Assembly: GCF_009498215.1 (NCBI RefSeq)
Contig: NZ_CP043499.1
Coordinates: forward strand, 1,748,001-1,812,000
Source of the DNA: Rhizobium grahamii
Lineage (GTDB): Bacteria > Pseudomonadota > Alphaproteobacteria > Rhizobiales > Rhizobiaceae
Direction: 5' to 3'
Length of the DNA stretch: 64,000 nucleotides
Shown here: positions 1-64,000 of the stretch, one piece after another
Layout: every line of letters starts with the position of its first letter
How positions within the stretch are numbered: position 1 is the stretch's first letter
Translations under genes and position numbers: made by a program
Notes under the pieces: generated by a model
Database searches by the model: none
What the model was told of the DNA's origin: nothing
The model's input: only the letters and a program-made list of their open reading frames with translations

Positions 1-1899
1 GGCAACACGTCAGGCGGTAGCCGGTTCGTCGCCCTCGACCAGATAACCCGTGACAATATCAGTGGCCTGAAGGTTGCCTGGACATATCGAACCGGCGATA
101 CGCCGCTTAGCCCTGATGGCAACGGCGCGGAAGATCAGGATACGCCGCTGCAGGTCGGCGATCGCGTCTTCCTTTGCACTCCGCATAACAATGTCATTGC
201 GATTGACGCCGATACCGGCAAGGAAATCTGGAAGAACGAGATCAATGCCAAGTCTTCCGTATGGATGCGGTGCCGCGGTCTTGCCTATTTCGACGCGACA
301 CGTGCGCTCGAACAGCCGACCCTTCCGGGCTCGACACCGGTCACATCCGTGGCCGTGGCAGACGGTGCGCTGTGCCAGCGTCGCATTTTGATGAACACGA
401 TCACCGCCGAGCTGATCGCGCTCGACGCGGACACGGGGGCATTTTGCCCTGACTTCGGCAACAACGGCCGAGTCAGTCTCAAGATCGGTCTCGGAGATGC
501 ACCGGACCCACAATATGTGCTGACCTCGGCGCCGACGCTTGCCGGCACGACGGTGGTCGTTGGTGGTCGCATTGCCGACAACGTTCAGGTCGACATGCCG
601 GGTGGCGTCATGCGCGGTTTCGATGTCATCACCGGCGAATTGCGCTGGGCTTTCGACCCTGGCAATCCCGACATCACGAAATTGCCACCAGAAGGAAAGA
701 CCTACACCCGGTCGACGCCGAATGTGTGGGCTTCCATGTCCTATGATCCGGCATCGAACACGGTCTTCATGCCCGTCGGCAGCCCGTCTGTCGACCTCTA
801 CGGTGTGACGCGCACGGCGCTCGACCACAAGTACGGCGCCTCCATGCTTGCGCTCGATGCGACCACCGGTCGGGAGAAGTGGGTCTATCAGACCGTCCAC
901 AATGATCTTTGGGATTTCGACGTCCCGATGCAGCCGAGCTTCATCGATTTTTCGAATGAAGATGGGACGACGACACCAGCTCTGGTCTTCGGCACAAAGG
1001 CCGGACAGCTCTACGTTCTCGACCGCGCCACGGGCAAGCCGCTGACGAAGGTCGGGGACGTCGCCGTGAAGCCGGGCAAGGTTCCAAACGAGCCCTATGC
1101 CCCGACGCAACCGAGATCCCTCGGTATGCCGCAGATCGGTGCCGAGACGCTGACTGAATCCGACATGTGGGGCGCAACGCCGTTCGATCAGCTGCTATGC
1201 CGTATAGCGTTCAAGGGAATGCGCTATGACGGTCTTTATACGGTACCGGACACCGATCTGTCCCTGAGCTTCCCTGGCTCGCTCGGTGGAATGAACTGGG
1301 GCGGCTTGTCTACGGATCCGACGACCGGAACGATCTTCGCCAACGATATGAGGCTCGGCCTCTGGATCCAGATGGTCGAGGCTGCACCGAGCGATGCGGT
1401 CAGCAGCGGCGGCGAAGCTGTGAATACCGGTATGGGCGTCGTGCCGATGAAGGGCACGCCGTATGCGGTCAACAAGAACCGCTTCTTGTCGGCCCTCGGA
1501 ATCCCCTGCCAGAAGCCGCCATTCGGCAGCCTCACGGCAATCGACATGAAGACGCGCCAGATCAAGTGGCAGGTTCCCGTCGGTACGGTGCAGGATACCG
1601 GGCCTTTTGGCATCAAGATGGGGCTGCCGATCCCGATCGGCATGCCAACGCTCGGCGGCACGCTGGCAACGCAGGGCGGCCTGATCTTCATCGCCGGCAC
1701 CCAGGATTACTATCTGCGCGCGTTTGACAGCTCGACCGGTAAGGAAGTCTGGAAGGCAAGGCTGCCGGTCGGTAGCCAGGGTGGCCCGATTTCGTACAAG
1801 TCGCCGAAGACAGGCAAGCAGTATATTGTGATATCCGCCGGTGGAGCGCGTCAGTCGCCCGACCGCGGCGATTATGTCATCGCCTACGCGCTGCCTTGA
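1..1899 (+). CDS. gcd: PQQ-dependent glucose dehydrogenase, 3' part (5' end outside window)
   Basis: Membrane-bound quinoprotein dehydrogenase that oxidises glucose to gluconolactone on the periplasmic side and feeds electrons to ubiquinone. Reading frame 1 is open from the first base, so 632 residues of the C-terminal part are present. The roughly 780-800-residue family has an N-terminal membrane anchor of about five helices, which lies before the window. Visible signs are repeated beta-propeller blades of the VxxLDxxTG type and the HNDLWDFD segment typical of Gcd. An in-frame ATG at 265 is internal and not a real start. The product, gluconate, could feed the gluconate/idonate genes 30 kb downstream. 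Confidence 0.93.
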   Translation, partial: GNTSGGSRFVALDQITRDNISGLKVAWTYRTGDTPLSPDGNGAEDQDTPLQVGDRVFLCTPHNNVIAIDADTGKEIWKNEINAKSSVWMRCRGLAYFDATRALEQPTLPGSTPVTSVAVADGALCQRRILMNTITAELIALDADTGAFCPDFGNNGRVSLKIGLGDAPDPQYVLTSAPTLAGTTVVVGGRIADNVQVDMPGGVMRGFDVITGELRWAFDPGNPDITKLPPEGKTYTRSTPNVWASMSYDPASNTVFMPVGSPSVDLYGVTRTALDHKYGASMLALDATTGREKWVYQTVHNDLWDFDVPMQPSFIDFSNEDGTTTPALVFGTKAGQLYVLDRATGKPLTKVGDVAVKPGKVPNEPYAPTQPRSLGMPQIGAETLTESDMWGATPFDQLLCRIAFKGMRYDGLYTVPDTDLSLSFPGSLGGMNWGGLSTDPTTGTIFANDMRLGLWIQMVEAAPSDAVSSGGEAVNTGMGVVPMKGTPYAVNKNRFLSALGIPCQKPPFGSLTAIDMKTRQIKWQVPVGTVQDTGPFGIKMGLPIPIGMPTLGGTLATQGGLIFIAGTQDYYLRAFDSSTGKEVWKARLPVGSQGGPISYKSPKTGKQYIVISAGGARQSPDRGDYVIAYALP

Positions 1900-1933
1900 A
1901 TAGAAATGCCGGTCCCGCAAGGGGCCGGCTACC

Positions 1934-2083
1934 TTATTGTGCCGGGTGAGGCTGGCCGAGAAGATAGAAGTAAGCCCACGCCGCAACGAAGAAGGCGACG
2001 ACTGCCAACGCTACCAGGAGCTTGGTGGGGCGAGGCTTACGAGGTGGCTTCTGCTTTCGAAATGGAATGACATTGTCGTTCAT
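1934..2083 (-). CDS. Small single-span membrane protein, 49 aa, unknown function
   Basis: A 49-residue reading frame too short for usual ORF filters. It begins MNDNVIPFRK, has a basic proline-rich cytoplasmic stretch (residues about 9-21), then one hydrophobic span (about 22-42) and a short tail ending QPHPAQ. The positive-inside pattern supports a real single-span inner-membrane protein. It is convergent with gcd, 34 bases past its stop. A purine-rich GAGG lies about 15 bases before the ATG, which is far. I do not recognise a named family and assign no function. Confidence 0.6.
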   Translation of the reverse strand: MNDNVIPFRKQKPPRKPRPTKLLVALAVVAFFVAAWAYFYLLGQPHPAQ

Positions 2084-2141
2084 GCGCGTCTGCTATGCCC
2101 TCGTCACCTGATGATTCTGACTAAAGCTTTGCCACAGACGA

Positions 2142-2175
2142 AAAAGGCGCTCAACCCTTTCGGGGAGCGCCTTTT
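2142..2175 (-). terminator. Bidirectional rho-independent terminator
   Basis: Perfect 11-bp inverted repeat (2142-2152 with 2165-2175), whose loop can pair three further GC bases. On the minus strand it ends in a five-T run, serving the gene that ends at 2332. On the plus strand it ends CTTTTC. Confidence 0.8.
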
Positions 2176-2331
2176 CTTTCCCGGACAGCAAACGCCGCAA
2201 CCTTGAGGGTTGACACTGCAGGCCGTCGATACGGGTGGTGAGCGCTAAATGGCACCGCCCTTTGTTAAAATCAAGTGCTGCCGACAAAAAATTGCTTGGG
2301 AACGATCGACACCGTGGAAAGTCGTCTCGGC

Positions 2332-2604
2332 CTAGTGAGGGCGGTCGCGTCCCAAGTTGCAGATGTCCTCTTCGGTGATCCAGATATCGCCATCGAAGGC
2401 GAGTTCACCGCGTTCGAATTTCAGGCTGGCGACCTTCTCGAAAACCGACATCTGAGCTGCCGGAAATGTTGCCGAGCGCTCGTCCATGCCGTCCATTGCG
2501 TCTTCAGTTATATGAACAGCCTTGTGAGCGTTGCCGGCGTCCATGACGATAATGGCCTGGCGCCCGATCATTTTGATTTTTCCAGGTATAGCCACGAGTG
2601 GCAT
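2332..2604 (-). CDS. Conserved hypothetical protein, 90 aa (DUF1488-like?)
   Basis: A 90-residue acidic protein starting MPLVAIPGK. This ATG is chosen over the upstream one at 2631 because a perfect GAGGAG lies seven bases before it. The pattern (beta strands, then ITEDAM, a helix with FEKVASLKFERGE and a final DIWITEEDI) resembles DUF1488-type small proteins, but this is recalled similarity and uncertain. It lies beyond the minCDE terminator. A perfect TTAA-N7-TTAA box stands about 140 bases upstream of its start, suggesting CtrA (cell-cycle) control. Function unknown. Confidence 0.7.
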   Translation of the reverse strand: MPLVAIPGKIKMIGRQAIIVMDAGNAHKAVHITEDAMDGMDERSATFPAAQMSVFEKVASLKFERGELAFDGDIWITEEDICNLGRDRPH

Positions 2605-2741
2605 CTTCGTCTCCTCGGAAACGTCTGCCAATTCATCGTCGCACGACGTGCTGGCAACCTTCTGATTCTACAACGCCGGCGCGGAATTTCGCAGCGGCGC
2701 CTCCTTGGGAAAAAGTCTTATCGAGGCTAGGCCGTCATAGT

Positions 2742-2757
2742 TAACAGAAGGTTAACG
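2742..2757. promoter_or_regulatory. CtrA-type box TTAACAGAAGGTTAAC
   Basis: A perfect TTAA-N7-TTAAC match to the alphaproteobacterial CtrA consensus, in the gap between the min operon terminator and the minus-strand gene starting at 2604, so it should act on that gene. A near-identical 16-mer lies upstream of minC. Confidence 0.55.
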
Positions 2758-2824
2758 CCCTTATCCGAAAGGGTGATTGCTCGACCGAGAGGTGAAGGAA
2801 TTGAGAGGCGGCTAACCGCCCACG

Positions 2825-2853
2825 AAAAGGCCGGCCATTTTGGATGGCCGGCC
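2825..2853 (-). terminator. Rho-independent terminator of the minCDE operon
   Basis: Perfect 10-bp stem (2829-2838 with 2844-2853), 5-base loop, followed on the minus strand by TTTT. It sits 37 bases beyond the minE stop. Confidence 0.88.
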
Positions 2854-2889
2854 CGAACGGAGCTGTGGTAGCTGGTGAAGTTCGTTCTC

Positions 2890-3150
2890 TTAGGCGGCTT
2901 TTGCGTCGCGGTTGAGAGGAATTTCGACGTCGATCTCGAGGATCGACATATGCTCGTCGCGATCGATCTTGACGTGAACGCGGTCGTTGTCGAGCTCGAC
3001 GTGTTTGGCGATGACGGCGAGAATTTCCTCGCGCAGCACCGAAACCAGATCGGAGCTGGCCGAGACACGCTCATGAGCCAAGAGGACTTGCAGGCGCTCT
3101 CGCGCTGCCGGCGCTGTTCGCTGCTTGTTGAAAAGCTTGAAGATGCTCAT
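2890..3150 (-). CDS. minE: Cell division topological specificity factor MinE
   Basis: MinE displaces MinC from MinD and stimulates the MinD ATPase, driving pole-to-pole oscillation that keeps the Z ring at midcell. At 86 residues it has the normal length. The N-terminal MSIFKLF membrane-contact stretch is followed by the amphipathic MinD-binding segment ([12 protein letters not shown], about residues 17-28). A C-terminal dimerisation domain ends in the DVEIPL strand. Its ATG overlaps the minD stop by four bases (ATGA), so translation is coupled. It is last in a minC-minD-minE operon, followed by a strong terminator. Confidence 0.96.
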
Positions 3151-3965
3151 GCGGCGGCCCTCCGACCGAAGATCTTGCCGAAGATGCCGCGCTTTTCGCC
3201 CGGGATCGTGACGGGGAGGTCTTCGCCTGTCAGCCGGCGCGCTGCCTCGAAATAGGCAAGTGCCGGAGCGCTGCGGCTGTCGGCAAGCGTCACCGGTGCG
3301 CCAATGTTGGAAGCGCGCAGCACGTCGGTGCTCTCGGGCACGATGCCGAGCAGCGGGATCGACAGGATCTCGAGCACATCGTCGACCTTGAGCATGTCAC
3401 CGCGTTCGGCGCGCGTCGTGTCGTATCGCGTGAGAAGCAGGTGCTTTTCCATCCGCTCGCCGCGTTCCGCCTTGACCGTCTTGGAATCGAGCAGGCCGAT
3501 GATGCGGTCGGAATCGCGCACGGAAGAGACTTCAGGATTGGTAACGACCACGGCGACGTCGGCATGGCGCATGGCAAGCGTGGCGCCCCGTTCGATGCCG
3601 GCCGGGCTGTCGCAGATGATCCAGTCGAAGTGGCGCCTCAGATCGTTGATGACCCGCTCGACCCCCTCGGGCGTCAGGTTGTCCTTATCACGCGTCTGCG
3701 AGGCGGGCAGCAGGAACAGCGTTTCCAGGCGCTTGTCGCGGATCAGCGCCTGCGACAGCTTGGCGTCGCCCTGGATCACGTTGACAAGGTCGTAGACGAC
3801 GCGGCGTTCGGCCCCCATGACGAGGTCGAGGTTGCGGAGGCCAACGTCGAAATCGACGACGACGACCTTCTGGTTCCGCTGAGCCAGAGCTGCCCCGAGC
3901 GCGGCGGTGGAGGTTGTCTTGCCCACTCCGCCTTTACCCGAGGTGACGACGATGACTTTCCCCAT
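3147..3965 (-). CDS. minD: Septum site-determining ATPase MinD
   Basis: Membrane-binding ParA-type ATPase that recruits MinC to the membrane and oscillates with MinE. The start chosen is the ATG of [13 protein letters not shown], giving 272 residues; a longer open frame upstream to 4136 overlaps minC and is not expected. The deviant Walker A has the signature Lys11 and catalytic Lys16. The [10 protein letters not shown] switch and the C-terminal amphipathic membrane-targeting helix ([12 protein letters not shown]) are present. It lies 32 bases after minC. Confidence 0.97.
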
Positions 3966-3997
3966 CTTACTCTCCTGTTTTCCGGCCGTGCCTCGGC

Positions 3998-4723
3998 TCA
4001 GATAAGTTTCTCTGCTCTGATCGCATCGCCCTCGAGCCAAAGCTGAACAGAGTGTCCATGCAGCTCGGGAGCCATGTCTTCGGCTGTTTTGTAGATCCCA
4101 TCGATGGCCACCAGCTCGGCCTCGAGTTTGCGGCAAAAGATACGCGCCGATGCATTTCCAAGCGAACCGGCCATGACGCGGCCACGCAGCGTTCCATAGA
4201 TATGAACCGAGCCACCGGCGACGATCTCCGAGCCGGACGCGACCGATCCGATGATCGTCACATCCCCTTCCGGGAAGATGACCGACTGGCCGGATCGCAC
4301 GGGTTCGTGGATCACGATCGACTGTAGGGTCGGCCGGCTTTCAGCCTGGACGGGCGCTGCTTCAGGCGCCGCCGCGGTTGCCTCCTGATTCGGCAGATCG
4401 AAGTCGGAAATCGGTTTGCCACCCTTGAGCGCCGGCGGCATACCCGGACCGAGGACCGATGGCCTCCCACCCTCGATTCCCATGATCGAGACGTTGCGGG
4501 CCGCCAGTTCGGAAATCAGTTCCTTCAACTGTTTCCGATCGATGGGCAGGTCCGTCACATCGAGAACGACAGGGCGTCCGAGGAAGAAACCCGCGGATCG
4601 GGCAGCCAAGTCGTCCAGGCGAACCAACCAATCATCGAAGGGAAGGTCCGGAGACAGCATGACCGCCAGGAAAGAGCGGCCCTTGATACGGATCGAGCGA
4701 GCGTCTGTTAGCACTTTGGTCAT
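3998..4723 (-). CDS. minC: Septum formation inhibitor MinC
   Basis: FtsZ antagonist delivered to the membrane by MinD. The 241-residue protein has an N-terminal FtsZ-inhibiting domain (about 1-105), a Pro/Ala/Glu-rich linker (about 110-135), and the C-terminal right-handed beta-helix that binds MinD, recognisable by the GDVTIIGSVASGSEI and GGSVHIYGTLRGR repeats. First gene of the min operon. No clear ribosome site precedes the ATG. The upstream region carries several CtrA-like half-sites. Confidence 0.95.
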   Translation of the reverse strand: MTKVLTDARSIRIKGRSFLAVMLSPDLPFDDWLVRLDDLAARSAGFFLGRPVVLDVTDLPIDRKQLKELISELAARNVSIMGIEGGRPSVLGPGMPPALKGGKPISDFDLPNQEATAAAPEAAPVQAESRPTLQSIVIHEPVRSGQSVIFPEGDVTIIGSVASGSEIVAGGSVHIYGTLRGRVMAGSLGNASARIFCRKLEAELVAIDGIYKTAEDMAPELHGHSVQLWLEGDAIRAEKLI

Positions 4724-4764
4724 CTAGGTTAAGAAATCGTTGATCCGATTTAGTGCCGATTTGG

Positions 4765-4820
4765 TTAACAAAAGGTAAACGCCGGTCCCGCGCGACCTCA
4801 GATTTACGAAATTGTTAACC
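4765..4820. promoter_or_regulatory. Candidate CtrA-binding region upstream of minCDE
   Basis: TTAACAAAAGGTAAAC (4765-4780) differs at two positions from the perfect box at 2742. TTAC-N7-TTAACC (4804-4820) is a second near match. Both lie 40-100 bases upstream of minC. CtrA control of min genes has, from memory, been reported in Sinorhizobium. The region also precedes the divergent gene at 4910. Confidence 0.45.
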
Positions 4821-4909
4821 ATTCGAGGCTGAGCGGAGAGATCGGGGAACAATGCGCAAAGCCATGGGTTGTCTCAACGTTACCAAAGCAAAATGAGGAG
4901 AAAACCGCT

Positions 4910-5230
4910 ATGCGTCGTTACATTCTGTTGGCATCCGCGCTAACCCTTGGTCTTGCCGGTTCGGCCTATGCTCAGTCCAACATGGACGCGGGCCCGACAA
5001 ACAGCGGCTCGGTGAGCCCCAGCTATTCGTCGGATTATACAAGCGGCGATAACGGCACGCATCCGATCGTTGTTTCGCCAGGTGTGGATCCCACGACCAC
5101 CCAGAGCATCGTAACCGAGCCTAAGACGCTCGATTGCCCGGGCATGCCGCAGCAGCGCACTGGCGTTGACACACGTGGTGGCGAAAGTGGCGCATCGATC
5201 AGTGACGCCTGCCGGGAATACGACAACTGA
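4910..5230 (+). CDS. Small secreted protein, 106 aa, unknown function
   Basis: Signal peptide of about 21 residues (MRRYILLASALTLGLAGSAYA, with an AxA-like cleavage site) followed by a low-complexity Ser/Thr/Gly-rich mature chain. It has two cysteines (in LDCPGMPQQ and SDACREYD) that could form a disulfide. A GAGGAGAA ribosome site precedes the ATG. This kind of short exported protein is common in rhizobia, but I know of no assigned role. Divergent from minC, so the shared 190-base gap may carry both promoters. Confidence 0.75.
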   Translation: MRRYILLASALTLGLAGSAYAQSNMDAGPTNSGSVSPSYSSDYTSGDNGTHPIVVSPGVDPTTTQSIVTEPKTLDCPGMPQQRTGVDTRGGESGASISDACREYDN

Positions 5231-5242
5231 TCTCGTTCAATT

Positions 5243-5270
5243 GACTGGCACTGCACAGGCGGTGCCAGTC
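5243..5270. terminator. Hairpin between convergent genes
   Basis: Perfect 9-bp stem (5243-5251 with 5262-5270), 10-base loop, followed by CTCTTCC on the plus strand. It lies between the secreted-protein gene and the convergent LacI gene. Confidence 0.6.
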
Positions 5271-5301
5271 CTCTTCCGCGATGCCCTCCAACATTACTGC
5301 C

Positions 5302-6333
5302 TTAGCTGCTCTGCCTCTGCAGAAGGGTAAATCTCGTATCGATGACCGTTGGGGTAGCCCGCCCGGTTTCGTTTATCCGATCAAGAATCAGGCGAGCGGC
5401 TTCCGTGCCGATAAGATCGCCTGGCGGCCTGATCGTCGTCAGGGCGGGATTGCACGCCGCACTGAAGCTGAGATCGCCGAAGCCGATCACCGACAAGCGC
5501 TCCGGAATCTGTACGCCGATCCTTTGGCACTCGAAGATGACGCCCAGCGCGATGTGGTCGTTCGAGCAGGCGACGGCATCGATGTCAGGGTATTTTCTGA
5601 TCGCCTCCGCGAGCAGCATGGCACCGATCGCGGCATTGGCCGGAGCCGGATGCTGGACGATTTCGGCGCTGACACCAGCAGTCTCACGGGCTGTCTTAAG
5701 AAAGCCATCAGCACGCAACGTCGCTCTGCGGTCTTCCTGCAGGCGCGCGCCCAGGAACAGCAGACGCTTTCGGCCTCGCTGGACAAGATGCGTTGCGGCG
5801 GTACTGCCGACCTGTTCGTGATAGAAGCCCACCGCCATGTCGATCGGCTCGCCTCCCAACTCCCATAGCTCAAGGACCGGCACATTGCCGTCCTTCAAGA
5901 GCCGGCGGGTCGTCGCGCTGTGCGATAGGCCGGTCAAGACGACCGCTGCCGGTTTCCAGGACAGCGCCATCTTGACGAGGTTCTCTTCCTCGCGCTCGCT
6001 ATACTCCGAATGCCCCAGCATGACCTGAAGGCGCTCCTTGCCGAGCTCGGCCTGCATGGTCGCGACCGTTTCAGCGAAGAATGCGTTTCGAACGGACGGC
6101 ACGATAACGCTAACTGCGCGTGAGGACGCGGCAGCCAGCCCGCCGGCCATGAGATTGGGGACATATTTGAGCGCATCGATTGCCTCCGCGATGGCGCGGC
6201 TTGCCGTGGCAGAAACGGCGTCGGGCTTGCGCAGATAGAGCGATACGGTTGACGGCGATACTTGAGCCCGCTCGGCCACGTCCATCATCGTCACGCTCTG
6301 CATCTTGCGGCGGTGCCGCTTTGTCGCTTCCAT
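5302..6333 (-). CDS. LacI-family regulator of the sulfoquinovose cluster
   Basis: LacI/GalR-type repressor, 343 residues. The N-terminal helix-turn-helix (about residues 14-40, TMMDVAERAQVSPSTVSLYL) and hinge are followed by a periplasmic-binding-protein-like effector domain. The ATG at 6333 is preferred to those at 6345 and 6360 because GAGG lies seven bases before it. It is divergent from the importer/catabolic operon starting at 6599 and is the obvious local regulator. The effector is probably SQ or a pathway intermediate (inference). A LacI-style palindrome overlapping the divergent promoter is its likely operator. Confidence 0.9.
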   Translation of the reverse strand: MEATKRHRRKMQSVTMMDVAERAQVSPSTVSLYLRKPDAVSATASRAIAEAIDALKYVPNLMAGGLAAASSRAVSVIVPSVRNAFFAETVATMQAELGKERLQVMLGHSEYSEREEENLVKMALSWKPAAVVLTGLSHSATTRRLLKDGNVPVLELWELGGEPIDMAVGFYHEQVGSTAATHLVQRGRKRLLFLGARLQEDRRATLRADGFLKTARETAGVSAEIVQHPAPANAAIGAMLLAEAIRKYPDIDAVACSNDHIALGVIFECQRIGVQIPERLSVIGFGDLSFSAACNPALTTIRPPGDLIGTEAARLILDRINETGRATPTVIDTRFTLLQRQSS

Positions 6334-6512
6334 GGCTTGCCTCATTTCGCAGCGCTGCAAAGTTCGGTGATGATAGGCGGTGAACGGCCTGAATGCAAGT
6401 CAGGTATTCTTCTGATTTCAACTAAACTATTGAAAACAAGCAATTTGATCCGGGTCTGAACTACGGAAAGTTTGGCAGATATCTCTAGGAAGGCGCGTGA
6501 AAACATCGGGTC

Positions 6513-6541
6513 TTGATCTTCTTAAATCGTAGCGCTATGAT
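6513..6541 (+). promoter_or_regulatory. Predicted promoter with overlapping LacI-type operator
   Basis: TTGATC (6513-6518), 17-base spacer, TATGAT (6536-6541). The 16-mer ATCGTAGCGCTATGAT (6526-6541) is a 14/16 palindrome with the central CG typical of LacI/GalR operators and covers the -10 element, so binding should block transcription. It lies 58 bases before the ATPase start. Confidence 0.6.
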
Positions 6542-6598
6542 GAAGCCACCTTGATACAGCGATGAGCGACAGACTGCATCGCGCTTTGGGAGGAAATC

Positions 6599-8963
<2,365 letters not shown>

Positions 8964-8972
8964 TCAATCGAA

Positions 8973-8995
8973 GAGGGCGGCCTCCGGTCGCCCTT
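8973..8995 (+). terminator. Intercistronic hairpin after binding-protein gene
   Basis: Stem AGGGCG (8974-8979) with CGCCCT (8989-8994). No long T-run, so it more likely stabilises the upstream mRNA or attenuates than fully terminates. Confidence 0.5.
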
Positions 8996-9026
8996 CTAAA
9001 CCACCCGATGGACCGGAACACTTGCC

Positions 9027-9962
9027 ATGGCGACCACAACCTCCCTCAAGATCAGCGCCGATGCCGAGCCGCGCCAGGCTGCATGGGTGCGGTGGCTGGA
9101 CCTCAGTGACAGATCGCTGGCCATCCTCCTGCTTGCACCGGCAGCACTCCTGCTTGCCCTGATTATCGTCTACCCCGTCTGTAGGCTCGCCTACACGAGC
9201 TTCTTCAGCCTGTCGCTGACATCAGGCTTGCCGGCCGAGTTTGTCGGCTTCGAAAACTACCAGCTGATGATTGACGATCCGGTCTTCTGGGAAACTACCT
9301 GGAATACCGTGCTCATCACCCTGATTACCGTGCCAGGCGCGCTTATCGTCGGGCTTGGTCTTGCCCTCATGGCAAACCTGCCGTTTCGCACCCAATGGCC
9401 TGTTCGCCTGTCGCTGCTGATCCCCTGGGCACTTCCGCTTTCCTTTGCGGGCCTGATTTTCGCATGGTTCTTCCATTCCGAATATGGCGTCGTCAACGAC
9501 ATCCTGAACCGCGTCGGTCTGCCCGGCATCATCTGGTTCAATTCGCCGAACTGGGCATTCGCTGCGATCTGCCTGACGATCATCTGGAAGACCTCGTCCT
9601 TCATGGCGCTGATCATCCTGGCCGGCCTGCAGACGATCCCCCGGTCGCTCTATGAAGCAGCCGATGTCGACGGCGCTGGTCGTTTTCGCCAATTCTTCGA
9701 GATCACGCTGCCGCTGTTGAAGCCTTCGATCGTCGTTGCCCTGATCTTCCGTACGATCACGTCGCTGCAGACCTTCGATATCCCCTACATGATGACGGGT
9801 GGTGGTCCCGGTACATCGACGGCGACACTTGCCATGTACATCCACCAGAACACCGTCTCCTTCCTCGATCTCGGTTACGGCTCTGCGCTTGCCGTCGTGA
9901 TGTTCGCACTCTCCATGTGCGTCACCGCCGTCTACCTGCGCATGATCCGCACCAAGGAGTAA
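9027..9962 (+). CDS. Sugar ABC importer permease 1
   Basis: MalF/UgpA-type inner-membrane permease, 311 residues, about six hydrophobic spans. The EAA coupling loop (EAADVDGAGRFRQFFEITLPLL) docks on the ATPase. An extra N-terminal cytoplasmic stretch of about 30 residues precedes the first span. It is 63 bases after the binding-protein gene and four bases before the second permease. Confidence 0.92.
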   Translation: MATTTSLKISADAEPRQAAWVRWLDLSDRSLAILLLAPAALLLALIIVYPVCRLAYTSFFSLSLTSGLPAEFVGFENYQLMIDDPVFWETTWNTVLITLITVPGALIVGLGLALMANLPFRTQWPVRLSLLIPWALPLSFAGLIFAWFFHSEYGVVNDILNRVGLPGIIWFNSPNWAFAAICLTIIWKTSSFMALIILAGLQTIPRSLYEAADVDGAGRFRQFFEITLPLLKPSIVVALIFRTITSLQTFDIPYMMTGGGPGTSTATLAMYIHQNTVSFLDLGYGSALAVVMFALSMCVTAVYLRMIRTKE

Positions 9963-9966
9963 CGCA

Positions 9967-10821
9967 ATGACCACCACCACTGCATCGGGGTCTGGCGGCC
10001 TTCTCTCCGGCAAGCCGCTTCGCGCAATCGCCGCCATTATCCTGCTCGTCAACGGCATGTTTCCAGCGCTGTGGATCCTGTTCACCTCGCTGAAAACGGA
10101 AGGCGAACTGACCGCCAAGCCGATCACCTGGTTTCCGCATGCGCCGACGCTGCAGAACTATATGCAGGCCTTTTCCGACCAGCCACTGCACCTGTTTCTG
10201 TTCAACAGTCTCATGGTGGCGCTCTTGTCCACCATGCTGACGCTATTGGTGTCGGTTCTCGCGGCCTATGCTCTTGCACGCCTGAACCTGAAGCGTCGCG
10301 GGCTCATTCTCGCAGCCATCATCGCTGTCTCGACGTTCCCGCTGGTAACCTTGCTCGTCCCGCTCTTCGAAATCATGCGGACGCTGAACCTCCTCAACAG
10401 CTGGACGGCATTGGTCTTGCCATACACCGTGCTGAGCCTGCCGGTCTGCACGCTGATGCTCGTGTCGTTCTTTGAGGGAATTCCGCGCGATCTTGAGAAC
10501 GCCGCGATGATCGACGGCTGCACGCGGCTTGGTGCGCTGTTCAAGGTGGTGGTGCCGCTCTGTGCACCTGGCGTCTTCACTGCGGGCATCCTCGCCTTCG
10601 TCAACGCCTGGGACGAATTCCTTCTTGCCCTGTCGTTCAATTCAAATCCGCAGCTCCGCACGCTTCCGGTCGGTATCCAGCTTTACCAAGGCGAGTTTGC
10701 CTTCCCGTGGCCGGTGATTTCCGCCGCACTCGTGGTCGGCATCGTGCCGGTCGCCGTCCTGATCGTCATCTTCCAGGAACGCGTCGTGTCCGGTCTGACA
10801 GCAGGTGGTATCAAGGGATGA
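9967..10821 (+). CDS. Sugar ABC importer permease 2
   Basis: MalG/UgpE-type permease, 284 residues, six predicted spans, with the EAA-like loop ENAAMIDGCTRLGALFKVVVP. It pairs with the previous permease. Its stop overlaps the dehydratase start (ATGA), linking transport to catabolism by translational coupling. Confidence 0.92.
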   Translation: MTTTTASGSGGLLSGKPLRAIAAIILLVNGMFPALWILFTSLKTEGELTAKPITWFPHAPTLQNYMQAFSDQPLHLFLFNSLMVALLSTMLTLLVSVLAAYALARLNLKRRGLILAAIIAVSTFPLVTLLVPLFEIMRTLNLLNSWTALVLPYTVLSLPVCTLMLVSFFEGIPRDLENAAMIDGCTRLGALFKVVVPLCAPGVFTAGILAFVNAWDEFLLALSFNSNPQLRTLPVGIQLYQGEFAFPWPVISAALVVGIVPVAVLIVIFQERVVSGLTAGGIKG

Positions 10822-12563
10822 CCGGCGTGAAAGCAAAACGTGATCTTGCCGATCTGCGCAGCCAGCGCTGGTTTGCCTCCGACGACATGCGTGGTTTCGC
10901 GCATCGCCAGCGTACCCAGCAGATGGGCATGCGCCGCGACGAGTTCCTGGGACGACCGGTCATCGGCATCATCAACACCTGGAGCGAAATGAGTCCATGC
11001 CACGCCCACCTGCGCGATCGCGCCGAGGCGGTCAAGCGTGGCGTCTGGCAGGCTGGCGGCTACCCGGTCGAGATGCCGGCCCTTTCGGTTGGTGAAGTCA
11101 TGGTCAAGCCGACCACCATGCTCTATCGCAACTTCCTGGCGATGGAATGCGAGGAGCTGCTGCGGTCGCATCCGATCGACGGTGCCGTTCTGCTTGGAGG
11201 CTGCGATAAGTCCACGCCAGCGCTTCTGATGGGTGCTATCTCGATGGACATTCCAGTCATCTTCTGTCCTGCCGGTCCGATGTCGAACGGACAGTGGCGG
11301 GGAACGAAGACCGGCGCGGGCACCCACACCAAGAAGTATTGGGACGAGTTGCGTGCCGGAAATATCACCCAGTCGGACTGGGTCGATCTCGAAAGCCGTA
11401 TGACCCGCTCGGCGGGCACCTGCAACACCATTGGCACGGCCTCGACAATGACCTCGATCGTCGACGCCATGGGGTTGACGCTGCCTGGCGCCTCTTCGAT
11501 CCCGGCGGTTGACTCCGGGCATCCGCGTATGGCGTCAGCCTGCGGCGTACGGATCGTCGAGATGGTCTGGGAGGATCTGAAGCCTTCGAATATTCTCAAT
11601 CGTGCAAGCTTCCTCAATGGACTTGTCGCCTATATGGCGCTCGGCGGCTCGACCAACGCCGCCGTTCACCTGATTGCGATGGCCAAGCGTGCTGGTGTTT
11701 CTCTTACGCTCGACGACATGGCGGCGATGGCCGCAAAGGTTCCGGTTGCGGCCAACGTGTTCCCGTCGGGCGAGTTCCTGATGGAGGATTTCTATTTTGC
11801 AGGCGGATTGCTGGCACTCCTGAAGAAGTTCTCTCATCGGCTGGAGCTTGGCTGCCTGACCGTGAACGGACGGACGCTCGGTGACAACATCTCCGATGCC
11901 GAATGCTGGAATGACGACGTCATCCGTGGCGAAGACAATCCCGTTGTGCCGCTGTCGCGCGGCAAGACGCTCGAGGTGTTGCGAGGCAACCTCGCTCCGA
12001 ATGGCGCTGTGATGAAGTCGTCGGCGGCCAATCCGAAGTTCCTGAAGCATGTCGGTCCGGCGATTGTCTTCGACAATCCTGCCGTGATGAACAAGACCCT
12101 CGATGACCCCGATCTCGACATCACGGAAGACACCGTCATCGTCCTTCGTAATGCCGGACCCGTCGGGGCGCCGGGAATGCCGGAGTGGGGCAATCTGCCG
12201 ATCCCGAAGAAGCTCCTCAAGCAGGGTGTTCGCGACATGGTGCGGATTTGCGACGGGCGCATGAGCGGCACGCATTACGGCACCTGCATCCTGCACGTCT
12301 CGCCAGAGGCAGCGATCGGCGGCCCGCTTGCTCTCCTCAAGACCGGCGACCTCGTGGAACTCGACGTTGCTGCCGGCTCCATCAACATGAAGGTCGATGA
12401 GGCGGAACTCGAACGGCGCCGTCGCGAGTGGAAGCCTACGGCACCCGTTTACCAACGCTCGTTTGCCGCTCTCTACCAGCAGCATGTCAGCCAGGCAGAT
12501 CAGGGTTGCGATTTCGATTTCCTGAGCGGAACGGCCGTCGTGCCGGATCCGGTCATTTTCTAA
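10818..12563 (+). CDS. IlvD/Edd-family dehydratase (6-deoxy-6-sulfogluconate dehydratase)
   Basis: Fe-S sugar-acid dehydratase of 581 residues. In the sulfo-ED pathway it converts 6-deoxy-6-sulfogluconate to 2-keto-3,6-dideoxy-6-sulfogluconate (KDSG). The three cluster-ligand cysteines expected in the sugar-acid branch are present as Cys61, Cys129 (GGCDKSTPA) and Cys202 (SAGTCNTIGTASTM). This is the same spacing as in the Rhizobium L-arabinonate dehydratase. DGRMSGTHYG is near the C-terminus. The start ATG at 10818 overlaps the permease stop. On sequence alone an arabonate/xylonate dehydratase would be equally likely; the SQase and lactonase neighbours decide it. Confidence 0.9.
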   Translation: MTGVKAKRDLADLRSQRWFASDDMRGFAHRQRTQQMGMRRDEFLGRPVIGIINTWSEMSPCHAHLRDRAEAVKRGVWQAGGYPVEMPALSVGEVMVKPTTMLYRNFLAMECEELLRSHPIDGAVLLGGCDKSTPALLMGAISMDIPVIFCPAGPMSNGQWRGTKTGAGTHTKKYWDELRAGNITQSDWVDLESRMTRSAGTCNTIGTASTMTSIVDAMGLTLPGASSIPAVDSGHPRMASACGVRIVEMVWEDLKPSNILNRASFLNGLVAYMALGGSTNAAVHLIAMAKRAGVSLTLDDMAAMAAKVPVAANVFPSGEFLMEDFYFAGGLLALLKKFSHRLELGCLTVNGRTLGDNISDAECWNDDVIRGEDNPVVPLSRGKTLEVLRGNLAPNGAVMKSSAANPKFLKHVGPAIVFDNPAVMNKTLDDPDLDITEDTVIVLRNAGPVGAPGMPEWGNLPIPKKLLKQGVRDMVRICDGRMSGTHYGTCILHVSPEAAIGGPLALLKTGDLVELDVAAGSINMKVDEAELERRRREWKPTAPVYQRSFAALYQQHVSQADQGCDFDFLSGTAVVPDPVIF

Positions 12564-12573
12564 GGACACGAGC

Positions 12574-13374
12574 ATGAGCCTCACCAACAATTTCAAGAGC
12601 TGGATTGAAGCTGGCGAACGCACTCCTCTGGGTACCTGGCTGATGGCCGCAGCGCCATCGACGGCAGAGGCTCTTGGCTACATCGGATTCGATTTCCTCG
12701 TGGTCGACATGGAGCATGTGCCGATCGAGGTTTCCGACCTTGCCCAGATCCTGAGGGCCGTCGGCTGCACGCCGGCTGAACCCGTCGTTCGCCTTGCCTG
12801 GAATGATCAGGTTCTGGTCAAGCGCGTCCTCGACGCCGGCGCACGCACCGTCATGCTGCCTTTCGTCCAGACCGCTGATGAGGCGAAGGCAGCTGCGTCT
12901 TATACGCGCTACCCTCCGCTTGGCGTTCGCGGTGTCGCTGCCGTTCACCGCGGCTCGAAATTCGGCACGATCCCCGACTATCTGAAGCGGGCCAATGATC
13001 AGATCTGCACGATCGTGCAGCTTGAAACGCCCGAGGCGATCGAGCGACTGCCGGAGATCGCCGCTGTCGAGGGTATCGACGGCGTATTCGTCGGCCCGGG
13101 CGATCTGTCGGCGGCCATGGGGCACATCGGCAATATCGCCCATCCCGAGGTTCAGGCGCTGATCGAGAAGGCCGCGAAGGACGCACGTTCCGCCGGCAAG
13201 CCGATCGGCATCGTCGGTCCCAATCCCGAGATGGTTCAGAAGTTCATCGGATACGGCTACAGCTTTGCGGCCATTGCGTCTGATGTTGCGATGATGACCG
13301 GCCGCGCCAATGAATGGCTCGGCGTCTTGAACGGCGGCGCAGCCAAGCCGGCATTGCCGGCAGCTGCGTACTGA
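12574..13374 (+). CDS. HpcH/HpaI-family aldolase (KDSG aldolase)
   Basis: Class II metal-dependent pyruvate aldolase, 266 residues, a TIM barrel. In this pathway it splits KDSG to pyruvate and sulfolactaldehyde. Family motifs visible: DMEHVPIE, the RLAWND strand, RGVAAVHRG, the metal-ligand Glu in VQLETPEA, and the GPGDLSAAMGH loop carrying the metal-ligand Asp. Relatives include GarL, YfaU/RhmA and HpaI, so the substrate comes from context. It follows the dehydratase by 10 bases. Confidence 0.9.
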   Translation: MSLTNNFKSWIEAGERTPLGTWLMAAAPSTAEALGYIGFDFLVVDMEHVPIEVSDLAQILRAVGCTPAEPVVRLAWNDQVLVKRVLDAGARTVMLPFVQTADEAKAAASYTRYPPLGVRGVAAVHRGSKFGTIPDYLKRANDQICTIVQLETPEAIERLPEIAAVEGIDGVFVGPGDLSAAMGHIGNIAHPEVQALIEKAAKDARSAGKPIGIVGPNPEMVQKFIGYGYSFAAIASDVAMMTGRANEWLGVLNGGAAKPALPAAAY

Positions 13375-13384
13375 GGTGACGACG

Positions 13385-14269
13385 GTGAGCACCGGCTTCA
13401 CATCCGTTCTTGAGGCGAACACCCTCCTTGGCGAATGCCCGTTGTGGTCCGTCGCCGAACAGGTGCTTTATTTCGTCGATATCAAAGCCTGCCGGATCCA
13501 CCGCTTCGATCCGCTGTCACAGCAATTGACGGCCATGGAGCTGCCCGAGGAAGTCGGTTGCATCGGCCTCGCCAAGGGCGGCGGGTTCATTGCGGGTCTC
13601 CGCTCCGGCCTGTGGCTTCTTGACGAAAAAGGCGCGCTCCTGCGCAAGCTTGCCGACAATCCCGAGGACCAGTCGATCAGTCGTTTCAATGACGGCATGG
13701 TCGATCCGGCGGGGCGCTTCGTTGCCGGCACGGTCGACGAGACGCGGGAAAGGGGAATTGCCAGCCTTTACCGGTTCGATCGCGGCGGGCTTGCTCAGCT
13801 AGCTTGCGGCCTCCTGACCTCGAACGGCGTTGCGTTCTCGCCGGATGGAAAGCGCCTCTATCACTCCGACACGCTTCGCTACACGCTCTACACCTTCGAC
13901 TACGACCCGACGCGCGGTACGGCCAGAAATCGGCAGGTCTTCGCCAAGTTCGGGAGCGACACCGACAAAGGCAGACCGGATGGCGGCGCAGTCGATGTCG
14001 AGGGCTGCTATTGGACGGCACTCTTCGAAGGCGGACGCGTCCAGCGCTACGATCCTGACGGTAACATGCTGGCGGAGTATGCCGTCCCGGCTCTCTGCCC
14101 GACAATGGTGACGTTCGGTGGGGCGGATATGAAGACGCTCTATTGCACCAGCGCGCGCGTCGGTCGCTCCGACGCCGAGCTTGCCAAATTTCCGCTGTCG
14201 GGAGCGCTGTTTTCCATGCGCACCGACGTCGCCGGCCTTCCCAAAACCTTGTTCGATCCCGAAGTGTGA
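13385..14269 (+). CDS. SMP-30/gluconolactonase-family lactonase (sulfogluconolactonase)
   Basis: Six-bladed propeller lactonase, 294 residues, expected to hydrolyse 6-deoxy-6-sulfo-gluconolactone to the acid. Metal ligands fit the family: Glu17 in LGECPLW, Asn in SNGVAFSPDG and Asp in GRPDGGAVD. The start is GTG at 13385, five bases after GAGGTGA; a GTG at 13376 would leave no ribosome site. It is ten bases after the aldolase stop in the same operon. Confidence 0.9.
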   Translation: MSTGFTSVLEANTLLGECPLWSVAEQVLYFVDIKACRIHRFDPLSQQLTAMELPEEVGCIGLAKGGGFIAGLRSGLWLLDEKGALLRKLADNPEDQSISRFNDGMVDPAGRFVAGTVDETRERGIASLYRFDRGGLAQLACGLLTSNGVAFSPDGKRLYHSDTLRYTLYTFDYDPTRGTARNRQVFAKFGSDTDKGRPDGGAVDVEGCYWTALFEGGRVQRYDPDGNMLAEYAVPALCPTMVTFGGADMKTLYCTSARVGRSDAELAKFPLSGALFSMRTDVAGLPKTLFDPEV

Positions 14270-14278
14270 GATCCTCTC

Positions 14279-15043
14279 ATGTCGTCGCCTTACGATTCCG
14301 TCCGCTATACCTCACTTAATGGCCGCAATGTTCTGATCACCGGCGGTGCGTCGGGTATTGGCGAGGAAATGGTCAAAGCCTTTGCCGGGCAAGGCGCGAG
14401 GGTGTCGTTCATCGACATCGATGCCGAGGGCGGCGCGCGCACCGCGGCGACGACGGGGGCCGAGTTCCACGCTTGCGATATTACCGATATCGATCGGTTG
14501 CGGAGCATGATCGGCGCCGTCGAAGACAGGCATGGCGCCATCGATGTACTGATCAATAACGCCGGCAAGGACGATCGTCATGCAATAGGCGATGTCGAGC
14601 CCGACTACTGGCGCCGCGCGCTCGCGCTCAATCTCGATCATCAGTTCTTTGCGACCCAGGCAGCAAGCCGCCTGATGGCAGAACAGGCTCGTGGCTCGGT
14701 CATCATGCTGGGGTCGATTTCCTGGATGCGCGGTCGCCCGGGCATGGTCGGATATACGACGGCGAAGGCGGCCATCAACGGCATGACCAAGACGCTGGCA
14801 CGTGAGCTTGGACCATCAGGAATTCGCGTCAATTGCATTGTCCCGGGTGCGATCGTCACCGAGCGGCAACTGAAGCTCTGGACCTCGCCTGAACAGAACC
14901 AGCAGTTCATCGATCTGCAGGCCCTGAAATTCCGGCTCGACGCAACGCACGTCGCTCGCATGGCGCTCTTCCTTGGTTCCGACGAGAGTGCCGGCTGCAC
15001 GGGCGCGAACTTCGTCGTCGACGCTGGCCTCACACAAAACTGA
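14279..15043 (+). CDS. SDR-family dehydrogenase (sulfoquinovose 1-dehydrogenase)
   Basis: Classical short-chain dehydrogenase, 254 residues, proposed to oxidise SQ at C1 to the lactone with NAD(P)+. Cofactor motif GGASGIG at 22-28, NNAG at 93-96, catalytic Ser near 146-148, Tyr159 and Lys163 (YTTAK). Asp at the end of the second strand (FIDID) suggests NAD+ preference. First catabolic step after glycoside cleavage; sits between the lactonase and the SQase. Confidence 0.9.
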   Translation: MSSPYDSVRYTSLNGRNVLITGGASGIGEEMVKAFAGQGARVSFIDIDAEGGARTAATTGAEFHACDITDIDRLRSMIGAVEDRHGAIDVLINNAGKDDRHAIGDVEPDYWRRALALNLDHQFFATQAASRLMAEQARGSVIMLGSISWMRGRPGMVGYTTAKAAINGMTKTLARELGPSGIRVNCIVPGAIVTERQLKLWTSPEQNQQFIDLQALKFRLDATHVARMALFLGSDESAGCTGANFVVDAGLTQN

Positions 15044-15045
15044 GC

Positions 15046-17046
15046 ATGACGGACATGAAACTCGAGACAACACCTACCGGCTTCACCATTTCGCTGAACG
15101 GCCACGCCATCCTGCGTCACACCGCGTTGACGCCTGCATTCTATGTCGGTCACGGTGATGAGCGCATGGCCATGTATCGCGGCAACTTCGACATCGAGGA
15201 CTACGTGATCGAACGCAGCGCACTGCGTTACGCGGTCGTCGATGGTGACACGGTGACACTGTGTGAGCGCGAAGGACAGCCGACCCGTCTGGTCGTGAAG
15301 CTCACGGACACGGCACTGGAGTTCTCGGCTGAAGATCCGTCGATCAACCGGTTCTGGATGCGCGTCGTTGCGGACCATGACGAGCATGTGTGGGGCGGCG
15401 GCGAGCAGATGTCCTATTTCGACATGCGCGGGCGCCGCTTCCCGCTCTGGACGTCCGAACCCGGCGTTGGCCGCGACAAGACGAGCGAGATCACTTTCAA
15501 GTCGAACGTCGAGGGCAAGGCGGGCGGAGACTACTATAACACCAACTACCCGCAGCCGACCTATATCTCGTCCCACCGATACGCCCTGCATGTCGAGACG
15601 AGCGCCTATTCGGTGTTCGATTTCCGGCGGAAGACCTTTCATGAGATCGAAGCCTGGGCAGTGCCCGAGCGTATCGAGCTCTACGCAGCAGCGACCTTCG
15701 TCGAACTGGTGGAAATTCTCTCCGCACGCTTCGGCCGGCAGCCGCAGCTGCCTGAGTGGATCTACAACGGCGCAATCATCGGTCTTAAGGACGGCACGAA
15801 CTCGTTCACCCGACTTGAGAAGATGAAGGAAGCCGGGGTCAAGGTTTCCGGTCTCTGGTGCGAGGATTGGGTTGGACTTCGCCACACATCCTTCGGCGCC
15901 CGGCTGTTCTGGGATTGGCAGGCGAATGAAGAACGCTATCCGGGTCTGCGCGAACGCATTTCCCAGCTCCACGACGAGGGCGTTCGTTTCCTGGGTTACG
16001 TCAACCCTTATCTCTGCGTCGATGGACCGTTGTTCGAGGAAGCCGAGAAAGCAGGCTACTTCGCAAAGGATGAGTTCGGTCGCACCGCCCTCGTGGACTT
16101 TGGCGAGTTCGACTGCGGCGTCGTCGACTTCACCAATTCGGCGGCGGCCGATTGGTTTGCCGATTCCGTGATCGGCGGCAAGATGCTGGACTACGGCCTG
16201 TCGGGCTGGATGGCCGATTTCGGCGAATACCTGCCGATCGACGTCGAGCTGGCAAATGGCGTCGACGCGAAGCTGATGCACAATCAATGGCCGACACTGT
16301 GGGCCGAGGTGAATGCCAAGGCGGTCGCAAGTCGCGGCAAGACCGGCGAGGCGCTCTTCTTCATGCGTGCTGGTTACACTGGGGTGCAGAAGCACTGCCC
16401 GCTTCTGTGGGGCGGCGATCAGTCGGTCGACTTCTCCCGCCACGACGGCCTTGTGACCGTCATCTGCGCCGCCCTCTCCGCCGGCCTGCTGGGCAACGCC
16501 TATCACCACTCCGATATCGGCGGATATACCAGCCTGTTTGGCAATGTTCGCACCCCCGAGCTTCTGATGCGCTGGGCCGAGATGGCAGCCTTCACACCCG
16601 TCATGCGCAGCCATGAAGGCAATCGTCCGCGCGATAACGTGCAGATCGATCAGGACCCGGAAGTGCTTGCACACTTTGCCCGCATGACCGGCATCTACGT
16701 TCATATGGCTCCCTATCTGAAAGCGCTCTCGGCCGAAGCCGCGGCCAAGGGGCTGCCGGTGCAGCGACCGCTGTTCCTGCACTATGAACACGACCGCAAT
16801 ACCTACGGGATCCAGGACAGCTACCTGTACGGCTCCGATGTGCTAGTAGCTCCGATCTGGCAGGCTGCCCAAAGCGAGCGCGCCGTCTACTTGCCGGAAG
16901 GTTCCAGCTGGACGCACGTGTGGAGCGGCGAGCAATACAGTGGCGGCAACGAGGTGACGGTTGCCTCGCCGCTCGGCGAACCTCCGGTCTTCTATCGGTC
17001 GGATTCTCCTTTCGCGGGTCGATTTGCCGAGCTGCGGACGCTCTAG
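15046..17046 (+). CDS. GH31 sulfoquinovosidase
   Basis: Retaining alpha-glycosidase, 666 residues, that frees SQ from SQ-glycerol and related sulfoquinovosides. It follows E. coli YihQ closely along its length (for example RFPLWTSEPGVGR, GGDYY, HHSDIGGY and MRSHEGNRP). Predicted nucleophile Asp391 in WMADFGEYL, acid/base Asp458 in WGGDQS. The sulfonate-recognition set is Lys248, Glu273, Arg286, Trp289 and Tyr494, the KERWY form known from Agrobacterium SQase rather than the E. coli QQRWY form. No signal peptide, so cleavage is cytoplasmic after import. Its start is three bases past the SDR stop. Confidence 0.95.
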   Translation: MTDMKLETTPTGFTISLNGHAILRHTALTPAFYVGHGDERMAMYRGNFDIEDYVIERSALRYAVVDGDTVTLCEREGQPTRLVVKLTDTALEFSAEDPSINRFWMRVVADHDEHVWGGGEQMSYFDMRGRRFPLWTSEPGVGRDKTSEITFKSNVEGKAGGDYYNTNYPQPTYISSHRYALHVETSAYSVFDFRRKTFHEIEAWAVPERIELYAAATFVELVEILSARFGRQPQLPEWIYNGAIIGLKDGTNSFTRLEKMKEAGVKVSGLWCEDWVGLRHTSFGARLFWDWQANEERYPGLRERISQLHDEGVRFLGYVNPYLCVDGPLFEEAEKAGYFAKDEFGRTALVDFGEFDCGVVDFTNSAAADWFADSVIGGKMLDYGLSGWMADFGEYLPIDVELANGVDAKLMHNQWPTLWAEVNAKAVASRGKTGEALFFMRAGYTGVQKHCPLLWGGDQSVDFSRHDGLVTVICAALSAGLLGNAYHHSDIGGYTSLFGNVRTPELLMRWAEMAAFTPVMRSHEGNRPRDNVQIDQDPEVLAHFARMTGIYVHMAPYLKALSAEAAAKGLPVQRPLFLHYEHDRNTYGIQDSYLYGSDVLVAPIWQAAQSERAVYLPEGSSWTHVWSGEQYSGGNEVTVASPLGEPPVFYRSDSPFAGRFAELRTL

Positions 17047-17048
17047 CG

Positions 17049-17818
17049 ATGGATCCGCACGGCCTGGGCATTTTGCTGCTTCTTTCAGCGGTCGCTGCGT
17101 ACTTGCAGACGCTGACGGGATTTGCATTCGGCCTCATCATGATGGGCGGGGTCGGGCTTACCGGTGTCATAGCCGTGCCCGACGCAGCCGTCCTCGTCAG
17201 CTGCCTGACATTCGTCAACGCCGCCCAGGTGCTAGCCAAAGGCTGGCGCGATATTGCCGTGCGCGAGTTCGTGCCGATCATCATTGCAAGCATTCTGATG
17301 CTTTTCATCGGCTACTGGCTGCTCGGTCTCATGGCGGCTGCTTCGATCGGCTGGCTGAAGGTCGTGCTTGGGGTGGTGATCGTGATCTCAAGTATCCAGT
17401 TGGCGATGAAACCAACGCCACTTGCCAGACTGTCGTCGGCAGGATCGTTTGCATTTTTCGGTGCCGTGGCCGGATTGATGGGGGGCTCTTCTCCACCGCC
17501 GGACCGCCGCTCGTCTATCATCTCTATCGCCAGCCATTGCCGCAGCCGACGATCCGCGAAACGCTCGTCGCCGTGTTTGCGATGAACGCCGTCATCCGTC
17601 TTGCCGTGGTGGCATTGGCGGGGGACATGCCGCAGGTCGGCTTCTGGTGGGGGCTGCTCGCGATCCCGGTCGTCATCCTGGTTACATTCGCGGCGAAGCG
17701 CTGGCCGCCGCCAATTTCGAACCTGTCGCTGCGCCGCGTGGCCTTTGGCCTTCTTCTCCTGTCGGGCCTGTCGCTCGCCTTACCCGCTCTCTTCAAGATC
17801 ATCGGAGGTCTGTCATGA
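17049..17818 (+). pseudogene. TauE/SafE-family exporter (sulfolactate export), frameshifted as sequenced
   Basis: Membrane protein of the TauE/SafE family, about 256 residues when repaired, with about eight hydrophobic spans. In sulfo-ED clusters this family is proposed to export the sulfonated end product. Residues up to MGG read in frame 0. After a six-G run at 17480-17485 the family continuation LFSTAGPPLVYHLYRQP reads in frame 2 to a stop at 17818. One extra G would restore one frame. The run also has the exact phase of a -1 slippery heptamer (G GGG GGC), but four similar missing-base breaks in this window favour a sequence error. The ATG overlaps nothing; the stop overlaps the next gene by four bases. 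Confidence 0.8.
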
Positions 17819-19281
17819 CTGCATCCACAATCCCGCTCAAGGATCCATCTCTCCTGACCGACAAGGCATTCGTTGCCGGCGAATGGATTTCTTCGCCAAC
17901 TGGCAAGACGTTTGCCGTGACAGACCCTTTTGACGGCTCTTTGATCGCAAACGTACCGGATCTCGATCGCACTGTTGTGCAGAAGGCAATCGATGCCGCT
18001 GAAGCCGCGCAGAAGCTGTGGGCGCGGAAAACGGCAAAGGAGCGCGCTCAGGTCCTGAAGCGCTGGTACGATCTGATTGTCGCGAATGCCGACGACCTGG
18101 CTCTCATCCTCACGACGGAGCAGGGCAAGCCGCTTGCCGAAGCCAAGGGCGAGGTCGTCTCGAACGCCGCCTATCTCGAATGGTTTGCCGAGGAAGCAAA
18201 GCGCATCGATGGCGACATCATTCCGGGCGCCAATCCCGGCCAGCGCATCATGGTTCTGAAGCAGCCCGTCGGAGTCTGCGCAGCGATCACGCCATGGAAC
18301 TTTCCAAACGGCATGATCACTCGCAAGGCCGGTCCTGCACTTGCCGCCGGCTGTAGCATGATCCTGAAGCCGGCGTCGCAGACGCCGCTGTCGGCATTGG
18401 CGCTTGCGGTCCTCGCCGAGCGGGCAGGTGTCCCCAAGGGCGTCTTCTCGGTTGTCACGGGCGAAGCAAAGCCGATAGGCCTCGAATTCTGCCACAATCC
18501 GAAGGTTGCGAAAATCACGTTCACCGGATCCACCGGGGTTGGCCGCTGGCTGATGAAGGAAGCAGCTGACGGCATCAAGCGCCTGTCGCTGGAACTTGGC
18601 GGCAATGCTCCGTTCATCGTCTTCGATGATGCCGACATTGATGCGGCAGTCGCTGGCGCGATGATTTCCAAGTTCCGCAACGCCGGTCAGACCTGCGTCT
18701 GCGCCAACCGCATCTATGTGCAGGAGAGCGTCGTCGAGGCCTTCACGGAAAAGCTGCTCGCAAAGGTTTCCGGGCTCAGGCTTGGCCGTGGCACCGAGGA
18801 GGGTGTCAGCCAGGGACCTCTCATCGACGAGCGCGCCGTGGCCAAGATGGAAGAGCACGTTGCCGATGCGCTCGCCAATGGCGGTAGGCTGCTTACCGGC
18901 GGCAGCAAGAGCGACCTTGGCGGCAACTTCTATCAGCCGACCGTCATCGCAGGCGTCACGCAGGCTATGAAGGTTGCCAAGGAAGAGACGTTTGCTCCGC
19001 TCGCTCCGATCATCTCCTTCAAGACAGAGGAGGACGTCATCGCGATGGCAAACGACAGCGAGTTCGGACTTGCTTCCTATTTCTACGCCCGCGACATGGC
19101 GCGGGTCTGGCGGGTTTCGGAAGCGCTCGAGGCGGGAATGGTCGGAGTCAACACCGGCATGATCGCCAACGAAATGGCGCCGTTCGGCGGGATCAAGCAG
19201 TCGGGCATGGGCCGCGAAGGCTCGAAGTACGGCATCGAAGGCTTCCTCGAGCTGAAGTACGTCTGCGTCGCGGGCATCTAG
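17815..19281 (+). CDS. Aldehyde dehydrogenase (sulfolactaldehyde dehydrogenase)
   Basis: GabD-like NAD(P)-dependent aldehyde dehydrogenase, 488 residues, expected to oxidise sulfolactaldehyde to sulfolactate. Catalytic Cys294 (GQTCVCANR), general base Glu260 (ELGGNAP), Asn162 in PWNFPN and cofactor Lys185 (LKPA) are all present. The start at 17815 is coupled to the exporter stop (ATGA). Without the SQ neighbours it would be called succinate-semialdehyde dehydrogenase. Last gene of the operon; a hairpin lies 30 bases beyond it. Confidence 0.92.
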   Translation: MTASTIPLKDPSLLTDKAFVAGEWISSPTGKTFAVTDPFDGSLIANVPDLDRTVVQKAIDAAEAAQKLWARKTAKERAQVLKRWYDLIVANADDLALILTTEQGKPLAEAKGEVVSNAAYLEWFAEEAKRIDGDIIPGANPGQRIMVLKQPVGVCAAITPWNFPNGMITRKAGPALAAGCSMILKPASQTPLSALALAVLAERAGVPKGVFSVVTGEAKPIGLEFCHNPKVAKITFTGSTGVGRWLMKEAADGIKRLSLELGGNAPFIVFDDADIDAAVAGAMISKFRNAGQTCVCANRIYVQESVVEAFTEKLLAKVSGLRLGRGTEEGVSQGPLIDERAVAKMEEHVADALANGGRLLTGGSKSDLGGNFYQPTVIAGVTQAMKVAKEETFAPLAPIISFKTEEDVIAMANDSEFGLASYFYARDMARVWRVSEALEAGMVGVNTGMIANEMAPFGGIKQSGMGREGSKYGIEGFLELKYVCVAGI

Positions 19282-19311
19282 TTCGCCATCCACCTTGCGC
19301 AAATGACGAAC

Positions 19312-19335
19312 GGCAGCCGGCAAAGGTCGGCTGCC
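19312..19335 (+). terminator. Hairpin after the SQ operon
   Basis: Perfect 8-bp GC-rich stem (19312-19319 with 19328-19335), 8-base loop, followed by CCCTAG rather than a T-run. Weak or Rho-assisted terminator between the aldehyde dehydrogenase gene and glpK. Confidence 0.5.
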
Positions 19336-19418
19336 CCCTAGACGATGCCGCAAGGCCGCTGGCCGACTAGTTTTCAAGCATCGCATCGTCTTCTTGAACG
19401 CCCGAACGGAATTGGAAG

Positions 19419-20920
19419 ATGAAGAACGGCTATATCCTGGCAGTTGATCAAGGCACGACGTCCACGCGATCCATCGTGTTTTCCCCTGACTTCAAGGCGA
19501 AGGGGGCCGATCAGCAGGAATTTCCGCAGCAGTTTCCGCGGTCCGGTTGGGTCGAGCACGATCCGGAAGACTTGTGGCGGACAACCGTCGAGACAGCGCG
19601 CGGCGCAATTGCCAATGCCGGCCTCACGGCAACTGAGATTGCCGCAATCGGCATTACCAACCAGCGTGAAACAACTGTTGTCTGGGATCGGCGAACAGGC
19701 AAGGCGATTCACAACGCCATCGTATGGCAGGACCGTCGAACGGCCGACGCCTGCGATCGTCTTCGTCGCGATGGGGCGGCTGAGCTTATTGCCAGCCGTT
19801 CGGGCCTCCTCATCGACGCCTATTTCTCGGCCAGCAAGATCGCATGGATCCTCGACAATGTCGCTGGCGCGCGTGCTGCTGCCGATGGCGGCCACTTGGC
19901 ATTCGGAACTGTCGATAGCTGGCTCGTCTATCGCCTGACGGGCGGCAGAAAGCATGTGACCGATATCACCAATGCTTCCCGCACGATGCTATGCGACATC
20001 GCAACCGGTCAGTGGGACGAGGAACTGCTGCAATGCTTCAGCATCCCCCGTTCCATTCTGCCTGAGATCCTCGACAACGTTGACAGCTTCGGGATTACAG
20101 AACGCAGCATCCTTGGTGCCGAGATTTCGATCCGCGGTGTTGCCGGCGACCAGCATGCATCGCTGATCGGGCAGGCGTGCTTCGAGCCAGGAATGATGAA
20201 GGCGACCTATGGCACCGGTTGCTTTGCGTTACTTAATACCGGGAGTGAGCGGATCACGTCCAAAAACCGGCTGTTGACGACGATTGGCTACAAGATCGGA
20301 CCGGAAATCACCTATGCGCTGGAAGGCTCGATCTTCGTCGCCGGTGCCGCCATCCAGTGGTTGCGCGATGGTCTTGGCATAATTTCCAATGCCGGCCAGA
20401 GTGCCGAGCTGGCGGCAAAGGCCGATGCCCAGCAACAGATCTATCTCGTTCCGGCCTTCACCGGTCTCGGTGCGCCCTGGTGGGATCCGTCGGCGCGAGC
20501 CTCGTTGTTCGGCATGACACGAAATTCGGGTCCCGCTGAACTGGCGCGCGCGGCCCTCGACTCCATATGCCTGCAGACCTACGACCTGATGCACGCAATG
20601 AAGGGCGATTGGCCGGAGGCGTCGTTGTCCCTCTTGCGGGTCGACGGCGGCGTCTCGAAGAATGATTGGGCAATGCAGCGGCTTGCCAATATCGTCGGCG
20701 TTGGTGTGCAGCGGGCGCAGTCGGCCGAAAGCACCGCACTCGGAGCGGCATGGTTGGCCGGCTATGGGCAGGGTGCTGGCCTGAACCGAGCCGCTTTGCC
20801 ACGGAATGGGTGGCCGGCGAAAGCTTTGCACCTTCCACCGATACCGAATGGAACCGTGCGCTCGTCAGGGGATGGGAAGCTGCCGTGCGTGCGACGATTC
20901 AATTTGCCGCGCACGCCTAA
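19419..20920 (+). CDS. glpK: Glycerol kinase, 3' frameshift as sequenced
   Basis: FGGY-family kinase that phosphorylates glycerol to glycerol 3-phosphate. DQGTTSTR (residues 10-17), the [10 protein letters not shown] and WQDRRT segments, YGTGCFAL and the LRVDGG ATP-site motif are all typical. The in-frame product runs on to 20960 with an unrelated tail. The usual GlpK ending ([13 protein letters not shown] to IQFAAHA) reads in another frame to a stop at 20920, so one base seems missing near 20785-20800. It lies 137 bases after the SQ operon on the same strand. SQase releases glycerol from SQ-glycerol, so a linked role is plausible. Confidence 0.9.
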
Positions 20921-20925
20921 CGATG

Positions 20926-20943
20926 TCCGGGCGTATGCCCGGA
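20926..20943. terminator. Hairpin between convergent glpK and M24 peptidase
   Basis: Perfect 7-bp stem TCCGGGC/GCCCGGA with a GTAT loop, placed between the two convergent stops. No T-run. Confidence 0.5.
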
Positions 20944-20972
20944 TCCGTTCGCAACGATGATCGGCTTTCGGC

Positions 20973-22115
20973 TCAGGCGAAAGGTTCGGTGGGGCTCTTC
21001 GCCGGCTGGGTGAACCACTTGGCGCCTTCGGCCGTCATGTGGATATGATCCTCCAGGCGGATACCGAACAGATCCGGCAGAACGATCATCGGCTCGTTGG
21101 AGAAGCACATGCCTTCTCTGAGAGCCGTGGTGTTGCCGCGTACGATATAGGGCTCCTCATGGATCTCAAGCCCGAGGCCATGCCCGGCGCGGTGAGGCAG
21201 ACCCGGAAGGCGGTAATCGGGGCCAAGCCCGTGCCGGACGAGAACGGCGCGGGCCGCATCATCAAGAGTGTGGCAAGGGGCACCGAGCTGGGCGGCGTCG
21301 AAAACGGCTTGCTGCGCTTCGCGTTCGATCGACCAGATCCGGGCGAACTCCGCATCGGGGTCGTCGATCATGTAGGTTCGCGTCAGGTCGGAATGATAGC
21401 CGTCGATGCGCGTTCCGGTATCCACGAGGATTGCCTGGCCGAGCTCAAGAACCTGGTCGCCATCGGCGCCGTGCGGCAATGCGCTGGCTGCGCCGAAGGA
21501 GACGATGCAGAACGTCGAGCCAATAGTTGCACCGAGGGCTCGATGCTGCTCGTCGATATATCGCACCACATCGGATGCGCGGATGCCGGGCCGCATGATC
21601 GAATGCGCGCGCCTGTGAACCTCGAGCGTCAGGTTCATGGCGTATTGTATCAAGGCGATTTCGGAGGCCGACTTCCGCGCACGCTGGTCGCGGATGATGC
21701 GTGTGCCATCCATGAGGCCTTCGGCGCCGAGGCTCCGCGCTAGCGCGTGATAGACAAAGAGGGGCAGACTATCATCAAGCGCTACCTTTCCCTTTGAACC
21801 GGCCAGTGAGGCAACCAGATCGGCCGGGCTCTGCTCTTCCTCCCAGGTGGCGACATCGCCCGGGAGATGCGGCAGCGTCTCGACGCGGCTAAGCTCGAAT
21901 CCGGGAACGACGTAGGTGAGGGCGTCTGACGTGACAAGAGCGCCGAGCAACCGTTCGCTCTGATGCCAGACGAGACCGGTGAAATAGCGCAGGCTTTCCG
22001 ACGAACCCAGCAATACCGCCGATACGCCGGCTGCGCTCATGGCCTCCCGCAGTCGCTGTAGTCGCGCGAGCCGTTCGGTGTCGTCGATAAACGGCGGAAG
22101 GGCAGGCAAAGACAT
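20973..22115 (-). CDS. M24-family metallopeptidase (Xaa-Pro dipeptidase-like)
   Basis: Pita-bread-fold aminopeptidase/prolidase homologue, 380 residues, with an N-terminal creatinase-like domain (1-140). The five metal ligands are visible: Asp in VDTGTRIDGYHSD, the second Asp in SDLTRTY, His in HRAGHGLGLEIH, Glu in FSNEPMI and Glu in GIRLEDH. The ATG at 22115 follows AAGGAG. Substrate unknown; many such rhizobial proteins cleave dipeptides or creatine-like compounds. A perfect TTGTCGACAA palindrome lies about 70 bases upstream. Confidence 0.88.
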   Translation of the reverse strand: MSLPALPPFIDDTERLARLQRLREAMSAAGVSAVLLGSSESLRYFTGLVWHQSERLLGALVTSDALTYVVPGFELSRVETLPHLPGDVATWEEEQSPADLVASLAGSKGKVALDDSLPLFVYHALARSLGAEGLMDGTRIIRDQRARKSASEIALIQYAMNLTLEVHRRAHSIMRPGIRASDVVRYIDEQHRALGATIGSTFCIVSFGAASALPHGADGDQVLELGQAILVDTGTRIDGYHSDLTRTYMIDDPDAEFARIWSIEREAQQAVFDAAQLGAPCHTLDDAARAVLVRHGLGPDYRLPGLPHRAGHGLGLEIHEEPYIVRGNTTALREGMCFSNEPMIVLPDLFGIRLEDHIHMTAEGAKWFTQPAKSPTEPFA

Positions 22116-22186
22116 GTCGACTCCTTGATCGAAAAACGGGATCACCATCGGGCGTTCTCGTCCTTCATATTTTACACGTACACAAA

Positions 22187-22196
22187 TTGTCGACAA
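22187..22196. promoter_or_regulatory. Palindrome TTGTCGACAA, candidate GntR/FCD operator
   Basis: Perfect 10-bp palindrome in the gap between the M24 peptidase (minus) and the secreted protein (plus), closer to the peptidase. TTGT-N2-ACAA is a frequent shape for FCD-type GntR operators. The regulator is not identified. Confidence 0.35.
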
Positions 22197-22326
22197 GAAA
22201 ATTGCGTTCGCTGCCGTCCCTTGCGGATGGAATCTGTTGTTTGCGGTTTTCCGGGATGTGCGGGGTGGCATAAAAGGCAGCGATGGTTAGAAGAAGAGAT
22301 CGTGTTGAATTTGCAGGAGTCGTTCC

Positions 22327-22722
22327 TTGCGTATCCATCCTCTCCTCTTCTTGGCCTATCTTATCTTGCCGCCGAGCAATTCCGCCTTGGCGGCGAATTT
22401 CATGACGGTCGAGCAGTTCCAGGCTCTCTGCAAGAGCGACCAGCAGGGCGCAACAAACTACATGGCCGGGTTACTGGACAGCCGGGCATATCTCGAACAC
22501 CGGTTCTATGAAAGCATCCGTTCGCAGCCGACCCGTGCGGCATCATGGGAACGTTTGAGAGAGCGGCTTCTGCCAGAATACTGCATACCGACATCGAGTG
22601 CCGCGCAGGTTACCCAGGAGCTGTGCCATTGGCTCGATACCCACGAGTTGAAGAGCACGACTTCGATGAGCGCTGCGGTCAATCGGGCATTTCCGAAGAA
22701 GTTTCCCTGCCCGGAGGAGTAG
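22327..22722 (+). CDS. Secreted protein resembling Rap1a/Tai family, 131 aa
   Basis: Begins at a TTG seven bases after AGGAG. A hydrophobic signal peptide (about 1-22, ending SALA) precedes a small helical mature domain with four cysteines (ALCKSD, EYCIPT, ELCHWL, KFPCPEE). The Cys spacing and the C-terminal AVNRAFPKKFPC recall the Rap1a/Tai family, first known as type VI effector-immunity proteins but widely distributed otherwise. No effector gene is adjacent, so I assign no immunity role. Confidence 0.7.
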   Translation: MRIHPLLFLAYLILPPSNSALAANFMTVEQFQALCKSDQQGATNYMAGLLDSRAYLEHRFYESIRSQPTRAASWERLRERLLPEYCIPTSSAAQVTQELCHWLDTHELKSTTSMSAAVNRAFPKKFPCPEE

Positions 22723-22767
22723 GAGAAATGCGGGTTCCCACTCCTACGCCTCTGGCGCGCCAGGCAC

Positions 22768-23598
22768 TCACCCTAGCTTCGCGAGTGAACGCAAATGTTC
22801 AACTGTCGTCGTCGGAAAGCCGAAGAACTCGAGATAGGCGGGAATTTGCTCGAACAGCATGTCCGTTCCAACTTGATAGTCGCAGCCAAGCGCCTTGGCG
22901 GCCTGCAGAAGCGGCGTCATCTGCTCCTTCATGACAACCTCGCCAACGAACGTCGAGGAAGCAAGGCGGGAGACGTCGAAGGGAAGCGGATCATTCTTCT
23001 GCATGCCGAGCGGCGTCGCGTTGACGATAATGTCGAAGCCATCTGGATCATTTGAGCCGGTCGTGACGTGAACGCTGGGGTAATGTGTTCGAAGTCGCTC
23101 CGCCAGTCCCGCCATCGATCCGCTGTCGGGATCAAAAAGCGCGATCCTGCCCACACCGGCATTTGCAAGCGACGCCGCGATCGCGGAGCCGACGCCGCCC
23201 GCGCCGGCGATAAGGACACTGGCGCCGGAGACTTTCCGGCCCTTTCGCAGAAGTCCACGTACGAAACCTTCGCCATCGAACATGTCGCCGATCAGTTCAC
23301 CTTCCGGTCCGAGGCGGACTGCATTGCATGCCCCGGCAACCTTGGCATTGGTCGACGTCCGATCGAGCAGCCGCATCGTCGTGACCTTGTGCGGCATCGT
23401 GATCAGCGCACCGTGGATATTAGAAAGCCGGAAAACAAGTTTCAGAAACGAAGCATAGTCGGCTGGCTTGCATCCCATCGGCACGACCACGGCATCGATG
23501 CCGGCCTGTTCGAAATAGGGATTGTATATCAGCGGCGCCTTGAACGCCTCCGTGGGATAACCGAGGTGCGCGATGAGTTTCGTTGTACCGGTAATCAT
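22768..23598 (-). CDS. Shikimate dehydrogenase-like NAD(P) oxidoreductase (AroE/YdiB family)
   Basis: Two-domain AroE-family protein, 276 residues, placed to oxidise a shikimate- or quinate-like compound. Catalytic Lys71 (TMPHK) and Asp108 (MFDGEG) and the dinucleotide loop GAGGVGSA (131-138) are kept. The pair of serines that grip the shikimate carboxylate in AroE (SxSP) are replaced by Phe19 and Ala21 (FKAP), so the substrate may differ. It closes an operon with an ABC importer and an AroQ homologue, divergent from a dehydroshikimate dehydratase. A catabolic role is likelier than aromatic biosynthesis. Confidence 0.85.
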   Translation of the reverse strand: MITGTTKLIAHLGYPTEAFKAPLIYNPYFEQAGIDAVVVPMGCKPADYASFLKLVFRLSNIHGALITMPHKVTTMRLLDRTSTNAKVAGACNAVRLGPEGELIGDMFDGEGFVRGLLRKGRKVSGASVLIAGAGGVGSAIAASLANAGVGRIALFDPDSGSMAGLAERLRTHYPSVHVTTGSNDPDGFDIIVNATPLGMQKNDPLPFDVSRLASSTFVGEVVMKEQMTPLLQAAKALGCDYQVGTDMLFEQIPAYLEFFGFPTTTVEHLRSLAKLG

Positions 23599-23660
23599 GT
23601 CATTGAACTCTTGGATGAACCCGATCGTCCGGATCGGGCCGACGGCGCGATGGGCTCGAT

Positions 23661-24425
23661 CTAGTTGCGCAGGATCTCTCCGAGAAACTTGCGCGTCCGC
23701 TCATGTCGCGGGTTGGTGAAGAACTCCGCTGGTGGCGCTTCCTCGACGACTGCGCCGCTCGCCATGAAGATCACCCTGTCGGCCACCTGGCGCGCAAAAC
23801 CCATCTCATGCGTGACGCAGATCATCGTCATTCCCTCTTCGGCAAGGCTGATCATCGTGTCGAGCACCTCCTTGACCATCTCCGGATCGAGGGCGGACGT
23901 TGGTTCGTCGAACAGCATTATCTTCGGCCGCATGCAAAGGGCTCGCGCGATGGCGACGCGCTGCTGCTGGCCGCCGGAAAGCTGCAAAGGGTACTTGTTG
24001 GCCTGTTCGAGAATCTTGACCCGGCCGAGCAGCGAGCGGGCGCGCTCCTCGGCCTCCGCCTTGCCAAGACCAAGGGCGCGCATCGGCGCCAGCATGCAAT
24101 TCTGCAGGACAGTCAGGTGCGGGAAGAGATTAAACTGCTGGAACACCATACCCACCTCGCGGCGAATGGCGTCGATTGCCTTCGACTGGTTGCCCAGGAG
24201 AATGCCGCCGACCCGGATTTCCCCCTTCTGGTAGGTCTCGAGATGGTTGATGCAGCGGATGAGCGTGGATTTTCCGCTGCCGGAAGGTCCGCACAAAACG
24301 ATCTTCTCGCCCTTGTGGACGGACATGTTGATGTCGTGGAGCGCGTGAAACGCGCCATACCACTTCTCCACGTTGTTCATCGTGATCATCGTATGGCCGG
24401 TCGAAGCCAAGTCGGACGTATTCAT
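23661..24425 (-). CDS. Polar amino acid-type ABC importer ATPase
   Basis: GlnQ/HisP-type ATPase, 254 residues. Walker [11 protein letters not shown]-loop [28 protein letters not shown] signature and Walker [15 protein letters not shown] are intact. It serves the two permeases just upstream in the operon. The family normally imports amino acids, but the flanking AroE/AroQ-like genes suggest a cyclic hydroxy acid substrate (inference). Confidence 0.92.
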
Positions 24426-24467
24426 CGTTCAAGTCTCCAAAAATCGCTGGAACAGCCAGTGATCTAT

Positions 24468-25109
24468 TCAGCGCGCCGAGGCTGCGAATTTGCGTTCCAG
24501 TCGCGCGCCGACGATCGTCAGCGGGCAACACATCAGGAAGTACAGCGCACCGACGACGCCGAAGACCGTCAGCGGCTGAAAGATCTGGTTGGAAATGATG
24601 TTTCCAGCCCGCGTCAGCTCGGTGAAGCCGACGATCGAGGCCAGCGAAGTGCCCTTGATCAGCTGGACGAGAAACCCGATCGTCGCGGGCAGCGAGATGC
24701 GGAGGGCCTGTGGCAGGATGACGTCCTTCATGCGCGAGACGTATTTGAGACTAAGAGCCTTCGCGGCCTCCGTCTGTCCTCGCGGAACCGCATCGATCGA
24801 GCCTCTCCAGATTTCACCGAGATAGGCGCTTGCGTGAAGTGTCAGGCCAATGGCCACGGCGACCCATGCGTCGAGCTTCAAGCCAACGAGGGCCAGGCCG
24901 TAATAGACGACGAAGAGCTGCATGAGCAGCGGCGTGCCTTGGAAAATCGCGATGTAACCTGCGGTCAGACGCTCCAACAGCGGGATCTGGCATGTGCGTG
25001 CGAGGGCGACGCCCAGTCCAGCGATGCATCCGCAGATAAAGCCGACGGCTGACAACAGCACCGTCCACTTGAGACCAACCAGGAGGAAAACGAACTCTTC
25101 GCGACCCAT
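24468..25109 (-). CDS. Polar amino acid-type ABC permease 1
   Basis: HisM/GlnP-type permease, 213 residues, with about five hydrophobic spans and the coupling loop in VPRGQTEAAKALSLKYVSRMKDVILPQALR. Twelve bases separate it from the other permease gene. The pair should form the heterodimeric channel. Confidence 0.9.
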   Translation of the reverse strand: MGREEFVFLLVGLKWTVLLSAVGFICGCIAGLGVALARTCQIPLLERLTAGYIAIFQGTPLLMQLFVVYYGLALVGLKLDAWVAVAIGLTLHASAYLGEIWRGSIDAVPRGQTEAAKALSLKYVSRMKDVILPQALRISLPATIGFLVQLIKGTSLASIVGFTELTRAGNIISNQIFQPLTVFGVVGALYFLMCCPLTIVGARLERKFAASAR

Positions 25110-25121
25110 GGCTTTCGCTCC

Positions 25122-25790
25122 CTACTTGACCGGATAGGTGAAATAACGCGCCGAGAAGAGGGCAAAGAGGCGCATCATGACCCAGGAAATCACGAGGTAG
25201 AACAGCGTGACGGTGAAATAGACCTCGAAGCTTCGAAAGCTCTCGGACTCGATCCGTTGCGAAACCGAGGTCAGTTCGTAGGCCGAGATCGCCGACGCGA
25301 TGCTTGTCGACAGCGTCAGCAAAACAAACTGGCTGGTCAGCGATGGATAGATCGCGCGCAGCGCCGGTTTGAGAATGATCAGTCTGAAGACCTGTGCCTT
25401 GTGAAGGCCAAGGGCGAGGCCTGCTTCCATTTGTCCCTTCGGGATCGACTGGACACCGCCTCGGATAATCTCGATCGCATAGGCTCCGCCGTTGATGCCG
25501 AGCGCGATGATGGCTGTCGGTGTCGGATCGAGCCGAATTCCGGCGAGCGGCAGGGCGAAGTAAAGAAAGAAGATCTGGACCAGAAACGGCGTGTTGCGGA
25601 TCAGCTCCACGAAGGCGATCACCAGCCAGCGCACCGGTTTCAAGGCGCTGTCGCGTAGCGCCACGCCGCCGACGCCGATGATGATGGCGAGGATCATGCC
25701 GCAGATGGCGAGAAAGAAGGTGCCGAGACAGCCGAGAAGGAGGGTCGGGAGCCCGTCGATAACCGGCGAGAAGTCGAGTGTGTAGTTCAT
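25122..25790 (-). CDS. Polar amino acid-type ABC permease 2
   Basis: HisQ-type permease, 222 residues. Conserved IRNTPFLVQIFFLYF segment and coupling loop IPKGQMEAGLALGLHKAQVFR. It starts nine bases after the AroQ-like gene, within one operon. Confidence 0.9.
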   Translation of the reverse strand: MNYTLDFSPVIDGLPTLLLGCLGTFFLAICGMILAIIIGVGGVALRDSALKPVRWLVIAFVELIRNTPFLVQIFFLYFALPLAGIRLDPTPTAIIALGINGGAYAIEIIRGGVQSIPKGQMEAGLALGLHKAQVFRLIILKPALRAIYPSLTSQFVLLTLSTSIASAISAYELTSVSQRIESESFRSFEVYFTVTLFYLVISWVMMRLFALFSARYFTYPVK

Positions 25791-25799
25791 CGCGATCCC

Positions 25800-26243
25800 T
25801 CAGCCCCGTCGAACCATTCCGGCCATGGCCTGCACGGCCAGTTCATAACCATCGGCTCCGAACCCGATCAGGATTGCGGTCGCGATGCGGGAGATCAGCG
25901 ATTTGTGGTAGATCTCCTCGCGCGCATGGACATTGGAAATATGCAGCTCGATCTTCGGCGGGTCGAACGTCTTCAGGGCATCGAGCAGCGCGATCGAGGT
26001 AAATGTATAGGCGGCGGGGTTGATGATAATGCCGCATGCTTGGTTACGCGCCTGATGAACGCTTTCAACGAGTTCGCCTTCAAAGTTGCTCTGCCGGAAG
26101 TCGATCTCGAAACCGAGGCCTTGCGCCTTGCTGATGCATTTCGCCCTGATGTCGTCGAGTGTTGTCGTTCCGTAGATCGCCGGCTCGCGCTGCCCGAGCA
26201 GGTTCAAATTCGGTCCATTGAGAACGAAAATCGTTCTGGTCAT
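25800..26243 (-). CDS. Type II 3-dehydroquinate dehydratase-like protein (AroQ family)
   Basis: Flavodoxin-like dodecameric dehydratase family, 147 residues, normal length. Type II enzymes dehydrate 3-dehydroquinate to 3-dehydroshikimate. By the shared numbering Arg19, Tyr24, Asn75, His101 and Arg108 are kept. Positions 81 and 112, normally His and Arg and both substrate contacts, are Phe (AYTFTS) and Tyr (REEIYHKS). The start at 26243 follows GGAGCGAG; a longer frame to 26309 lacks a site. Operon partners suggest a catabolic paralogue on a related substrate. Confidence 0.88.
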   Translation of the reverse strand: MTRTIFVLNGPNLNLLGQREPAIYGTTTLDDIRAKCISKAQGLGFEIDFRQSNFEGELVESVHQARNQACGIIINPAAYTFTSIALLDALKTFDPPKIELHISNVHAREEIYHKSLISRIATAILIGFGADGYELAVQAMAGMVRRG

Positions 26244-26291
26244 GATCTCGCTCCATGGCGCAAGGCAGTCTGACGGTATGAGGTGCAAGCC

Positions 26292-26318
26292 GGTTGGGCA
26301 CCGAAGCAATGCCCAACC
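26292..26318 (-). terminator. Intercistronic hairpin after binding-protein gene
   Basis: Perfect 9-bp stem (26292-26300 with 26310-26318), 9-base loop, between the binding-protein gene and the AroQ-like gene. No T-run; likely mRNA stabilisation or attenuation. Confidence 0.5.
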
Positions 26319-26352
26319 AACCGCATCGTCTTCTCGCTAAAGCGCGAAAGCG

Positions 26353-27182
26353 TCAGTTTGCGGTGAATGGAATGCCTTCGAGTGTTGCCGGGAATTCCGG
26401 AACTGGAACCTTCATCCACTTGTCGTAGACGGCCTTCAGCTCGCCGTTGCCCTTGATCTTGTCGATGAAGGTGTTGAGTGCGGCGTTGATTTCTTTCTCG
26501 CCGAGGCGTGTGCATGCGCCGTTGTAGAGCTTCTGGAACTCAAGCTTGTTCTCGAACTCGCCGGGGCGAGCCTTCTCGACGCGGTCCATGTAGAAAATGT
26601 TGCCACCGAGAGCCTGTACCTGTCCGGATGCAAGTGCCTGGACGCTGGCCGCATCGCCGTCGAAGCGCCGGATCGTCGCGGTTTGCGGGCATTCTTCGTG
26701 ACCTGAGTGTCCTGGGCCGCGCCCTTGGCGACGCCGATCGTCAGGCTCGCCATGTCCTCGTTCGTCTTGATCGGCATTGACTTCGGTCCGATCAGCACGA
26801 TCGCATTGGCGACATAGGGTTTGCTGAACTGCACCGCCTTGGCGCGGTCCGGCAGCATTGCCATCGTCGCAAACAACACGTCGACGCGTCCGGTGGTCAG
26901 GGCAGGAATGCGGTTGTTGACCTCGAGCGGAACGAATTCGACCGGAACGCCGAGTTCCTTCCCGAACAGGGTTGCGATGTCGGCGTCGAGACCGTCCTGC
27001 TTGCCAGCGCTGGTGACGAAACCCCATGGCGGGTTGTCGCCCTGAATTCCGACGATCAGCTTGCCTCTCGCCTTGATTTCATCCGGCGTGATTGCCGCTG
27101 CCGGTCGGGAAAGTCCGACCGCCGTCATGAGAGCTACGGCGCCCAGCATTGCGTTGCGGCGCGTCAGCATCGATTTGAACAT
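26353..27182 (-). pseudogene. Polar amino acid-type ABC substrate-binding protein, frameshifted as sequenced
   Basis: Family 3 solute-binding protein, 276 residues if one base is restored. It starts MFKSMLTRRN after GGAGGAGG, with a signal peptide ending PAAA. Frame 1 reads through DTQVTKNA and then loses homology. The continuation TATIRRFDGDAASVQAL to the end at 26353 lies in another frame, so a base is missing near 26688-26697 (a three-C run on the coding strand). No decay is visible on either side. It is first in the AroQ/permease/ATPase/AroE operon. Confidence 0.82.
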
Positions 27183-27293
27183 TGTTTCCTCCTCCGTTTG
27201 ACGGTCGCGTGGCTTGGCGGGCCTGCGCTCCTCTGACCGTAGGCCCGCATTGTTGTCAGAGGAGGCGACCGAAGGCAACATAGTTTTTATAAA

Positions 27294-27339
27294 TCGTATG
27301 AGATTTTCTATTTAACCAACTGAATTGAAATTCTCACGA
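27294..27339. promoter_or_regulatory. AT-rich divergent promoter region with imperfect inverted repeat
   Basis: TCGTATGAGATTTTC (27294-27308) faces GAAATTCTCACGA (27327-27339) as an imperfect inverted repeat in the gap between the divergent binding-protein and dehydratase genes. It is a plausible shared operator. No regulator gene is adjacent. Confidence 0.35.
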
Positions 27340-27424
27340 TATTCGACATAATGTCTTTAGGCGGCGGTAGCAGGATCACTGCTTTGGGCCGCGCGCACGA
27401 ATTTCCGGCGAGAAAGGCTTGGCC

Positions 27425-29314
27425 ATGAAGACCTCAATTGCGACGGTAACCTTGAGCGGCGAGCTTCCGGAGAAGCTGGAGGCGATTGCCCGGGCGGGCT
27501 TCGACGGCGTCGAGATATTCGAGAACGACTTTCTAGCCTTTGACGGCAGTCCGGCCGACGTCGGCAGGATGGTGCGCGATCTCGGAATGCAGATCACGCT
27601 GTTCCAGCCCTTCCGCGATTTCGAAGGCATGCCGGAGCCGCTGCGCTCGCGAACCTTCGATCGCGCCGAGCGCAAGTTTGATGTCATGCAAGAGCTCGGA
27701 ACGGACCTCGTCCTCGTTTGCTCGAATGTCTCGCCGGCAGCACTCGGTGGCATCGACCGCGCGGTCGCGGACTTCCACGAGCTGGGTGAACGTGCGGCAA
27801 AGCGGGGGCTGAGAGTGGGCTACGAAGCCTTGGCGTGGGGGCGATATATCAATGACCACCGCGATGCCTGGGAAATAGTTCGCCGCGCCAACCATCCGAA
27901 CGTCGGGCTCATTCTCGACAGCTTTCATTCGCTGTCCCGCAAGATCGAGGTCGATTCCATCCGCTCCATACCGAAGGACAAGATCTTCATCGTCCAGCTC
28001 GCGGATGCGCCGCTGATCGACATGGACCTGCTCTACTGGAGCCGTCATTTCCGCAATATGCCCGGTGAAGGCGATCTTCCCGTTACCGCTTTCACCGAGG
28101 CGGTCGCGTCCACCGGATATGACGGCTACTTCTCGCTTGAGATATTCAACGATCAGTTTCGAGGCGGCTCAACGCGCGCGGTCGCTGCCGACGGCCATCG
28201 CTCGCTGATCTACCTTGCTGACCAGGTGCGCGCGAAGACGCAAACCCTGATCGGAGCGGCCATGCCCAAGCGCGCGGTCGTCACCGGTGTCGGGTTCGTG
28301 GAATTCGCGACAGATGAGGATGAGGCCGGCGATCTGATCGCTCTGCTCAAAACGCTCGGTTTCCGGCTTGCCGCCAAACACCGTTCCAAGAAGGTCAGCC
28401 TGTTCCAGCAAGGGGAGATCAAAATCCTCGTCAACGTCGAGCCGACGGGCTTTGCAAATGCCGCCTATGCTGTCCATGGAACATTCGCCTACGCTCTGGC
28501 GCTTGTCGTCGATGATGCAGCGGCTGCCTATCAGCGTGCACTTGCACTTGATGCAGAGCCGTTTTCCCAACCGGTCGCCGAGGGTGAACTCGAGTTGCCT
28601 GCCATCCGTGGCGTGGGCGGTGGAGTGATCTATCTCATAGACGACAAGAGCGCGCTCGGGCGCTTTTCCGATATCGACTTCGAGCCGGTTACGGATAGCG
28701 ATGACAATGGTGATGCTGGCCTGCTGCACGTCGACCACGTGGCCCAGACGGTCGCGTTCGACGAGATGCTGACCTGGCTTCTGTTCTATACCTCTATCTT
28801 CGAAGCGGCGAAGACGCCGATGGTTGATATCATCGATCCGGGCGGTGTCGTGCGCAGTCAGGTCGTGGAAAGCGATAACGGCGCCCTGCGTATCACCATG
28901 AACGGCGCTGAAAATCGGCGTACGCTCGCGGGGCATTTCATCGCCGAGAAGTTCGGTTCCGGGATTCAGCACCTCGCCTTCGCGACCGATGATATTTTCG
29001 CGACCGCCCGGTCGCTGCGCGCCCAAGGCTTCAGGTCTCTCCACATATCGCCGAACTACTACGACGACATCGAAGCGCGGTTTGGCTTGGATCCGGATCT
29101 GACGGATCGGCTTAGGGCAGAGAATATCCTTTATGATCGGGATGACGGCGGCGAGTATTTTCAGCTCTACAGCGGAACCTATGGCGAAGGCTTCTTCTTC
29201 GAAGTTGTCGAGCGTCGCGGTTATCGCGGCTACGGCGCTCCAAACGCGATTTTCCGTATCGCCGCCCTGAAAAAACAGATGCGCCCTGACGGCGTGCCGA
29301 AGGATGCCGGATAG
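27425..29314 (+). CDS. quiC: 3-Dehydroshikimate dehydratase with C-terminal HPPD-like domain (QuiC type)
   Basis: Two-domain protein of 629 residues. The N-terminal TIM barrel (about 1-280) dehydrates 3-dehydroshikimate to protocatechuate; its metal ligands Glu134, Asp165, Gln191 and Glu239 fall where they do in Pseudomonas QuiC1. The C-terminal half (about 285-600) is a vicinal-oxygen-chelate fold like 4-hydroxyphenylpyruvate dioxygenase, with His in HVDHVAQ, His in GIQHLAF and Glu in EYFQLYSG. The ATG at 27425 is preferred to a TTG at 27419 by its GAGAAAGG spacing. Divergent from the AroQ/AroE importer operon, which would supply its substrate. Confidence 0.92.
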   Translation: MKTSIATVTLSGELPEKLEAIARAGFDGVEIFENDFLAFDGSPADVGRMVRDLGMQITLFQPFRDFEGMPEPLRSRTFDRAERKFDVMQELGTDLVLVCSNVSPAALGGIDRAVADFHELGERAAKRGLRVGYEALAWGRYINDHRDAWEIVRRANHPNVGLILDSFHSLSRKIEVDSIRSIPKDKIFIVQLADAPLIDMDLLYWSRHFRNMPGEGDLPVTAFTEAVASTGYDGYFSLEIFNDQFRGGSTRAVAADGHRSLIYLADQVRAKTQTLIGAAMPKRAVVTGVGFVEFATDEDEAGDLIALLKTLGFRLAAKHRSKKVSLFQQGEIKILVNVEPTGFANAAYAVHGTFAYALALVVDDAAAAYQRALALDAEPFSQPVAEGELELPAIRGVGGGVIYLIDDKSALGRFSDIDFEPVTDSDDNGDAGLLHVDHVAQTVAFDEMLTWLLFYTSIFEAAKTPMVDIIDPGGVVRSQVVESDNGALRITMNGAENRRTLAGHFIAEKFGSGIQHLAFATDDIFATARSLRAQGFRSLHISPNYYDDIEARFGLDPDLTDRLRAENILYDRDDGGEYFQLYSGTYGEGFFFEVVERRGYRGYGAPNAIFRIAALKKQMRPDGVPKDAG

Positions 29315-29399
29315 ACCACAGCCAGTGGGTGACATCGTCATCCGCTGTCTAGTGCCGACAATCTGAAAGGCCCGAAAACGCTCGCCTGCTAAATCCGGC

Positions 29400-29427
29400 T
29401 TGACAAATGTTATCGATAACATAGTCT
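29400..29427 (+). promoter_or_regulatory. Promoter with perfect GntR/IdnR operator
   Basis: TTGACA (29400-29405), 16-base spacer and TAGTCT (29422-29427) enclose the perfect 16-bp palindrome ATGTTATCGATAACAT (29407-29422). This matches the E. coli GntR/IdnR box form ATGTTA-N4-TAACAT. It lies 28 bases before the importer operon start. Confidence 0.75.
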
Positions 29428-29450
29428 CCGGATAGCTGATGGAGGAGAGC

Positions 29451-30950
29451 ATGGGCGAAAGGCGGGTTCTGTTGGAATTCCGGGGCGTGTCGAAGGATTT
29501 CGGCGGTACGAAGGCGCTCACGGACGTGAGTCTGAATCTTCAGCGCGGTGAAATCCTGGCGCTCCTCGGGGAAAACGGCGCGGGGAAGTCCACCCTCATC
29601 AAGACCTTGGCCGGCATATACAAGCCTGACGGAGGGGAGATCCTTCTGAGAGGCCAGCCGTACAATCATCGGCCTCCGAAGCCGAATGAGCGGCAGCCCG
29701 TAGCGTTTATTCATCAGGATCTCGGCCTCATCGAGTGGATGACGGTTGGCGAGAACGTCGGATTGGCTCAGGGCTTTTCGCGGCGCGGCGGGCTGATCGA
29801 TTGGGCGGCAACGGAGCGTCGTACGGCGGAAGCCTTGAAACTGGTTGGCTGCGATTTTGACCCGTCGACACGGGTCCAGAGCCTTACACGCACCGAGAAA
29901 TCCCTTGTCGCGATCGCCAGAGCTCTCGCCGTCGAGGCCGATATCCTGGTGCTGGACGAGCCCACGGCAAGCCTCCCGGCCGATGAAGTCGAACGGCTGT
30001 TCGCAGCCATCCGCCCACTGAAGGAACGCGGCGTGGCGATGATCTACGTCTCGCATCGTCTGGACGAAATCTTTCGGATCGCGGATCGGGTCGCGGTCTT
30101 GCGCGATGGAAGGCTGGTGGGCCAGACCGCCGTGAGCGATACGAACTCGGACGAGCTCATTCGGATGATCGTCGGCCGAAAGGCCGATCAGCTTTTTGCC
30201 AAGGCTGAGAGCACGCCCGGTCGAACGCTGGTGTCGGTAGACTCTCTGATCTGCGAGGGCGCAGGGCCGATCTCCTTCGAGATGCGCGAGGGCGAGCTTC
30301 TCGGTCTGGTCGGCTTGCGCGGCGCAGGTCAGGAACTGGTCGGTCGCGCGCTGTTCGGCTGTGTGCCATCCGAAGGGCGGGTTGAGGTTCGCGGAGTAGC
30401 GCCGGACCTTTCGAGCCCAGTCAAAGCCATTGCATCTGGGATCGGCCTCATCGCACGCGACCGCACGGAGGAATCCGTCGCCATGTCGTTGTCGATCCGA
30501 GAAAACACCTTCATGAATCCGGGTGCGTCTGGCAGGCGTCTTTTCAAATTCCTCTCGCCGTCGAACGAAGCGCGACAAACGGCCGAGATCGGTGAGAAAG
30601 TCGGGTTGCGGCCGAACGACCAGTCCCTCGCCATCGAAGCGCTCTCGGGCGGCAATCAGCAGAAGGTCGTGGTCGGCCGGTGGCTCGCGACCGGACGAAA
30701 GCTCCTGATCGCCGAAGACCCGACCGCAGGCGTCGATGTCGGCGCCAAGGCGGACATCTATCGGCTGATTGCCGCAGCTGTCGAAGCGGGGCTCGCAGTT
30801 CTGGTGATCTCAACCGATTTTGAGGAGATCGCGCATATCTGCCATCGCGCGCTCGTATTTTCGCGCGGACAGATCGTTCGCGAACTCTCCGGCGCCAGCC
30901 TGACAACGTCCGCAGTGATCGCTGCGGCCTCCGCCTCCGAAGCGGCCTGA
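29451..30950 (+). CDS. Ribose-type ABC importer ATPase (two-domain)
   Basis: RbsA/XylG-type ATPase with two nucleotide-binding domains, 499 residues. The first has Walker A GENGAGKST and VLDEPTASLP. The second has the usual degenerate Walker A (GLRGAGQE) but a clear LSGGNQQK signature and AEDPTAGVDVGAK. The ATG at 29451 is chosen because GGAGGAG ends just before it; the ATG at 29439 overlaps that site. First gene of a three-gene importer operon controlled by the GntR-type operator, so the cargo is probably gluconate, idonate or a keto acid (inference). Confidence 0.92.
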   Translation: MGERRVLLEFRGVSKDFGGTKALTDVSLNLQRGEILALLGENGAGKSTLIKTLAGIYKPDGGEILLRGQPYNHRPPKPNERQPVAFIHQDLGLIEWMTVGENVGLAQGFSRRGGLIDWAATERRTAEALKLVGCDFDPSTRVQSLTRTEKSLVAIARALAVEADILVLDEPTASLPADEVERLFAAIRPLKERGVAMIYVSHRLDEIFRIADRVAVLRDGRLVGQTAVSDTNSDELIRMIVGRKADQLFAKAESTPGRTLVSVDSLICEGAGPISFEMREGELLGLVGLRGAGQELVGRALFGCVPSEGRVEVRGVAPDLSSPVKAIASGIGLIARDRTEESVAMSLSIRENTFMNPGASGRRLFKFLSPSNEARQTAEIGEKVGLRPNDQSLAIEALSGGNQQKVVVGRWLATGRKLLIAEDPTAGVDVGAKADIYRLIAAAVEAGLAVLVISTDFEEIAHICHRALVFSRGQIVRELSGASLTTSAVIAAASASEAA

Positions 30951-30964
30951 CATAGGGGATATCA

Positions 30965-32029
30965 ATGCAATCCATCCAATCAAATGCGCTCGAACCCACG
31001 AAGGTCGATCTCAAGGGGCTGAGTAAGACGGCGAGAATTCAGCGCCTTTTGCCGGTCTACGGATTGGTGATCCTGACGGCATTGCTGATCGTTCTCTTCT
31101 CTGTTCTGCTGCCCGATACGTTTCCGACGGTCTTGAACGTGCGGTCGATAATCGCGAACAAGACGATCATCGCCATCCTTTCGCTTGCCGCCATGATACC
31201 GATGGCCTGCGGCCGCATCGACCTCACGATCGGCTACGGCATCGTGCTCTGGCACATCCTCGCAATCAGTCTCCAGACCATGTTCGGTCTGCCCTGGCCA
31301 GTTGCCGTGTTGATCGTGCTTATGCTTGGTGCCGCAGTTGGCCTGCTCAACGGCTTGCTGGTTGAGGTTGCGAAGATCGACAGTTTTATCGCCACGCTGG
31401 GCACTGGAACGGTCATCTATGCCATCGCGCTCTGGCACACCGGAGGGCGCCAGATGATCGGTGTCCTGCCTGATGGCTTCTATGCATTGAATGGTACGAT
31501 GCTTTTTGGCCTTCCGATCACGGGCTATTACGTCCTCGTGCTCGCACTCGTCATGTGGGTGGTTCTCGAATACCTGCCCATCGGTCGCTACATCTATGCG
31601 ATCGGGGCGAGCCCGAAAGCTGCGGCTCTGAATGGCATCCCGGTGCGCCACTATGTGATCGGCGCGTTTATCGCCTCGGGAACACTCTCGGCGGTCGCCG
31701 GCGTTCTGCTTGCCTCGCGCCTGCGGATCGGTCAGGCAAGCGTGGGGCTGGAGTACCTGCTGCCTGCCCTGGTCGGCGCGTTCCTCGGTTCGACGACAAT
31801 CAAGCCCGGCCGCGTCAATGTTTGGGGAACGATGATCGGGGTCATCATCCTCGCTGTCGGCATCGCCGGTATCCAGCAGTTCGGCGGTTCGTTCTTTGTC
31901 GAGCCGCTCTTCAACGGCGTGACCCTGCTCGTGGCCATCGGCATCGCCGGATATGCGCAACGACGCCGCAGCGTGGCGGGATTGCTGCGTCCAAGGTCCG
32001 AGCAACCTGCCGAAACCAAGCAGAAATAG
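30965..32029 (+). CDS. Ribose-type ABC importer permease
   Basis: RbsC-type membrane permease, 354 residues, with about eight to ten hydrophobic spans and the family signature GKIDLSIG-like segment (here GRIDLTIGYG) and GxLNGLLV. Fifteen bases after the ATPase gene. A single permease gene is normal for this importer class, which uses a homodimer. Confidence 0.92.
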   Translation: MQSIQSNALEPTKVDLKGLSKTARIQRLLPVYGLVILTALLIVLFSVLLPDTFPTVLNVRSIIANKTIIAILSLAAMIPMACGRIDLTIGYGIVLWHILAISLQTMFGLPWPVAVLIVLMLGAAVGLLNGLLVEVAKIDSFIATLGTGTVIYAIALWHTGGRQMIGVLPDGFYALNGTMLFGLPITGYYVLVLALVMWVVLEYLPIGRYIYAIGASPKAAALNGIPVRHYVIGAFIASGTLSAVAGVLLASRLRIGQASVGLEYLLPALVGAFLGSTTIKPGRVNVWGTMIGVIILAVGIAGIQQFGGSFFVEPLFNGVTLLVAIGIAGYAQRRRSVAGLLRPRSEQPAETKQK

Positions 32030-32066
32030 TCAATTCCAGCTTCACAGCTCATGGGAGGAGAAAAAC

Positions 32067-33164
32067 GTGAAACGCAGGCATTTCTTGAACACAACTGTAG
32101 CTGTCGTCACCTTGATGATCGCAGGTCCGGCATTCGCCGATGCCATGGCGGATGCAAAGGCGGTCGTCGAGAAGTATGCGACCAAGGTCGACAAGTGGGA
32201 TGGCCCGACCACCGGTCCAAAGGCCGCTGAGACAAAGAAGATCGTTGTCGTGGCCGCGGACATGAAGAACGGTGGCATTCTCGGGGTGGCGAATGCGGTC
32301 CAGGAGGCCGCTGCAGCTATCGGATGGACGGTGACGGTTCTTGATAGCGCCGGATCGATCGAAGGGCGTACTGCCGCGTTCAGCCAGGCGCTGACCTTGA
32401 AGCCGGATGGGATCATCATCGCAGGCTTTGACGCCGTCGAGCAGAAGCCCTCGATGGAGCAGGCAAAGAAAGACAATATCCCGATGGTCTCCTGGCATGC
32501 CGCCCCGGCGGTCGGCCCGGTGCCTGACGTCGGCGTCTTCGCCAACGTCACGACCGACGCGATGGAAGTCTCAAAATCTGCCGCGGACTACGCCTATGTC
32601 GACGCGGGCGGCAAGCCCGGCGTGATCATCTTCACCGACTCCACCTACTCGATCGCAATTGCCAAGGCCGATCGCATGAAGGAGGAGATCGAGAAGCTGG
32701 GTGGAACGGTTCTCGAATACGTCGACACGCCGATCGCCGAGACATCCCAGCGTATGCCGCAGCTGACGACGACGCTTCTCCAGAAGTACGGTCAGAAATG
32801 GACGCACTCGCTCGCAATCAACGACATCTACTTCGACTTCATGGGACCGTCGCTGTCCGCGGCCGGGATTGCCGGTGACGGCGCTCCGAAGAGCGTTGCC
32901 GCCGGCGATGGCTCCGAAGGCGCCTATCAGCGAATTCGGGCGAAGCAGTATCAGGCAGTGACCGTCGCTGAGCCGCTGAGCCTCCAGGGCTGGCAGTTGG
33001 TCGACGAACTCAACCGTGCTTTCGCTGGGGAGAAGTGGTCGGGTTATGTATCGCCGTTGCATGTGGTAACCGCAAGCAATGTCGAGTTCGACGGTGGTCC
33101 GAAGAATACGTTCGATCCTGATAACGGCTATCGCGACGCCTACAAGAAAATCTGGGGCAAATAG
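32067..33164 (+). CDS. Ribose-type periplasmic binding protein
   Basis: Periplasmic-binding-protein family 4 (RbsB-like), 365 residues. Signal peptide of about 24 residues ending PAFA. The start is GTG at 32067, six bases after GGGAGGAG; the longer frame to 31953 overlaps the permease. The two Rossmann-like lobes are recognisable by IVVVAADMKNGG and DGIIIAGFDAV. Ligand unknown; context suggests a sugar acid. Confidence 0.9.
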   Translation: MKRRHFLNTTVAVVTLMIAGPAFADAMADAKAVVEKYATKVDKWDGPTTGPKAAETKKIVVVAADMKNGGILGVANAVQEAAAAIGWTVTVLDSAGSIEGRTAAFSQALTLKPDGIIIAGFDAVEQKPSMEQAKKDNIPMVSWHAAPAVGPVPDVGVFANVTTDAMEVSKSAADYAYVDAGGKPGVIIFTDSTYSIAIAKADRMKEEIEKLGGTVLEYVDTPIAETSQRMPQLTTTLLQKYGQKWTHSLAINDIYFDFMGPSLSAAGIAGDGAPKSVAAGDGSEGAYQRIRAKQYQAVTVAEPLSLQGWQLVDELNRAFAGEKWSGYVSPLHVVTASNVEFDGGPKNTFDPDNGYRDAYKKIWGK

Positions 33165-33175
33165 TCTCCCGACGT

Positions 33176-33208
33176 AAAAGAGGCGCGGTCTCGATGAGAT
33201 CGCGCCTC
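33176..33208. terminator. Bidirectional terminator between convergent genes
   Basis: A 13-bp stem (33180-33192 with 33196-33208, one G-U pair) and 3-base loop. On the minus strand it is followed by TTTT (33176-33179), giving a good terminator for the lactonase gene. It also ends the importer operon. Confidence 0.8.
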
Positions 33209-33227
33209 TCGCCATCCCGGTACGGGA

Positions 33228-34112
33228 TCAACCCCGTCGATTGAGTGCGATCGAGTAGATACTGGTCGATGCTGTAATGAACAGCACGTGTTTATGCCGG
33301 CCGCCGAAGCAGACGTTTGAAACGGTCTGCGGCACGAGAATCTTTCCGAGCAGGCGGCCGTCAGGCGCAAGGCAGTGAACCCCATCGCCTGCCGAAGACC
33401 AGAGATTGCCGTCACTGTCGACGCGCATCCCGTCCGCAGCGCCCGGCGTGATCGAGTGGAACACGCCTCCTCCCGTCAGCTGTCCATCCGGTCCCACATC
33501 GAAGACACGGATATGACGCGGATCTTCTGTGAAGATCCTTCCGGTATCCGCCACATAAAGCCGCTTCTCGTCGGGGCTGAACGCGAGACCATTCGGGCAG
33601 TTGAAGTCCGTCAGCACGGCCTCTATTCGCCCGCTGGGATCTACGCGATAGACGTTGCAGGGTAGCTCCTGCTCAGCCTTCTCGCCTTCGTAGTCCATGG
33701 AGATCCCATAATGGGGATCGGAAAACCAGATGGCTCCGTCGGATGCCACGATGACATCGTTCGGCGAGTTCAGGCGTCTGCCCTGATAGCTGTCGGCGAT
33801 GACCGTTATCGATCCATCCATCTCGGTCCGCGTGACACGCCGGCCGCCGTGCTCGCACGTGATGAGGCGACCTTGCCGATCTCGCGTATTGCCGTTCGCG
33901 AAATTGGAGGGAGAGCGAAATACGCTCGTCCCCACCTCGGGAATCCAACGGTGCATGCGGTTGTTGGGAATGTCCGAGAAGACAAGGCAATTCAGATCGC
34001 CAAACCAAACAGGCCCCTCGACCCAATCGAACCCCGATGCAATCTCTTTCAATGGCGCGTTGCCGAGCACGAACGTGTTGAAGATGGGATCAACAGCCTC
34101 AAAGAATGTCAC
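33228..34112 (-). CDS. SMP-30/gluconolactonase-family lactonase
   Basis: Beta-propeller lactonase, 294 residues, about the usual length. Family motifs: Glu ligand in WVEGPVWFGD, NSPNDVIVASDGAIWFSDPHYG, and CPNGLAFSPDEKRLYVADT with its Asn and Asp ligands. Likely hydrolyses an aldonolactone such as glucono- or idono-lactone before the dehydrogenases next to it. Only loosely similar to the lactonase at 13385, so not a local duplicate. Convergent with the importer operon. Confidence 0.88.
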   Translation of the reverse strand: MTFFEAVDPIFNTFVLGNAPLKEIASGFDWVEGPVWFGDLNCLVFSDIPNNRMHRWIPEVGTSVFRSPSNFANGNTRDRQGRLITCEHGGRRVTRTEMDGSITVIADSYQGRRLNSPNDVIVASDGAIWFSDPHYGISMDYEGEKAEQELPCNVYRVDPSGRIEAVLTDFNCPNGLAFSPDEKRLYVADTGRIFTEDPRHIRVFDVGPDGQLTGGGVFHSITPGAADGMRVDSDGNLWSSAGDGVHCLAPDGRLLGKILVPQTVSNVCFGGRHKHVLFITASTSIYSIALNRRG

Positions 34113-34188
34113 CTAAAATCTCCCATTGGTCTAGTTTCATCCAATTCAAATTCTCCTCCCGGAACCGAAGGTTCTGGTGTGACGATCG

Positions 34189-35220
34189 CTAGGAAAAGTC
34201 GATGTGAACCTTCATGGCCTTCGTCCGGTCCGACGCGGTTTGGAAGGCCGCCAAGGTCTCGTTCAGGCCTAGCGTGTGCGTCATGAGAGGCTTGACGTCG
34301 ATCAGCCCCTTCCGCATCAGATCGACACCGATCGCAAACTCCTCATGGAAGCGGAACGAGCCGCGGAGCTCGAGTTCCTTGGCAGTAATTGCCCCCATCG
34401 GAAGGCTCATGTCTCCGCCCAGCCCAAGCTGAACGATGATGCCGCGGGGCCGCAGCGCCGCGATGCCAGCCGTCAGCGCTGCTGCTGCTCCCGAGCATTC
34501 GTAGAGCACGTCGAACGTTCCCTTGTCGGCGGAGTACTCGCCCAAGGCATCCGGCGTTTCAGCCGAGTTGATGACGCGGTCGGCTCCGACGGTCTTGGCG
34601 ATCGACAGCGTAAATGATGAAAGGTCGACGGCGACAATCTCGGCTGCGCCTGCGCGCCGCGCACATAAGATCGCCAGCGCCCCGATGGGGCCGCAGCCAG
34701 TCACTAGGACGCGCTTTCCCACCAGGCTGCCGGCGCGGCGTGTTGCGTGGAGTGTCACGGCCAAGGGTTCGGCCATGGCCGCCTCCGCAGCAGAGAGACC
34801 GTCCGCCGGAACGCACTGGATCGCGTCTGCGACAAGCGATTGGCGAAAGGCGCCCTGGATGTGCGGAAACGGCATTGCGCTGCCATAGAACCGCATGTTC
34901 AGGCATTGATTGTGCAGGCCGTCTTGGCAGTAACGGCATTCGCGACACGGCCTGGATGGTGAAACGGCGACCAACTGGCCAACGCTCAAGCCCGTGACAT
35001 CAGGCCCAAGCTTCTCGACGATCGCCGATACTTCATGACCGAGGATCATTGGCTGCTTGAGCCTGACGGCACCGAACCCGCCATTGTGGTAGTAGTGCAG
35101 GTCGCTGCCGCAAATGCCACCCATTGCGAGCCTCAGCTTTACCTCGCCGGGGCCGGGCTCCTCTTCAGGGCGGTCTTCTATGCGGATGTCGTGCGCCGCG
35201 TGAACGACTATCGATTTCAT
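34189..35220 (-). CDS. idnD: L-idonate 5-dehydrogenase, zinc-dependent
   Basis: Medium-chain zinc dehydrogenase, 343 residues, proposed to oxidise L-idonate to 5-keto-D-gluconate. It shares E. coli IdnD landmarks: GGICGSDLHYY with catalytic-zinc Cys37, LGHEV, the structural-zinc CRECRYCQDGLHNQC, MRFYGSAMPFPH and RGSFRFHEEF. The ATG at 35220 follows GAGGG. It lies seven bases after the 2-hydroxyacid dehydrogenase gene. Both are probably driven from the operator at 36202. Confidence 0.9.
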   Translation of the reverse strand: MKSIVVHAAHDIRIEDRPEEEPGPGEVKLRLAMGGICGSDLHYYHNGGFGAVRLKQPMILGHEVSAIVEKLGPDVTGLSVGQLVAVSPSRPCRECRYCQDGLHNQCLNMRFYGSAMPFPHIQGAFRQSLVADAIQCVPADGLSAAEAAMAEPLAVTLHATRRAGSLVGKRVLVTGCGPIGALAILCARRAGAAEIVAVDLSSFTLSIAKTVGADRVINSAETPDALGEYSADKGTFDVLYECSGAAAALTAGIAALRPRGIIVQLGLGGDMSLPMGAITAKELELRGSFRFHEEFAIGVDLMRKGLIDVKPLMTHTLGLNETLAAFQTASDRTKAMKVHIDFS

Positions 35221-35227
35221 GGTGCCC

Positions 35228-36175
35228 TCACAGAACCGGGGTTGGCAGATCCCGACCGGCGAAGTGTGCCGCCAGGTTATCGCGCACCAGCTTTCCCATC
35301 GCCTTGCGGGTTTCGATTGTCCCCGAAGCATGGTGGGGCTGCAGCAAAACGTTGTCGAGCTTCAGGAAACGCGGATTGAGCTTCGGTTCGCCTTCGAAGA
35401 CATCCAGCGCAGCCGAACCGAGCGTTCGTGTCTCAAGCGCTTCAAGCAGGGCCTCTTCATCGATGTTGGAGGCGCGCGCGATATTGATCAGCATGCCTTC
35501 ATCACCAAGTGCTGCCAGCACATCGCGTCCAACAATATGGCGCGTCGCTGCGGAAGCGGCGAGGGTTACGAAGAGGAAATCGGAGCGGGCAGCAAGGGCG
35601 ACCGGATCGGAGATAAACTCCATCCCTTCGGCGTAAGGCTTTGCCGCCGGACCGCTGTAAGCGATATCCATGTCGAACGCCTGCAGCCGTTTCGCGACCG
35701 CGAAGCCGATCCGGCCGAGGCCGAGGATACCGGCGCGTCGCCCCCAGACTCTCCGCTTCAACGGAAAGAGACCCTTCGCGGCCCAGCTTCCATCTTGCAC
35801 CCACCGCTCGGCGCTGATCATCCCGCGCGACTGGCACAGCATCATGGCCACGCCCAGATCCGCGACGTCGTTCGTCAGCACGTCAGGCGTGTTCGTGACG
35901 CGAATGCCTTTTTCCCGGCAGGCTGCCAGATCGACTGCATCATATCCGACGCCGTAAACCGAAACGATCTCGAGGTTTGGACACGCGTCGATCATCGACC
36001 GCGCCGCCCCCAACTCACCTCGCGTCGCGATCGCGCGTACCTGTGGACCTACGCTGGAAAGGAAGGCAGACTTGTCTGCGGCATCGAAATAACGGTGAAC
36101 CGTGAAAGCGGACTGAAGAGGAGCTTCATCCCATTCCGGATAAGGGCCGACCTGGAGGATATGCGGTTTTTCCAT
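35228..36175 (-). CDS. D-isomer-specific 2-hydroxyacid dehydrogenase (2-ketogluconate/hydroxypyruvate reductase-like)
   Basis: NAD(P)-dependent 2-hydroxyacid dehydrogenase, 315 residues. It has the GxGxxG loop GLGRIG, the substrate Arg segment (LINIARASNIDE) and the catalytic His in QPHHASGT. In gluconate/idonate clusters such proteins (GhrB/TkrA type) reduce 2-ketogluconate or 2,5-diketogluconate; hydroxypyruvate is the other common substrate. The start at 36175 gives MEKPHIL; AGGGAG is about eleven bases away. A GntR-type operator lies 27 bases upstream. Confidence 0.87.
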   Translation of the reverse strand: MEKPHILQVGPYPEWDEAPLQSAFTVHRYFDAADKSAFLSSVGPQVRAIATRGELGAARSMIDACPNLEIVSVYGVGYDAVDLAACREKGIRVTNTPDVLTNDVADLGVAMMLCQSRGMISAERWVQDGSWAAKGLFPLKRRVWGRRAGILGLGRIGFAVAKRLQAFDMDIAYSGPAAKPYAEGMEFISDPVALAARSDFLFVTLAASAATRHIVGRDVLAALGDEGMLINIARASNIDEEALLEALETRTLGSAALDVFEGEPKLNPRFLKLDNVLLQPHHASGTIETRKAMGKLVRDNLAAHFAGRDLPTPVL

Positions 36176-36191
36176 TGTGATGCTAACTCCC

Positions 36192-36220
36192 TTGACATCG
36201 TATGTTATCGATAACATAAA
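36192..36220 (+). promoter_or_regulatory. Promoter with perfect GntR/IdnR operator, divergent region
   Basis: TTGACA (36192-36197), 17-base spacer, CATAAA (36215-36220) for the plus-strand idnO operon, with ATGTTATCGATAACAT at 36202-36217. It is identical to the site at 29407 and is shared with the divergent 2-hydroxyacid dehydrogenase/idnD genes. Confidence 0.75.
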
Positions 36221-36260
36221 CAGGTGAATTAGACTTGTCGAGATATGGAGAGGCGGGAAA

Positions 36261-37016
36261 GTGTCGCTGGAATTATTCGATCTGACCGGCCGGCGTGCCC
36301 TCATCACCGGATCGTCTCAGGGCATTGGTCTGGCACTCGCCCAGGGGCTGGCGCGGGCGGGAGCTAAGGTCGTTCTGAACGGGCGCGACCCGGAAAAGCT
36401 GGACGCGGCAGCAGCGACGATCGACGGTGCGGACACGTTGCAGTTCGACGTCACGAACCACGCAGCCGCTCGGCAAGCGATCGACGAGTTCGAGGCGAAG
36501 AGCGGTCCTATCGACATTCTCGTGAACAATGCAGGCATGCAGCATCGGACGCCGCTTGAGGACTTTCCCGCGGATGCTTTCGAACGGTTGCTGCGGACGA
36601 ATATCTCGTCGGTCTTCAACGTCGGGCAGGCGGTTGCCCGCCACATGATCGCCCGGGGTGCCGGGAAGATCATCAATATCGCGAGCGTACAGACCGCGCT
36701 GGCGCGTCCGGGCATTGCCCCCTATACCGCAACAAAAGGCGCCGTCGGAAACCTGACCAAGGGAATGGCGACCGACTGGGCAAAGTATGGTCTGCAGTGC
36801 AATGCCATCGCACCCGGTTATTTCGATACGCCGCTGAACACTGCGCTCGTTGCCGACGAGGCCTTCTCTGCCTGGCTTGAGAAGCGGACGCCCGCCGGTC
36901 GCTGGGGGCATGTCGATGAACTTGTCGGTGCCTGCGTCTTTCTCGCTTCGGCAGCTTCCTCTTTCGTGAACGGGCACATTCTCTATGTCGATGGCGGCAT
37001 CACGGCTTCGCTCTGA
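36261..37016 (+). CDS. idnO: Gluconate 5-dehydrogenase (5-keto-D-gluconate reductase)
   Basis: Classical SDR, 251 residues, that interconverts 5-keto-D-gluconate and D-gluconate. TGSSQGIG cofactor loop at about 16-23, NNAGMQHRTPLEDF (a typical IdnO/GNO stretch), catalytic Ser in IASVQT and Tyr/Lys in YTATK. The start is GTG after GAGAGGCGGG. First gene of a run idnO-gntK-dehydrogenase-small protein on the plus strand. Confidence 0.9.
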   Translation: MSLELFDLTGRRALITGSSQGIGLALAQGLARAGAKVVLNGRDPEKLDAAAATIDGADTLQFDVTNHAAARQAIDEFEAKSGPIDILVNNAGMQHRTPLEDFPADAFERLLRTNISSVFNVGQAVARHMIARGAGKIINIASVQTALARPGIAPYTATKGAVGNLTKGMATDWAKYGLQCNAIAPGYFDTPLNTALVADEAFSAWLEKRTPAGRWGHVDELVGACVFLASAASSFVNGHILYVDGGITASL

Positions 37017-37521
37017 GCGCGTTTCGCGCATCGTTCTGATGGGTGTTTCCGGCTGCGGGAAAACGACCGTTGGGGTTGCCCTCGGCGCGCGGCTCGGATT
37101 GCCGTATATCGATGGAGACGACCTCCATCCGCCTGAAAACATTGCGAAGATGAGCCGGTCCGAACCCCTCGACGATTCCGATCGCTGGCCATGGCTGGCG
37201 CAGGTCGGCGATGCTCTGGCCTCCCTCAACGGAGGAGCAATCGTTGGATGCTCGGCCCTGAAGCGCGTCTATCGCGAACGGATAAGTCGTGAGGTTGGAG
37301 CGCCCGTTACCTTCGTGCATCTTGCCGGGTCTCGCGGCCTCATCGGCCAGCGGTTGGCTGAAAGGTCAGGCCACTTCATGCCGACGAGCCTGCTGGACAG
37401 TCAGTTCGCCAGCCTCGAACCGCCGAGCGCGGACGAACAGGCGATAACTGTCGACATCGACCAGCCGTTCGACAAAATCATTGCGCACATCGTTCGTGCC
37501 TTAGAGGAGCAGGATAAATGA
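36985..37521 (+). CDS. gntK: Gluconokinase
   Basis: GntK-type P-loop kinase, 178 residues, making 6-phosphogluconate. Walker A GVSGCGKTT, GDDLHPPENIAKM (gluconate site), the DSDRWPWL segment and CSALKRVYRERI are diagnostic. The frame overlaps the end of idnO by 32 bases. The ATGs at 36985 and 36991 lack a clear ribosome site, and a later ATG would cut the P-loop, so translation is probably coupled to idnO. Its stop overlaps the next start (ATGA). Confidence 0.92.
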   Translation: MSMAASRLRSERVSRIVLMGVSGCGKTTVGVALGARLGLPYIDGDDLHPPENIAKMSRSEPLDDSDRWPWLAQVGDALASLNGGAIVGCSALKRVYRERISREVGAPVTFVHLAGSRGLIGQRLAERSGHFMPTSLLDSQFASLEPPSADEQAITVDIDQPFDKIIAHIVRALEEQDK

Positions 37522-38405
37522 CGAACCGGGTAGCACTTATCGGCGCGGGCGCGATGGGTGGCGCGATCGGAAGCCGCCTCGTCCAGACGGGAAATCAGCT
37601 TACCGTCTTCGATCTCGATCCTCAGAAGGTGGCCGCGCTGACGGACATCGGCGCATCGTCCGCAAAGAGTGCAGCCGAAGCCGCAGCGACCGCTGATTTT
37701 GTCATCTTCAGCTTGAACTCCCCTCGGATCGTGAGGGCAGCGGCCTTTGGCCCTGGCGGCGTTGCGGATCTCGCTCGGCCCGGCACGCTGCTGATCGATA
37801 TGTCTTCGATCGATCCGGATGAGACGCGCGAGCTCGCGGCGGAGGCCGAACAAAAGGGACTGCGCTGGGTCGACAGCCCGCTATCCGGCGGGGCGCCGAA
37901 GGCATTGACTGGCGAGCTGACGCTTATGGCCGGCGGGCGAACCGAAGATGTCGAAGATGCCCACCGGGTCCTGAAGCACCTTGCGACGAACTATACGCAT
38001 ATGGGTCCTGCGGGCGCCGGCCAGACGACGAAGCTCATCAATCAGGTGCTTTGCGGCCTGAATTTTCTCGCGGTCGCCGAGGCGACGCAGCTCGCGATCG
38101 ACGCCGGCGTCGATGCGATCAAGATCCCGCAGGCGCTTCGGGGAGGGCGCGCCGACAGTGCGATCCTTCAAGAGTACATGCCGCGTTTCGTGACCAAGGA
38201 CTACCGCCGCACGGGCCGTATCGACAACATGGTCAAGGATCTCAACGGTGCGCAGGATCTGGCGCGTCGGACGAACACCGCCATGCCGCTGACGGCCGTA
38301 TGCGCGGAGATCCATCGCATGCTGACGGCTGCGGGGCTGGGCGGCGAGGATCAGGCTGCGCTTATGGAGTTTTTCAAGGGTACAAAAGGGGAGGTCTCGG
38401 AATGA
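37518..38405 (+). CDS. 3-hydroxyisobutyrate/6-phosphogluconate dehydrogenase-family oxidoreductase
   Basis: Beta-hydroxyacid dehydrogenase, 295 residues. N-terminal GAGAMGGAIG cofactor loop, the DSPLSGGAPKALTGELTLMAGG substrate segment and catalytic Lys in GAGQTTKLINQ. Members include tartronate-semialdehyde reductase and 3-hydroxyisobutyrate dehydrogenase. At under 300 residues it is too short for a normal 6-phosphogluconate dehydrogenase. Substrate here is unknown; tight coupling to gntK on one side and a small protein on the other puts it in the same pathway. Confidence 0.88.
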   Translation: MTNRVALIGAGAMGGAIGSRLVQTGNQLTVFDLDPQKVAALTDIGASSAKSAAEAAATADFVIFSLNSPRIVRAAAFGPGGVADLARPGTLLIDMSSIDPDETRELAAEAEQKGLRWVDSPLSGGAPKALTGELTLMAGGRTEDVEDAHRVLKHLATNYTHMGPAGAGQTTKLINQVLCGLNFLAVAEATQLAIDAGVDAIKIPQALRGGRADSAILQEYMPRFVTKDYRRTGRIDNMVKDLNGAQDLARRTNTAMPLTAVCAEIHRMLTAAGLGGEDQAALMEFFKGTKGEVSE

Positions 38406-38734
38406 TTACGCGGTATGCGCTGTTCGAAGGCAAGGTGAAGGATGGTGAGACGGTCGCCTTCAGGCGAGCGGTCATGGAGACGATCCTGCCGAAGTGGAAG
38501 CAATTCCCGGGCGCGCTCGATGTTCGCGTCTCCTTTGCCGAAGCGCGGGACGACGGCGCGCCTGAGTTTCCGATGATCCTCGCGGTCAATTATCCTGACA
38601 TGGCCGCCGTCGATGCTGCGCTGGCAAGCCCTGTACGGACGCAGGCGCGCGCAGCCACGGAAGACGTTCTCTCGCGCTTTTTCGAGGGACGTATCCACCA
38701 TCATGTCACTGTGGCCAACGAGTTCAAACTCTGA
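38402..38734 (+). CDS. Small A/B-barrel-like protein (Dabb/EthD-type?), 110 aa
   Basis: A 110-residue protein beginning MITRYALFEG, start overlapping the previous stop (ATGA). The pattern of strand, helix with a WKQFPGALDVRV strand, helix and a C-terminal HHHVTVANEF resembles ferredoxin-like dimeric A/B-barrel proteins (Dabb, EthD, ABM groups). No catalytic residue can be assigned. Such small proteins occur in sugar-acid operons, sometimes as mutarotase-like helpers. The role here is unknown. Confidence 0.75.
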   Translation: MITRYALFEGKVKDGETVAFRRAVMETILPKWKQFPGALDVRVSFAEARDDGAPEFPMILAVNYPDMAAVDAALASPVRTQARAATEDVLSRFFEGRIHHHVTVANEFKL

Positions 38735-38778
38735 AATGGCGCCGCTTGCAAACAGGCGCGATGAACTTTAGAAACGGA

Positions 38779-38794
38779 ATGGTATCGATAACAC
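38779..38794 (+). promoter_or_regulatory. GntR/IdnR-type operator upstream of its regulator
   Basis: ATGGTATCGATAACAC matches the palindrome ATGTTATCGATAACAT at 14 of 16 positions and lies 20 bases before the LacI-family gene at 38815. This suggests autoregulation. Confidence 0.65.
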
Positions 38795-38814
38795 GAGCCC
38801 GGTAGAGTTGCTGT

Positions 38815-39825
38815 ATGCCGAACCGAAAGCCGCCGACCATGGCAGACATTGCTCGTGTTACGGGTGTATCTCCGATGACGGTGTCACGTGCGTTCAAGGG
38901 CGAGAACTTGATCAGCCCGGACACGCGCAACGCGATCCTGGAGGCGGCCGAGTCGTTGGGCTACGTGTTCGACGCCACGGCGTCGAGCCTGCGCTCACAG
39001 AAGACCGATTTCGTCGCTGTCACCATTCCGTCCGTCAACAATGCTAACTTCGCCGATACTGTCGGGGGGCTGTCGGACACGGTGGCCGCTCATGGCATGC
39101 AGATTTTGCTCGGCTATACGAATTACGATGTGGTCGAAGAGGAGCGGCTGATCGAGCAGCTGCTTCGAAGGAAGCCACAGGCGATCGTCGTCACCGGGGG
39201 CAAGCATACGCCCCGCGCGCGCCGCCTTCTCGAAAATGCCCACATACCTATCATCGAGACATGGGATGCGCCGGGCGAACCGATCGGGCACTACGTCGGC
39301 TTTTCGAATGCGAACGCTGTTCGAGAGATGGTCGATCATCTCGTCGGCGTTGGTTATCGGAAGATCGCCTTCATCGGGGGGGATGCGAGCCGGGATACGC
39401 GCGGTAGCGACCGCCGGCTCGGGTTCATCGAGGCTCTTACGAACCATGGCCTCGATGCGAACAGGCTTATTTCTGCTGGAGTTCCGCCGATCTCGATGCG
39501 GGAGGGCGCAGAAGCCATGGCGCGGCTTCTCAAGGACTTTCCTGATACGGAGGCCGTGATTTGCGTATCGGACCTTTCGGCATTCGGAGCCCTCACGGAA
39601 TGTCAACGGCGCCAGATCTCGGTGCCGAGCGATATCGCGATCGGTGGCTTCGGTGACTACGAGATCGGTGACATCTGTGTACCTCGCCTGACCACAATCA
39701 ACGTCGGGGCTCGCCAGATCGGTGTCGAGACGGGCAGGCTTCTCCTGAGCATCCTGGACGGCAACTCGGACGCGTCAAACGTAACGATCGTCCCGAGACT
39801 TATCGTTCGCGAGACGACGCGATAG
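38815..39825 (+). CDS. LacI-family regulator, GntR/IdnR type
   Basis: LacI/GalR repressor, 336 residues. The N-terminal helix-turn-helix (about residues 8-30, TMADIARVTGVSPMTVSRAF) precedes the effector domain (about 65-336). It resembles E. coli GntR/IdnR in overall pattern. The cluster's ATGTTATCGATAACAT sites match their box. Expected effectors are gluconate, 6-phosphogluconate or 5-ketogluconate (inference). It is the only regulator inside this cluster, and its own promoter carries the weaker operator. Confidence 0.9.
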   Translation: MPNRKPPTMADIARVTGVSPMTVSRAFKGENLISPDTRNAILEAAESLGYVFDATASSLRSQKTDFVAVTIPSVNNANFADTVGGLSDTVAAHGMQILLGYTNYDVVEEERLIEQLLRRKPQAIVVTGGKHTPRARRLLENAHIPIIETWDAPGEPIGHYVGFSNANAVREMVDHLVGVGYRKIAFIGGDASRDTRGSDRRLGFIEALTNHGLDANRLISAGVPPISMREGAEAMARLLKDFPDTEAVICVSDLSAFGALTECQRRQISVPSDIAIGGFGDYEIGDICVPRLTTINVGARQIGVETGRLLLSILDGNSDASNVTIVPRLIVRETTR

Positions 39826-39871
39826 CGCACGGCGTCGTCGCCAAGCGTCGCCTTTATCGCCGCCAGACAAC

Positions 39872-40285
39872 CTACCTCGTCGGCATTTTGTCGAACGTCG
39901 GCAGAGCCGGGTCTATGTGATCCCAAAGATATCCGGCGGCAGTCCAGGATACCAGTTGCGGCTTGTAGCGAGCTGGGTCGTCAAGGCTTGCCGGCGTGAC
40001 GATGAACACATCGGGCATGGTGGGAAATGTCAGGTAGACGGACGAGCCGCAGACCGGGCAGAAGGCGCGCCGCTTCACGGTTCCTCCGTCACCCACGGTC
40101 TGCCAATGCGTTGCCTCGCCTTCGACCTTGACCTCGGCCGCGACGAAGGTCAGGTGCGACTGATGGCCGGTTCCGCTGTCGCGTTGGCACTGGCGGCACT
40201 GGCAATCAAGCATGATGGCCGGATCGCCTGCGATCTCGTATCGGATCGCGCCACAAGCGCAACCACCAGCATAAGACATGCTCAT
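39872..40285 (-). CDS. GFA-family (CENP-V/GFA domain) zinc protein
   Basis: 137-residue protein of the glutathione-dependent formaldehyde-activating domain family. The zinc-binding cysteines are in place: GGCACG, CQCRQCQRDSG and FCPVCGSS. The ATG at 40285 follows GGGAGAA. The family name derives from one enzyme; most members have no proven glutathione-formaldehyde activity, so I call only the fold. It is the last of a minus-strand trio behind the ArsR/AHSA1 pair, 16 bases after the latter. Confidence 0.88.
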   Translation of the reverse strand: MSMSYAGGCACGAIRYEIAGDPAIMLDCQCRQCQRDSGTGHQSHLTFVAAEVKVEGEATHWQTVGDGGTVKRRAFCPVCGSSVYLTFPTMPDVFIVTPASLDDPARYKPQLVSWTAAGYLWDHIDPALPTFDKMPTR

Positions 40286-40301
40286 GTCGTTCTCCCGTCG
40301 T

Positions 40302-40781
40302 TCAATGGAATGTTGTCGAAGACGCCTCTTCGGCGATCACCGTGTCGAGCTTCTTGACGACCTTCTTCCAGCCCTCGCTCATGTTCTGATAGGCTGTGTC
40401 GTTCGTCGGACGTTGGAAACCGGAGTGAATAAGACGCAGACGCGTCCCTGTCTCTAGGCTGGAAAGAATGAAGGTGACCACCGTTTCCAGCTTCGAACCG
40501 TACCCCTCATTTCCCGCGTGGCCGCCCCTCCATGCGTATGAAAGTCGCTCGTTTTCCACGACCTCGAGTACCTCGCAATGAATGGTGCCGTCCCATTCAC
40601 CCGCGGGTCGGGTTTGAAAGGTGAACTGACTGCCAACCACGGGCTTGAAGCCGTTTGGCGCCATCAACCACCGACCGATCAGGTCGCCGTTTGTCAGTGT
40701 CTTCCAGACAACCTCTCGAGAATGCGAAAAGACCTCATCGACGACAATCGCTTGTCTGTCCTGGCTTGCGGTGTCGGTCAT
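40302..40781 (-). CDS. SRPBCC/AHSA1-domain protein
   Basis: 159-residue START-like barrel of the Aha1/AHSA1 group (VFSHSREVVWKTLTNGDLIGRWLMAPNGF opening, C-terminal helix NMSEGWKKVVKKL). Such proteins bind small hydrophobic ligands and are very often paired with an ArsR-like repressor. Here the start overlaps the ArsR stop by four bases. Ligand unknown. Confidence 0.88.
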   Translation of the reverse strand: MTDTASQDRQAIVVDEVFSHSREVVWKTLTNGDLIGRWLMAPNGFKPVVGSQFTFQTRPAGEWDGTIHCEVLEVVENERLSYAWRGGHAGNEGYGSKLETVVTFILSSLETGTRLRLIHSGFQRPTNDTAYQNMSEGWKKVVKKLDTVIAEEASSTTFH

Positions 40782-41107
40782 GGGTCGATTTCCTTCAGCA
40801 GGTTTCTCAGGTCGGCGAAACGATCACGCCAGAAGACGCCATAGTGCGACATCCAGTCGGCCAACGGCGCGAGCCCACCTGGTTGAGCGCGATAGTAGAC
40901 ATTGCGACCTTCCGGGCGTTCGCTGACGAGCCCCGCCTTTTTCAGAGACTTCAGGTGCTGCGAAATGGCGCCCTGGGTCACGTTGCTGCCGCGGGTCAAT
41001 TCAACGACGGTAATTTCGCCGGTATTGGCGATGCGCTCGAATACAGCCCGCCGGGTCGGATCGGCGAGGGCGCGGATGACAGTCGTCAGGTCTTCAGGTT
41101 CAATCAT
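40778..41107 (-). CDS. ArsR-family transcriptional regulator
   Basis: Winged-helix repressor of 109 residues (ATG at 41107; a TTG at 41134 would add nine). Conserved LADPTRRAVFERI opening and recognition helix TQGAISQHLKSLKKAGLV. The metal-site cysteines of ArsR/SmtB are absent, as usual for the subgroup paired with AHSA1 proteins. No clear ribosome site precedes either start. Likely autoregulates the ArsR-AHSA1-GFA operon. Confidence 0.88.
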   Translation of the reverse strand: MIEPEDLTTVIRALADPTRRAVFERIANTGEITVVELTRGSNVTQGAISQHLKSLKKAGLVSERPEGRNVYYRAQPGGLAPLADWMSHYGVFWRDRFADLRNLLKEIDP

Positions 41108-41382
41108 GAAGAAATGATAGTCATCACTAATCAATTAGTCAATGCTATTTGATTTTTGCTCGCCCGCTCGCGCCGACGGTATGTATCTTCAGTACCCCCC
41201 GATCTGACCATACCTGGCACTTCGACCGCCGATTCCTTCGGTTGAACAAACGCTACCTTCCCTGTGACAAGGTGAAGCTCGCGTCACCGGCAATAGTTAT
41301 TATCTGCGACCTTGCGACGGAGACTTAAATTCGTTTACTGCCTTAGCACGATCACCGGACAAGCAGCGACGTCGAGGCCCCC

Positions 41383-42390
41383 ATGTCAAAACGGAAGACA
41401 ACGATTGCCATCAACGGTTTTGGCAGGATCGGCCGATCCATTCTGCGGATCCTGCTGAGCGGCCAGCGCGACCTCGACCTGGTGCTGATCAACGATGTCG
41501 CGCCATTGGAGAGCTGTGCCTATCTCTTTCAGTATGACAGCGTGTTCGGCGCTTGGCCGGACGACGTGGTGGCTGACAATGGCGTCTTGCAAGTCGGCTC
41601 GCGTCGCATTCCATTTCACGGTGCGCGCGATATTCGCGATCTGAATCTCGAAGGCGTCGATGTGTTTCTGGAGTGCACCGGCCAGCCCTACACACGGGAA
41701 TTCGTGTCCCGGGCGATCGAGGCCGGGGCGAAGCGGGTTCTCATCTCCGGACCCGCGGAGGCAGCGGATGTCACGGTCGTACTGGGTGCGAACGAGGCTG
41801 TTATTGATACGCAGACGATCATCTCGAATGCCTCATGCACGACTAACGCACTGGCACCAATCCTCAAGGTGATCGACGAAGCCTATGGCGTTGTCGGTGG
41901 ACAGATGACCACCGTTCACTGTTACACGGGGAGCCAGCCGACCGTCGATCAGCCGCGCGATGATTTCGCGAGAAGCCGGGCTGCCGCGCTTTCGATGGTT
42001 CCGACCAGCACCAGCGCACACAAGCTGCTCGGCAAGGTGCTGCCCGGCCTTGCTGGCAAGATCGAGGCGCGCGCGATCCGCGTTCCAACGGCGAGCGTAT
42101 CCGCCATCGACCTGACCGTGTCGCTCGATCGTGCTCCGACACTCAATGAAGCCCGAGAACACCTGCGCGATGCAGTAAAGCTATCGGCGGTACTTGGATG
42201 GATTGAGAAGCCGCTGGTCTCCGTCGACCTGCGCGCTCGGTCCGAATCCCTGGTCATCTCCGGGCCAGAGGTTTCGGTATCTCCCGGCGGGCTTCTGCGC
42301 GTATTCGGATGGTACGACAACGAGTGGGGCTTCGCGAACAGGATGCTTGATATGGCGATGCTTCTGGGCGGGAAAATCCCGCCGCGCTAG
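41383..42390 (+). CDS. Glyceraldehyde-3-phosphate dehydrogenase homologue
   Basis: GAPDH-family protein, 335 residues. NAD loop NGFGRIGR (11-18), catalytic Cys152 in SNASCTTNALAP, His179 in TTVHCYT, and GWYDNEWGFANRM near the end. Asp38 after the second strand (INDVA) favours NAD+. The YTGSQPTVDQPRDDF segment departs from the usual YTxDQ...D pattern. It stands alone without pgk or tkt, so it may be a secondary paralogue or an erythrose-4-phosphate-type enzyme. Its stop overlaps the convergent VIT-like gene by four bases. Confidence 0.88.
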   Translation: MSKRKTTIAINGFGRIGRSILRILLSGQRDLDLVLINDVAPLESCAYLFQYDSVFGAWPDDVVADNGVLQVGSRRIPFHGARDIRDLNLEGVDVFLECTGQPYTREFVSRAIEAGAKRVLISGPAEAADVTVVLGANEAVIDTQTIISNASCTTNALAPILKVIDEAYGVVGGQMTTVHCYTGSQPTVDQPRDDFARSRAAALSMVPTSTSAHKLLGKVLPGLAGKIEARAIRVPTASVSAIDLTVSLDRAPTLNEAREHLRDAVKLSAVLGWIEKPLVSVDLRARSESLVISGPEVSVSPGGLLRVFGWYDNEWGFANRMLDMAMLLGGKIPPR

Positions 42391-43061
42391 CCTCCGAGCG
42401 CGACCGCGATTGCCACCAACACCAATCCGAGGCAGGTCATCGTGATGCCTGCGTGAAACGGCCGGCCTCCCGAGGAGTTCGCCCACGCATAGCCGGTGAT
42501 GAACAGCAGGATTATCAGGAACAAGTTGCTGACCCTCAAGGCCAGATCCGGATTGCCGATGAAAAGGAAAGGGATCACTGCAGGCACGGCGGTAGCGGTG
42601 ACCAGGCAGAAGATAACCAGCGCGGCCAGCATATCGGCTTTTGACAGTGGGGCGTTCGCAGGGTCAGCTCGCTTCGCCAGCATAAGAAGCGCTCGATAGA
42701 GCGCATCGGTATCGCCGGCCTTCGGAGACAGCGGCATTTCATCGACGGGAAACTCTTTTGCGATCACGGCAAGTGCTGTGGTTTCGTTCTTCGCGGCCTT
42801 GATCTGCCGAAAGAGGCGCACGCGCCGACTCCTGTAGAAGGTGGTGCCGAGAATGAAGAGAATTGCATCGATGATACCCCAGGCGAGGTTGCAGCCGATC
42901 GTCGCAATGACCAGTTCGCCGACATCCAAGCCTTCCTGTTTAAAAACGAGCCTGGAGCCGACGGTCCAGGTCAGCGCCATGATCAGTCCAAACAGAACCT
43001 CGCCAAGCGCGTCGCCGGGATCGATGATTTCGGAAATGTCGTCGAGCAACGTTGGTTTCAT
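42387..43061 (-). CDS. VIT-like (CCC1-type) integral membrane protein
   Basis: 224 residues, about five hydrophobic spans: two near the N-terminus, a central charged domain (about 75-140), and three at the C-terminus. The arrangement resembles VIT/CCC1 iron-manganese transporters, but the metal-binding glutamates of the plant proteins are not obvious. Transport function is therefore a guess. Convergent with the GAPDH gene. Confidence 0.75.
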   Translation of the reverse strand: MKPTLLDDISEIIDPGDALGEVLFGLIMALTWTVGSRLVFKQEGLDVGELVIATIGCNLAWGIIDAILFILGTTFYRSRRVRLFRQIKAAKNETTALAVIAKEFPVDEMPLSPKAGDTDALYRALLMLAKRADPANAPLSKADMLAALVIFCLVTATAVPAVIPFLFIGNPDLALRVSNLFLIILLFITGYAWANSSGGRPFHAGITMTCLGLVLVAIAVALGG

Positions 43062-43279
43062 CTACAAAATCCCAATGCCGATATCAGGTTCGAAACAACT
43101 CGACTCGATCGTGCGCCAACTCCGCGCATTGGTCATTGATCCTACGCGGGGAGCGCGCCCGCCCCGATTGCCAGAACCGTCGGCGGTGGGGCACGCAGAT
43201 TTCTATCCGGAAGGTCCCATGATATAGTTCGAATAATGGCGATGTCCGCCATTGGGTTATGTGCACTGGGGCTTGTCCA

Positions 43280-44686
43280 ATGAGCGAAGTCGACGTGCTT
43301 TTTGCCACCCTGCGCCAGGCGGCAGACCCGCAGACGGTTGATCGTATCGAGAGCGTGGTCATGTCCGGTGCGGATCGCGATCTCAACCGCATAAATGCGC
43401 TTGCCTTCGCGGACGCGCACCAACTCGATCAGGAAAAGACCATTGCAGCGCTTCTGCATGCAGCGCGCATAGGGGCCTTCGAGATGACCTGGAACGTCCT
43501 ATGTCCGGGATGCGGTGGCGTCCTCGACACCGGCGCGACCCTCAAGGGCGTTGATCGCGAGACCTATCATTGCGCGCTATGCGCGGCCGGATACGAGCCG
43601 ACCCTGGACGAGATGGTCGAGGTCACCTTCACGGTCAGCCCGAGAGTGCGCAGGATTGAGGCTCACGACCCCGATCGCCTCTCCCCGATCGAATACTATC
43701 GCCAGATCTTCTTCAGCTCCGGAGTCGATCTGCCGGAAGATTTCGAAGCGAAATTCTCCCGAAGCCTTTTGGAGTTGATCGAACTGGCCCCAGGAGAAAA
43801 GGCGTTCCTTTCTCTGCAATTGCCGGCGCAATTTGTCATCATCTTCGACGCAGTGACGCACTCGGCGCGGTTCCTCGATGTGAAGGGTGATGCTACGAGC
43901 GAGCGCCAGAACCTTTCGATGGTCATCAGTCAGGGGCACGCGGTAAATGAGACACTTGAATTGCGTCCAGGCCTGCTCCGGCTGACGCTCGAGAACCACA
44001 CCGATCGCAGGGTGGTGCCGAACGTCTGCGTCGCGGGAGATGACCTTCATGAAATACTGGGCCGCAGGAGGCCCTTTCTGACAGCCAAGCGCCTACTGAC
44101 CAACCAGAGCTTTCGGGACATCTATCGCACCGACACGCTCGACGTTGATCAGCGCCTCAAGATCACGAGCCTGACCTTCCTGTTCACAGACCTGAGGGGC
44201 TCGACCGCTCTTTATGAGCGAGTCGGAGATCTCGCCGCATTTGATCTCGTACGCGCGCATTTCAGGGTTCTTCACGAGATTGTCGCCGCCGAGGCGGGAG
44301 CGGTCGTCAAGACCATAGGCGACGCCGTGATGGCGACCTTCCCGACACCTGATCGCGCGGTGGCGGCGGCGCTGAGGATGCGCGAAGCGATGCTTCGGCT
44401 GAATACCGAACACGGCAGCGACGATCTCCTTTTGAAGATCGGCATTCACGAGGGACCTTGCCTCGCGGTCAACCTGAACGATCGGCAGGACTACTTCGGG
44501 CAGACGGTGAACATTGCCTCCCGCGTACAAGGCCTTGCCGATCCCAATGTGATTATGACCACGGAGGCGATCGTCGGGGACGCCCACGTTTCAGAGATCC
44601 TCCGGCACAGCGGCATTGCTTCGGTGTCCCGCATGGAAGAGCTTCAGGGCATAGCGCGGGAAGTCAGGATCTTCGCCCTGTCGTGA
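43280..44686 (+). CDS. Class III adenylate/guanylate cyclase with zinc-ribbon-like N-terminal region
   Basis: 468 residues from the ATG at 43280 (an in-frame ATG at 43259 would add seven). The C-terminal cyclase domain starts at about residue 290: metal-binding Asp in TFLFTDLRGST, VKTIGDAVMATF with the second Asp and preceding Lys, and DYFGQTVNIASRVQG. The N-terminal part has a CPGCGG...CALC four-cysteine zinc-ribbon pattern and a region like DUF5939 sensors that accompany cyclases. Cytoplasmic, no membrane span. Product nucleotide not certain; cAMP likeliest. Confidence 0.88.
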   Translation: MSEVDVLFATLRQAADPQTVDRIESVVMSGADRDLNRINALAFADAHQLDQEKTIAALLHAARIGAFEMTWNVLCPGCGGVLDTGATLKGVDRETYHCALCAAGYEPTLDEMVEVTFTVSPRVRRIEAHDPDRLSPIEYYRQIFFSSGVDLPEDFEAKFSRSLLELIELAPGEKAFLSLQLPAQFVIIFDAVTHSARFLDVKGDATSERQNLSMVISQGHAVNETLELRPGLLRLTLENHTDRRVVPNVCVAGDDLHEILGRRRPFLTAKRLLTNQSFRDIYRTDTLDVDQRLKITSLTFLFTDLRGSTALYERVGDLAAFDLVRAHFRVLHEIVAAEAGAVVKTIGDAVMATFPTPDRAVAAALRMREAMLRLNTEHGSDDLLLKIGIHEGPCLAVNLNDRQDYFGQTVNIASRVQGLADPNVIMTTEAIVGDAHVSEILRHSGIASVSRMEELQGIAREVRIFALS

Positions 44687-44773
44687 AGCGGCCTGCCGGG
44701 GCATTTCTGCAGGCGACCTCTCAGTTCAAAGAGGCCTGCCGTCTCGCGCAGCTCCAGACGGCGGATCATTCCT

Positions 44774-45183
44774 TCACTGACACTTTGGCATCATCTGCGA
44801 TGAGGTAGCGGTTCCGGCCATCATGGAACTTGACCCCGGCGTTGCCGTCGTCGTCGACTTCGTACCGTTGCTTGTCATGCCGTTGCAATCGGGCGTTTCT
44901 CTGCCCATGCCGTTGCCGGTCCCGGAGGGGCCTCGCGTGGCGGGATTGGCGGTCTTGGGGTCGAATGGAGTGCTTCCCCGCTATTCGTGCCGTTGGGTGA
45001 TAGCGTGTTACCAGTGCCGGCATCTGTTCCGGTCCCAATGCCACCGGACGCTCTGGCGCCGATCGCGCCGCCTCCCGAACTACCGGCACCCGCTGTGCCG
45101 CCGCCTCCGCTGGATGATTGTGCCACCGCAGCCGTAGCGAGGCCGATGGATAGGATAGATGTCGCGATGAGTTTCAAGAGCAT
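44774..45183 (-). pseudogene. Small secreted Gly/Ser-rich protein, frameshifted as sequenced
   Basis: Starts MLLKLIATSILSIGLA after a perfect AAGGAGGT, with a signal peptide ending AVAQ and a glycine/serine-rich mature part. The open frame ends early at 44875. A different frame carries a Thr/Ser/Met-rich tail (SGTGNGMGRETPDCNGMTS, ending MMPKCQ) to a stop at 44774. That tail fits a small secreted rhizobial protein I recall. One C missing from the run at 44957-44960 would explain it and give 136 residues. Function unknown. Confidence 0.65.
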
Positions 45184-45321
45184 GGGAAACCTCCTTGATG
45201 CCTTGTTGGTCATCGGTCACAACCTGAGCATTTCGAGCAAGTTCCCCTCAGTCGCAGATATGTGATCACGGACTCCCTCATTCGCCGGCACTCCATTCCG
45301 TTCTGAGCACGGCGGAGCGGC

Positions 45322-47376
45322 TCAGATCTGAAGGTGCAGGTCGCCGCCGTCAGCGGGCACCGCGCTGCAGATCAGTACCTCGCTGTCCTCCACTGGATAG
45401 CTGGGCTCCGAAGGGTAACTGACGCTTCCTTTAGTAATGGGTACGCGGCACTCGCCGCAATTTCCGGCACGGCAGCCGTATGATGGTGAAAGCCCGCGTG
45501 CCTCCGCGAGTTCCAGCAGCGAGCCGTCACCCGGCTTCCAGCTCGCCTCTTTGGCCGACTGGGTAAAGATGACCCGCGTCGGTGCGGACGCTGCGGGCTT
45601 TGCTCCCGCACGCGGTGCCGTAGCTTCTTGGCCATCGCGCTTGAAGGTCGATGGGCCGAATGCCTCGGCGTGAATGCGCTCCTCCGAGACATCAAGTCCT
45701 CTCAGCCCATCATGGATTCCCTGCATGAAGGATGATGGTCCGCACAAATAGAAGTCATAATCGCCGAAGGGCAAATACTGCTTCAGCAGTTCCACATTGA
45801 TGCGCCCGGCGACATCGTAGGCTCCTTCGTCGCCCGCGGCCGGCGCACTGAGCACGCGTATATCGCGCACGGTGCCCCGGCTTCGTTCGACCAGTTCCTC
45901 GATCTCGCGATCGAACGGTCGCTCGGCAGCGCTGCGCGACGACCTGAAAAGCCAGACCGGGCGGCGATGGCGGGTCCTGTCGCCTTCGTGCACGATATGG
46001 CGTAGCATCGACAGCAACGGTGTTATGCCAATGCCAGCGGCAAGCAGGACAGCGGGCCGCTTCCGCTCCATCGCTTCGATCGTGAAGTTTCCGGCTGGCG
46101 CAAGCGCTTCGATTTCGTCGCCCGGCCGCAGGCTATGCAGCAGCTGTGAGCCTCTTCCCTCCTTCTTGATGCTCAGTCGATATTGGTGATCGGCCGGCGC
46201 GCTGGAAATGGTGTAGCTACGCCTGATGTGGCCTGCGCCATCGACGATCCTGATCGGAAGATGCTGCCCGGCGCGATGCGGAACGAGTGCTTCTGCATCC
46301 GTTGGCGCGAGATGAAGAGAACGGACCGTCGCGCTTTCGTCGACGGTGCGCTCGACACGAAAACGCCTCCAGGTGTTCGCCGTCGTAACTGCCTTCAGGC
46401 GGCGCTGAGCTTCCTCCCAGCTACCGGTCATCAGGCTGCTCGGTGAAAATCCGTTCTCCGCGAACGTCCACCGCAGCGGCAGTGCGTCGGGTCTCAGGAC
46501 AACTCTGTCAGGCATTACCCGCCACAGACGTTCGGCGCCTTCAAAGGCGGCAATCTCGGGGGAATCGAGGATAAGCTCCACCCGACCAGTCAACTGAAGT
46601 ACGTCGCCCGTTTCATCATCGATGAACAGCAGCCCTGCGCGGGGATTGACCACGAAGTTGCCGAGCGTGCTGAAGAACAGATTGCCGTTGAAGTCCGGTA
46701 TGGTCAGCCCTCCATCAGCGTCGACACGAACGAAGCCCGGCTTGCCGCCGCGATGCGAGACATCCACCTGCCGTCCGTCATCATCGCGGTCTGCGTAGGA
46801 TGCGACAAAGAACGTATCGGATGTCGCGATGATCCGGCGTGCGTCATCCGTCAAACGGTCCGTTATCACGGGTATTGAAGTCGGCTGTTTCGCCGGATCG
46901 CGCACAAAGGCAAAGTGGCGGTTCTGGATGTAGCGCGGGCAGTTGCCGAAGCTCTGGCCGACAACAACGCTGAAGCCATTGTCGCTGTCGCGCCTGATTG
47001 TGCCATTCAGCCGGTTGCGTCGCCGGGTAACAAGGTCGACGCCAACGAGACCGATCGGATCGCCGTCTTCCATCCCCCGATCCGCCGGGTCGCCCGGATC
47101 GCGCCGAGCGTCGATGGCCAAGGTCAGGGGATCAGGGGAATGAAGGAAACCCGGCTCGCCGGCCCGTATCGTTGCCCAGGGCGCACCATCCGGATCAACG
47201 GCTCCGATGATGATGAAGGGCAACAAGGGATAGAATTCGCGATGCTGGTCGAGCAGGAAATTGCGCAACACCTTGCGCCCGACGGGATCCATCTGGTCGG
47301 CAACGCCCAGTCGCCGCTGCAACTCCAGTTCACCTTCATGCCACGGTGAAAAGTTGGATTTGACGCCATCAAGCAT
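45322..47376 (-). CDS. PNPOx-like / flavin reductase / [2Fe-2S] ferredoxin fusion protein
   Basis: 684-residue three-part protein. Residues about 1-320 form a pyridoxamine-phosphate-oxidase-like FMN-binding split barrel. About 335-570 form a ferredoxin-reductase module with RRSYTISSAP (FAD), GIGITPLLSML (NAD) and CGPSSFM. The last 90 residues are a plant-type ferredoxin with CRAGNCGEC and a distal LICSA cysteine. It should pass electrons from NAD(P)H through flavin to an iron-sulfur cluster. The physiological acceptor is unknown. Related fusions sit near flavohaemoglobin or GST genes; here a GST gene lies just upstream. Confidence 0.9.
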   Translation of the reverse strand: MLDGVKSNFSPWHEGELELQRRLGVADQMDPVGRKVLRNFLLDQHREFYPLLPFIIIGAVDPDGAPWATIRAGEPGFLHSPDPLTLAIDARRDPGDPADRGMEDGDPIGLVGVDLVTRRRNRLNGTIRRDSDNGFSVVVGQSFGNCPRYIQNRHFAFVRDPAKQPTSIPVITDRLTDDARRIIATSDTFFVASYADRDDDGRQVDVSHRGGKPGFVRVDADGGLTIPDFNGNLFFSTLGNFVVNPRAGLLFIDDETGDVLQLTGRVELILDSPEIAAFEGAERLWRVMPDRVVLRPDALPLRWTFAENGFSPSSLMTGSWEEAQRRLKAVTTANTWRRFRVERTVDESATVRSLHLAPTDAEALVPHRAGQHLPIRIVDGAGHIRRSYTISSAPADHQYRLSIKKEGRGSQLLHSLRPGDEIEALAPAGNFTIEAMERKRPAVLLAAGIGITPLLSMLRHIVHEGDRTRHRRPVWLFRSSRSAAERPFDREIEELVERSRGTVRDIRVLSAPAAGDEGAYDVAGRINVELLKQYLPFGDYDFYLCGPSSFMQGIHDGLRGLDVSEERIHAEAFGPSTFKRDGQEATAPRAGAKPAASAPTRVIFTQSAKEASWKPGDGSLLELAEARGLSPSYGCRAGNCGECRVPITKGSVSYPSEPSYPVEDSEVLICSAVPADGGDLHLQI

Positions 47377-47430
47377 TAACGCCTCCTGTGAAAAGCAAGG
47401 CAGCCGGAAGGACCGGCCGCATCAATGTCG

Positions 47431-48042
47431 TTAGGCCGCGAGCCCGGCAGGCGTGGTGGTAAACTCGACAAAGCCAGGCAAAGCTTCGATACGCGCCAGC
47501 CAATGGCGCACCTCGGGGTACGGCTTCAGATCCACATTCCCTTCGGGCGCGTTGGCGATGTAGCTGTAGAGCGCAACGTCGGCGATGGTCGGCCGATCGC
47601 CAACGATGAAACGGTGCTCTGTGAGCTCGCTTTCGATCAGCTTGAGAATCCGGTGCGCGCGGGCGATCACCTCGTCTGCGCGAAAGTCGGCGCCGAAGAC
47701 CGTAATGAGGCGCGCGGCGCAGGGGCCGTAGGCGATCTCACCAGCAGCGACCGAAAGCCATTTTTGAACCTTTGCAATCGTCGGCAGATCATCGGGCAGC
47801 CAATCCTTCCGATTGAGCTTCGTGGCGACGTAAACCAGGATCGCATTGGAATCGTTCACCACCACGCCCTCGTCTTCGAGGACCGGAACCTGGCCGAATG
47901 GATTGAGCTTCAGGTAGTCGGGTGCTTTGTGACCGCCATTTGGAATATCGACCTCCACTAGGTCTGCTTTCACGCCAAGCAGCGACAGGAAGAGGACGGC
48001 GCGGTGCGCGTGGCCCGATAGCGGATAGTGATAAAGTTTCAT
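47431..48042 (-). CDS. Glutathione S-transferase
   Basis: GST-family protein, 203 residues. N-terminal thioredoxin-like domain with [15 protein letters not shown] and the glutathione-holding [17 protein letters not shown], then an all-helical domain with the [16 protein letters not shown]-capping motif. The start at 48042 follows AAGGAA. Divergent from a LysR-family gene, the classical arrangement for LysR control, and upstream of the reductase fusion on the same strand. Confidence 0.92.
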
Positions 48043-48166
48043 CGCGAGTTCCTTTGCGGCGATTGAGATCATCGGCCCGAAGACCTGCACGCAAAGTAGT
48101 TGTTTCCAATTTTCTGTAGTAGGCTTCTATTTCGATAGGCATCCTCTCGATTTATGGAATGAAGAT

Positions 48167-49060
48167 ATGGATCGTCTCGACGCTATGAGCGTCTTTCTGG
48201 CGGTGGTGGACAATGGCAGCCTGTCTGCCGCCGCGCGGGCACTGCGGTCGCCGCTTCCGACGGTTAGCCGCAAGATTGCCGAGCTTGAAGCCCACATTGG
48301 CGTCCGATTGATAACGCGGACCAGCCGAAGGATTCTGCTGACGGAAGCGGGGGAAGGTTATGTCGGCGCTGCACGCGAGATATTGGGTCGCGTCGAGGAG
48401 GCGGAGCGTCGCGCCTCGGGCGAGTATCTGGCCCCGAAGGGCGATCTGACGATGACGGCGCCGATCGTCTTCGGCCGCCTGCACATCCTGCCGGTGATCA
48501 CCGAATTCCTGAAAGCGTTTCCTGATATCAATATGCGGCTCACGATGAGTGACCGCTCAGTCAGCCTTGCAGATGAGCACATCGATGTCGCACTCCGCAT
48601 CAGCGATCTCTCGGAAAACAACCTGATCGCCACCAGGCTCGGCTCCATTCGGCGTATTGTCTATGCCAGCCCCGACTATCTGAAACGCCATCGGCGACCG
48701 GTTCATCCTCATGAACTTGCGAGCCACGACTGCGTGGCTTTCGAGGGCATATTGTCGGCGCAGTCCTGGACTTTCAGGGAAGGGAAACAGGACATTTCAG
48801 TGTCCGTGCGCCCGCGGCTGTCGGTGAACACGGCCGAGGCGGCCGTCGACGCGGCCGTCGCTGGATTGGGCGTTACAAGAGTGATGTCGTATCAGGCCAA
48901 GCGCGCGGTCGAGGATGGCCTCCTGATTCCGCTGCTGGAGGAGTTCGAACAACCCCCGTCACCGGTCCATCTTGTACACATTTCGCAGGGAGTTCTGCCG
49001 TTGAAGCTCAGGGCATTCCTCGATTTCGCAGCGCCACGTCTGCGCACTGTCCTGCGATAG
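48167..49060 (+). CDS. LysR-family transcriptional regulator
   Basis: 297 residues, N-terminal winged helix (MDRLDAMSVFLAVVDNGSLSAAARAL, recognition helix with PTVSRKIAELE) and C-terminal substrate-binding domain. It belongs to the DsdC/AaeR-like branch that typically guards a divergent operon, here the GST gene. The 124-base gap between them should hold its operator. Effector unknown. Confidence 0.92.
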   Translation: MDRLDAMSVFLAVVDNGSLSAAARALRSPLPTVSRKIAELEAHIGVRLITRTSRRILLTEAGEGYVGAAREILGRVEEAERRASGEYLAPKGDLTMTAPIVFGRLHILPVITEFLKAFPDINMRLTMSDRSVSLADEHIDVALRISDLSENNLIATRLGSIRRIVYASPDYLKRHRRPVHPHELASHDCVAFEGILSAQSWTFREGKQDISVSVRPRLSVNTAEAAVDAAVAGLGVTRVMSYQAKRAVEDGLLIPLLEEFEQPPSPVHLVHISQGVLPLKLRAFLDFAAPRLRTVLR

Positions 49061-49115
49061 AAGTTCTGTTGGTCGCTTCAGGCGTTCGTCTAATGACACT
49101 ATTTGAGCATCGTTG

Positions 49116-49790
49116 TCAGGGAAGCCGGCCGCTTTGGAGCACGTGCTCGACGCCGCTTCGGACGTGCCTGTGGACGACCGCACGCGCGCCGTCGATATCG
49201 CGTTTAAGCGCAAGTTCGAACAGCAGCTTGTGGTCGTCGACGACGGCTTGTCCTCGAAAGCTGCGCGCGAGCATATGGTAGCGAAGAAAGCGGTCGAAGA
49301 CCGACGAGAGGGTCGCCATCAAGGTTGCGGAATTGCAGGCGGAGACGATTGCCTGGTGGAATTCCCAGTCGTATCGAACCCAATCCATGGTGCGCGACGC
49401 ATCACCGGCCAACAGTTTTCTCTCTGCGGCCGTGAGCTTGTGATAGGCGGCGACGATCCGGCCCTCCCATTCGAGATTGCCGGCGACGAAGGACAGGCCG
49501 ATCGCGTGGGACTCGAGGACCGTTCGGAGATCGGCCAGTTCAGCAAGCTCCTGGCGTGACGCCGGACTTACCTCGAAGCCGCGCTGTCCTTCGGCCACGA
49601 CGAGGTTTTCGGTCGTCAGTCGGCTCAGTATCTCCCGCAATGATGAAATACTGATCGAGTAGCGCTCCTTTGCCTGTTCGAGCTTGATCTTGGCGCCCGG
49701 GGCAAGGACGCCTGCGATGATGTCCTGCCGGATCTGTCGGAAGACGACATCACTCACGGTCTCGGCAGGTGCGCTCAACGGCTTCAGCAT
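49116..49790 (-). CDS. GntR-family regulator, FCD type (tandem copy 1)
   Basis: 224 residues: N-terminal GntR winged helix (about 12-75) and all-helical FCD effector domain with metal-type His residues (RYDWEFHQAI and the C-terminal HRHVRSG). It is clearly paralogous to the next gene upstream: long matching stretches such as VVAEGQRGFEVSP and RYDWEFHQA. No obvious target operon adjoins it. Confidence 0.9.
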   Translation of the reverse strand: MLKPLSAPAETVSDVVFRQIRQDIIAGVLAPGAKIKLEQAKERYSISISSLREILSRLTTENLVVAEGQRGFEVSPASRQELAELADLRTVLESHAIGLSFVAGNLEWEGRIVAAYHKLTAAERKLLAGDASRTMDWVRYDWEFHQAIVSACNSATLMATLSSVFDRFLRYHMLARSFRGQAVVDDHKLLFELALKRDIDGARAVVHRHVRSGVEHVLQSGRLP

Positions 49791-49830
49791 GACATTTCCC
49801 GATCCCTGTAAAGGTGGAGCACCATTCTTC

Positions 49831-50532
49831 TCAGGGGAGCGGTCCCTTGGCCAGTGCGTGCTCCACTCCGCCCTGGATATGCGCGACCAATATCATCTTC
49901 GCAGTCTCGCCATCGCGCTTGAGGGCCGCGTCGAGCAGATGCTGGTGTTCCTGTGCGGCGACCGCGCCACGATAGGAGAGCGCTACCATCTGATAGCGCA
50001 GGTATTTGTCGAAGACGGCCGCGTGTGCCTCCATCAGCAGCTTTGAGCCGCAGGCCGAAATCAACGCCTGATGAAATTCCCAGTCGTACCGCTTCCATTC
50101 TTCCGCGTGGCTGGTGTCACCCGACGCCATCGCTTGCTCCATGCGTGCCAGCTTGTAGTGCGCGGACACAAGCCGCGCTTCCCACTCCATCTCGCCGCGG
50201 GCAAACGACTGCTCGAGCGCATGAGTCTCCAGAAGCAGGCGCAGCTCGGCTATCTCCTTCAAATCCGCAACGGACATGGGGGAGACCTCGAAACCGCGCT
50301 GGCCCTCGGCGACGACAAGGCCCTCCGATGACAGCCGGTTGAGTATCTCGCGCAGAGTACTGATGCTCGTGTCGTATGCCGTCTTCAGGTTATCGAGTTT
50401 CAATTTCTGGCCTGGCGGCAGACGGCCAAAAAGAATGTCGGCCCGAATCCTGCGATAGCTGCTTTCTGCAATGGTTTCGGTGGATGTTTCCTGGGGCAAT
50501 GAGATTCTCTTTGAGATTTGGCTTTTTATCAT
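49831..50532 (-). CDS. GntR-family regulator, FCD type (tandem copy 2)
   Basis: 233 residues, the same architecture as the neighbour 40 bases downstream, with RYDWEFHQALISACGSK and a C-terminal AHIQGGVEHAL. The pair looks like a tandem duplication followed by divergence, so the two may bind related operators or heterodimerise (inference). Upstream lies about 190 bases without a gene. Confidence 0.9.
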   Translation of the reverse strand: MIKSQISKRISLPQETSTETIAESSYRRIRADILFGRLPPGQKLKLDNLKTAYDTSISTLREILNRLSSEGLVVAEGQRGFEVSPMSVADLKEIAELRLLLETHALEQSFARGEMEWEARLVSAHYKLARMEQAMASGDTSHAEEWKRYDWEFHQALISACGSKLLMEAHAAVFDKYLRYQMVALSYRGAVAAQEHQHLLDAALKRDGETAKMILVAHIQGGVEHALAKGPLP

Positions 50533-50725
50533 ATGCTGCCATTGATCTTCCCACGCAAGCGTTGATCGACGATGGGGCGCTCAACGGCCCGTCCAATGGT
50601 CGTCAGTCGTGGCCAAACGTGAGACATCGATCGAGAAACTGCTTCCTCTCCCAGGCGCGGGATCATACGCGCGCGGGGCGGCGGCGTAGGCTTTATCGAC
50701 ACCGCCAGCCAATCAGGTTGGACGG

Positions 50726-50929
50726 CTAGCTGTTATTTGATCTTCTTGCGCGCTTCTTGCTCACTTCAAAGACGGCGTCGACGAAGCTCTTGCTCATATC
50801 GAAATGCAATTTGATCGCCGGAAGACTTTCCCGCTGCGACAAACGCTCTTCCGCAGTCGGGTGCTGGAGATCACCGGACGGCCGTGCGTCACGATCAAGG
50901 TCGCCCCAGCTGTGTCGACGTGCGGTCAT
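50726..50929 (-). CDS. Small hypothetical protein, 67 aa
   Basis: 67 residues starting MTARRHSWGD, chosen because AAGGGGAG lies just before this ATG; the frame extends to 50977 without such a site. Highly charged, no signal or membrane segment, C-terminus rich in Lys/Arg. No family recognised. A GTACC/GGTAC inverted repeat lies about 60 bases upstream. Confidence 0.45.
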   Translation of the reverse strand: MTARRHSWGDLDRDARPSGDLQHPTAEERLSQRESLPAIKLHFDMSKSFVDAVFEVSKKRARRSNNS

Positions 50930-50987
50930 ATGCTCCCCTTCAAGTCTCATCGAGGTGTCGCAGAATCGAGGCGACAATCGAAATAAA

Positions 50988-51001
50988 GTACCATACGGTA
51001 C
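50988..51001. promoter_or_regulatory. Inverted repeat GTACCATACGGTAC
   Basis: Five-base arms GTACC/GGTAC around ATAC, in an AT-rich stretch between the 67-residue protein gene and the ThuA-like gene. Operator-like in size; no regulator is assigned. Confidence 0.3.
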
Positions 51002-51073
51002 GATTATTTTGAATACCTTAGATCTAGTAGGGAAATTGTCCGTCGGAGGTAGCTAATCCGCACGACTTCGGCA

Positions 51074-51718
51074 TCAACCGCGTGCAGCCCAGGAAAGTCC
51101 GCGTTGCAGTATTCGCCGCATGTGGGGGTTCTCGAACTCGGCGGCGACATGTCCCAGTGCCGAGTAGAACACGCGACCTGTGCCAAACTGACGTTTGAAC
51201 GCAACCGGCATCGTCACATTGCGGCACGCGGGATCATGCTCTCCGCTGAAGAGCGTCGTCGCCAGGATGTCGATCGAAGGATCAAAGTGAAGGTAATATT
51301 GCTCGGACCGGTAATCGAAATCCGGGATGTCAGCCACAACAGGATCGTGAGGCTTGGTCACGTTGACGCGGAAATCGATGATGTTGCCGGGATGCGAAAC
51401 CCATGTGACCCCACAGAGATAGCGAAACGGTGCGCTTTCCTTGAAAGACGTGGCGAGTGAGCCGTGGTGGCCGCCCAATCCCAGCCCGTTTCGCACGGAC
51501 TCGACAAGTGCGTCCGCGTGGGGCTTTTCAAGCTTCTCTCCCGTGATGATGGGGACGAGAAGGTCTGCTTCGGCGACCGCTCGCCAGCCAAAGATCGCGA
51601 GATCATCCGTCACCTGGACGTCGAAATCCTCCTCGCGCAGCAACGCGGCAACTGCCCTCGCACACTCCTCCGGTTCGTGGCCCTGCCATCCGCCCCAAAC
51701 GATGATCGCCTTTCGCAA
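51074..51718 (-). CDS. ThuA-domain protein 1
   Basis: 214-residue class I glutamine-amidotransferase-like protein of the ThuA (trehalose utilisation) group. Opening AIIVWGGWQGHEP, then GLGGHHGSL and a C-terminal GRVFYSALGHVAAEF. ThuA of Sinorhizobium acts with the dehydrogenase ThuB in degrading trehalose-like disaccharides through 3-keto forms. The catalytic cysteine of true amidotransferases is absent. The ATG follows GGGAGG. It is the second ThuA-type gene of this cluster, downstream of the first and a hairpin. Confidence 0.85.
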   Translation of the reverse strand: MRKAIIVWGGWQGHEPEECARAVAALLREEDFDVQVTDDLAIFGWRAVAEADLLVPIITGEKLEKPHADALVESVRNGLGLGGHHGSLATSFKESAPFRYLCGVTWVSHPGNIIDFRVNVTKPHDPVVADIPDFDYRSEQYYLHFDPSIDILATTLFSGEHDPACRNVTMPVAFKRQFGTGRVFYSALGHVAAEFENPHMRRILQRGLSWAARG

Positions 51719-51811
51719 AACTGCCTCCCGCTATTCCTCGGCCATGTCCTACACAATAGGGCAGCAAAGCTCCAGATCGACATTCAGGCCTTTGCAACTG
51801 GAAAGCGACAG

Positions 51812-51835
51812 GGGCGGTCACGCAAATGACCGCCC
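51812..51835 (-). terminator. Hairpin between the two ThuA-type genes
   Basis: Perfect 9-bp stem (51812-51820 with 51827-51835), 6-base loop. On the minus strand it is followed by TGTCGCTTTCC. It probably ends the importer-ThuA transcript or separates it from the second ThuA gene. Confidence 0.55.
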
Positions 51836-51848
51836 GATCGTTCTCGCT

Positions 51849-52583
51849 TTAGGGCCGAGCGTGAATCGGTTCCGCGCGATGCCAGTTTTCGAGGATCCGA
51901 CCGTCCGTGTGGCTCTGCTTCGCCCAACGGATGCCGTTCGAGATGACCTTGTGCACGGTCGCGTCGTGGTAGATCGGATAGGTCTCGTGGCCGGGGCTGA
52001 AGAAGAAGATGCGACCGCGACCGCGCTGCCACGTGCAGCCGCTGCGGAACACTTCGCCGCCGGAATACCAGGAGATGAAAACCAGTTCGTCGGGTTGCGG
52101 AATGTCGAAGGGCTCGCCGTACATTTCGGACGCGTTCACTTCGAAGAACGGCGGCAATCCCTCGGCGATCGGGTGTGCCGGGTTGACCACCCAGACGCGC
52201 TCGAGATCGCCCTGCGGCGTTTCGCGCCAGGAGAGATTGGCGTTTGTCCCCATCAGTCGCCGAAACAGCTTGGAGTGATGCCCCGAATGCAGGACCACAA
52301 GGCCCATACCTTTGAGCACGCGCTGCTGTATCCGATCGATCAGACCGTCGCTGACCTCTTCATGAGCCATGTGCCCCCACCACAGCAGGACGTCGGTGTC
52401 ATTGAGAAGAGAATCCGGGAGCCCCTCGTGGGGATCGTCGAGCGTGCCGCGACGGATTTCGAAGTCCGGGTTGGCGATACCGGCTGCGATCGCGCCGTCG
52501 ATACGGTCCGGGTAGATCTCCTGGACCTCCTTGTGCAGCTGCTCGTGACGGCCTTCGTTCCAGATGGTGACCTTGATTGTCAT
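51849..52583 (-). CDS. ThuA-domain protein 2 (ThuA-like)
   Basis: 244 residues, closer to classical ThuA than its neighbour: TIWNEGRHEQLHKEVQEIYPD opening, VLLWWGHMAHEEV, VVLHSGHHSKLFRRLMGT and FFFSPGHETYPIY near the end. It starts 14 bases after the reconstructed end of the ATPase gene, as thuA follows thuEFGK in Sinorhizobium. It likely works on a 3-keto-glycoside intermediate made by the Gfo/Idh dehydrogenase encoded across the divergent promoter (inference). Confidence 0.88.
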   Translation of the reverse strand: MTIKVTIWNEGRHEQLHKEVQEIYPDRIDGAIAAGIANPDFEIRRGTLDDPHEGLPDSLLNDTDVLLWWGHMAHEEVSDGLIDRIQQRVLKGMGLVVLHSGHHSKLFRRLMGTNANLSWRETPQGDLERVWVVNPAHPIAEGLPPFFEVNASEMYGEPFDIPQPDELVFISWYSGGEVFRSGCTWQRGRGRIFFFSPGHETYPIYHDATVHKVISNGIRWAKQSHTDGRILENWHRAEPIHARP

Positions 52584-52596
52584 GGTATCCTCGATG

Positions 52597-53681
52597 TTAT
52601 GAAACTTGTGCCGAACGGATGACCCGGCCGGCGGAATCGAACAGGTGGCAGGCGGATGTATCCGCCGTTAGCGAGACGCGATCGCCGGTCTGAGCGCGAT
52701 GTCGCCTTCGGCGCGGACGACGATTGGCTGCTCCTGCGAGCCGACGGTCATGTAGGTCTCGACCCCCAGACGCTCGACGATCATGACCTCTGCGGATAGA
52801 TCGCCCTGGCCTCCCGTGGTGATCTTCAGGTGCTCCGGACGGATGCCGAGTGTCGCCTGGCCCGGCGGAACAGCCCCATCGGCGTCGGGCAGGTCGAGGT
52901 TCAAGCCAAGCGGGCTTTGGGCATGGAGCCTGCCGGCAACCGGCTTCGTGATCGACACCGGAATGGTGTTCATCTTTGGAGAGCCGATGAAGGTGGCGAC
53001 GAACTCGTTGTCTGGCTGATGGTAGAGCGCCATCGGCGCCCCCTGCTGTGCAACAACACCCTTGTTGAGGACGACGATGCGGTCAGCCATCGTCATCGCC
53101 TCGACCTGATCATGCGTCACATAAACGACCGTTGCCTTTAGCTCGCGGTGCAGGCGCTGCAGTTCGGCGCGCATCTGAACGCGAAGGGCGGAATCGAGAT
53201 TGGAGAGCGGTTCGTCAAAAAGGATCAGCGACGGCTTCTTGATGATTGCGCGACCGATAGCAACGCGCTGCCGCTGCCCGCCTGACAGGGCCGCCGGACG
53301 ACGGTCGAGATAGTCGGTCAGCTGCAGGATCTCGGCTACCGCTTCCACTTGCCGGCGGATCTCCGTTTCTGGCACCTTCTTCAGGCTGAGCGAGAAGCCG
53401 ATATTCTCGGCGACCGTCATATGTGGATAGAGGGCATAGGACTGGAATACCATCGCGATTCCGCGCTTGTCTGGCGGGACGTCGTTGATGCGTTTTCCGT
53501 TGAGAATGAGATCGCCATCGTCGATGCCCTCAAGGCCCGCGATCATCCGCAGCAGGGTGGACTTTCCGCAGCCGGATGGTCCAACGAATACCGCGAACTC
53601 GCCGTCTTCCACAGTGATATCAACGCCCTTGATGACCTCCAATGCACCGTAAAATTTGCGAACGTTCCTGAGATTAATCAT
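52597..53681 (-). CDS. Sugar ABC importer ATPase (UgpC/ThuK-like), 3' frameshift as sequenced
   Basis: MalK/UgpC-type ATPase starting [12 protein letters not shown]. Walker [38 protein letters not shown] and a TOBE domain. As sequenced it stops early at 52668 with RPAIASR. The family ending [20 protein letters not shown] reads in another frame to 52597. One base missing in the short C run at 52685-52686 would restore 361 residues. It serves the two permeases directly upstream. Confidence 0.9.
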
Positions 53682-53700
53682 CGTGTAGCTCTTTCTGGTG

Positions 53701-54612
53701 TCAGCCTTTGACGCCGCCGGCAAATGTCTGCACGAGGAAGCGACGCGCAAAGCCGAAGGCGACGACTGCCGGCAGGAGATAGATAAAGGCGAGTGCGGCA
53801 AGCAGGCCGTAGTCGATCTCGTTGATGCGAAGGAATGCGCGGAACAGGCCAAGTGGCAGGGTCTGCAATTCCGGAGAGGAGAGAAAGATCAACGGCAGCA
53901 GGAAGTCACCCCAGGCGGACATGAAGGCAAACAGCCCGGCGGCAGCAAGACCCGGCAATGCCAGCGGAATGAGAACGCGACGAATGCGTTGAACCAGGGT
54001 CGCGCCGTCCATAAGTGCCGCTTCCTCGTAGTCGCGCGGAAGGCCGTCGAAGAACGTCTTCATGATCCAGAGCGCCAATGGCAGCTGCATCGTCGCGAGC
54101 ACGAGGATCAGGCCGAGATAGCCGTCGATGAAGCCGGTCCAGCGCATGATGGGCCGTGCGTACTCGCCGAAGATCGGCCGGAGGATAGCGCCTTCGGCAT
54201 TGTTCAACGTCAGCAGGAACTTATAGAGCGGCACGACCAGCGCGGTCGGCGGCAGGACGCGGATCAACAGGATCGCATAGAGGAACGGCAGTTTCCACCA
54301 GGCCCGGGTGCGCGACAGAGCATACCCGCCAAGGCCTGCCAGCACCATCACCAGAACCGTGGCGCCGCCGACGACGAAGAGCGAATTGAACAGCCATTTC
54401 GCTCCGTCTTCCTTGGTAAAGACACGGATGTAGTTGGCGAGCGTCCATTGCTCGGGCCAGCGAAGAAAGAGCTGGGCGTTGCCGTCCAACGAGGCGAGAA
54501 GTACCCAGAAGAAAGGAACCGCACAAAAGATCGAGATCAGCGACAGCGTTGCATAGGCAAGCAGGTCCGATCGCGTCTTGTTGGCGTTTTCGCTTGGGGA
54601 GATCACCGTCAT
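53701..54612 (-). CDS. Sugar ABC importer permease (MalG-type)
   Basis: 303 residues, six hydrophobic spans, coupling loop LPRDYEEAALMDGATLVQRIRRVLIPLALP. Ends 19 bases before the ATPase start. An insertion of about 20 residues between spans (around LNNAEGAILRPIFGEYARP) is longer than usual for this family. Confidence 0.9.
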   Translation of the reverse strand: MTVISPSENANKTRSDLLAYATLSLISIFCAVPFFWVLLASLDGNAQLFLRWPEQWTLANYIRVFTKEDGAKWLFNSLFVVGGATVLVMVLAGLGGYALSRTRAWWKLPFLYAILLIRVLPPTALVVPLYKFLLTLNNAEGAILRPIFGEYARPIMRWTGFIDGYLGLILVLATMQLPLALWIMKTFFDGLPRDYEEAALMDGATLVQRIRRVLIPLALPGLAAAGLFAFMSAWGDFLLPLIFLSSPELQTLPLGLFRAFLRINEIDYGLLAALAFIYLLPAVVAFGFARRFLVQTFAGGVKG

Positions 54613-54613
54613 C

Positions 54614-55501
54614 TCAGACCTCCACTTTCATGGCGCGGACATAGCCGATGCCGAGCACAAGCGAGATCAGCAGCGCGACCACGGCCACTGCGGCGCCGTA
54701 GCCAAGCTGGAACGCCGTAAAGGATTGATTGTAAATGTAGATGCTGACGAGTTCCGTCGCTCCGCCCGGCCCGCCGCGGGTGAGGGCGTAGACGAGGCCG
54801 AAGACCGCTATGGTCGAGACTGCCGAGATCAGCATGTAGAGAAGAATGGTCGGCATCATCAGCGGCAGGGTGATCCGGCGAAACATCTGCGATGGCGTCG
54901 CGCCGTCCATGCGCGCGGCTTCGTAGATTTCGGTGGGAATGGTGCTGAGCCCTGCGGTCAGCAGGATCATGGCGGTGGCAATTCCGCGCCAGATGTTGAC
55001 GATGATGATCATCGACAGCGGAAAGACCTGCAACCAGTCGGCGGGCGTTACCCCAAAGAAGCTGACGATGCGGCTGAGCGTTGCCTGCTCTCCGCCGGCC
55101 AGCATCGAAATCCACATGAAGCCAGCGACCACCTCGGGCGCGGCATTCGGGAGAAGAATGATCGAGGAGAAGAGGCGCCGGAAATGAATGCGGCGGCGAA
55201 GCGCCATCGCCGAAACGAGGCCGAGCACGAACTGCCCGATGACAGCCGATCCAACGACGAACAGGAATGTGACAAGCAAAGCGTTCCAGAACTTCGCATC
55301 GTTCAACAGTCGCGCATAGTTCCGGATACCGACGAAGCGCGGCCGCAAGGCCGCGGCCCCGGTCAATGCTTCGTTGGTGAAGCTCAGATAGACCGAGTAA
55401 AGCGCGGGATAGATCACGAAGGCCAAAAGCAGCGCAAGCGAAGGCAACAGGATCAAAAGAAGCTGTCGTTCAGTGCGCCTTTCGTGGACGTTTAGGGCCA
55501 T
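54614..55501 (-). CDS. Sugar ABC importer permease (MalF-type)
   Basis: 295 residues, six hydrophobic spans, coupling loop IPTEIYEAARMDGATPSQMFRRITLPLM. One base separates its stop from the next permease start. It follows the binding-protein gene and an intercistronic hairpin. Confidence 0.9.
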   Translation of the reverse strand: MALNVHERRTERQLLLILLPSLALLLAFVIYPALYSVYLSFTNEALTGAAALRPRFVGIRNYARLLNDAKFWNALLVTFLFVVGSAVIGQFVLGLVSAMALRRRIHFRRLFSSIILLPNAAPEVVAGFMWISMLAGGEQATLSRIVSFFGVTPADWLQVFPLSMIIIVNIWRGIATAMILLTAGLSTIPTEIYEAARMDGATPSQMFRRITLPLMMPTILLYMLISAVSTIAVFGLVYALTRGGPGGATELVSIYIYNQSFTAFQLGYGAAVAVVALLISLVLGIGYVRAMKVEV

Positions 55502-55534
55502 GGAAAGCTCTGCTACTCGTTCGAACGGAAATTT

Positions 55535-55560
55535 GGAGACGCGGATCGGGCCGCGTCTCC
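55535..55560 (-). terminator. Intercistronic hairpin after binding-protein gene
   Basis: Perfect 10-bp stem (55535-55544 with 55551-55560), 6-base loop, between the binding-protein stop and the permease start. No T-run; probably stabilises the binding-protein mRNA or attenuates. Confidence 0.6.
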
Positions 55561-55581
55561 TGGCGGTGAGTAAGAGGAGGC

Positions 55582-56874
55582 TTACTTCACAACCTCGTCG
55601 CCGAGGGTTTCCTTGACGTAGTCGACAAGGATCTTCTGTGCGCCGGCAGCGTCGGTTTCCTTGCGCAGCAGCGCTTCCGTGGCGCGGGCGACACCTTCGG
55701 CAACGGTGCCGAAGCCGGACGCCTGCTTGAGGAATGTGCCGTTCTCGGCCGCAGCATGGATCGGAACAAGTTCCGTCAGCTTCTGGAAGTCGGCGTTCTT
55801 AGCCGCATCCTTGCTCGCCGGAATGTTGCCGATGCGGGCTGCATAGGAAACCTGCGTTTCGACGGAACCGATTTCCATCAAGGCTTTCTTGGCGAGCTCG
55901 ACATTGGCCGACTTGGCGTTAACCGCCCACGGGGCTGCAAGGTTGGCAAGGACATACTGGCCGCCGTTCTGACCGGGAACGGTCCAAGTGCCGACAACCT
56001 TCGTTAACTCAGGAATCGGATTCTTGCTCTCACGGCCCCAGTCGAAGATGTAGCACCAGGATCCGCAGGTGGTGGCAGCGAGCTTGCCGGAAGGGAACAT
56101 CTGGTACTTCGGCACGACCCATGGCTCCGGTCCGAGCAGCGGCTGCGTCGGCATGAGGTCGTTGTCGATCAGTTGCTTGTAGACGTCGAAGGCATCCTTC
56201 ACGCCCTCGCCATTCAGATCGAGCTTGCCATCAGCATCGACGAGCTGCGGCGTCTTCGAACCGACGATCAGGTGCTGGAAGCCCTCGTCGAAGGCGCCGC
56301 TTCCCCAGGAAACGCCGGCCGGGAAAAGCAGTCCGTAGGCGCCGGTCTTCTTCTTGATTTCAGCGGCGCGATCGAGAAGTTCCTTCCAGCTCTTTGGCTG
56401 TTCCGTCGAGATGCCAGCTTTATCGAGAACATCCTTGCGGTAATAGATTTCCTGGATGCCGAGCATGAACGGCATCACATAGGTCTCACCGTCGGGGCTG
56501 ACTGCCAGCTTTTTGGCGACATCATAGAAATTGGCATAGCCGTCCCAGGCTTTGATTTCCTTGGTGACAGGGGTGAGGTAACCAGCCTCGACCATATCGG
56601 CGACGGCCGCGGTCGTGGGGATGGAGAACAGGTCCGGCGCGTTGCCGGCGCCGAGTTCGGTCAAGAGCTTGGTCAGGTAGTCCTTGTCCGGTGCGGGGTA
56701 TTCGACGACCTCGACGGTCACGCCGTATTTCTTCTCGATCTTCTCGACCGTCGCCTTCATGGCGTCGATGCCGGCCTGACCGTGATTGGCAATTCGGATT
56801 GTCTCAGCATGCGCCAGCGTCGAAACGGCGCTGAGCAGAATGGCGCACAGGCCACCAATGACCGTCTTCTTCAA
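55582..56874 (-). CDS. Periplasmic sugar-binding protein (Thu-like importer)
   Basis: Family 1 solute-binding protein, 430 residues. The start is TTG at 56874, six bases after GGGAGGA; the longer frame to 57183 runs over the divergent gene. Signal peptide of about 23 residues ending LAHA. Matches the group binding alpha-glucosides and similar oligosaccharides in having FMLGIQEIYYRKDVLDKAG and SGKLAATTCGSWC segments. First gene of the operon binding protein-permease-permease-ATPase-ThuA. Confidence 0.9.
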   Translation of the reverse strand: MKKTVIGGLCAILLSAVSTLAHAETIRIANHGQAGIDAMKATVEKIEKKYGVTVEVVEYPAPDKDYLTKLLTELGAGNAPDLFSIPTTAAVADMVEAGYLTPVTKEIKAWDGYANFYDVAKKLAVSPDGETYVMPFMLGIQEIYYRKDVLDKAGISTEQPKSWKELLDRAAEIKKKTGAYGLLFPAGVSWGSGAFDEGFQHLIVGSKTPQLVDADGKLDLNGEGVKDAFDVYKQLIDNDLMPTQPLLGPEPWVVPKYQMFPSGKLAATTCGSWCYIFDWGRESKNPIPELTKVVGTWTVPGQNGGQYVLANLAAPWAVNAKSANVELAKKALMEIGSVETQVSYAARIGNIPASKDAAKNADFQKLTELVPIHAAAENGTFLKQASGFGTVAEGVARATEALLRKETDAAGAQKILVDYVKETLGDEVVK

Positions 56875-57035
56875 CGGAAGTCCTCCCTTTTGGTTCGCGG
56901 CGCCCTCCAGCACCACGATGAAAAATGTACACGTATTCCATTCGCAGGCAAGTCTGTTTTCAGAGATTGCTGTTGCAGGCCATAATTCATTGATTTTATG
57001 TGATTTAATAAATCTTGTCTTTGCTGTCTCGTTTG

Positions 57036-57049
57036 TGTAACCGTTTACA
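57036..57049. promoter_or_regulatory. LacI-type operator TGTAACCGTTTACA
   Basis: 12 of 14 bases are symmetric with a central CG pair, typical of LacI/GalR operators. It lies in the 200-base divergent gap, 25 bases before the Gfo/Idh gene. The LacI-family gene at 58089 is the probable regulator. Confidence 0.6.
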
Positions 57050-57073
57050 TAGTGCATTTCGGGAGGATTTTTC

Positions 57074-58081
57074 ATGTCAGGGAAACTGCGGCTTGGCGTC
57101 ATCGGCGCAGGCTTGAAGGCGGCTGAGTATGCGGCGAGCTGGGCGCTCATGCCCGAGATCGAATTCGTCGCGCTCGCCGACACGATCCCTTCCTCCCGCC
57201 AGCGCCTGATCGATGTGTGCGTTGCGGCTGGGGCCGCAGAGCCGCGCAGCTTCGATGACTACCGGGAGATGCTGGCGACTTGCCGTGATGATCTGGACAT
57301 CGTTTACGTCTCCACGCCGCACGCTTTTCATGGAGAGCAGGCAACGGCGGTCGCGGAAGCCGGGCTCGACCTTTTCCTTGAGAAGCCTATGGTGACGACG
57401 GTTGCTGAGGCGGAACGGCTGATCGCGGCGCAGAAGAAGAGCGGCGTCACCGTTGTAACTGCATTCCAGGGCGGTCTTTCGCCCCTGGTGATCGATACCC
57501 GCAGGCGCGCGCTAACCGGCGAGTTCGGGGATCTGATCGCAATCTCCGGAATGATCTGGGAAAGCTGGTCCGGGAACTACGACGGTCATTGGAAGCAGCA
57601 GCCGGAGATTTCGGGCGGCGGATTCATGTTCGATACGGGCGCGCACCTGATGAACACCGTCTGCCTGCTCGCGAATTCGGATTTTGAGAGCGTGTCGGCG
57701 TATATGAACAATCATGGCAAGAAGGTCGACATCGCTACGGCCGTTTCCGCCCGCCTGAAGAACGGCGCGCTGGCGACGCTGACGGCTGCCGGCGAAGGTC
57801 CTCCCGGTTGTGCCTCCTACATCACTTTTTTCTATTCGAAGGCAATCGTTCGCATCGATGCCTGGGGCGGATGGCGGGAGATCAGCGTCGGGCGCAATGC
57901 CGAACCGCGCGAAGAGGCGGAAATTCTCGGAAATCCGATGAAAAACTTCCTCGCCATTCGCGCCGGGGCGATTGAGAACACCGGCTCCGTTGAAATGGGC
58001 CTGCGATTCGCTAGGCTCTGGGACGCAATCAAGGAATCGGCTGCGGCAGACGGGGCGCCCGTCAGGATCGTCGCGCCATAG
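57074..58081 (+). CDS. Gfo/Idh/MocA-family dehydrogenase (ThuB-like)
   Basis: 335-residue NAD(P)-dependent sugar dehydrogenase. Rossmann loop GVIGAGLKAAEYA, cofactor motif VSTPHAFHGEQA and the EKPMVTTVAEAERLI segment with the catalytic Lys. Divergent from the importer/ThuA operon. By analogy with ThuB it may oxidise an imported disaccharide at C3 for the ThuA proteins to act on (inference). It shares the operator at 57036. Confidence 0.88.
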   Translation: MSGKLRLGVIGAGLKAAEYAASWALMPEIEFVALADTIPSSRQRLIDVCVAAGAAEPRSFDDYREMLATCRDDLDIVYVSTPHAFHGEQATAVAEAGLDLFLEKPMVTTVAEAERLIAAQKKSGVTVVTAFQGGLSPLVIDTRRRALTGEFGDLIAISGMIWESWSGNYDGHWKQQPEISGGGFMFDTGAHLMNTVCLLANSDFESVSAYMNNHGKKVDIATAVSARLKNGALATLTAAGEGPPGCASYITFFYSKAIVRIDAWGGWREISVGRNAEPREEAEILGNPMKNFLAIRAGAIENTGSVEMGLRFARLWDAIKESAAADGAPVRIVAP

Positions 58082-58088
58082 GCGTGGA

Positions 58089-59087
58089 ATGCTGGAAATG
58101 AACAAGCGACGGATCACCTCGAAGGAACTGGCAAAGCTCGCCGGGGTGTCGTCTGCCACGATCTCGCGGGCCTTCTCGCCCGACTCCAGGATCGGAAGCG
58201 CGACCCGCGATCGGATACTGGCCGTTGCTCGTGAATATGGCTACCAGCCGAATGCGATTGCGCGCTCGCTCAACAATCAGCGGTCGCGGCTCGTGGCGCT
58301 GGTCGTCAACGCAATCGGCAATCCGTGCGAAGCGGAGGAGCAGCAGCTTCTGGTTCATCGGCTGCAGGAAAGGCAGCTTCTGCCGATCATTCTGTGCTGC
58401 GCCGATCACGACGACCGGCTGCAACTGATGCGGCTTGCCTCAACCTACCAAGTCGATCACGTCGTCGTCTTCTCCGACATGGTATCGATGCAGGATGCGG
58501 TCGATATATTTCATACGACAAAGCCGATCATCGTTTCCTTCGAACCGCTCGATAATGAAAAGGTCTCCAGCATCCGCATAGACGGATCGGCGGCTGCCGA
58601 CGAGATCATCGACAAGATCGTCGGTGATGGAAAGAAGCGCTTCGCCTATCTATCAGGAACAAAATCCAGCTGGATCGACAAGCTCAGGCGCAAGTGGTTT
58701 GCCGATGCCCTCGCAAAGCGAGGGCTCGCCCTGCAGGCGGAGGCGTTCGGCGACTACAGCTACGACTCCGGTTTCAAGGAGGCTGTGCTGCTGCTTCACC
58801 GCGCCAAGGTCGATGCCATCATTTGCGGCAATGACGTCATGGCGATCGGTGCGCGGGACGCGGCCCGGCGCGTGCTTGGCAAGAACACGCCTGATGATAT
58901 TGCCATTGTTGGCCAGGATGGGATCGCGATGGCTGCCTGGGACTGCAACGATCTGACGACGCTCAGCCTCGATCATGTCGCTTTCATCGATGCGGTTGTG
59001 GAGCTTATCGAGCGTCACGATGCCGAACTGGAAGGTCCGCACAGCATCACCCTGACCTGCACGGCGCGATGGGGCTCAACGGCCTAG
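58089..59087 (+). CDS. LacI-family regulator of the Thu-like cluster
   Basis: 332 residues from the ATG at 58089 (58098 is an alternative). Helix-turn-helix ITSKELAKLAGVSSATISRAF, then an effector domain ending in the family-typical CTARWGSTA. It starts seven bases after the dehydrogenase stop, so the two are co-transcribed. Probably a repressor of both divergent operons through the palindrome at 57036. Confidence 0.9.
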   Translation: MLEMNKRRITSKELAKLAGVSSATISRAFSPDSRIGSATRDRILAVAREYGYQPNAIARSLNNQRSRLVALVVNAIGNPCEAEEQQLLVHRLQERQLLPIILCCADHDDRLQLMRLASTYQVDHVVVFSDMVSMQDAVDIFHTTKPIIVSFEPLDNEKVSSIRIDGSAAADEIIDKIVGDGKKRFAYLSGTKSSWIDKLRRKWFADALAKRGLALQAEAFGDYSYDSGFKEAVLLLHRAKVDAIICGNDVMAIGARDAARRVLGKNTPDDIAIVGQDGIAMAAWDCNDLTTLSLDHVAFIDAVVELIERHDAELEGPHSITLTCTARWGSTA

Positions 59088-59182
59088 AAATAGCTGCCTG
59101 TTTCCGGTCGCGAAGGGAACTGCGTTGCACGCACACGAAGGCATCGGGCGGCGAGACTCAATATCCCGCCGCGCCGGCCGTG

Positions 59183-60370
59183 CTAGTTCGGCTGGGCGCC
59201 AAGCGCGTAAAGGATGCCGCGAAGCTCCGCCAGGCCGCGTAGGCGGCCGATCGCCGGATAGCCCGGTGTGACGGTCTTGTTGAGATCATCGAGCATCCGA
59301 TGGCCGTGATCGGAGCGGAACACGATGGTCTGGTCCGCCGCACGCCGGCTATCCTCGGCGACGAGCTCCTTCAGAACGGCGACCATATCGACGTCGCCCT
59401 CGAGGTGCGCGCTTTCGTGGAAACTACGCCCATCTCCCTCGCGCTTGGTGGCCCGCAAATGCGCGAAATGAATACGCGATGCGAAGCGGCGGGCGATCGC
59501 CGGGAGGTCGTTGTCGGCGCGGACACCAAGGCTGCCGGTGCAATAGCACATGCCGTTTGCTTCAGAGGGGACAGCGTCGAAGAGGGCCGCATAATCATCG
59601 GCAGTCGATGCGATGCGCGGCAGACCGAAGAGCGAGCGCGGCGGGTCGTCCGGATGCAGTGTCAGCTTCACACCGCGTGCTTCGGCGGCGGGTGTCACGG
59701 CCTCCAGGAACTCGATGAGGTGTTGTCGCAGTTTCGCGGCGTCGATGCCCTCGTAAGCCGCGAGCTTTTCGCGAAATTGCGGGATCGTCAGCGGCTCGGT
59801 CGTTGAGCCCGGCAGGGCAGAGGTGATGTTTCGGGTAATGTCGGCGATCTCGTCCTCGCCCATCGCCTTGAATACCTCGGCGGCACGGGACCGGTCTGCC
59901 TCGGAATATTGCTGCTCGGCCCCTGCGCGCTGGAGCACGAAGAGGTCGAAGGCGGCGAATTTCTCGTGATCGAAACGCATGGCGGTCGAGCCGGTATCGA
60001 TGACGTAGTCGAGCTCTGTGCGTGTCCAGTCTACGACGGGCATGAAGTTGTAGCAGACGATCGGGATTCCGCAGGCAGCAACAGCTTCGAGGCTAGCGAT
60101 CCAGCTCTCGATTTCGGCTTTTGCCCGTCCGCCATTACGCTTCACGGCATCGGGGATCGGGATGCTCTCGACGACCGACCAGGTCAGGCTCGAGCGACCG
60201 GGCGGCGTTGTTTCGATCAGGGCCTGCCGTTCGCGGACTTCGGCCTCGGTCCAAGCGCGGCCGATCGGCACCTGGTGCAGCGACGAAACGATGTTGGTCG
60301 CTCCAGTCTGGCGCACCTCGTCAAGCGTCACGGGTGCTTGCGGCCCGAACCATCTCCAACCTTGGCGCAT
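59183..60370 (-). CDS. uxuA: Mannonate dehydratase
   Basis: UxuA, 395 residues, a metal-dependent TIM barrel turning D-mannonate into 2-keto-3-deoxygluconate in hexuronate breakdown. Typical segments: MRQGWRWFGPQAPV start, CYNFMPVVDWTRTEL, KLTLHPDDPPRSLFGLPRI, FAHLRATKREGDGRSFHESAHLEGDVD and FRSDHGHRM. No uxuB or uxaC adjoins, so the rest of the pathway is outside the window. Followed upstream by a GntR-type gene on the same strand, 38 bases away. Confidence 0.95.
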   Translation of the reverse strand: MRQGWRWFGPQAPVTLDEVRQTGATNIVSSLHQVPIGRAWTEAEVRERQALIETTPPGRSSLTWSVVESIPIPDAVKRNGGRAKAEIESWIASLEAVAACGIPIVCYNFMPVVDWTRTELDYVIDTGSTAMRFDHEKFAAFDLFVLQRAGAEQQYSEADRSRAAEVFKAMGEDEIADITRNITSALPGSTTEPLTIPQFREKLAAYEGIDAAKLRQHLIEFLEAVTPAAEARGVKLTLHPDDPPRSLFGLPRIASTADDYAALFDAVPSEANGMCYCTGSLGVRADNDLPAIARRFASRIHFAHLRATKREGDGRSFHESAHLEGDVDMVAVLKELVAEDSRRAADQTIVFRSDHGHRMLDDLNKTVTPGYPAIGRLRGLAELRGILYALGAQPN

Positions 60371-60408
60371 CTGTTCCTCCTTGGTGTCTTGTCGTTGCTG
60401 CCGATAGT

Positions 60409-61131
60409 TCAGCAGAAATAGTCTGGATATTGGGTGCGAAGCTCGGCGACATCCGGAATGACGGCGCTGAGGTGATGCATCATCGCCGCGCGTGCGGCTT
60501 CCCTATCATGGCCCGCGATGGCGTCGCGAATAAGCCCGTGCTCGTGTACGACATTGTCCATGCGGCCGAGGACCGGCAATGTCAGACGGCGAGCCCTGTC
60601 GATCTGTACCTTTACGGTCCGGAGGATCGTCCAGATGCCGGGATATCCGGCAATGCCTGATATCGCTTCATGGAAGGCTTCATCCTCTTCATGAAATGCC
60701 GATGTGTCGCCAAGTGCGGCCAGCGATCTCTGCCGCGAAATGATCGCATCCAGGCGCCCGATGTCGGCTGGTGTGGCGATCTCGGCAGCGCGCTCGACGG
60801 TGGTACCTTCCAGCGACTTGCGAACGACCACGGCCTCCGGGATTGCTGAGACCGGCACGCGTGACACCACCGTTCCTGATTGTGGGTAGATATCGACAAG
60901 TCCGCCTTCGGAAAGACGCAACAACGCTTCGCGGACTGGCGTGCGGCTGACATTGAACTCTTCCGCGATCCGCTTTTCCTGAAGCGGCATGCCGGGCGGC
61001 ATCCGCAGTGCCAGGATATCCGCGTAGAGCCGGTCGAAAATTGCATCTGCAGTTGTCACGCGGCGCAGCTTCGCTGGCCTTTCGGCTTCGGAAGCCATGG
61101 CGACCGGAACGGAAACAACTGCTGCCTGCAT
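60409..61131 (-). CDS. GntR-family regulator, FCD type (UxuR/ExuR-like position)
   Basis: 240 residues: winged helix (about 25-90, EEFNVSRTPVREALLRLSEGGLV) and FCD effector domain. Co-directional with uxuA, as uronate regulators often are, and divergent from a PotABCD-type importer. A perfect ATACTAGTAT palindrome 30 bases upstream could be its operator. Distinct from the tandem pair at 49-50 kb. Confidence 0.9.
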   Translation of the reverse strand: MQAAVVSVPVAMASEAERPAKLRRVTTADAIFDRLYADILALRMPPGMPLQEKRIAEEFNVSRTPVREALLRLSEGGLVDIYPQSGTVVSRVPVSAIPEAVVVRKSLEGTTVERAAEIATPADIGRLDAIISRQRSLAALGDTSAFHEEDEAFHEAISGIAGYPGIWTILRTVKVQIDRARRLTLPVLGRMDNVVHEHGLIRDAIAGHDREAARAAMMHHLSAVIPDVAELRTQYPDYFC

Positions 61132-61160
61132 TGGGGGTCCTGAAGTTGACTTGCTCGTGC

Positions 61161-61170
61161 ATACTAGTAT
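61161..61170. promoter_or_regulatory. Palindrome ATACTAGTAT, candidate GntR operator
   Basis: Perfect 10-bp palindrome in the 210-base gap between the divergent GntR gene and the importer operon, placed to control both. Confidence 0.45.
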
Positions 61171-61339
61171 ATCAATTTATTGCGACTGCCAAGGCGCACC
61201 GGGGAGGAACGGTGTTTTTGGCAATCATTTCAGGAGGTTTCACACAATTTGAGACGAGGTTCCGGTCCTGCGACGACCGGGCCGGGAAGCCCGGATTTCT
61301 GTATCTGGCGCGTCCGGCAACAAGAGGAGGAGAAACAGA

Positions 61340-62515
61340 ATGAAAGTTACCCGCAGAACATTTGTCGGCACCGCCGCTGGCGCGGCCGTTGCTACCATGC
61401 TGCCGCTCAAGGTCTTTGCGCAGGCCAAGAAGCCCGCAAGCCCAGTCACCATCACGATCGCAGATGTCGCCGGCAACCTGGCGCTGACGCAGGGCATGTT
61501 CGAAGCCTATGCCGCGGAAAAGGCAGACTGGGTTTCCAGCTTCGCGTTCACAAAGGCGCCGGCACCGGAACTGCCCGGCAAGATCAAGGCGCAGCAGGCG
61601 GCCGGCAAGGTTGATATTGATCTCGTTCTGACAGGCACCGATGCGCTTTCGGCTGGTCTCGACCAAGGCCTCTGGATCGATCTGGCGGCACACAAGTCCG
61701 AACTCCCGAACCTCGAGCAGGTGCTGCAGCCGCAGGCCTTCAAGATGCAGGCGCTGGCGAAGGATCAGGGTGTCGTCATCACCTATTATCCCTCCGGGCC
61801 CCTCATCGAATACATGCCCGACAAGGTGCCGACACCGCCGAAATCCGCTCAGGAACTGCTGGAATGGGCGAAGGCGAACAAGAACCGTTTCATCTATGCC
61901 CGACCGGCAAATTCCGGCCCCGGCCGTACGTTCCTCATGGGTCTTCCCTACCTCCTCGGCGATAGCGATCCGCGTGATCCGGCCAAGGGCTGGGCAAAGA
62001 CCTGGGACTACCTCGCCGCGCTTGGCGAACATATCGAGTATTATCCGACCGGTACCGGCCAGGTGATGAAAGAACTGGGCGAAGGCACGCGCGACATCGT
62101 CGTCTCCACAACGGGCTGGGACATCAACCCGCGTGCTCTTGGCATTGTTCCGGCGGAAGCGAAGGTACAGAAGCTCGACGGTTTCCATTGGGTTACCGAC
62201 GCTCATTATGCTGTGATCCCGAAGGGCGTTTCGGATGAGAAGATCGGCGTGCTGATCGACGTTCTCAATTACATTCTGCAGCCCAAGCAGCAGGCGATCG
62301 CCTACGACGCCGGCTATTTCTATCCAGGCCCCGCCGTCAAGGACGTCACCCTGGAGATGGCGCCACAGGAAAGCCAGGACACGATCAAGGAATTCGGCAG
62401 GCCGGAATATGCCGATTGGATAGCCAACAATCCGCTGGAAGTGCCGCTGGAGCCGAAGCAGCTGGTCGAAGCCTTCCGCATCTGGGACGAAAAGATCGGC
62501 GCAAAGAAAGGCTGA
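61340..62515 (+). CDS. Periplasmic binding protein of a PotD/spermidine-type importer
   Basis: 391 residues, with a Tat-like signal (TRRTFVGTAAGAAVATML, then VFAQA). This suggests export in the folded state. PotD/IdiA-type fold: GTDALSAGLDQGLWIDL, TYYPSGPLIEYMPDKVPTPPKS and a C-terminal PLEPKQLVEAFRIWDEKI. Substrates in this family range from polyamines to iron, thiamine and sugars; adjoining uxuA hints at a uronate-linked ligand, which is only a guess. A hairpin follows the gene. Confidence 0.88.
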   Translation: MKVTRRTFVGTAAGAAVATMLPLKVFAQAKKPASPVTITIADVAGNLALTQGMFEAYAAEKADWVSSFAFTKAPAPELPGKIKAQQAAGKVDIDLVLTGTDALSAGLDQGLWIDLAAHKSELPNLEQVLQPQAFKMQALAKDQGVVITYYPSGPLIEYMPDKVPTPPKSAQELLEWAKANKNRFIYARPANSGPGRTFLMGLPYLLGDSDPRDPAKGWAKTWDYLAALGEHIEYYPTGTGQVMKELGEGTRDIVVSTTGWDINPRALGIVPAEAKVQKLDGFHWVTDAHYAVIPKGVSDEKIGVLIDVLNYILQPKQQAIAYDAGYFYPGPAVKDVTLEMAPQESQDTIKEFGRPEYADWIANNPLEVPLEPKQLVEAFRIWDEKIGAKKG

Positions 62516-62530
62516 TCGAGCGAAGCAAGT

Positions 62531-62555
62531 CGGCCCGGGATAGCCTTTCGGGCCG
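62531..62555 (+). terminator. Intercistronic hairpin after binding-protein gene
   Basis: Perfect 7-bp stem CGGCCCG/CGGGCCG (62531-62537 with 62549-62555), 11-base loop, no T-run. Fourth such hairpin after a binding-protein gene in the window. Confidence 0.5.
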
Positions 62556-62584
62556 GCCACATCATGCTGCAGATGGAGATTGGT

Positions 62585-63669
<1,085 letters not shown>

Positions 63670-63673
<4 letters not shown>

Positions 63674-64000
63674 GCGGGCCGTCGCTGCAAACACGGCTTG
63701 CCGCGCGTGGTCTCGACGGCACCACGCTCCTGCTGCTACCCGGGCTGATCTTCATGCTCGCGCTCTTCGTCTACCCCTTCCTTTATGGGGTGGCCGACTC
63801 CTTGCTGCCGAAAGAGGGGGCCTGGTACGCGAACTATGCAAAATTCTTCAGCGATCCGTTCCAGTACCGGACCATTGCCGCGACCATGTGGCTGGCCTTG
63901 CCGGTGACCGTCATGAATCTCGCCTTCGCGGTGCCGGTTGCGCTTCGCGTTCGCCTGATGCGCAGGCAGCGATTGCTTACCACCATTCTCGTGCTGCCGA
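63670..64000 (+). CDS. PotB-type ABC permease, 5' part (runs off window)
   Basis: The first 110 residues of an inner-membrane permease starting MSGPSLQTRLAARGLDGTT. A first span (about 18-40) precedes a periplasmic loop with YANYAKFFSDPFQ and a second span. The open frame continues to the last base. It follows the ATPase with a four-base overlap. A second permease would be expected beyond the window. Confidence 0.85.

Follow-up and report, generated by a model that had tools for sequence, protein, structure and literature searches.

Organization of the gene cluster

The window analysed here is a stretch of 64,000 nucleotides from Rhizobium grahamii (contig NZ_CP043499.1, positions 1,748,001 to 1,812,000). 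It contains genes for an AroE-like protein, an AroQ-like protein, an ABC importer, a QuiC-like protein and two regulators, as follows (positions within the window):

22768-23598, minus strand: AroE-like dehydrogenase of the FKAP type (F19, A21, L65, D156; catalytic K71/N92/D108); closest solved chain 4k28, E 4.8e-45
23661-24425, minus strand: ATPase of an ABC importer of the polar amino acid type; 86% to RL_RS30155 of R. johnstonii 3841
24468-25109, minus strand: ABC importer permease B
25122-25790, minus strand: ABC importer permease A
25800-26243, minus strand: AroQ-like type II dehydroquinase of the F81/Y112 type
26353-27182, minus strand: solute-binding protein of the ABC importer; frame broken near 26.6-26.7 kb
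27425-29314, plus strand: QuiC-like 3-dehydroshikimate dehydratase with a fused HPPD-like domain
49119-50532, minus strand: two GntR-type regulators; homologues adjoin QuiC in locus L001 and in R. johnstonii 3841

The AroQ-like gene also has a TTG start upstream, at 26309, from which the frame is likewise open. The frame of the binding-protein gene is intact in the near-identical record NZ_CP044010.1, and its break in the window is probably a sequence error. The GntR-type pair is located about 20 kb from the cluster in the R. grahamii window.

The AroE-like protein

The sequence-only reading had claimed that the SxSP motif for carboxylate binding is replaced in the AroE-like protein. This was borne out by the translation and the sequence: the protein has F19-K20-A21-P22 (codons of F19 at 23542-23544 and A21 at 23536-23538, minus strand), and the motif reads AFKAP. 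The catalytic residues K71, N92 and D108 are kept as proposed, and presumably correspond to K65, N86 and D102 of E. coli AroE. The AroE paralogue of the same genome (L082) has the ordinary motif HSRSP. Additional changes beyond those first noticed include L65 (Asn in ordinary AroE), F107, which adjoins the catalytic Asp, and D156, which sits at the cofactor motif. An Asp motif accompanies NAD+ use in plant enzymes, according to PMC7752791.

Among 118 distinct FKAP-type sequences, L65, K71, N92, D108 and D156 are each found in all 118; F19 is also present in 118/118, but by construction, since the FKAP motif defined the sequence set. A21 occurs in 108 sequences and Ser in the remaining 10. The serines might have been displaced rather than lost, and position 18 indeed carries Ser or Thr in 112/118; however, the window protein is one of the six with Ala, so this position offers no fixed substitute. 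Chance or misalignment of the FKAP motif was ruled out, because the Pro anchor and the flanks align and the adjacent pocket traits are conserved. The residues of the FKAP AroE, like those of the F81 AroQ described below, are conserved, clade-defining traits.

The AroE-like protein belongs to the shikimate dehydrogenase family (AroE/YdiB/RifI2), with a Pfam Shikimate_dh_N score of 54.1 against a gathering threshold of 27 bits. It remains below the cut-offs of the aroE equivalogs (TIGR00507, 139.1 vs 200.2; NF001319, 141.8 vs 252) and of the NAD+ quinate/shikimate dehydrogenase equivalog (PRK14027, 94.3 vs 515).

The AroQ-like protein

The predicted Phe81 (codon 26001-26003) and Tyr112 (codon 25908-25910), in place of His and Arg, were likewise found in the translated AroQ-like protein, together with the conserved catalytic and binding residues N12, R19, Y24, N75, D88, E99, H101, S103 and R108. 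The AroQ paralogue of the genome (L085) has the ordinary H/R pair. The protein scores above the thresholds of the type II dehydratase models (PF01220, 186.8 vs 23.3; TIGR01088, 175.2 vs 169.85; NF003806, 212.8 vs 171), and lacks the His81 and Arg112 characteristic of type II 3-dehydroquinate dehydratases.

According to PMC6011038, His81 and Arg112 of type II dehydroquinase contact the C5 hydroxyl, Asp88' contacts C4, and Ser103 and Asn75 contact the carboxylate. Asp88, Ser103 and Asn75 are all kept in the window AroQ. The same paper gives the proposal that a pair of arginines lowers the pKa of the catalytic Tyr. Arg112 is a member of this pair, and its loss should therefore cost AroQ activity.

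Among 131 distinct AroQ sequences from the fetched loci, the residues at positions 81 and 112 are F/Y in 78, H/R in 50, F/H in two and M/R in one; neither F/R nor H/Y was found among them. The nine catalytic and binding positions are standard in 128 of the 131 sequences (77/78 for F/Y), and the sequences with Phe form one well spread group.

QuiC, the importer and the protocatechuate genes

The QuiC-like protein is a TIM barrel fused to an HPPD-like domain and gives a full-length match to 5hmq (E 4.5e-184). As the earlier reading had it, all four ligand positions are intact: E134, D165, Q191 and E239, which we take to be the metal ligands, each have an identical residue opposite them in 5hmq.

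The earlier reading also assumed a dedicated importer, and the ABC importer genes are indeed linked to the AroE-like, AroQ-like and QuiC genes. In 81/81 distinct aligned binding proteins an Arg, presumably that of the carboxylate site, is kept, and Asn stands where amino-acid binders have Asp, which we assume to be the ammonium ligand. A hydroxy acid thus fits these proteins better than an amino acid. Import of an amino acid or amino-cyclitol is weakened as a candidate, because the presumed ammonium ligands of such binders are lacking.

The pca genes of R. johnstonii 3841 begin three genes from AroE. A pcaH- or pcaG-like gene is present in the stretch of 29/118 FKAP loci, a count that still includes duplicates, and a 3-oxoadipate:acetyl-CoA acetyltransferase is close by in the Bosea locus L072 and in L059. 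The R. grahamii genome has pcaH at C2:1477578 (91%).

Co-occurrence of the AroE and AroQ variants

FKAP-type AroE was counted in 114 distinct loci. The AroQ partner is F81-type in 66 and ordinary H81/R112 only in 24, whereas 24 have no AroQ in the stretch. The AroE, F81-type AroQ, importer and QuiC are found together in 63/114 loci, including the window; both AroQ types are present in four (L032, L066, L076 and L077). The fetched stretch lacks QuiC in 36/114 and AroQ in 24/114, some of these being on short contigs. Conversely, the FKAP AroE is missing from 12 of the 78 loci with F81-type AroQ, three of which are operons with QuiC and an ordinary SRTP/SRSP dehydrogenase. The importer is present in 71/78 F81-type loci, seven of them without FKAP AroE.

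Among 247 evenly drawn genomes of the same family, 15 have the FKAP AroE type and 10 the close F81 AroQ type; five genomes have both, ten AroE only, five AroQ only and 227 neither. The co-occurrence is above random (Fisher p = 9e-5, kinship ignored). The five genomes with F81-type AroQ and no FKAP AroE each have a QuiC homologue elsewhere (65-74%). Across the order, 21/297 genomes had FKAP AroE and at least 3/297 a close F81 AroQ, a lower bound because deep F81 AroQs score under the cut-off. The separate distributions rule out a strictly co-evolved AroE/AroQ pair, and indicate that the two changes were not acquired as a unit.

Loci with other dehydrogenases or partners

Deep-branching F81 AroQs in L218, L219 and L215 are accompanied by QuiC, TRAP subunits and an SRTP or SRSP dehydrogenase, which exceeds the PRK12549 cut-off in all three. 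The L218 enzyme, the only one of the three compared with solved structures, is closest to the quinate/shikimate dehydrogenase 3jyo (E 1.6e-61). Locus L202 has the same importer family, QuiC and an SKTP dehydrogenase also closest to 3jyo (E 7.2e-70).

Four other F81 AroQs share their loci with importer genes, a Gfo/Idh dehydrogenase and a TIM-barrel protein. No Gfo/Idh homologue was found in the R. grahamii genome at E 1e-20, an empty result that is weak alone; a 27% homologue is located at 57074-58078 in the window. An essential Gfo/Idh partner is thus unsupported for this strain. Since the ordinary aroE and aroQ lie separately and no Gfo/Idh was detected at that threshold, the FKAP AroE is the only evident dehydrogenase of the cluster.

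Ten proteins neighbouring AroQ-less FKAP loci (seven loci) have no common theme. They include a sulfatase, a peptidase, a nickel transporter, an aldolase, a c-di-GMP enzyme and other unrelated kinds, and therefore no alternative pathway emerged.

Proposed function of the cluster

With moderate confidence, the cluster may be regarded as an operon for uptake and catabolism of quinate, or of a very close cyclohexane carboxylate, in which the substrate would be held in a variant way. The polar-amino-acid-type importer might bring the acid in, and the FKAP-type AroE would oxidise the ring C3 hydroxyl with NAD+. The F81-type AroQ would then remove water from 3-dehydroquinate to give 3-dehydroshikimate, which QuiC, judging by homology, would convert to protocatechuate; pca genes located elsewhere in the genome could complete the breakdown. 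In the AroQ, the C5-hydroxyl contact might shift from H81/R112 to the Tyr or His at position 112 beside F81. In the AroE, the carboxylate serines are replaced, as happened in part in plant quinate dehydrogenases. In PMC7752791, Thr381Gly was enough for quinate dehydrogenase activity in the plant enzymes, and Ser338Gly enhanced it. A variant binding mode is plausible because, in the papers cited, H81/R112 hold the C5 hydroxyl and the plant quinate dehydrogenases alter an AroE serine too. A biosynthetic role is unlikely, as ordinary aroE and aroQ genes are present elsewhere in the genome.

Of the earlier interpretation, the conserved subfamilies, the linked importer, the intact QuiC and the above-random co-occurrence stood. 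Its matched catabolic subfamily for a non-identical compound was not supported, given the 24/114 FKAP loci with only H/R AroQ and the 12/78 F81 loci without FKAP AroE. Its second option, quinate bound differently, fits better.

Several observations count against variant binding of quinate. The pocket changes F19, A21, L65 and F107 are many and hydrophobic, which is much for a pocket that should hold a carboxylate. In the plant enzymes the precedent is Gly, and the presumed position of plant T381 is unchanged in the window AroE (T67). The window QuiC, at 683.6 bits, falls short of the 1200 that NCBIfam sets for the QuiC equivalog. The four loci with both AroQ types hint at different jobs. The expected cost of losing Arg112 also weighs here, as do the FKAP loci whose stretch shows no AroQ or no QuiC. 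Moreover, the MFS transporter RL4709 of R. leguminosarum is named for shikimate in PMC3333776, so shikimate import needs no such ABC importer.

It is also conceivable, if unlikely, that shikimate (or both acids) is the substrate of the AroE, whose product goes straight to QuiC, whereas the importer and AroQ take quinate or dehydroquinate from another enzyme, so that parallel branches meet at dehydroshikimate. Loci with FKAP AroE and QuiC but no AroQ (e.g. L071, L080, L098, L103, L119 and L120) agree with this, as do stretches with importer genes and F81-type AroQ but neither AroE nor QuiC (L108, L110 and L113) and a second AroE homologue in some loci (e.g. L090 and L205); however, all four components stay together in the 63 loci counted above.

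Slightly less likely still is degradation of a quinate relative that differs at C5 (inverted, O-acylated, O-methylated or amino), with both pockets fitted to it and QuiC expelling the C5 group to yield protocatechuate. F81/Y112 swaps exactly the two C5-hydroxyl residues described in PMC6011038 and leaves the contacts to the carboxylate, C1 and C4 in place. The AroE has Leu65 for Asn, the importer travels with F81-type AroQ even where FKAP AroE is missing, and four loci carry both AroQ types. However, F81 AroQ also occurs with an ordinary SRTP/SRSP dehydrogenase and QuiC in three loci, in 24 loci the sole AroQ beside FKAP AroE is an ordinary one, and QuiC keeps the letters aligned to the 5hmq ligand positions. 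Such mixed pairings are easiest with a shared ordinary intermediate. Quite improbable is a specific form, in which FKAP AroE and F81/Y112 AroQ serve a pathway for a plant-root compound related to quinate or shikimate but modified at C5; the linked importer would bring it in, QuiC would expel the C5 group, and the substrate would be set by the importer-AroQ unit, with the dehydrogenase exchangeable. Very improbable is an F81/Y112 AroQ without dehydratase activity (a sensor, or decaying): two substrate contacts and a proposed tuner of the catalytic Tyr (PMC6011038) are gone, but the nine positions are almost invariant and the Phe sequences form a well spread group.

In public records the two genes carry the names of shikimate dehydrogenase and of type II 3-dehydroquinate dehydratase; despite these labels, their substrate contacts differ from those of the described enzymes, and the hosts are root-associated bacteria. 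Should quinate prove to be their substrate, the enzymes offer a natural test of how large a part of the known binding network is necessary; if not, the AroE and AroQ variants point to an unrecognised root compound. Literature searches (R. leguminosarum cluster, quinate genes and transporters, and locus tags counted back from published pca tags; mainly non-subscription literature) gave, among the matches listed, no title on this cluster's genes for AroE, AroQ or the importer. The pca genes near the R. leguminosarum cluster are covered in PMC4495286, and no tag beginning pRL1100 appears in the main text of PMC3333776.

Comparison with known systems

The closest solved chain to the window AroE is 4k28 ('shikimate dehydrogenase family protein'), which we take to be the RifI2 of Pseudomonas putida described by Peek et al. 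2013. It also misses the first serine (QVKSP) and falls on the same side of the tree as the FKAP AroE, on a long branch; whereas it has its own Val at position 19, Ser at 21 and Val at 65, the window AroE has Phe, Ala and Leu. RifI2 reportedly uses NAD+ and has weak shikimate activity.

The quinate operons with QuiC and a 3jyo-type dehydrogenase (3jyo being presumably from C. glutamicum) have the same pathway slots: dehydrogenase, AroQ, QuiC and importer. The L218 and L202 dehydrogenases are closest to 3jyo, and those of L219 and L215 belong to the same NCBIfam subfamily. However, these enzymes have the ordinary SxTP/SxSP motif, and the alignment of the window AroE with 3jyo begins only at residue 60 (E 6.5e-25).

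The window AroQ is of the same family as the type II dehydroquinases of M. tuberculosis and, as we assume for 1d0i, S. coelicolor, with the same catalytic residues; whereas it has F81/Y112 rather than His/Arg. The window QuiC is a full-length match, with the ligand positions kept, to 5hmq, which is listed as a 4-hydroxyphenylpyruvate dioxygenase and which we take to be the QuiC of P. putida.

Gene cluster and paralogues in the window genome

The AroE-like and AroQ-like proteins are encoded together with a polar-amino-acid-type ABC importer (binding protein, two permeases and ATPase) and QuiC:

22768-23598, minus strand: AroE-like protein, FKAP type (F19-K-A21-P replacing SxSP)
25800-26243, minus strand: AroQ-like protein, F type (F81/Y112; H/R in the ordinary type)
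27425-29314, plus strand: QuiC, 3-dehydroshikimate dehydratase-like, fused to an HPPD-like domain

Within 22768-29314 the minus-strand genes are transcribed in the order binding protein, AroQ-like, two permeases, ATPase and AroE-like, and the QuiC-HPPD fusion is divergent from them. The translations confirmed the residues that the sequence-only reading had reported for AroE (F19-K-A21-P) and AroQ (F81, Y112), as well as its claims that the catalytic sets of both proteins are intact and that four QuiC positions, presumably metal ligands, are all occupied. The window genome (5.89 Mb, two contigs) also encodes, at other places, AroE and AroQ with the ordinary motifs (HSRSP and H/R, respectively); therefore, the FKAP AroE and the F81/Y112 AroQ are most likely catabolic paralogues.

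The importer binding protein is frame-broken in the window. Its frame is open in plasmid NZ_CP044010.1 of Rhizobium sp. BG6. This record and the window align over 23,002 bases with 0 mismatches and two gaps, and at both gaps it is the window that lacks bases:

Gap 1, kinase-like gene 19419-20960 (named by reading): near 20.7 kb
Gap 2, binding-protein gene: near 26.6-26.7 kb

The frame break is likely a sequence error, and the two records are probably two assemblies of one strain. The genes at 14279-20957 (SDR, GH31 glycosidase-like, TauE-like, aldehyde dehydrogenase and FGGY kinase-like; named by reading translations) are consecutive, and this row is reminiscent of the sulfoquinovose pathway. 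A GntR regulator pair (49119-50532) lies about 20 kb from QuiC, with sugar-transport-like and other genes between it and the cluster; the pair adjoins QuiC in R. johnstonii 3841 and in L001 (L numbers denote loci from other genomes).

Conservation and distribution of the AroE and AroQ variants

Similarity searching confirmed 581 relatives, of which the best 80 supplied loci, and further genomes supplied more. The FKAP type was defined by the motif xF[KR][AS]P, which is present in 118 of the 141 distinct AroE-like sequences longer than about 200 residues. Position 21 is Ala in 108 of the 118 and Ser in 10; L65 (which we take to be N59 in E. coli numbering), K71, N92, D108 and D156 are each found in all 118. 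In a quick tree of 69 thinned AroE rows, a single branch (SH-aLRT 98) unites all 45 FKAP rows; its only other member is L183, which is truncated at the N terminus by a contig end. Val replaces the first serine in the rows near this branch, including the solved structure 4k28 (RifI2), on a long and poorly placed branch. The FKAP AroE occurs in 21/297 order-level and 15/247 family-level genomes, and, among 299 genomes drawn from the phylum, in nine that lie outside the class (58-67% identity), the motif being readable in eight. A second, RifI2-like AroE (QVKAP, NVRLP) accompanies the FKAP AroE in L090 and L205.

The 131 distinct AroQ sequences carry F/Y (78), H/R (50), F/H (2) or M/R (1) at positions 81/112, and 128 of them have the standard letters at all nine catalytic and binding positions tested. 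In the tree of 84 thinned AroQ rows, a short alignment with 26/81 inner branches unresolved, all 38 F rows (36 F/Y, 2 F/H) fell under one branch (bootstrap 91, SH-aLRT 91). Its sister is a 24-row H/R group (100/99) holding many AroQs found beside the FKAP AroE; those of L204, L205, L206 and L210 lie outside this group. At E 1e-55 or better, F-type AroQ occurs in at least 3/297 order-level and at least 10/247 family-level genomes; this threshold misses deeper F-type AroQs (e.g. L214-L219), which score only 1e-47 to 1e-51. The class-level loci are the best matches listed, a biased set, and thus give no frequency. The F/H (two genomes) and M/R (one) variants, at L218:9646-10107, L219:9327-9761 and L217:4948, lie in stretches that also contain QuiC-like genes. 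F/Y and H/R AroQ occur together with the FKAP AroE in L032, L066, L076 and L077, which suggests that they are not fully redundant.

Co-occurrence and exchange of partners

Co-occurrence of the two variants had been proposed as a check for a matched catabolic subfamily. Among 114 FKAP loci (window included, five duplicates removed; close relatives of the window are over-represented, as 80 loci are its nearest matches), the stretch holds F-type AroQ in 66 (4 also H/R), only H/R in 24 and none in 24, some on short contigs. Conversely, 66 of the 78 F-type AroQ loci have the FKAP AroE and 12 lack it. The evenly drawn family sample gave both types in 5 genomes, AroE only in 10, AroQ only in 5 and neither in 227 (Fisher p 9e-5, kinship ignored); the order sample gave 3, 18, 0 and 276, respectively (p 3e-4, kinship ignored). 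The variants are thus associated; however, their separate occurrences show no fixed pair. F-type AroQ tracks the importer, which is present in 71/78 of its loci.

Deep-branching F-type AroQs occur in six loci (L065, L214, L215, L216, L218 and L219). In L218, L219 and L215 the AroQ is accompanied by QuiC, by subunits of a TRAP transporter and by a dehydrogenase with an SRTP or SRSP motif; all three dehydrogenases exceed the PRK12549 cut-off (333.5, 387.7 and 429 vs 235 bits); the nearest solved structure to that of L218 is the quinate/shikimate dehydrogenase 3jyo. L216 contains QuiC together with a DctM gene, and L065 has the FKAP AroE; none of QuiC, a TRAP/DctM gene, an SRTP/SRSP dehydrogenase or the FKAP AroE was found in the L214 stretch. 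The importer family and QuiC are accompanied in L202 by an SKTP dehydrogenase of the PRK12549 subfamily (434.4 bits; nearest 3jyo), and the F-type AroQ of that genome is on a different contig (L108). L109, L111, L112 and L114 pair the importer and F-type AroQ with a TIM-barrel protein and a dehydrogenase of the Gfo/Idh family, and no FKAP AroE was found there; the L109 TIM-barrel protein matches PF01261, and its QuiC match is weak (39 vs 1200 bits). All five genomes with F-type AroQ and without the FKAP AroE hold a QuiC homologue (65-74%) somewhere, and in two of them (L197, L198) a RifI2-like QVRSP AroE shares its stretch. L025, L064 and L093 combine the importer and FKAP AroE with ordinary H/R AroQ. 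Since dehydrogenases and AroQs are both exchangeable around the same importer and QuiC, the gene content implies one ordinary chain of intermediates behind these clusters.

A Gfo/Idh/MocA dehydrogenase (e.g. L088:15222-16289) also separates the ATPase from AroE in the clusters of many relatives, R. johnstonii among them; no homologue was found in the window genome at E 1e-20.

Probable link to protocatechuate, and importer cargo

R. johnstonii 3841 has a series of pca genes starting three genes from AroE, and PMC4495286 assigns these to the protocatechuate branch. A pcaH- or pcaG-like gene is in the stretch of 29/118 FKAP loci (duplicates still included), 3-oxoadipate:acetyl-CoA acetyltransferase is found in Bosea L072 and Hyphomicrobiales L059, and the window genome has pcaH (91%). 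Shikimate uptake in R. leguminosarum was assigned to the MFS transporter RL4709 (PMC3333776), which speaks against shikimate as the main cargo of the importer.

Comparison with characterized enzymes

PMC6011038 describes the substrate contacts of type II dehydroquinase: His81 and Arg112 for the C5 hydroxyl, Asp88' for the C4 hydroxyl, and, for the carboxylate, Asn75, Ser103 and backbone amides. A further proposed role of Arg112, shared with a second arginine, is to reduce the pKa of the catalytic Tyr. Given these roles, the F/Y pair would take away the C5 contacts alone, and Tyr at 112 (His in F/H) could still reach the C5 hydroxyl.

The residue observation stands as evolutionarily solid. The best fit is a quinate-type pathway that is linked to the importer and has re-shaped binding pockets, rather than a matched subfamily for a new compound; a C5-modified substrate is a less likely possibility. 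For AroE, we take plant Ser338 to be the second serine of SxSP, the Ala21 position of the window protein; plant Thr381 would then be T67, which is unchanged there. In the plant enzymes, according to PMC7752791, Thr381Gly alone gives quinate dehydrogenase activity, Ser338Gly enhances it, and an Asp motif marks NAD+ use. D156 fits NAD+ use and oxidation by AroE. The AroE pocket has four hydrophobic changes, more than this plant precedent explains.
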